Virus record (IMG/VR): IMGVR_UViG_3300025118_005807
Span: 1 to 20,429 of that record
Origin: a virus
Strand: one strand, 5' to 3'
Length of the DNA stretch: 20,429 nucleotides
Every line of letters begins with the position of its first letter. Positions within the stretch are counted from its first letter, which is position 1. Positions 1 through 20,429 of this stretch are shown here, piece after piece. Below the pieces are notes generated by a model. It searched no databases. It was not told the DNA's origin and was given only the letters and a program-made list of their open reading frames with translations. Position numbers and translations under genes: made by a program.

Positions 1-138
1 GAAGATTTTCAAGCCGCCGTAGGCGACATACTGACGGTATCTGAGCCTTATTATTTTTATGATGAAACAAACGATGTATATATGCTTTATGATGCAGCCG
101 AGGATATCCATTATTTTTATGTGAGGGGCGGGCGATGA
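1..138 (+). CDS. 3' end of an unknown protein (partial)
   Basis: Frame 1 is open from the window edge to a TGA at 136-138 and gives 45 residues ending in YFYVRGGR. The visible tail is rich in Tyr, Asp and Glu (several YYFYD/HYFYV-like stretches), as in a beta-rich phage structural or fibre-like domain, but I do not recognise a family. Its stop overlaps the start of the following HNH gene in an ATGA arrangement, so the two are probably translationally coupled and belong to one operon. The upstream part is outside the window, so no function is proposed. Confidence 0.7.
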   Translation, partial: EDFQAAVGDILTVSEPYYFYDETNDVYMLYDAAEDIHYFYVRGGR

Positions 139-176
139 AACTCCTATTTGAAAATTGGCGACAGTATTTAAATGAA
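135..176 (+). repeat. LFENW leader repeat, copy 1
   Basis: The first 26 bases of this gene are identical to those at 529-554 and match 24 of 26 at 6048-6073. They encode MKLLFENWR; the following YLNE is an [LI]-x-E site. The repeat explains the common N-terminus of three otherwise unrelated proteins. Confidence 0.9.
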
Positions 177-545
177 CAACAAGAGAGGGCTGTTTTATTT
201 ATAAGCGTGCTTAAGGGTTTAAAATCTCCGCAGGAAAGACCTTCTGGTTATAAAAAGGGCTCTTTGAAAAAAGAGAAGATTGGAAAAGCTTGTTGTTGGT
301 GTGGCGAACAAACTTTTGTGGGAGTAGAACATATTATTCCTCGCTCTGCAGGAGGTCCACCAAGAGAAAAGTGGAACTTAGCTTGGGCTTGTTATCTTTG
401 TAACCATGCGAGAGGTTCTTTAATAGACATTCCTCCTAGAGACCCAGAAATTTTAAATGGCTGGCTTACTCAGCATTTTAGAGATTTTGGTGCTGTGCCA
501 ACTCCAGAAGAATTAAGGAATTATTTTAATGAAACTCCTATTTGA
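135..545 (+). CDS. HNH endonuclease with LFENW leader
   Basis: A 136-residue protein. Residues 1-14 are the leader MKLLFENWRQYLNE shared with the proteins at 529 and 6048. The rest is an HNH nuclease domain: zinc-binding Cys pairs near C53-C56 and C86-C89, E65-H66 as the start of the beta-beta-alpha metal site, N81 in the middle and N90/H91 at the end. HNH enzymes cut DNA with a His general base and one metal ion. The start is supported by a GAGG at 124-127 and by the ATGA overlap with the preceding gene; the stop lies 17 bases inside the next gene. In phages such proteins can be homing nucleases, packaging-associated nucleases or host-DNA nucleases. The leader (see findings) suggests virion packaging, which is inference. 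HNH assignment is strong; the biological target is unknown. Confidence 0.85.
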   Translation: MKLLFENWRQYLNEQQERAVLFISVLKGLKSPQERPSGYKKGSLKKEKIGKACCWCGEQTFVGVEHIIPRSAGGPPREKWNLAWACYLCNHARGSLIDIPPRDPEILNGWLTQHFRDFGAVPTPEELRNYFNETPI

Positions 546-570
546 AAATTGGCGTCAACTAATCAAAGAA
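529..570 (+). repeat. LFENW leader repeat, copy 2
   Basis: The first 26 bases are identical to 135-160. The stop codon of the upstream HNH gene (543-545) lies inside this repeat, read in another frame. The encoded leader ends in LIKE, an [LI]-x-E site. Confidence 0.9.
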
Positions 571-1275
571 TCAAGAGGTCCAAAGGATTTTCACTATAAA
601 ATTACTCAAAGTTCTAAAAAAGTAGTCATTGAACCCCTAAATTTACAGACAAAGGAACTAGAATCAGGAAAAGCCGATGGACATGCAGAGGTTGTTTTGG
701 AAAAACGCACCGATATACCTAATTGGCAACTAGCTTGGTCTAACTCTCCTCAAGATTCCGAAGGTGTTGGTACGGTTTTGTACCTAATGGCACTAGAAAT
801 AGCCGGAAGTGAAGGTCTATCGCCTGATGACTATGATCAAAGTCCTGATGCATTGCGTGTTTGGGCTAAGTTTATGCCGGAAAACAACAGATTCGGTGTG
901 CGCAAAGAGAAAAAAGAGAAATATAAGCATGATAATGATGAAAATCCCTTCTTTTTTGTGTTTTTCAAACCTCAAGGTGGCGCCTTAGAACAATTTTCAG
1001 ACCACATGTCTTACGAACAAGGTCAAGAAGAGAAAGAACCGGAGGTTGAACCTGATGTTGAGCCTTTTAACGTTGAAGATGACTGGGATTCGCTCTATGA
1101 TGATGATATTTTACAGGAAGAAGAGCCTTTTCAACGTAAGGTAAAGAAAAAACATCGCAGAATGAAGTTTAGGTTGATCGGAAAGGGCAACAACAAGCAC
1201 AATGTGGGCAAAAAGATGAAAAAGCCTTCATATAAAAGGTCAAAAAGTGCTCCACCGGGTGCTGGTGGCACTTAA
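529..1275 (+). CDS. LFENW-leader protein with GNAT-like segment
   Basis: A 248-residue protein. Residues 1-14, MKLLFENWRQLIKE, form the shared leader ending in the IKE motif. Residues about 35-115 resemble a minimal acetyltransferase (GNAT) fold as often seen in phages: a beta-strand run, then EGVGTVLYLMALEIAG near 78-93 in the place of the CoA-binding loop and helix, then SPDALRVWAKFM near 105-116. The pyrophosphate loop is not a full QxxGxG/A, so enzyme activity is doubtful. The region 165-200 is very acidic and the last 45 residues are strongly basic (KKKHRRMK, KKMKKPSYKR), which would suit nucleic-acid contact. An AAGGA at about 514-518 precedes the ATG, which overlaps the HNH gene. GNAT-like is a tentative fold call; the leader is certain. 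Confidence 0.6.
   Translation: MKLLFENWRQLIKESRGPKDFHYKITQSSKKVVIEPLNLQTKELESGKADGHAEVVLEKRTDIPNWQLAWSNSPQDSEGVGTVLYLMALEIAGSEGLSPDDYDQSPDALRVWAKFMPENNRFGVRKEKKEKYKHDNDENPFFFVFFKPQGGALEQFSDHMSYEQGQEEKEPEVEPDVEPFNVEDDWDSLYDDDILQEEEPFQRKVKKKHRRMKFRLIGKGNNKHNVGKKMKKPSYKRSKSAPPGAGGT
1245..1273 (+). other. hairpin at the end of the GNAT-like gene
   Basis: AAGTG, a CT bulge, CCACC, a 7-base loop, GGTGG and CACTT can pair as a 10-bp stem with one bulge. It overlaps the last codons and the first base of the stop. No T-run follows, so it is not a standard intrinsic terminator; it could act as an RNA-stabilising 3' end or simply reflect the Pro-Gly-rich C-terminus. Confidence 0.4.
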
Positions 1276-1306
1276 AATAACTAATTATTAGTAGTGGAGG
1301 GTTATT

Positions 1307-1507
1307 ATGCCAATTCTTCCGGAAATTTCCGATTTTGACCTTGAAATGATTAACATTTTGATCAAAAAGGCGCAAAAAGAGCAAAATACCGCCCAGGAAC
1401 GTCCATTTTTGCAGCTTCCAGTACCACATATACCAGAAAGTCCCGAATTCTATGAAAACCCGGATAAAAAACAAAATAATGATGAAATCATCATTATTGA
1501 CCTCTAA
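1307..1507 (+). CDS. small hypothetical protein, 66 aa
   Basis: Unrecognised. A strong GGAGGG at 1296-1301 sits five bases before the ATG. The protein has a short amphipathic helix near residues 8-28 (DFDLEMINILIKKAQKE), a Pro-rich middle (LPVPHIPESPEF) and an acidic, hydrophobic end (DEIIIIDL). It has no signal peptide or membrane segment. It lies between the GNAT-like gene and the large hydrolase gene in the same direction. The good ribosome site and lack of a competing frame support it as a real gene, possibly a binding or adaptor peptide. Confidence 0.6.
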   Translation: MPILPEISDFDLEMINILIKKAQKEQNTAQERPFLQLPVPHIPESPEFYENPDKKQNNDEIIIIDL

Positions 1508-1510
1508 AAG

Positions 1511-1524
1511 CTATTTATAATACA
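1511..1524 (+). promoter_or_regulatory. CTATTTATAATA motif (late-promoter-like)
   Basis: CTATTTATAATA is found here, at 17309-17320, and as CTATTTATTGTA at 8265-8276, each time in the short gap before a + strand gene. It contains TATTTATA, the reverse complement of the T4 late-promoter box TATAAATA. Here it abuts the ATG at 1525 and there is no Shine-Dalgarno, so a transcript starting from it would be almost leaderless; at this site the promoter reading is weaker than at the other two. Confidence 0.35.
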
Positions 1525-3705
1525 ATGAATTTACAACAAATCATACTAGAAGAGTATAATAGGCTACTGCAAGAGAAAAAGCGCCCAAGAAACTTTAGAT
1601 ATGGCTATTCCTTTGGAAGACTGGGGGAAGACCCAATGGATGAAAAAGATGGTGCAACACCTCGTTATGGAGCGTCGATGAATAAACCAATATTGGCTTT
1701 TATTAACCTTGTATTAGCGAAAGGTGGTGCTAAAAACACTCAAACTGGAAAGCCTATTAGGAGCTTAACAGATCAAGAATTAGATCGAATGATAGCCTAT
1801 AAAGCCGGCTCAGATTGGTCAAACAGAGTCAACAGAGCGACTAGCAACATGTCTAGAGTGCCTGGAAAGGATTCGTGGGGTCACAAACAAGGTTATTATA
1901 AAAGATATAGTCGAGAAGTTGGAGTTAGTAAAGACCAAGCACAGAAAATGTTAGATAAATTTGGATTAAGTGACACAATTAAAGGAGTGCATTGGGGCGG
2001 TAGACACAATCAACAATCTCCACGAGGTTATAATAAATTTATGTCCCTCTTACATCGTTTAAAAAAAGATCCTAATTCTGAATATCACGACGAGGCCACA
2101 AGAGTTTTGAGTTTTGTAAATAAACGCCAAGGCGGAACAGGCGCAAGAAGATTAAAGCCATTTTTAAACAAAGCTCTTGAAAAAGCGGGATATGGAAAAA
2201 ACGCGATTCAGACAATACGAGGAAAAGGTGGCTTTATAAAAGGTACTTTAAATTACTCTATTATAATAAATGATAAATATGTTCTTTCTTTATATACCAG
2301 ACAAGGCAAACAAAGCTCACGTGCAATGAGGCCGCACATACAGCAGTTAACGCTTGATACTATTACAAAAAACCTAAAACCGACAGACATAGGAACCGGC
2401 TCTCCAGAACGACAAAAACAAGATGCTGAAATTGAACAATGGAACCAGAGCGAACCAGAGCGAAATGAGTTGTGGAGGGAATTAGAGAAACAAAGACAAG
2501 ATGCTGAAATTGAACAACAAAAGCCAGAAAAAGCAGAGCCTCATACTGTTTTTCGAGATGAAACAGAATTACCGAAACCTCCACCAACGCTTGATCCTAA
2601 TATTTTCGATATAGAGTCGCCAAAAGAACCAGAACCGATTAAAGAACAAAAAGAAGAGCATGGCCAGACTATTCATGATAAATATAAAGCTATAAATACG
2701 GACTATTCACATGTCAATCGCCCTTATTCTGTTTATGTTCCACATGGTACTGATCTAGAAAATGCTAATGTTTCAATATATTTTCATGGTTGGGAAAAAG
2801 GGAGAAAATCTTTTGACCATCAAAAACGATTAAATAGATTAAAAAATACACTACCAGTAAATACTGTACTTGTTGTTCCAAATCTTGGAGTTAATCCATA
2901 TAAATCACGCCCAACAAAAGACTTTATAAACACAATTAAGAGCAAATTGGGTATTAAAAACATTAATAAAGTTAATTTACACGCACATAGTGCTGGTGGC
3001 AGCGCAATGAGTCGATTAATTAATAAATTTGACGATGAAACTCTCAAAAAAGTTTATCCAACTTATTCAGATGCAATATTTGGCTCATCTTCTACAGCAA
3101 AGGCAATAAAAAGAATGAAAAATTTAGATTTAGCTAATAATTTACACCTTATCACTAGTACAACTTTTAGAAAAGGGCACGAAAGGCAGCCTGACAAGTT
3201 TGCTAAAAAACTTTCTCAAGACAGCAACATAAAATGGACTCGCGTTAAAGATTCACATAATGCACTGGCTATACCAACTGTCAAACAATGGCGACAACAT
3301 ATCGTCGCACAAGAAACTCCCACTGAACCTATTGAACCTGTTGAGCCCATTAAACCTAATGAACCTATTGAGAAGCTTCAAGAAGCCGTAGGGGGATATG
3401 TGCCCTACCTTGTTAAAGTAGACATTGCTCTTAAATATGAAAGAGAATTCACATTTTATGGAAATGTACTAAACCAAATTCGTTCTATTAAGGGTATTGC
3501 AATTGCGAAAGCTAGTGATATAGGTGTTGTTAATATTGGCCCAAATAAAAGAATGGTTTTGTTGCATTTAAAATTTATGCCAGACAGGCCGCTACATCAA
3601 TATTTAACTTATCTTCAAATGGAATTAAAAAAAATAAAAGACAAAGACGGCGACAGGATTCTAGCAACCCAAATAAAGGGAATTCCTAGAAAAATTGATA
3701 TTTAA
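1525..3705 (+). CDS. three-part hydrolase: SxxK serine-hydrolase-like, alpha/beta-hydrolase, phage C-terminal domain
   Basis: A 726-residue protein with no signal peptide. The N-terminus has two [LI]-x(1-2)-E sites (ILEE, LLQE) in the first 17 residues. Domain 1 (about 25-280) resembles penicillin-binding protein/beta-lactamase-type serine hydrolases: S51-M-N-K54 as SxxK, SDWSN at 96-100 as a possible SxN, and a Lys/Gly-rich FIKGTLNYS strand in the place of KTG. A Glu/Pro/Gln-rich linker (about 290-390) contains an exact 22-base repeat. Domain 2 (about 395-600) has an alpha/beta-hydrolase pattern: YFHGW oxyanion-loop-like segment, nucleophile elbow H-S489-A-G-G, and D-S-H578-N as likely catalytic His. 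A second Pro/Glu linker (PTEPIEPVEPIKPNEPIE) leads to a C-terminal domain (about 625-726) with a ferredoxin-like strand/helix pattern (IRSIKGIAIAKASD). Possible substrates are host peptidoglycan or surface esters. Domain 2 is the better supported; domain 1 is tentative. Confidence 0.6.
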   Translation: MNLQQIILEEYNRLLQEKKRPRNFRYGYSFGRLGEDPMDEKDGATPRYGASMNKPILAFINLVLAKGGAKNTQTGKPIRSLTDQELDRMIAYKAGSDWSNRVNRATSNMSRVPGKDSWGHKQGYYKRYSREVGVSKDQAQKMLDKFGLSDTIKGVHWGGRHNQQSPRGYNKFMSLLHRLKKDPNSEYHDEATRVLSFVNKRQGGTGARRLKPFLNKALEKAGYGKNAIQTIRGKGGFIKGTLNYSIIINDKYVLSLYTRQGKQSSRAMRPHIQQLTLDTITKNLKPTDIGTGSPERQKQDAEIEQWNQSEPERNELWRELEKQRQDAEIEQQKPEKAEPHTVFRDETELPKPPPTLDPNIFDIESPKEPEPIKEQKEEHGQTIHDKYKAINTDYSHVNRPYSVYVPHGTDLENANVSIYFHGWEKGRKSFDHQKRLNRLKNTLPVNTVLVVPNLGVNPYKSRPTKDFINTIKSKLGIKNINKVNLHAHSAGGSAMSRLINKFDDETLKKVYPTYSDAIFGSSSTAKAIKRMKNLDLANNLHLITSTTFRKGHERQPDKFAKKLSQDSNIKWTRVKDSHNALAIPTVKQWRQHIVAQETPTEPIEPVEPIKPNEPIEKLQEAVGGYVPYLVKVDIALKYEREFTFYGNVLNQIRSIKGIAIAKASDIGVVNIGPNKRMVLLHLKFMPDRPLHQYLTYLQMELKKIKDKDGDRILATQIKGIPRKIDI
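2418..2517 (+). repeat. 22-bp direct repeat in the linker of the hydrolase gene
   Basis: The same 22 bases, coding QDAEIEQ, occur at 2418-2439 and 2496-2517, and GAACCAGAGC is doubled between them at about 2442-2461. The repeats lie in frame in a Glu/Gln-rich linker and look like local duplication that lengthened the hinge between the two enzyme-like domains. Confidence 0.75.
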
Positions 3706-3717
3706 TAAACAAAACAT

Positions 3718-3752
3718 TTGTACTTTTGTTGCTTTTATGTTATAGTTATAAT
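3718..3752 (+). promoter_or_regulatory. sigma70-like promoter of the vWA lipoprotein gene
   Basis: TTGTAC (3718-3723), a 17-base spacer and TATAGT (3741-3746) precede the GTG start at 3767; an alternative -10, TATAAT, lies at 3747-3752. GAGG at 3755-3758 is the ribosome site. A host-type promoter just ahead of one cargo gene is typical of phage morons. ACATTTGT upstream and ACAAATGT downstream of it form an 8-base inverted pair that might be regulatory. Confidence 0.5.
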
Positions 3753-3766
3753 ATGAGGTAACAAAT

Positions 3767-5923
3767 GTGAAGTTTATAAAAAAAGTGTCAATTGCATTAA
3801 TAATCTTTTTTAGTTTATTTCTTGTAATTTCATGTGGGGAGGACAAAGAAGGACAAACCAACCACGACACAAACCACCCAGAAGACGTATTAGAAGATAC
3901 AACAGATACAACAGATACAACAGATACAACAGATACAGAAGATACAACAGATACAGAAGATACAACAGATACAGAAGACACCTACTCCGTTTGGACGGAT
4001 CCTTGCGTTGAATGCGCTTGGTATTTTTGTGGCAATTTAGATGTTATTTGGCAAAAACAAATATGCATTAACAATTGCGATGACCCACCTACGGTTGTTT
4101 ATGAAGGTGCGTGCGAAGAGCACTTAGAATGCAATCCCGCACAATTAGTTCTAGAGTCCAACATTCCATGTACTACAGAAGACGGATATCCTGGTTTTAA
4201 AGAGAAGCTTTGTAACAAGGGGCAAGTCCAATATACGAATTGCGAATCAGACTGCTCAGAGGAGATCTGTGACCTCTTAGACAATGATTGCGACGGAGAC
4301 ATCGATGAAGGCGTTAAGAACGCTTGTGGGGCCTGTGGGGACGTTCCTGAAGAGATTTGTGACTATATTGATAACAACTGTGATGGGCAAATTGACGAAG
4401 GTGTTTCAAACGATTGTGGCACGTGTGGAAAGCCTCCTGAAGAAATTTGTAATGGAGTTGATGATGATTGTGATGGTGAAATAGATGAAGGTCAATTAAA
4501 TGCTTGTGGTAACTGTGGTCCTCTTGATGAAGAAATTTGCGATGGCTTAGACAACGATTGCAATGGACTAACAGATGAAGATTTAATTGGTGAATGCTCT
4601 ACAGATTGTGAAACAAACCTACAGTATTGTGTGGCCGGCCAGTGGATTTGTACGGCAAAACAGCCCAAACCAGAAATTTGTAATGGCTTAGACGATGATT
4701 GTGATGGAAAAGCTGATGAAGGATTAGATTGCCTTTGTACTATAAATGATATTGGTATATTAATGCCATGTAAAGAAGGTCCACTGGTTTGTGGAGAAGG
4801 ATATAAAACCTGTGAATGTGTAGACGACACTTGCGCAGATCTTCAATTAAGTGAATGTTTGGCAGTATGTCATTGGCTTCCACAAACTATCCCAGTCGGA
4901 TCAACTTGCGATAAATATCTTGGAGAGATCAAACCAGAAGAATGTAACAATCACGATGATAATTGCAATGATCAGGTTGATGAAGGATTAATTGCCAATT
5001 GTTATAGTGGCCCACCAGAAACAATGTTAGTTGGCATATGTGTGCCAGGAGAAATGACATGTTCAAAAGGAATATGGGGCAATTATGATGACAATGGTTT
5101 GTTTATTAAAAAACTTTGTTTAGGAGAGGTTGTGCCCGCCCCAGAAGATATTTGTAACGGCACAGACACTAATTGTGATGGCAAGATTGATGAAGATAAA
5201 GAACTAGAACCAACTGACATTCTTTTTATTGTCGACCTATCAGGTTCGATGGTAGAAGAAATTAACGCAGTAACAACTGCGTTGAATAAATTTGCTGCAC
5301 ATTATAGCGATTCAGAAGTTGTAAAATGGGGTTTAGTTTTCACTGCAGCAACAGGCTTTGGCAGTGGATCGCTAAACACACAAAGAGTGGTTCTTCAGAC
5401 AGATCTGGTTGATTTCGAAACGTTTATGACCATTTTTTCAAGCTTAGGTCTTACTCTAAACGGAGGAGATGAACAAAATTATGATGCAATATATTTATCT
5501 ATTCATAATTTAGTTGGGGCTGCGGCACTTCCATATCCAATTTCAGATTTATTTTGGAACAGTGGTTTGGGATTCTGGAGCAGCACAGGAGAATCTATTC
5601 CTCCGAAAGAGGATTGGGATATTAGCTGGAGAGACGATGCAAAACACGTAATTATTTTGTTTTCAGATGAACAGGGTCAAACCTATCTTAACCCGCCAAT
5701 TACAGAATCTATCTTAGTGGATATGATTAATGCTGCTGATGATTTGGCAGTTTATGTGTTTACATCTTATATATTGACTACTATGGGACCTGGAAGCGAC
5801 AATTATAAAGCATTAACCGCTGCTGGCTCCGTTGGTAAACTTTATGAGTTAACAATGAGTGCGATTACAATGTATACTAATCTTCTTGAAATCCTAGATG
5901 AAACTGCATGTGGCGGTAAATAG
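3767..5923 (+). CDS. outer-surface lipoprotein with MopE-type repeats and vWA domain
   Basis: A 718-residue protein starting at GTG, fixed by GAGG eight bases upstream and by a clear signal peptide. Residues 1-22 are K-rich then hydrophobic and end in a lipobox V-I-S-C23; the +2 residue is Gly, so outer-membrane sorting is expected. Residues about 43-70 are a DTT/DTE tandem repeat, likely a flexible stalk. Residues 166-478 hold seven MopE-type units of the form E-I-C-x-x-x-D-x-[DN]-C-[DN]-G-x-x-D-E, rich in Cys and Asp and predicted to bind calcium or other metals. Residues about 484-718 are a von Willebrand A domain with MIDAS D490-L-S492-G-S494, a protein-binding fold. This architecture is typical of secreted proteins of Bradymonadales/Myxococcota and is unusual among phage genes. 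Possible roles are superinfection exclusion, adhesion or host-cell surface change; none is shown. Confidence 0.85.
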   Translation: MKFIKKVSIALIIFFSLFLVISCGEDKEGQTNHDTNHPEDVLEDTTDTTDTTDTTDTEDTTDTEDTTDTEDTYSVWTDPCVECAWYFCGNLDVIWQKQICINNCDDPPTVVYEGACEEHLECNPAQLVLESNIPCTTEDGYPGFKEKLCNKGQVQYTNCESDCSEEICDLLDNDCDGDIDEGVKNACGACGDVPEEICDYIDNNCDGQIDEGVSNDCGTCGKPPEEICNGVDDDCDGEIDEGQLNACGNCGPLDEEICDGLDNDCNGLTDEDLIGECSTDCETNLQYCVAGQWICTAKQPKPEICNGLDDDCDGKADEGLDCLCTINDIGILMPCKEGPLVCGEGYKTCECVDDTCADLQLSECLAVCHWLPQTIPVGSTCDKYLGEIKPEECNNHDDNCNDQVDEGLIANCYSGPPETMLVGICVPGEMTCSKGIWGNYDDNGLFIKKLCLGEVVPAPEDICNGTDTNCDGKIDEDKELEPTDILFIVDLSGSMVEEINAVTTALNKFAAHYSDSEVVKWGLVFTAATGFGSGSLNTQRVVLQTDLVDFETFMTIFSSLGLTLNGGDEQNYDAIYLSIHNLVGAAALPYPISDLFWNSGLGFWSSTGESIPPKEDWDISWRDDAKHVIILFSDEQGQTYLNPPITESILVDMINAADDLAVYVFTSYILTTMGPGSDNYKALTAAGSVGKLYELTMSAITMYTNLLEILDETACGGK
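3893..3980 (+). repeat. 9-bp tandem repeats coding DTT/DTE
   Basis: Units of AGATACAAC and related AGATACAGA follow each other in frame for nearly 90 bases, giving Asp-Thr-Thr and Asp-Thr-Glu just after the lipid-anchoring segment. Because the unit is a multiple of three, slippage would change stalk length without a frameshift. Confidence 0.85.
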
Positions 5924-6012
5924 TGGGTCTACTGTTTTGTACTTTAGGGCTTCTCGGCGGTCTTTCGGTTGTTGGGTTAACAATGTTAATTAGCTGGTGT
6001 GTTTTTAAATAA
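5923..6012 (+). CDS. 29-residue hydrophobic membrane peptide
   Basis: A GTG at 5923-5925 overlaps the TAG stop of the lipoprotein gene (TAGTG), and the frame runs 29 codons to TAA at 6010. After the initiator, the peptide is GLLFCTLGLLGGLSVVG followed by LTMLISWCVFK: one continuous hydrophobic helix of about 24 residues with a single basic end. A GGCGG lies close upstream and stop/start overlap allows re-initiation. It resembles small single-span membrane peptides that some phages use to alter the host membrane or to assist lysis. It is short, has a GTG start and no homolog that I recognise, so a chance reading frame is possible. Confidence 0.45.
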   Translation: MGLLFCTLGLLGGLSVVGLTMLISWCVFK

Positions 6013-6040
6013 ATGTATTATACTACAAGAACTAACTACT

Positions 6041-6048
6041 TATAAATA
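6041..6048 (+). promoter_or_regulatory. TATAAATA box at a leaderless-looking start
   Basis: A perfect T4-type late box TATAAATA overlaps the A of the ATG at 6048. No Shine-Dalgarno precedes this start. As a promoter it would begin transcription inside the gene, so it more likely reflects an A/T-rich, unstructured start region; recorded because of the exact match. Confidence 0.2.
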
Positions 6049-6089
6049 TGAAATTACTATTTGAAAATTGGCGAAAGTTTATTAAAGAA
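6048..6089 (+). repeat. LFENW leader repeat, copy 3
   Basis: Matches 24 of the first 26 bases of copies 1 and 2. The two differences turn CTC into TTA, both Leu, so the peptide is unchanged. The leader ends in FIKE. Confidence 0.88.
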
Positions 6090-7166
6090 GTCGAAAGCGA
6101 AGAAGTGCCCGTTCCAGAGGAAACCCCAGAGGAAACCCCAGAAGATAACGTATTAGATCTATCTAAAGAATTGGACTCTGGTTTTTGTAAATATAATCCT
6201 CTCATCAACGAATACGCACAATACTCTCCAGATCAATTGGCCAATGTATTCATGTTTGTAATTGGGACTCAACAAATGAGATGGTATGATGTGGTACCAA
6301 AATTTCCATTGTTAATGAACTTTGTGCATAAAAATGATGGTTTAATGACTGATGCTAATTTACAAAATCCTGGTGAAGCTAAACCTAGATATGATTTTCC
6401 TGGGTTTGGACAGTTAGTTATGGGACCGCGAAAACATGCAATTGATTATTTGTGGAAAAACAGAGAAAACATATATTCTAGTTTTAGTAGCTTGTTCAGT
6501 GAATATAATAATTCTAGTGGGCTAAAAAAAGAAGAAGCATTGTTTAATATTTATTTGCAAGCATTAACATTACCAGGATTTGGCTTACCAAAAGCGGCGT
6601 TTGCAACTCAATTAGTTATTGGACGCTTAGGTTGTATTGACTCTATCAACCTCAACATATATAAAGGAATATCAAAAAAATTTAACATATTGACACCTGG
6701 AGGTAAAGGATTTCGAACACCTAAAGTTACTACATCTGGTAAAAAAGTTATTCAAGCGGGGGAATTCGATAGCAACATAATTAAACTCGGACCTAGGGGC
6801 ATTGAATTGGCCGAAGAATACTTAGAATTTTTAAGACAGATTGCAAAAGAAACTGATGCAAAAAATATATCTCAAAAATTATGGGATTCTTGGGTAGAGT
6901 TAGTGGCTAAAAAAATTAATATTAAAGATGATCTTAAAGTAATAATGCCAGATGGTTCTGAACATGTTGTGCCAAATGATTATTCCAAGAATGTTAAAGG
7001 CGCAGAAAAAAATCCTGCAGCTGCTTTTAGAAAGAAGTATATAGGCAAAATAACCGGATCAGAAGTTTCTAGACAACACCATATCCCAACAATGTATGAA
7101 AGCAAAAAAGAACAATTGTTGTTTGAAAATTGGTCTAAATATTTTTACAGTTTAATAAAAAAGTAG
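6048..7166 (+). CDS. LFENW-leader protein with helix-hairpin-helix-like motif
   Basis: A 372-residue protein. Residues 1-14, MKLLFENWRKFIKE, are the shared leader ending in IKE; the leader DNA differs from the other copies only by synonymous changes in one Leu codon. A Glu/Pro stretch (EVPVPEETPEETPED) follows as a linker. The body (about 45-330) is mostly helical. LTLPGFGLPKAAFATQLV near 173-190 resembles a helix-hairpin-helix of DNA-glycosylase type, and GRLGCIDSIN follows, but I see no clear catalytic Lys/Asp pair. The C-terminus holds QLLFENWSKYF, a second copy of the leader core, at 7113-7145. The gene has no evident ribosome site. It is probably a virion-internal protein (inference); the HhH call is tentative. 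Confidence 0.6.
   Translation: MKLLFENWRKFIKEVESEEVPVPEETPEETPEDNVLDLSKELDSGFCKYNPLINEYAQYSPDQLANVFMFVIGTQQMRWYDVVPKFPLLMNFVHKNDGLMTDANLQNPGEAKPRYDFPGFGQLVMGPRKHAIDYLWKNRENIYSSFSSLFSEYNNSSGLKKEEALFNIYLQALTLPGFGLPKAAFATQLVIGRLGCIDSINLNIYKGISKKFNILTPGGKGFRTPKVTTSGKKVIQAGEFDSNIIKLGPRGIELAEEYLEFLRQIAKETDAKNISQKLWDSWVELVAKKINIKDDLKVIMPDGSEHVVPNDYSKNVKGAEKNPAAAFRKKYIGKITGSEVSRQHHIPTMYESKKEQLLFENWSKYFYSLIKK
7113..7145 (+). repeat. LFENW motif at a C-terminus, copy 4
   Basis: Codes QLLFENWSKYF within the last 22 residues of the protein starting at 6048. The GAAAATTGG core is the same as in the N-terminal copies, while the Leu codons (TTG TTG) differ. Confidence 0.8.
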
Positions 7167-7189
7167 TAAACGTTTAATCTAAAATATAG

Positions 7190-7205
7190 TAATATGATCA
7201 TATTA
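7190..7205. promoter_or_regulatory. 16-bp palindrome upstream of purA
   Basis: TAATATGATCATATTA is a perfect palindrome lying directly before the GGAGG ribosome site (7210-7214) of the PurA-like gene and overlapping the end of a TATAGT (7185-7190) that could be a -10 box. Position suggests an operator or an RNA hairpin that could hide the ribosome site. In AT-rich DNA such palindromes also arise by chance. Confidence 0.4.
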
Positions 7206-7219
7206 ACTTGGAGGTTTTT

Positions 7220-8233
7220 ATGTTAGCAGATGTTGTTGTCGATCTTCAATACGGAGATTGTGGCAAAGGCAAGGTAACACACCACTTATGCAGAAACGGG
7301 GACTATACTCATGTCATACGATATAATGGTGGGTGTAATGCGGGGCACACTATTTATCACCATGGAAGGCAATATATTACTCATCATATCCCTGCTGGTG
7401 TTTTTTTCGGTATTAAATCTATCATTGGTTCTGGTTGCGTTGTATATCCTGAACAATTTTTTAGAGAAATACACGAACTCGAAAGAGGAGATATTAGAAC
7501 AGAAGGACTCATCTACATCGCAAAAAACGCCCACGTCATCACAGGAGAACACCTAAAAGAAGATGAGAAAGACACTTCAATCGGCACCACTAAACGTGGA
7601 AATGGTCCAGCATATCGTGACAAATATAATAGAACGGGCGTTAGAGCAGAAGATGTCCCAGAGCTTCGTCCTTATTTAATCGATCTATATAAAGAGTTAC
7701 ATACAAAAGATAGTACAGTAAAAATATTATTTGAAGGCGCGCAAGGGTTTGGTTTGGATGTTGATTGGGGCGATTATCCTTATGTCACTTCTTCTAATTG
7801 TATTTCAGGTGCAGCTGTAATGAACGGTGTTCCACCTCAAGCAATCCGCAATGTTTGGGGTGTTGCAAAAGCATATGAAACTTATGTCGGTGCAAAACAA
7901 TTTCAACCTGCAGGTGAAATATTTAATAAGATACAAAGAGTGGGTGAAGAGTTTGGCGCAACAACCGGACGTAAAAGACAAGTTAATTGGATGAATATAG
8001 ATTTTCTTAAGAAAGCTATTAATATTAATGGCGTTACTCATCTTGTCATAAATAAAATGGACGTTTTAGAAGAAGTGCGGCGGTGGGTTCTTTTTGATAA
8101 GGCACACAAAAAGTTCTTTCAAAATAAAGATGATTTTAAACGCTTTATCCTTCAAGCTATCGAGCCAGAACATAAATTTGGTTGGAATGAAATAAAGAGC
8201 GTTTATTTTTCAGAACATAAAGATAAAATTTAA
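7220..8233 (+). CDS. purA: short adenylosuccinate synthetase (PurA-like)
   Basis: The start is the ATG at 7220, five bases after GGAGG; an in-frame TTG at 7208 lies inside that site. The product is 337 residues, near the short archaeal/phage form and about 90 fewer than E. coli PurA. PurA joins IMP and aspartate with GTP to make adenylosuccinate, the first step to AMP. Visible motifs are Y-G-D13-C-G-K-G-K (GTP loop with catalytic Asp), N-A-G-H43 (catalytic His), SIGTTKRGNGPAYRDK (IMP loop), FEGAQGFGLDVDWGDYPYVT, GATTGRKRQVNW and INKMDVLEE. The usual Glu after Asp13 is Cys, and the final GP-x-R guanine motif is degenerate. Phage PurZ, which makes diaminopurine precursors, is a close relative; as I recall it lacks the catalytic Asp, so retained D13 favours ordinary PurA. 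It would enlarge the host adenine nucleotide pool. Confidence 0.85.
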   Translation: MLADVVVDLQYGDCGKGKVTHHLCRNGDYTHVIRYNGGCNAGHTIYHHGRQYITHHIPAGVFFGIKSIIGSGCVVYPEQFFREIHELERGDIRTEGLIYIAKNAHVITGEHLKEDEKDTSIGTTKRGNGPAYRDKYNRTGVRAEDVPELRPYLIDLYKELHTKDSTVKILFEGAQGFGLDVDWGDYPYVTSSNCISGAAVMNGVPPQAIRNVWGVAKAYETYVGAKQFQPAGEIFNKIQRVGEEFGATTGRKRQVNWMNIDFLKKAININGVTHLVINKMDVLEEVRRWVLFDKAHKKFFQNKDDFKRFILQAIEPEHKFGWNEIKSVYFSEHKDKI

Positions 8234-8264
8234 CTTCAATTACTCTCCTTTTAAAATAAAACGA

Positions 8265-8276
8265 CTATTTATTGTA
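8265..8276 (+). promoter_or_regulatory. CTATTTATTGTA late-promoter-like motif
   Basis: The motif starts 37 bases before the ATG at 8302. The same word with TATAATA lies 36 bases before the phoH start, so spacing is shared. It opens the long block 8302-14820 of putative virion proteins. A link to a phage-encoded sigma factor is inference. Confidence 0.45.
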
Positions 8277-8301
8277 CAAATCTTTAAAAGGGGACTATAG
8301 T

Positions 8302-10716
8302 ATGTCACGCAAGTTCACAAAAAATGAAGCAATATTAATTAAAAAGATCCTTAATCAAAAGTTGCAGCAAGAAGGAATGGCTGACAAATATAAGGCTTGG
8401 CGAGAAAAGAAAAAAGCAAAAAAAGCCGCAAAAAAAGCCGCAAAAAAAGCCCCTTCGGGCACAGGCACGCCAGTCAAGGGTGATGTTAAAGATCCTCCTG
8501 GTGGAGAGGCAGCGGAATCAACTGGACGTGGTGATTGGTCTGAAAGATCGGGCGAAGAGTGGCGCACCGGCAAACATAGAAAAGATACAGAAATGTGGAG
8601 TCGTGGCGGTGTTGATAAAACAATACAACCTTCTGGTAAAGGATATCATACTAAAAAATTGGGTGGAAGTGACACAATGCGCGCTCTTAAACAGCAGCAA
8701 GCAGGAGAAGATAAGGACCAAGAACTACGTAAAAAGCCGCCGAAGGATCCCCCTGATTCTGGTGGTGGTGGAGATGACGACGGCAAGGGTGGCGACGGAC
8801 AACAAACTGTCACACTTCCGAACGGCATGGTGCTTAACGTTGTAATTAATAATAGTAATCAAATAGTGAGCGCTGAGACGGAATCAGGCAAACCAGTCGA
8901 TCCAGCGAAGATACCAGATGAGGTAAAACCGGATGAAGGTGGAGGTGGTACAGGTGGAGGCGGCGCAGGTTCTAAGTTTGCAGTGCCAGTATTTAAAAAA
9001 TTTAGCGGAAAAGAACAAGAGGCGGGAGCACCACAAAGAAGTCTTTCAAGTCAATTAATGAAGCTATTTCCTGATATTCCAAAAGGCGCTATTACTCAAA
9101 TGTTAAAAGATGTTGCTAGCCAACTCAAGAACAATGGAGTGAACATTCAAGAAAATGCAAAATTAATTGCTAAAATACTTCTTGAACGATTGTCACACTA
9201 TAATCAGAAAATGATTATTGAAGGTAGAAAATCTCAAGGTGAGGTTTCTAGCGCTGAGGTGGGCGCGGGAGAAGCTGGAAATATCCTGCAGCAACTAGAT
9301 CAGTTTTTAGACTCTCTTAAATCTGCCGAAGAAGTAAAGAAATTTCTAAAATACGTACAGAATGGATTTGAACCAGAAGGATTTGCAGAATATTGGGATA
9401 AGGTTGGGACAGGAGAGGTTGAAGATAAAGTTAAATGGAGTCCAGGCAGTCAACAGCCTGCAGCCAAGGCTGCAGCTGGTGAGGAGCCTGCAGCTGGCGC
9501 AGAGCCTGCAGCTGGCGAATCTGCAGATGAAATAGAACAAAAAAAGATTGCTGCAGCGAAGCGCCGAGCAACACGAAAAGCAGCACGAAAAAAGAAAGGG
9601 AAAAGAAGAGAAAGTCTCATTAGAGAAGCCGCAGGAGAACCATTTTCAGGTGGAGGCAGAAAAAAAGTAAGCACCTATTATGGTAAAGGTGGGGCAGGCT
9701 TTAAAAAGATACAAGATAAATTAGCTTCTTTTTCGAAAGGTTCTCCATGTGATGAATTGAAACAAGAGTTAAAAAATCAAGATTTAGATTCACCAGAAGG
9801 TAGAGCTGGTGCGACTAAAGACGATCAAGCATATTTGGGCGCATATAAGATTTATAAAAAAATCACTAAAGCGCTTCCAAAACTTGCTGCAGATCCAGAC
9901 TGCGAGGCTTGGGCTAAGGAGCAAATAAAATTCTTTAAAATTGGTAAGCTTACAGATTCCGACAGGGCGGTTAAAGCTTCTAGAGCAGCTAGAGGGGTTA
10001 AAGAACCAAAAGAGAAAGAATATGCACCAGAAAAAATAACAAATGTAAAAGGAAAAGTCAACTTAAGACAGTCAATTGGACCAAATCTTAAGAAAGCTGG
10101 TATTGAGCTTAATAGCCCAGAAGGATCAAAGCTTCATAACAAACTTCAGAAAGTTATAAGAAGATTCTTGGTTAAAAACTTAACAAGAGTCACTGGGCAA
10201 TCTGAAGAGGAAGTTAGAAGCATGATCATAGCACAACCAACAGGAGTCGATAAAAGAAAGGCTCAAGCCGCCCAAGCAATGAAAGAGAGTATTGAGGAAA
10301 TTAGAAGTATTTTAGAAGCGGAAGGCTATGTAGTTACCGAGTCTGCCATCGGATCCGCCATCGGCGGCAGAATAAAAGGACTGGTAAAATCAATCTTTGG
10401 CAAGTCTCGTTTGAAGGCTGGGGGTGGATTCAAAAAATCTGGATCTGCCTTCGCAAGAACTATGAAGCATCTAAGAAAAACTAATCCGGAACTTTACAGG
10501 GATCAAATGAAAGATCTAACTGATTCCGGCGCAGTGGATGAAGAAGATCCGCCTCGGAAAAAGAAGCAAGATGGAGAAAAGAAGCAAGATGGAGAAAAGA
10601 AGCAAGCTATAAAAGAATCATTTAACAATTACCTTATTCATGAAGTATTAAAGCAAGAGAAGGTGCTTCTAGAAAAGACAATAAACGTTTTAAGGGAACG
10701 TGGTACTATTAAATGA
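8302..10716 (+). CDS. Lys/Ala-rich, low-complexity 804-residue protein, probably virion-internal
   Basis: The start is the ATG at 8302, eight bases after AAAGGGG; an in-frame ATG at 8272 has no ribosome site. Residues about 25-50 are histone-H1-like (KAKKAAKKAAKKA); Gly-rich linkers (GGGGDDDG, GGGGTGGGG) and an Ala/Gly/Glu/Pro repeat (AAGEEPAAGAEPAAGE) separate helical segments; a second basic patch is KRRATRKAARKKKGKRR. Many [LI]-x(1-2)-E sites are followed by a small residue: LQQE-G, IIE-G, LIRE-A, ILEAE-G. The C-terminal 150 residues hold an amphipathic Gly-rich helix (IGSAIGGRIKGLVKSIFGK) and a KKQDGE repeat. I do not recognise a family. Alternating basic tracts and protease-like sites suit a protein that is packed with DNA or forms part of the prohead core, as T4 internal proteins do. 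It overlaps the next gene by ATGA. Confidence 0.6.
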   Translation: MSRKFTKNEAILIKKILNQKLQQEGMADKYKAWREKKKAKKAAKKAAKKAPSGTGTPVKGDVKDPPGGEAAESTGRGDWSERSGEEWRTGKHRKDTEMWSRGGVDKTIQPSGKGYHTKKLGGSDTMRALKQQQAGEDKDQELRKKPPKDPPDSGGGGDDDGKGGDGQQTVTLPNGMVLNVVINNSNQIVSAETESGKPVDPAKIPDEVKPDEGGGGTGGGGAGSKFAVPVFKKFSGKEQEAGAPQRSLSSQLMKLFPDIPKGAITQMLKDVASQLKNNGVNIQENAKLIAKILLERLSHYNQKMIIEGRKSQGEVSSAEVGAGEAGNILQQLDQFLDSLKSAEEVKKFLKYVQNGFEPEGFAEYWDKVGTGEVEDKVKWSPGSQQPAAKAAAGEEPAAGAEPAAGESADEIEQKKIAAAKRRATRKAARKKKGKRRESLIREAAGEPFSGGGRKKVSTYYGKGGAGFKKIQDKLASFSKGSPCDELKQELKNQDLDSPEGRAGATKDDQAYLGAYKIYKKITKALPKLAADPDCEAWAKEQIKFFKIGKLTDSDRAVKASRAARGVKEPKEKEYAPEKITNVKGKVNLRQSIGPNLKKAGIELNSPEGSKLHNKLQKVIRRFLVKNLTRVTGQSEEEVRSMIIAQPTGVDKRKAQAAQAMKESIEEIRSILEAEGYVVTESAIGSAIGGRIKGLVKSIFGKSRLKAGGGFKKSGSAFARTMKHLRKTNPELYRDQMKDLTDSGAVDEEDPPRKKKQDGEKKQDGEKKQAIKESFNNYLIHEVLKQEKVLLEKTINVLRERGTIK
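9460..9530 (+). repeat. GCAGCTGG-type tandem repeats (Ala-Ala-Gly-Glu-Pro)
   Basis: Repeated CCTGCAGCTGGCG-like units code (E)PAAG(E/A) four times in frame inside the 804-residue protein, forming an unstructured Ala/Pro/Glu linker between helical segments. Confidence 0.65.
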
Positions 10717-11516
10717 CATACAAGATAACAAACAAGTCTTCTTATAACACTTCCCCAATAGAAGATAAAATGAAAAACTTTTATCCTTATGCTCAAAAGC
10801 AACTTGGGTTTGATAAAACACCCTCATTTGTATTTGATTCAGATCCTGAAAATGCTCAAAATATTTTAGGTAAAACAGCGCAATATGAGCCAAACACAAT
10901 GACAATTACTGTTTTTGTTGATTCTAGACACCCAAAAGACATCTTAAGATCACTTGCGCACGAGCTAGTACACCATGCACAAAACTGCAGGGGTGAGTTT
11001 AAAAATCCTACTTCCACACACTTAGGATACGCGCAAGAAGATGAACACATGCAGGAAATGGAACGAGAAGCCTATGAACAGGGGAATATGTGTTTTAGAT
11101 CGTGGGAAGATGGATATAAAAAGAAATTTGGTATACAAGAAACTAATTATAAAGCGCTCAAGCTTAAAGGAGAAACTACAATGGGACTTAAAGATTGGAA
11201 AAATCAGGAAATTAATGCCATGTTAATGGAAAAGTTCGGATACAATATTCCAAAACCAACCAAAAAAGTATTAAATGAAGGAGGCGGGTTACAAGCACCA
11301 GATTTTAAATCTAATTATAGGACACTGGATTTAGATAATCAGGATTTGGAAAAGCTTGATCAAGCTGAAGAGGACGAGGATGTTGATTTAAACCTCAACC
11401 CACATTCTGTAGAATCTAGAAAGGATAAACTAGAGCTAGATGATGACAAAGAACTTAATGAAGAACAGCTTCGCTCAATGATCGATTCAATATTAAACAA
11501 TATTATTTCTAACTAA
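10713..11516 (+). CDS. HExxH zinc metallopeptidase-like protein with separate C-terminal part
   Basis: A 267-residue protein starting in an ATGA overlap with the previous gene. The N-terminal domain (about 1-150) has A-H83-E-L-V-H87-H, the zinc and catalytic site of gluzincin-type peptidases, and E119 in MEREAYEQG as likely third ligand; the preceding strand TMTITVFVD fits the edge strand of that fold. The C-terminal part, from M157, begins MGLKDWKNQEINAMLMEKFG and ends in an acidic helix and EEQLRSMIDSILNNIISN; it contains VLNE-GGG, a good [LI]-x-E site. An AAAGGAG lies eight bases before M157 (see separate entry). The peptidase could process virion proteins or act on host protein, but it does not look like the usual T4 gp21-type prohead protease, which is a serine enzyme. 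Confidence 0.7.
   Translation: MTYKITNKSSYNTSPIEDKMKNFYPYAQKQLGFDKTPSFVFDSDPENAQNILGKTAQYEPNTMTITVFVDSRHPKDILRSLAHELVHHAQNCRGEFKNPTSTHLGYAQEDEHMQEMEREAYEQGNMCFRSWEDGYKKKFGIQETNYKALKLKGETTMGLKDWKNQEINAMLMEKFGYNIPKPTKKVLNEGGGLQAPDFKSNYRTLDLDNQDLEKLDQAEEDEDVDLNLNPHSVESRKDKLELDDDKELNEEQLRSMIDSILNNIISN
11181..11516 (+). CDS. possible internal-start product (C-terminal part of the metallopeptidase gene)
   Basis: Codon 157 of the gene at 10713 is an ATG preceded by AAAGGAG at 11166-11172 with an eight-base gap, as strong as the ribosome sites of real genes here. Starting there gives 111 residues: MGLKDWKNQEINAMLMEKFG, the VLNE-GGG site and an acidic tail. This could be a separately made capsid protein, or an old gene now fused in frame to the peptidase. 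The sequence alone cannot tell whether it is used. Confidence 0.4.
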   Translation: MGLKDWKNQEINAMLMEKFGYNIPKPTKKVLNEGGGLQAPDFKSNYRTLDLDNQDLEKLDQAEEDEDVDLNLNPHSVESRKDKLELDDDKELNEEQLRSMIDSILNNIISN

Positions 11517-11527
11517 GGAGATTATAA

Positions 11528-14029
11528 ATGGGTGGTGTTGCAGGACATTTAGCGCATCTTTATGACAACCGTGATTTAACTTATACTGAAATGGCAGAAA
11601 TTTTAACTGCCGCATCACAAGGCGAATTAATTGGTACAGAAAAAACAGATGGTTATAACATATATCTAGGCTATGTTGATGGGCGAGTTCGCGCTGCCAG
11701 GAATAAAGGTGATATGAGTCGCGGTGGCATGACTTTAGAAGATTTGGTTAATCGCACTTTTAAAGGTGGTGAGAAAACTAAAAAAGCTTATGTTACCGCA
11801 TTCAAAGCTTATAAACAAGCAGTAGATTCCCTTTCAGATGAAGAGCGTAATTCCATTTTCGGTTTAGAGGGTGATATCTTTTATAATACTGAAATTCAGG
11901 GACCAATTGCTCCAAATGTTGTTAATTATGATGAAAATATTGTTTCCATTCACCACATGGGACATAAAAGATATAATAAAGAAACAAATGATTTAGAAAT
12001 CGTTGAAGCGGTACAAGAATCTCAAGTGCTAGATCAGGTTATTGATCGGTTTGAAGAAATGAAAACAGAAGAATCATTTTCTGTTAAAAGAACTGCATTT
12101 TTAAAACTCAATCAATTAGACGACGATGTACATTTAAAAACAGTTTTATCAAAAATACGCAATACCGGATTTCAAGGTGATATGACAATTGGTGATTATT
12201 TATACGTCAATCTAATGAGACAAATTCGGCAGCAATTAAGATTGCCCCCATCAATAACAAAGCTTGTCGCCAATAGGGTGCTTAAAAGCCCTGGCTATTT
12301 AAGCTTAACAAAATTAAAGAAGATATTAAAAGAACGTGGTACTGAAGAGTCGTATCCGGTTGTAAAAGACTTTGTTGATAATTCTAATACAGAAATAAAA
12401 AAATTAATTTGGCCAATTGAGTTAGCAATACATGATTTCGCTGTCGAATTATTGAGAAGTTTGAGAAGCGCTTATATCTTAGATAGTGACGCCGAGCTTG
12501 ATAGAATTAAAAAAGACGTTGAACAAGCTATCAACTCTATTCATAAATATGATGGACCTCACAAAGACGAGGCTCATGAAATATTAGCTAAACAATTAGA
12601 CAAGCTTAAAACTCACGACGATATCGATACAGTTGTAGAAGGGTTTGTTTTTCAGTGGAAAGGGCAAATGTATAAATTTACCGGTAATTTTGCTCCTATA
12701 AATCAATTGTTAGGGCTTTTTAGATACGGTAGGGGGCATATGCCTCCAATGTCGTTAAACGCTCTTAAAGAGGCATTTACGGGCGTTCCAGAGGGTGTTA
12801 CTAATAGGGTTATAGCTATATACCCAGGAAGGTTTCAACCCATGGGTGCACATCACGCCGAAGTGTTTAAAATAATACAAGAAAAATTTGGAGAGGAAAA
12901 CACCTTTATCTCCACTTCTCCAGTAGTAGACGCGAGCGATAAAGGTGGTGTCCCTAAATCACCATTCAATTTTGAAGAAAAGAAAGCCATTATGGTTCGA
13001 TACGAGATCCCAGAAAATAACATTGTCATGACTAAAAATCCATATATAGCAAAAGAGATATTAGAGGATTTTGATCCAGAAACAACCTCAGTCGTCTTTT
13101 TTGTTGGTAAAAAAGATATGCAAGAAAGTCCTAGATTCAATGTGGGCACTACAAAAAAAGGAAAACCAACTTATTTTCAATATTATGAAGGGCATTTAGA
13201 CGATCTTAAAACATATTCAGAAAATGGTTATTTAGCAATTGCTCCTCATATTTCAATTAACATTCCAGGTATTGGCGAGATGTCTGGTACGAATATTCGT
13301 CTTGCACTAAAAGGTACTGAGGGCAATCCAAAGGGATTTAAAGATATAATGGGGTGGTATGATGAGACATTACATAATATGATTGTTAATAAATTAAAAA
13401 ACGCTGAGTTGAAGGAGGATTCCCAGTTTCATGTGGGAATATTTCTTAGGCTAATAGAAGAAGAAATTGATAGAACTTTGTCTGAGGGCTTGGATTTCGA
13501 AAAAATGACGACTCAAGATAAAGCTAAATATTTTCTACAACAAGCAGGTAATGAAACAAAAGGCATAGCCGCACTTCAGGCGCTGCAAAAACAAGCAAAA
13601 GATCTTTTTAATCAAGCAGCTGCCAGAGATGAAATGTTTAAAGCCTTAAGTAGTGATTTCGTTGTTAAGGCTAAACAAGAAGAAGAAGCTAGAAAAGTAG
13701 CAGAAGAAACTCAAGACACAGCAGAAGAAGAAGCTCAAGACACAGCAGAAGAAGAAGCTCAAGACACAGCAGAAGAAGAAGCACCGGCTATGGAAGCAGA
13801 AGCCGAATCATCAGTGGCAGAAAAAGGCGAAGCATTAGAAGAGATGTCCAGCGGCGGCGGGGGGGCAGCTGCAGGTTTTTCTGGCGGGTTTGGTACCACA
13901 GAGGTTAAGCCGGTACGTAGAAGAAAAATAAAAAGAAAGAAAAAGAAAAAAAAGAAAACAAAGCTAGAAGAACAGTTTATTGATGAAGTATATAACTATT
14001 TAATTAAAACAATGAGGCGCGCAATATGA
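11528..14029 (+). CDS. ligase-like plus cytidylyltransferase-like fusion protein
   Basis: An 833-residue protein; AAGGAG is seven to eight bases before the ATG. The start MGGVAGHLAHLYD is typical of a phage family that I recall as DUF6267. Domain 1 (about 1-410) has covalent-nucleotidyltransferase motifs: E-K39-T-D-G42 as motif I with the adenylated Lys, RAARNKGD after it, V-E371-G-F-V-F as motif IV and MYKFTG as motif V, as in ATP-dependent DNA or RNA ligases. Domain 2 (about 428-620) is of NadR/cytidylyltransferase type: YPGRFQPMGAHHAEVF (432-447) and M-S-G-T-N-I-R591; the usual HxGH is GxHH. The C-terminus is low complexity: AEEEAQDT repeats, a Gly run, then a Lys/Arg tract (KIKRKKKKKKKT). 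A function in RNA or NAD(P) repair, or in covalent tagging inside the virion, is possible; activity is not proven. Confidence 0.7.
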   Translation: MGGVAGHLAHLYDNRDLTYTEMAEILTAASQGELIGTEKTDGYNIYLGYVDGRVRAARNKGDMSRGGMTLEDLVNRTFKGGEKTKKAYVTAFKAYKQAVDSLSDEERNSIFGLEGDIFYNTEIQGPIAPNVVNYDENIVSIHHMGHKRYNKETNDLEIVEAVQESQVLDQVIDRFEEMKTEESFSVKRTAFLKLNQLDDDVHLKTVLSKIRNTGFQGDMTIGDYLYVNLMRQIRQQLRLPPSITKLVANRVLKSPGYLSLTKLKKILKERGTEESYPVVKDFVDNSNTEIKKLIWPIELAIHDFAVELLRSLRSAYILDSDAELDRIKKDVEQAINSIHKYDGPHKDEAHEILAKQLDKLKTHDDIDTVVEGFVFQWKGQMYKFTGNFAPINQLLGLFRYGRGHMPPMSLNALKEAFTGVPEGVTNRVIAIYPGRFQPMGAHHAEVFKIIQEKFGEENTFISTSPVVDASDKGGVPKSPFNFEEKKAIMVRYEIPENNIVMTKNPYIAKEILEDFDPETTSVVFFVGKKDMQESPRFNVGTTKKGKPTYFQYYEGHLDDLKTYSENGYLAIAPHISINIPGIGEMSGTNIRLALKGTEGNPKGFKDIMGWYDETLHNMIVNKLKNAELKEDSQFHVGIFLRLIEEEIDRTLSEGLDFEKMTTQDKAKYFLQQAGNETKGIAALQALQKQAKDLFNQAAARDEMFKALSSDFVVKAKQEEEARKVAEETQDTAEEEAQDTAEEEAQDTAEEEAPAMEAEAESSVAEKGEALEEMSSGGGGAAAGFSGGFGTTEVKPVRRRKIKRKKKKKKKTKLEEQFIDEVYNYLIKTMRRAI
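13701..13781 (+). repeat. 24-bp tandem repeats coding AEEEAQDT
   Basis: About three units of GCTCAAGACACAGCAGAAGA with a short AGAA tail follow in frame in the 3' part of the fusion gene. They form an acidic spacer ahead of the Gly-rich and Lys-rich end. Confidence 0.85.
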
Positions 14030-14820
14030 TTGATAGAAAAGAATTTATATCAGAAATGCAAGAGGAGATGACAGTACGAAAATTTGTACGTTATGGAATT
14101 AAAGCAATATATGAAAAAAAATTAAAACAAGCTAAAAAAGAATATCTAGAAGAAACTGTTTTGAGAAACATGATACGTAGGCTAATTTCTGAAGATGCTA
14201 GCACGAGTGTTGCTAGCGGCGTACAACACAAAAACACCGGTATTGTAGAATTAGATAAAGTGCTTAAAGCTACTATAGTGCAAGTGGAAGAGGAATACAA
14301 GACTTTAACAACCAAAAAAGAACAACGAGATTCTTTTGCCGCTCACTTCCTTGCCACTTTAGATGCAGCTTTAGCCCCTGTTGATGCAAATCGATTTGCG
14401 CCGGGTGGAAAAGAAACAGACGAGGAAGCTTCAATTGAAGATAGAATAAAAGAAGCTATCATGGAAGTAATTGGTGTTGAAGTGGATGAGGAAGAGGCAG
14501 AAGAAGCGAAATTTATTCCCGCACGCCCACAAGATGAAGAAGAGGCAAAGGAAGAAGCAGAAAAAGAAGAAAAAACGTTTCAAGATCTGCCGGGAGCAAA
14601 TAGAACTGGACGCAACTTTGCAGAAAGGGCATGGAATAAAGTTGAAAAACAGATCATTAGCGCATATGAAGATCTAGAAGATGAAGAAGATGCAGACGCA
14701 TATCGCGATTATATTATTACTAACTTTAAGCTATATTTCAGAAAATTTGAACAAGAACTAGCTGACGATCTAGATGTACCTGTTGGTGCAGAAGAGGTAG
14801 AAGAAGAAGAAGGAGTCTAG
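14026..14820 (+). CDS. acidic helical protein, likely virion-internal or scaffold-like
   Basis: A 264-residue protein that overlaps the preceding gene by ATGA. Its start MIDRKEFISEMQEEM resembles the LFENW leaders in layout: a short basic/aromatic opening, then F-I-S-E as an [LI]-x-E site. A second such site, RRLISE-D, falls near residues 52-57. The middle (about 60-125) is helical and uncharged on one face; residues 140-190 are almost all Glu, Lys and Ala, and the last 15 residues are Glu-rich. No enzyme motif is visible. Strong acidity, helicity and cleavage-like sites are features of T4-type prohead core proteins, so a scaffold or packaged-protein role is a reasonable inference. Family unknown. 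Confidence 0.55.
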   Translation: MIDRKEFISEMQEEMTVRKFVRYGIKAIYEKKLKQAKKEYLEETVLRNMIRRLISEDASTSVASGVQHKNTGIVELDKVLKATIVQVEEEYKTLTTKKEQRDSFAAHFLATLDAALAPVDANRFAPGGKETDEEASIEDRIKEAIMEVIGVEVDEEEAEEAKFIPARPQDEEEAKEEAEKEEKTFQDLPGANRTGRNFAERAWNKVEKQIISAYEDLEDEEDADAYRDYIITNFKLYFRKFEQELADDLDVPVGAEEVEEEEGV

Positions 14821-14905
14821 CTAGTACTGTTGCAATCCATCATATCTAATATTTCATTTAAATAATATAAAGAATAAAATATAATAAAGATTATAATAGA
14901 TTGGA

Positions 14906-14921
14906 TTGATTAATTAATCAA
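14906..14921. promoter_or_regulatory. 16-bp palindrome upstream of the HTH gene
   Basis: TTGATTAATTAATCAA is a perfect palindrome 41 bases before the GTG start at 14962, in the only larger gap (14821-14961) of the long gene block. That gap is about 80% A/T and holds nothing else that I recognise. An autoregulatory operator for the downstream Fis-type protein is a simple hypothesis. Confidence 0.4.
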
Positions 14922-14961
14922 ACTATGAATTTATTGTATCATATCTAGAGAGAAAATTTAA

Positions 14962-15312
14962 GTGGTCTGGAAAAAAAGAAAAGTCTCTGGGAAAAATAAA
15001 AATTATAGCATCGCAAAGAAACTCCGCAACGATCTGAAAAGTAACGAAGAATTTGAGGTAATGTTAAATTCTTTGACACTTGAGGAAGCAATTGCACTCA
15101 AGCTTGAATTAGCTTCTAAAGTATTTGGCAATAAATTATATGGCATGCCAATATGGTATAGTGCAAAAGAAATTGTACAAGATGCATTATTAAAGTATGC
15201 CCTAAGCGCGACAAAATCCAAAAGAGAAGCAGCAAGATTCTTAGGAATAGCGCCAAGAGAATTGCGAAAACTCTTAAGAAAATTTAAAGTTGAAGATTAT
15301 TTCGAAAAATAG
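14962..15312 (+). CDS. Fis-type helix-turn-helix DNA-binding protein
   Basis: A 116-residue protein from a GTG start directly after an in-frame TAA; the ribosome site (GAGAGAAAA) is weak, and an ATG at codon 33-34 is the only later alternative. Residues 1-20 are very basic. The C-terminal 35 residues, SKREAARFLGIAPRELRKLL and following, match the Fis/NtrC C-terminal HTH pattern (xxxEAARxLGIxxxxLxxxLxxF). The middle part is helical, as in the dimerising region of Fis. Fis-type proteins bend DNA and regulate transcription or recombination. It sits between an AT-rich palindrome and the tmRNA promoter, so it may control this border between the virion-gene block and the following genes. No sigma-factor domain is visible. 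Confidence 0.7.
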   Translation: MVWKKRKVSGKNKNYSIAKKLRNDLKSNEEFEVMLNSLTLEEAIALKLELASKVFGNKLYGMPIWYSAKEIVQDALLKYALSATKSKREAARFLGIAPRELRKLLRKFKVEDYFEK

Positions 15313-15313
15313 C

Positions 15314-15342
15314 TTAACATCTTATATACAATTGTATATACT
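15314..15342 (+). promoter_or_regulatory. sigma70-like promoter of tmRNA, with palindrome
   Basis: TTAACA (15314-15319), a 17-base spacer and TATACT (15337-15342) match the sigma70 consensus at five of six bases each, with a predicted start a few bases before the tmRNA 5' end at 15355. The perfect 18-bp palindrome TATATACAATTGTATATA (15323-15340) covers the spacer and most of the -10 box, so a bound repressor would block it. Confidence 0.7.
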
Positions 15343-15354
15343 AATAGCAATAAT

Positions 15355-15668
15355 GGGGGTGAAAAGGTTTCGACGGAGAATGGATAAAATAAACGTGCAA
15401 GGCTGTGTGGGTAGCACAGTAAAAATACTCAATTTTTATAAAAGCCAACGATAATGTTGAACTTGATTACGCCTTAGCTGCGTAATTTGGAGTTTCTAGC
15501 ACTCCATTAAGGAAGCTAGGCAGCTTTCCAGTTTTTCAAGAAAGTCACAAAACTGGTGGTACGCGCATGCAGGGTTTGAGTTTGTCAGAGTTCAAATAAC
15601 TGACTAATCTTGTGAATGACGTTGTTTTTGAGGTTTTTCGGACTCGGGTTCGACTCCCGACACTTCCA
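15355..15668 (+). ncRNA. ssrA: transfer-messenger RNA (tmRNA)
   Basis: The 5' end GGGGGTGAAAAGGTTTCGAC and 3' end GGGTTCGACTCCCGACACTTCC are diagnostic. The acceptor stem pairs GGGGGTG with CACTTCC (two G-U pairs), the T arm is TCGGG-TTCGACT-CCCGA, and the discriminator is A15668. The next bases are CTG, so CCA is not encoded and must be added. The tag frame resumes at GCC 15444 and ends at TAA 15483-15485: ANDNVELDYALAA, with the YALAA end recognised by ClpXP-type proteases. GC-rich pairs after the tag (GGAAGCTAGGCAGCTTTCC and others) fit the pseudoknots. tmRNA with SmpB frees stalled ribosomes and marks incomplete proteins. A phage copy would work with host SmpB. Confidence 0.96.
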
Positions 15669-15685
15669 CTGATATAGGAGATCAT

Positions 15686-15943
15686 ATGAATAAATCTGAT
15701 GAATCAAATAATAAAAAGTGGGTTAACGTTGGTATGTTTAATACATACGAGGAGGCAAGAGATGCAGCTATGACTTATGATGATGATGCAGAAACCATTC
15801 ATTTAAAGATTAAGAGAGGCACATCTTCAAATAGAGAAATATTCAGATTAAAACTCTGGGTTAAACCAGAAGAAAAACCAAAATCTAATAAAAAAAAGAG
15901 CCGAGGAAAGAAAAATGAAAACAACAAGAAGATTCACAATTGA
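15686..15943 (+). CDS. small basic-tailed protein, 85 aa
   Basis: AGGAG eight bases upstream gives a good start only 18 bases after the tmRNA. Residues 12-55 (WVNVGMFNTYEEARDAAMTY ... HLKIKRG) form a pattern of strand, helix (YEEARDAA) and strand seen in small phage proteins that carry a 'TYEEA' helix; I recall similar ones but no function. The last 25 residues are Lys-rich (KSNKKKSRGKK), suggesting contact with nucleic acid. It overlaps the next gene by 29 bases. Confidence 0.6.
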   Translation: MNKSDESNNKKWVNVGMFNTYEEARDAAMTYDDDAETIHLKIKRGTSSNREIFRLKLWVKPEEKPKSNKKKSRGKKNENNKKIHN

Positions 15944-16121
15944 TAAAAGAGGTAGAAAAGCTTACGTAGGAAGCAGAGTGTTGTTTCGAAATAGAACATG
16001 GCTTATTGAAGATATTGATTATTTAAGTTGGAACACAAATCAGTATTTAACACTAACTGATCCTAGAAATAAAACTAGTAAATTGCAATTTATATCTCCT
16101 AAAGAAGTGAGCACTATATAA
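15915..16121 (+). CDS. small beta-rich protein, 68 aa
   Basis: GAGG lies about nine bases before the ATG, inside the end of the upstream gene. The sequence is strongly basic at the start (KTTRRFTIDKRGRK) and then alternates short strands: AYVGSRVLFRNRTWLIEDID and YLTLTDP. This resembles an SH3/KOW-like barrel (GSRV-x-W-x-I-E-D), but not strongly enough to name it. The stop overlaps the next start (TAATG). No signal peptide or catalytic motif is seen. Confidence 0.55.
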   Translation: MKTTRRFTIDKRGRKAYVGSRVLFRNRTWLIEDIDYLSWNTNQYLTLTDPRNKTSKLQFISPKEVSTI

Positions 16122-16471
16122 TGAATACTAAATTATATGCAGATGAGGTACGTTATGTATGTAACCCTCAAACGTTCAGTATTGTAATGTGCTATAAGGT
16201 GCCTAGTATGAATAATAAAGGAGATTATGTTGATGTTTCCTTTTATGAAAATCAGAATTTGTCTTTTACATGCGAGGACATGATGAAATTTCCAACTAAA
16301 CGTATACATTTTGACGATCAATTATCTCACATGTTGTATAACATCTTTTCGAATTATGATAGAGATGAATTTCAAAGTTATGTGTTGTATGACGAGATAC
16401 AAGGCATGCAATTTTATGATAGGTTAACTGCAGTGAAAAACACATTGGGATCAATTATTTGGGAAAAGTAG
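16121..16471 (+). CDS. hypothetical protein, 116 aa
   Basis: It starts in a TAATG overlap with the preceding gene, indicating coupled translation. The protein has alternating hydrophobic strands and acidic loops (VDVSFYENQNLSF, FDDQLSHMLYNIFSNYDRDE) and no low-complexity region, signal peptide or known motif; a compact soluble domain is likely. Its stop (16469-16471) touches the stop of the minus-strand protease gene with no base between them, so the transcripts must converge or overlap. Family unknown. Confidence 0.55.
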   Translation: MNTKLYADEVRYVCNPQTFSIVMCYKVPSMNNKGDYVDVSFYENQNLSFTCEDMMKFPTKRIHFDDQLSHMLYNIFSNYDRDEFQSYVLYDEIQGMQFYDRLTAVKNTLGSIIWEK

Positions 16472-17209
16472 CTATAAATTTGAATATTTTTCTACATTAG
16501 TTTCAATGAAGTGCTTTATTTCTTCATAAGTTGGTCCAATTGTAATCATGGGAAAAGCTACATGTACAGAGTGGATCAATCCTACTATTTGCATGTGACT
16601 GTTTAATACTGGAGATCCAGAACTTCCACCAGCAGCAGGAATGCTATATACAGCTGCACCGCTACTAACTCCATTGTAAAAACCTTCTAATATTGGCATC
16701 ATATTGATATCAAATATACCTGCAGGCGCTGCTAGATTATATAATCTATCTCCAGGTTTTGGTTCATTTGGGGAAACTGTTAATGCCCTTTTGTTTGTCA
16801 ATCCAGTTGCATACATAAGGCAAATATCGGCTTGGATATCATAAGCCAGTGTTATTCCAACATGTTCGTTACCATCTAGATCGACTATTTTATGTTCTAA
16901 AAGTCTGTTAGCGTCCTCATCACGATCTCTGCATACATGTGCAGCAGTCATGACAAAGGATCCTCTTTCTCCAACACCAACAATAAAACCAGATCCTGCA
17001 TATGACAATGTACGTCTAGAGCACATTCCAGCTACACAATTTTTAATTGTGATTTTAGATTTTATTTTTATAAAAGCTTCTCTTGGGAGATTGCTTTGCA
17101 TATATTCATCATGGCGACTAACATGGTGAGAAAAAGGAGGATTACTACAGCTGCTGATGTGAGAAAAAATGAAAATTATTAATAGAAACATTGTTTTTTT
17201 GTATTTCAT
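16472..17209 (-). CDS. trypsin-like serine protease lipoprotein
   Basis: The only clear minus-strand gene here, 245 residues, with a very strong AGGAGG before its ATG. Residues 1-20 are a signal peptide with lipobox I-S-S-C21, so the protein is probably exported and lipid-anchored. The chymotrypsin-fold triad is visible: TAAH91VC, AD128ICLM and G-G-S-S197-G-S-P in GGSSGSPV; GSGFIVG at 72-78 is the usual strand before the His. C58, C63, C93 and C130 could form disulfides. It is close to secreted V8/trypsin-like peptidases of bacteria, and unlike the phage prohead or lysis proteases. Opposite orientation and its own promoter mark it as a moron or acquired gene. It could cleave surface proteins or receptors of the infected host, or of competitors; target unknown. 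Confidence 0.85.
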   Translation of the reverse strand: MKYKKTMFLLIIFIFSHISSCSNPPFSHHVSRHDEYMQSNLPREAFIKIKSKITIKNCVAGMCSRRTLSYAGSGFIVGVGERGSFVMTAAHVCRDRDEDANRLLEHKIVDLDGNEHVGITLAYDIQADICLMYATGLTNKRALTVSPNEPKPGDRLYNLAAPAGIFDINMMPILEGFYNGVSSGAAVYSIPAAGGSSGSPVLNSHMQIVGLIHSVHVAFPMITIGPTYEEIKHFIETNVEKYSNL

Positions 17210-17232
17210 GCGATGCGCCTCCTAAAATAACT

Positions 17233-17261
17233 AGTATAGAACAGCTTAAAAGCAGCTGTTC
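17233..17261 (-). promoter_or_regulatory. promoter and inverted repeat before the serine protease gene
   Basis: On the minus strand a -10-like TATACT (17233-17238) lies about 25 bases before the start at 17209. Immediately upstream of it, GAACAGCT (17239-17246) and AGCTGTTC (17254-17261) form a perfect 8-bp inverted repeat with a 7-base loop; no -35 box is recognisable. The layout suits an operator for a repressor or activator. Read on the + strand the repeat is followed by GGTTTT and could also be a weak terminator. Confidence 0.5.
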
Positions 17262-17308
17262 GGTTTTAAAACAGATCCCCCAATACTGGTGAATTTCGAA
17301 ATATCTAT

Positions 17309-17320
17309 CTATTTATAATA
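17309..17320 (+). promoter_or_regulatory. CTATTTATAATA late-promoter-like motif before phoH
   Basis: The motif starts 36 bases before the phoH ATG, matching the 37-base distance at 8265. AAAGGGA at 17333-17339 is the ribosome site between the motif and the gene. Confidence 0.45.
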
Positions 17321-17344
17321 ATATTCCTGCGCAAAGGGAAATAC

Positions 17345-18670
17345 ATGGCTAAAAAAATATATGTTCTCGACACCAGCGTATATCTAACTGACGCGAACTC
17401 TTTAACCTCATATGGAAATAACGATATTGTAATTCCATTTAAAGTTTTAGAGGAAGTAGACAATCATAAAAAAAGACAAGATAGTGTTGGATCTAATGCT
17501 AGAAATGTTATTCGTAAATTAGACTCTCTCAGAGAAAAAGGAAGTTTATTCAAAGGAGTGAGAATAGATAAAGGTAAAGGTTTAATAACAGTTAAAAATT
17601 TTAAGTTTGCAAATTTACCTGAAGATATTGATTATAAAATACCAGATAATGAAATCATTGGTGTCGCCATGGCGGAAAAAAGATTAAGTTTAAATAGAAA
17701 GGTAATTGTAGTTTCACGCGACATCAACATGCGCGTTAAGTGTGATGCTTTGGGACTCTTAACCGAGGATTATATAACCAATCAAGTTGTAAAGGACACA
17801 ACTCATATATATGATGGATACGTAACTCACTTGGTAGATGATCAAACAATTGATCAATTTTATAGTGGGGAAGATATTTTCTTAGAAAAGGAGGATATTA
17901 AATTATTTCCTAATCAATATATGATGTTGGTGTCAAACTCTAATGATAAAAAAACTGCGCTGGCAAGATTTATAAATTATACATCTCCATTACAAAGAGT
18001 GAATGGAATCAATTCTAAGAAAAAAATATGGGGAATTAGAGCAAGAAATAAAGAGCAGACATTTGCATTAGATTTGTTGATGGATCCCAATGTGCATGTG
18101 GTGACGTTGGTTGGAAAAGCTGGGAGCGGCAAAACATTAATGGCTATAGCTGCCGGATTAGAACAAGTTGTTGAAGAGACGACAGCAGCTAGATATAAAA
18201 GATTGGTAGTTTCCAGACCTATTCAGCCTATGGGTAAAGATATTGGTTATTTGCCTGGTTCCATGGAAGAAAAAATGAGCCCATGGTTGATGCCAATACA
18301 AGACAATTTACGATTTCTAATGGGGAATGATAAAGAAACACTTAAAATGTATACAGAGAACGGTACGATCGAAATTGAAGCTTTAACTTATATAAGGGGG
18401 CGTTCTCTTGCAGATTCTTATATAATCATTGATGAGGCACAAAATTTGTCTGCTCATGAACTTAAAACAATCATTACGAGAGTGGGGGAAAATACTAAAA
18501 TTATATTAACAGGCGACGTCGAGCAAATCGATAATGCATATGTTGACGAAACCTCTAATGGACTAACTTATGCAATTGAAAAATTTAAATATTATGAGTT
18601 AGCAGGACATATCACCTTAACTAAGGGTGAAAGATCTAAAGTAGCTACGTTAGCAGCAAAAATACTTTAA
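17345..18670 (+). CDS. phoH: PhoH family ATPase with N-terminal PIN domain
   Basis: A 441-residue protein of about the full length of the bacterial PIN-PhoH (YlaK-like) proteins. The PIN domain (about 1-150) starts with IYVLD9TS and has acidic residues near 49, 112 and 125 as expected of an RNase fold. The PhoH ATPase domain (about 230-441) has G257-K-A-G-S-G-K263-T Walker A, YIIID363EAQN Walker B, SRPIQPMGKDIGYLPGS, and ILTGDVEQID with a final GERSKVA. PhoH proteins are P-loop NTPases common in marine phages; helicase or RNA-handling functions are proposed, and their job in infection is not settled. The gene begins a + strand run and is divergent from the protease gene. Confidence 0.93.
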   Translation: MAKKIYVLDTSVYLTDANSLTSYGNNDIVIPFKVLEEVDNHKKRQDSVGSNARNVIRKLDSLREKGSLFKGVRIDKGKGLITVKNFKFANLPEDIDYKIPDNEIIGVAMAEKRLSLNRKVIVVSRDINMRVKCDALGLLTEDYITNQVVKDTTHIYDGYVTHLVDDQTIDQFYSGEDIFLEKEDIKLFPNQYMMLVSNSNDKKTALARFINYTSPLQRVNGINSKKKIWGIRARNKEQTFALDLLMDPNVHVVTLVGKAGSGKTLMAIAAGLEQVVEETTAARYKRLVVSRPIQPMGKDIGYLPGSMEEKMSPWLMPIQDNLRFLMGNDKETLKMYTENGTIEIEALTYIRGRSLADSYIIIDEAQNLSAHELKTIITRVGENTKIILTGDVEQIDNAYVDETSNGLTYAIEKFKYYELAGHITLTKGERSKVATLAAKIL

Positions 18671-18713
18671 ATTAAAAATGAAACTAATTTAGTATATAAA
18701 ACAGGAGAATGTT

Positions 18714-19046
18714 ATGACTGATACGTTGAAAGAGGAAGATTTTAAACCAGATATTTTACAGCCAATTGGTTTAGATAATGAGATGAAGAAGTGGTTGGTT
18801 AATTATGTGGGAGAAAAATTGCAACCTGAAGATGATGAAGTGAATGTTGAAATGGTAATTCAAGTTATGGCTAAGGAATTTCCAGAATTCTTATTGCCTG
18901 TTGCTGAAGAAAATTTTATTAGAGGCTACAAGCAGGGGTTAAATGATGCGGAAATTGCGCAAAAAGAGTGGCAGGAAAATTTGCAAAAGCAATTAGATGA
19001 AAGAGGAATAACGTTACAAATAAACAATGAGAATAGATTATATTAA
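18714..19046 (+). CDS. acidic conserved-looking phage protein, 110 aa
   Basis: GGAGA is seven bases upstream of the ATG. The protein is acidic and helical; KEFPEFLLPVAEENFIRGYKQGLNDAE near 60-88 resembles a segment that I recall in small proteins encoded next to phoH in other marine phages, but no function is known to me. There is no signal peptide or catalytic motif. It overlaps the next gene by 20 bases, so both are probably made together. Confidence 0.6.
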   Translation: MTDTLKEEDFKPDILQPIGLDNEMKKWLVNYVGEKLQPEDDEVNVEMVIQVMAKEFPEFLLPVAEENFIRGYKQGLNDAEIAQKEWQENLQKQLDERGITLQINNENRLY

Positions 19047-19704
19047 AAAATCTGCTATTAAAGCTTTAAGAGAAAGGAAAGAAAAATTTTTATTTAACAA
19101 CATATTAGTTTTTCTTAAGGACGATCTTCCGGAAACTGTTGATATAGAAGTAGTGCTGAAAAAAATTGAAGAAACGGTACCGAAGCACTTCTTTTATTTA
19201 ATAGATGCGATATATGTCGGACATTTTGATATATTTGTTCAAAATCAAACCAACGCTGCCTATAAAGATGGCGCAATTTATGTTTCAAACGCGCAAGATG
19301 ACGCGAATGACATGGTTAATGATATTGTACATGAAATCGCTCATTCAGCCGAAGAAATATATGGAGAAGATCTATATGGAGATAACGTTATAGAGTTGGA
19401 ATTTCTTGGGAAAAGAAAAAGACTATATCAAATATTAGATTATGAAGGGTATAAAGTAAATTTGACAGACTTTTATAATACTGAATATTCAGAAAAGTTT
19501 GATGAGCTGTTGTATCGTGAAATTGGGTATAATATATTACAAAGCTTTACTTCTGGTTTGTTTGTGTCTCCATATGGCGCCACTAGCTTGCGAGAGTATT
19601 TTGCTAATTGCTTTGAACATTACTACTTATATAACAGACAATTAGTGAAAAAGCTAAGTCCCACGGTATATAATAAATTAGAAAATATAGGAGATCTTAC
19701 ATGA
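19027..19704 (+). CDS. HExxH metallopeptidase-like protein, 225 aa
   Basis: The ATG lies inside the preceding gene. Residues 98-110, NDIVH102EIAH106SAEE, form a HExxH zinc site, and SLREYFANCFEHYY near 187-200 offers E190 as third ligand, a pattern like that of anthrax lethal-factor-type (ATLF-like) phage peptidases. The strand AIYVSN before it fits the edge strand. There is no signal peptide, so it would act in the infected cell or in the virion. It is unrelated in length and surroundings to the HExxH protein at 10713. Protease activity is inferred from the motif. It overlaps the following gene by four bases (ATGA). Confidence 0.7.
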   Translation: MRIDYIKKSAIKALRERKEKFLFNNILVFLKDDLPETVDIEVVLKKIEETVPKHFFYLIDAIYVGHFDIFVQNQTNAAYKDGAIYVSNAQDDANDMVNDIVHEIAHSAEEIYGEDLYGDNVIELEFLGKRKRLYQILDYEGYKVNLTDFYNTEYSEKFDELLYREIGYNILQSFTSGLFVSPYGATSLREYFANCFEHYYLYNRQLVKKLSPTVYNKLENIGDLT

Positions 19705-20147
19705 GCTATAAACAAGGAAAATATGATAGTTATTTAAAATGGACAGTGGATAAAAAAGCTGGCACGGTAACGGTTACTGCTAATATTAAATATAATGATG
19801 GAGCTAAAAGCGCTAGCAAGCGAATAGAAATTGATGCATCAACAGTCAGAAGGGTGCTTTTAGGTGCAGGTATTGAAGCTGAACGATTAATATCAGGCAC
19901 TTCCAAGGTTAATAGCCACCAACCGAATAGTCAAACAGGGCAGTGGGTGTGGACAACCAAAGGACACAATGAAAATACAACTCGCACTGTAAATGCTCCT
20001 AGAAAAACCACTAGAAAAACCACTAGAAAAGCCACTAGAAAAACTGTAGCAACCCGCACACGCACCAGCGCAAAAAAAACATTGACAAATGAAAAAACAA
20101 CAGTTACACTGGATCCAAAGAATACTAATACACAAGAAGGTGGATAA
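19701..20147 (+). CDS. protein with Thr/Arg/Lys-repeat tail, 148 aa
   Basis: It begins in an ATGA overlap; GGAG lies about nine bases upstream. Residues 1-70 form a beta-rich domain (YLKWTVDKKAGTVTVTANIKY, RIEIDASTVRRVLLGAGIEAERL). The C-terminal half is basic and repetitive, RKTTRKTTRKATRKT, encoded by a 12-base near-tandem repeat (20002-20045), and would bind nucleic acid or be disordered. The family is unknown. The gene stop overlaps the start of the nuclease gene (TAATG), so it may accompany that enzyme, for instance as a single-strand DNA or RNA binding partner; this is only a context guess. Confidence 0.55.
   Translation: MSYKQGKYDSYLKWTVDKKAGTVTVTANIKYNDGAKSASKRIEIDASTVRRVLLGAGIEAERLISGTSKVNSHQPNSQTGQWVWTTKGHNENTTRTVNAPRKTTRKTTRKATRKTVATRTRTSAKKTLTNEKTTVTLDPKNTNTQEGG
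20002..20045 (+). repeat. 12-bp tandem repeats coding RKTT
   Basis: Units of AGAAAAACCACT repeat three to four times with one or two changes and code Arg-Lys-Thr-Thr/Ala in frame. Slippage would change the length of the basic tail without a frameshift. Confidence 0.8.
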
Positions 20148-20429
20148 TGAGTCATGTTTCGTTTTCAGAGCTTAAAATATGGAATGAGTGTGCCTGGAAG
20201 CATAAATTAGCATATATAGACAATGTAACAAGCTTTGAAGGTAATGAATATACTGCTTTTGGCACCGCCATGCACAGTACGTGTGAAAGGCTGGTTACAG
20301 AAGCCAAATTTCAAGAGAAAGCAAAAATATATTTTTTAACTGAGTTTAGAGATAATCTTAAGAAATTGCCAGATGAAAATGCTCTAAATATCGACTTGAT
20401 TAAGAAGATGAAGGATCAAGGCGGTATAT
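20147..20429 (+). CDS. PD-(D/E)XK (RecB/Cas4-type) nuclease, N-terminal part
   Basis: The frame is open from the ATG in a TAATG overlap to the window end, giving 94 residues. The start SHVSFSELKIWNECAWKHKL followed by FGTAMHSTCE near 42-51 is typical of PD-(D/E)XK nucleases of the RecB/Cas4 type: the SxSxLxxWxxCPxxxK opening and the GxxxH motif, here G43 and H47. The catalytic Asp and Glu-x-Lys lie beyond the window. Such phage enzymes act in recombination, replication or DNA repair. The family call is good; the full domain order cannot be seen. Confidence 0.78.
   Translation, partial: MSHVSFSELKIWNECAWKHKLAYIDNVTSFEGNEYTAFGTAMHSTCERLVTEAKFQEKAKIYFLTEFRDNLKKLPDENALNIDLIKKMKDQGGI

Follow-up and report, generated by a model that had tools for sequence, protein, structure and literature searches.

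A modular N-terminal leader on at least 75 protein families of uncultured marine T4-like phages: a likely cleavable capsid-targeting sequence

Three genes in the 20,429-nt stretch of viral DNA analysed here (hereafter, the window), which start at positions 135, 529, and 6048, begin with the same N-terminal leader, and we found this 14-residue start (consensus MKLLFENWRxYLxE) on dozens of unrelated proteins. It is likely that the leader is a cleavable capsid-targeting sequence of uncultured marine T4-like myoviruses, a reading inferred from sequence alone, with no virion or cleavage data at hand. Injection of the tagged cargo into the host is also likely, with somewhat less certainty than targeting with cleavage, and no injection data are available. 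Our analysis established a modular leader, a conservation boundary at Glu14 of a protease-type site, a T4-like register, the co-residence of protease and capsid genes, a gene island, and the exchange of tags between cargo proteins.

All of the features located in the window lie on the plus strand. The leaders are MKLLFENWRQYLNE at 135–176 in the HNH-nuclease gene (135–545), where cleavage is predicted after Glu14, MKLLFENWRQLIKE at 529–570 in the gene at 529–1275, and MKLLFENWRKFIKE at 6048–6089 in the gene at 6048–7166. Each of the three proteins starts with MKLLFENWR, and the leader ends at Glu14; in the form MKLLFENWRKYLNE/EE, the leader peptide is followed by the predicted cleavage point (a slash here and below) and then by EE. 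The window contains four copies of the LLFENW pattern, versus none in 100 shuffles. The fourth, at 7116–7133, was overlooked in the preliminary description and lies at the C-terminus of the 6048 protein as part of a second leader copy, LLFENWSKYFY (7116–7148), that is without the cleavage Glu and reads LLFESWSKYFY or IWTEYFY in homologs. The N-terminal leader is also retained, in some cases in diverged form, by homologs of the 6048 protein (L174–L176 and L178–L181), and N-W-R...E is retained by homologs of the 529 protein (L182 and L184). The first 26 nt are identical between the 135 and 529 copies and match at 24 of 26 positions in the 6048 copy, the DNA of which differs by CTC versus TTA, both encoding Leu. 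The 529 leader starts within the last codons of the HNH gene (...NETPI*, the TGA being leader nucleotides 15–17). As a side observation, the start of the 6048 gene happens to read TATAAATATG.

The preliminary description had claimed that three unrelated proteins share this leader, which held and is far beyond chance. Its assignment of the 135 protein as an HNH nuclease also held (Pfam HNH, 5e-5; PHROG HNH); relatives of this protein in the related-locus search matched chiefly via the leader. The labels GNAT-like for the 529 protein and HhH-like for the 6048 protein remain unproven: neither has support from Pfam, PHROG, or PDB sequences, searching PDB sequences with a profile of the 6048 family yielded no significant match, and the structure models, in which the leader is modelled as a helix, are of low confidence (mean pLDDT of 42 and 46, respectively). 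The 529 protein ends in a basic C-terminal tail (RRMKFRLIGKG...KSAPPGAGG, 1111–1272) that is also found on proteins with different bodies.

An exact scan of IMG/VR with MK[LF][LF]FENW identified at least 118 stretches with at least 178 tagged ORFs, and up to eight tags were found in one 102-kb contig. When 257 Gb of bacterial and archaeal genomes were scanned identically, two matches were obtained, where chance alone predicts 1.9; they lie in frames of 10 and 22 aa, neither of which is a real gene. Because the cellular matches are at the level of chance, the leader is a virus feature, in practice restricted to viruses; the reading as a bacterial gene family is not met, and the occurrence in bacteria without a prophage that would have refuted the proposal was not found. 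A tblastn search of cultured phages with a leader-only 25-mer gave no match, which is weak evidence of absence for such a short query, and a literature search on the string LFENW returned nothing concerning phages.

Single-linkage clustering of the bodies of 172 tagged proteins (≥45 aa) yielded at least 75 unrelated families, an undercount in which one merged group joins several cargo types. As the scan pattern fixed residues 1–8 only, residues 9–14 are an unbiased observation, and their consensus is R-[KQ]-[YF]-[LI]-x-E. The information content is 3.5 bits at Glu14, 1.0 at residue 15, and approximately 0.3 from residue 17 on, and this sharp end of conservation fits the L/I-x-E site of the T4 protease gp21. 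Glu14 is present in 66 of the 75 families, and [LIVMF]-x-E is found with its Glu at position 14 in 65 and within 18 residues in 73; in the families without Glu at exactly position 14 (approximately 12%), L/I-x-E usually comes within a few residues. The check proposed at the outset, that the leader should precede diverse domains and end in [LI]-x-E, was therefore positive. Recognizable cargo includes NUDIX, HD, protein kinase, NT5C nucleotidase, HNH, RNase T/DnaQ-like exonuclease, DnaJ, and nucleotidyltransferase-like proteins; the majority of the cargo families belong to no known family, and the cargo varies strongly between phages. A de novo count of N-terminal 5-mers in 1,862 ORFs recovered LFENW in 71 families and LLENW in 31, whereas the best internal control 5-mer occurred in only three. 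The membership test of a short N-terminal segment common to unrelated proteins was also met (236 N-terminal versus 7 other occurrences).

The preliminary description had inferred selection on the peptide from the three DNA copies in the window. This inference was too strong, because recent copying would suffice, but the conclusion holds from the 75-family set. Across the family representatives, the first 24 nt occur in 34 DNA versions, and Leu at position 3 is encoded by each of its six codons, from which it follows that the peptide is conserved. Leader DNA has also been copied between genes to some extent, as indicated by a biased codon 4 (CTA/TTA in 93% versus approximately 40% in the background) and by one 24-mer that recurs in 16 of the 75 families. 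The codon 4 bias, together with the overlap of 89 of 167 leader starts with the upstream gene's stop codon (135/529 in the window being one such case), further shows that a DNA-level or translation-coupling component exists. The sequences upstream of the leaders are dissimilar, and the test for a mobile or DNA-level repeat element was not met. The idea of a late promoter was also unsupported, as TATAAATA occurred within 60 nt upstream in none of 73 tagged families.

In T4, IPII and IPIII start with MKTYQEFIAE (taken from the T4 genome); residues 4 and 7 of IPIII serve targeting and residues 8 and 10 serve processing, and gp21 cuts after L/I-x-E (PMC9026906). When the leaders are aligned on the Glu, Y4 and F7 of T4 match W8 and Y/F11 of the marine leader, and I8 matches L/I12. 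The leader therefore meets, at the level of sequence only, the tests of a terminal gp21 motif and of the IPIII targeting/processing register. Homologous cargo proteins with diverged leaders have lost MKLLFEN and kept W-x-x-[FY]-[LI]-x-E. In a homology-anchored alignment of 32 such leaders, the residue class was retained at W8 in 22 of 26, at F/Y11 in 21 of 27, at L/I12 in 22 of 26, and at E14 in 17 of 29. The generic motif [WYF]xx[FYHW][LIVM]xE occurs within residues 1–25 of 237 ORFs (95 families), versus 6 ORFs (5 families) at residues 61–85, and in 41 of 91 homologs without strict LFENW (0.6 in shuffles). The other 50 also lack it in their first 30 residues, and start-site errors are not excluded. 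A weaker candidate in the window is MIDRKEFISE (14026–14055), a possible T4-like propeptide on an acidic 264-aa protein; it is not an LFENW leader, and the homolog in the 185-kb relative G010 starts with MQIDRKQFIEE. The earlier proposal of a T4 internal protein-type tag ending in [LI]-x-E is thus supported by computational tests, with cleavage still inferred. The likeness to T4 is a match of register and not proof of common descent, and its function has not been shown.

A second leader class, LKQIIKE/EL, was recovered in 25–34 families by the same de novo word count and has the same register as the first. The protein encoded at 1525–3705 fits this class by its start, MNLQQIILE/E (L-x-x-I-I-x-E; 1525–1551), on the basis of a register match. 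Its C-terminal domain (aa 631–724) is 51% identical to a small protein (L109) that starts with MKKLLERWNSYLSE, and the small relatives of this domain bear first-class or second-class leaders; a single cargo domain is thus tagged by the first class in some phages and by the second in others. Flavobacterium phage immuto carries a leader of its own, F[DN]L[KR][KS]FL[VT]ENKLT, on four proteins (gp003, gp076, gp077, and gp092, sharing F[DN]L..FL.E), which fits L-x-x-F-L-x-E, and second-class leaders are also present there. The NT5C nucleotidase of immuto starts with ...LADLLLEE, and its marine homologs start with LFENW.

In G010, all eight first-class tagged genes and one second-class gene lie at 22.4–29.4 kb of 185 kb. 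The tags are limited to this 7-kb accessory island, with none on head genes or elsewhere in the genome. The few other motif matches in G010 are not leader-like or lie in the scaffold protein. Strand agreement with the head genes is uninformative, as 181 of 193 ORFs are on one strand.

Of 25 tagged contigs, 18 encode a gp21-type protease (PF03420) and 17 a gp23-type capsid protein (PF07068); both genes are present in each of the 15 that are 130 kb or longer. The proteases retain their His and Ser motifs. In the pro-region of the capsid proteins, L-L-[RK]-E is invariant and would, by analogy with FLTE/A of T4 gp23, be their cleavage site. Among annotated phage records, the closest capsid proteins belong to an uncultured phage (51%) and to immuto (49%). 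The window belongs to the T4-like group of tagged phages, because it is collinear with the last 20 kb of G010 and because G021, a contig with 97% identity over 3950–16272 of the window (L012/G021), encodes a homolog of the immuto baseplate wedge protein. Another contig (L017/G022) is 99.97% identical to 5732–11900. The membership test of a gp21-family prohead protease with a gp23-type head is passed by the tagged contigs of the group; for the phage of the window itself, the near-identical longer contigs (47 and 75 kb) do not extend to the protease and capsid genes, which come from collinear relatives.

We propose that, as the head is assembled, the amphipathic N-terminal segment would bind the prohead core, making contact through W8 and Y/F11, and that the gp21-type prohead protease would then cut after Glu14 of L/I-x-E, so that the leader is discarded and the mature protein is free within the head. 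When the phage next infects a cell, the cargo would exit together with the DNA and act in the host before phage gene expression. Tagged genes would reside in swappable accessory islands, and any protein given the leader would become cargo. Core binding, cleavage, packaging, and ejection are all inferred from sequence alone, and the original claim that the carriers are packaged and injected accordingly remains an inference without virion or injection data.

Several other explanations may be considered. The cargo may be targeted to the prohead core and cleaved, and yet not be injected, serving instead as structural or stuffing material. The head-assembly phenotype of T4 IPIII (PMC9026906) favours this possibility, and capsid targeting and injection are separate steps. 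However, we regard it as unlikely, in that the recognizable cargo consists mostly of host-takeover and nucleotide-metabolism enzymes and is variable between phages, unlike core proteins. Still less probable is the explanation that the leader is a DNA module for gene shuffling, such as a recombination joint or a translation-coupling start, with the peptide being incidental. The bias at codon 4 (CTA/TTA, 93%), the 24-mer common to 16 of the 75 families, the 89 of 167 stop overlaps, and the identity of two window copies over 26 of 26 nt speak for such a module. Against it stand the 34 DNA versions and the variation at other synonymous sites, the retention of W-x-x-[FY]-[LI]-x-E despite diverged DNA, and a boundary that falls at Glu14, which is not a DNA feature.

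It is similarly hard to maintain that the leader directs proteins elsewhere, such as to the tail, a replication compartment, or the membrane, and is no protease substrate. The low-confidence helix prediction would suit many kinds of targeting, and no localization data exist, but the sharp L/I-x-E end, the T4 targeting register, and the gp21-type protease in all tagged contigs of at least 130 kb argue against this explanation.

Beyond the preferred reading of a cleavable capsid-targeting sequence, a bolder one, which we judge as likely to be wrong as right, is that a general N-terminal code, hydrophobic-x-x-hydrophobic-[LI]-x-E, marks injected proteins across T4-related phages. Its examples would be Y..FIAE in T4, W..YLNE in the marine phages, L..IIKE in the second class, and L..FLVE in immuto. 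With the same even balance of confidence, these may be lineage-specific dialects, several of which can coexist and replace one another on a given cargo, and internal or C-terminal copies may be polyprotein joints or anchors in some proteins. If this code is real, hundreds of injected protein families could be identified from metagenomes. Proteins injected by a phage are the first to act against host defence, and they are normally found singly, in cultured phages. If the capsid-targeting reading is true, the whole injected protein set of marine phages would be readable from DNA alone, and a sequence-readable tag on at least 75 families yields candidates for anti-defence and host-takeover enzymes.

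Capsid-targeting peptides on variable internal proteins are already known in T-even phages (PMC12373910; PMC3012670), in which each internal protein of T4 disarms a specific restriction system (PMC12373910), and a review proposes such peptides as a general route for cargo addition (PMC9026906). At the sequence level, the novelty lies in the leader itself, in its occurrence on at least 75 families of uncultured marine phages, and in a residue logic common to several dialects; the leader would be a second capsid-targeting peptide, one whose residue logic is clear. In phiKZ and SPN3US, the head protease likewise cuts packaged and ejected proteins after Glu (A/S-x-E), but mostly behind long propeptides (>100 residues) and with a different P3 residue (PMC10052503). 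Immuto, whose capsid protein (49%) places it among the nearest cultured relatives, has its own repeated N-terminal leader in the L-x-x-F-L-x-E register, of which we met no description in the literature searched, and the sequence of which is distinct from LFENW. T4 Alt, an ADP-ribosyltransferase with N- and C-terminal propeptides, resembles the 6048 protein in being a large cargo, the latter being leader-like at both ends, although its C-terminal copy keeps W-x-x-Y-F without the cleavage Glu. The closest parallel is with IPI–III and the T-even ip genes, which share with the marine system a short cleavable-type N-terminal peptide on otherwise unrelated proteins, an aromatic residue at P7 and P4, L/I at P3, Glu at P1, a gp21-family protease in the genome, and variable cargo loci. 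The two systems also agree in that the cleavage site can shift downstream while the aromatic pair stays (MKTFKEF...ITE/A in T4 IPI and MKLLFENWRQYTNTLNE/EQ in the marine set). The marine leader differs in having W-R-x-Y-L-x-E with MKLLFEN upstream and 14 rather than 10 residues. Its host and phages are uncultured, its recognizable cargo is largely enzymatic, and its cargo comprises at least 75 families, versus the at least ten reported for T-even phages (PMC12373910).

Copies of the leader are not confined to N-termini. A form reading NNNL..xFENWRGFLxED lies inside a protein of the 185-kb collinear relative G010 (L132:2410-4602, at position 478 of 730 aa), and another is found at the extreme C-terminus of the L014:5740-7575 protein; such internal and C-terminal copies may represent polyprotein joints cleaved by the head protease. 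The gp21-type proteases of this phage group, e.g. that of L135, start with MSKxLLREYYELC, which is possibly their own core-targeting propeptide. This start loosely resembles the leader (KLLFENW...).

Besides its leader, the 529 protein has another module in common with other proteins, one to which no role can yet be assigned: its basic C-terminal tail (...RLIGKG...KSAPPGAGG, window 1111-1272), which is also carried by proteins with differing bodies (L008, L009, L109, L116, L117 and L122).

Several other window genes deserve mention. The product of 7208-8233 resembles adenylosuccinate synthetase, with matches to phrog_1211 (2-aminooxy adenylosuccinate synthetase) and PF00709, and could be PurZ-like; if so, this would hint at 2-aminoadenine in the phage DNA. 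A trypsin-like protease (16472-17209, PF13365 match), which has an apparent signal peptide, is the only large window gene on the minus strand, and its G010 homolog is likewise encoded opposite to its neighbours. The lipoprotein-like ORF at 3767-5923, with MopE-type metal-binding repeats followed by an apparent VWA domain, is conserved in G010 (41%); its product is of a cell-surface type unusual for a phage. Finally, the 833-aa protein encoded at 11528-14029, which has a weak cytidylyltransferase-like match, may be compared with gp088 of the cultured Flavobacterium phage immuto, a 907-aa gene product annotated as NadR and encoded close to the immuto terminase.
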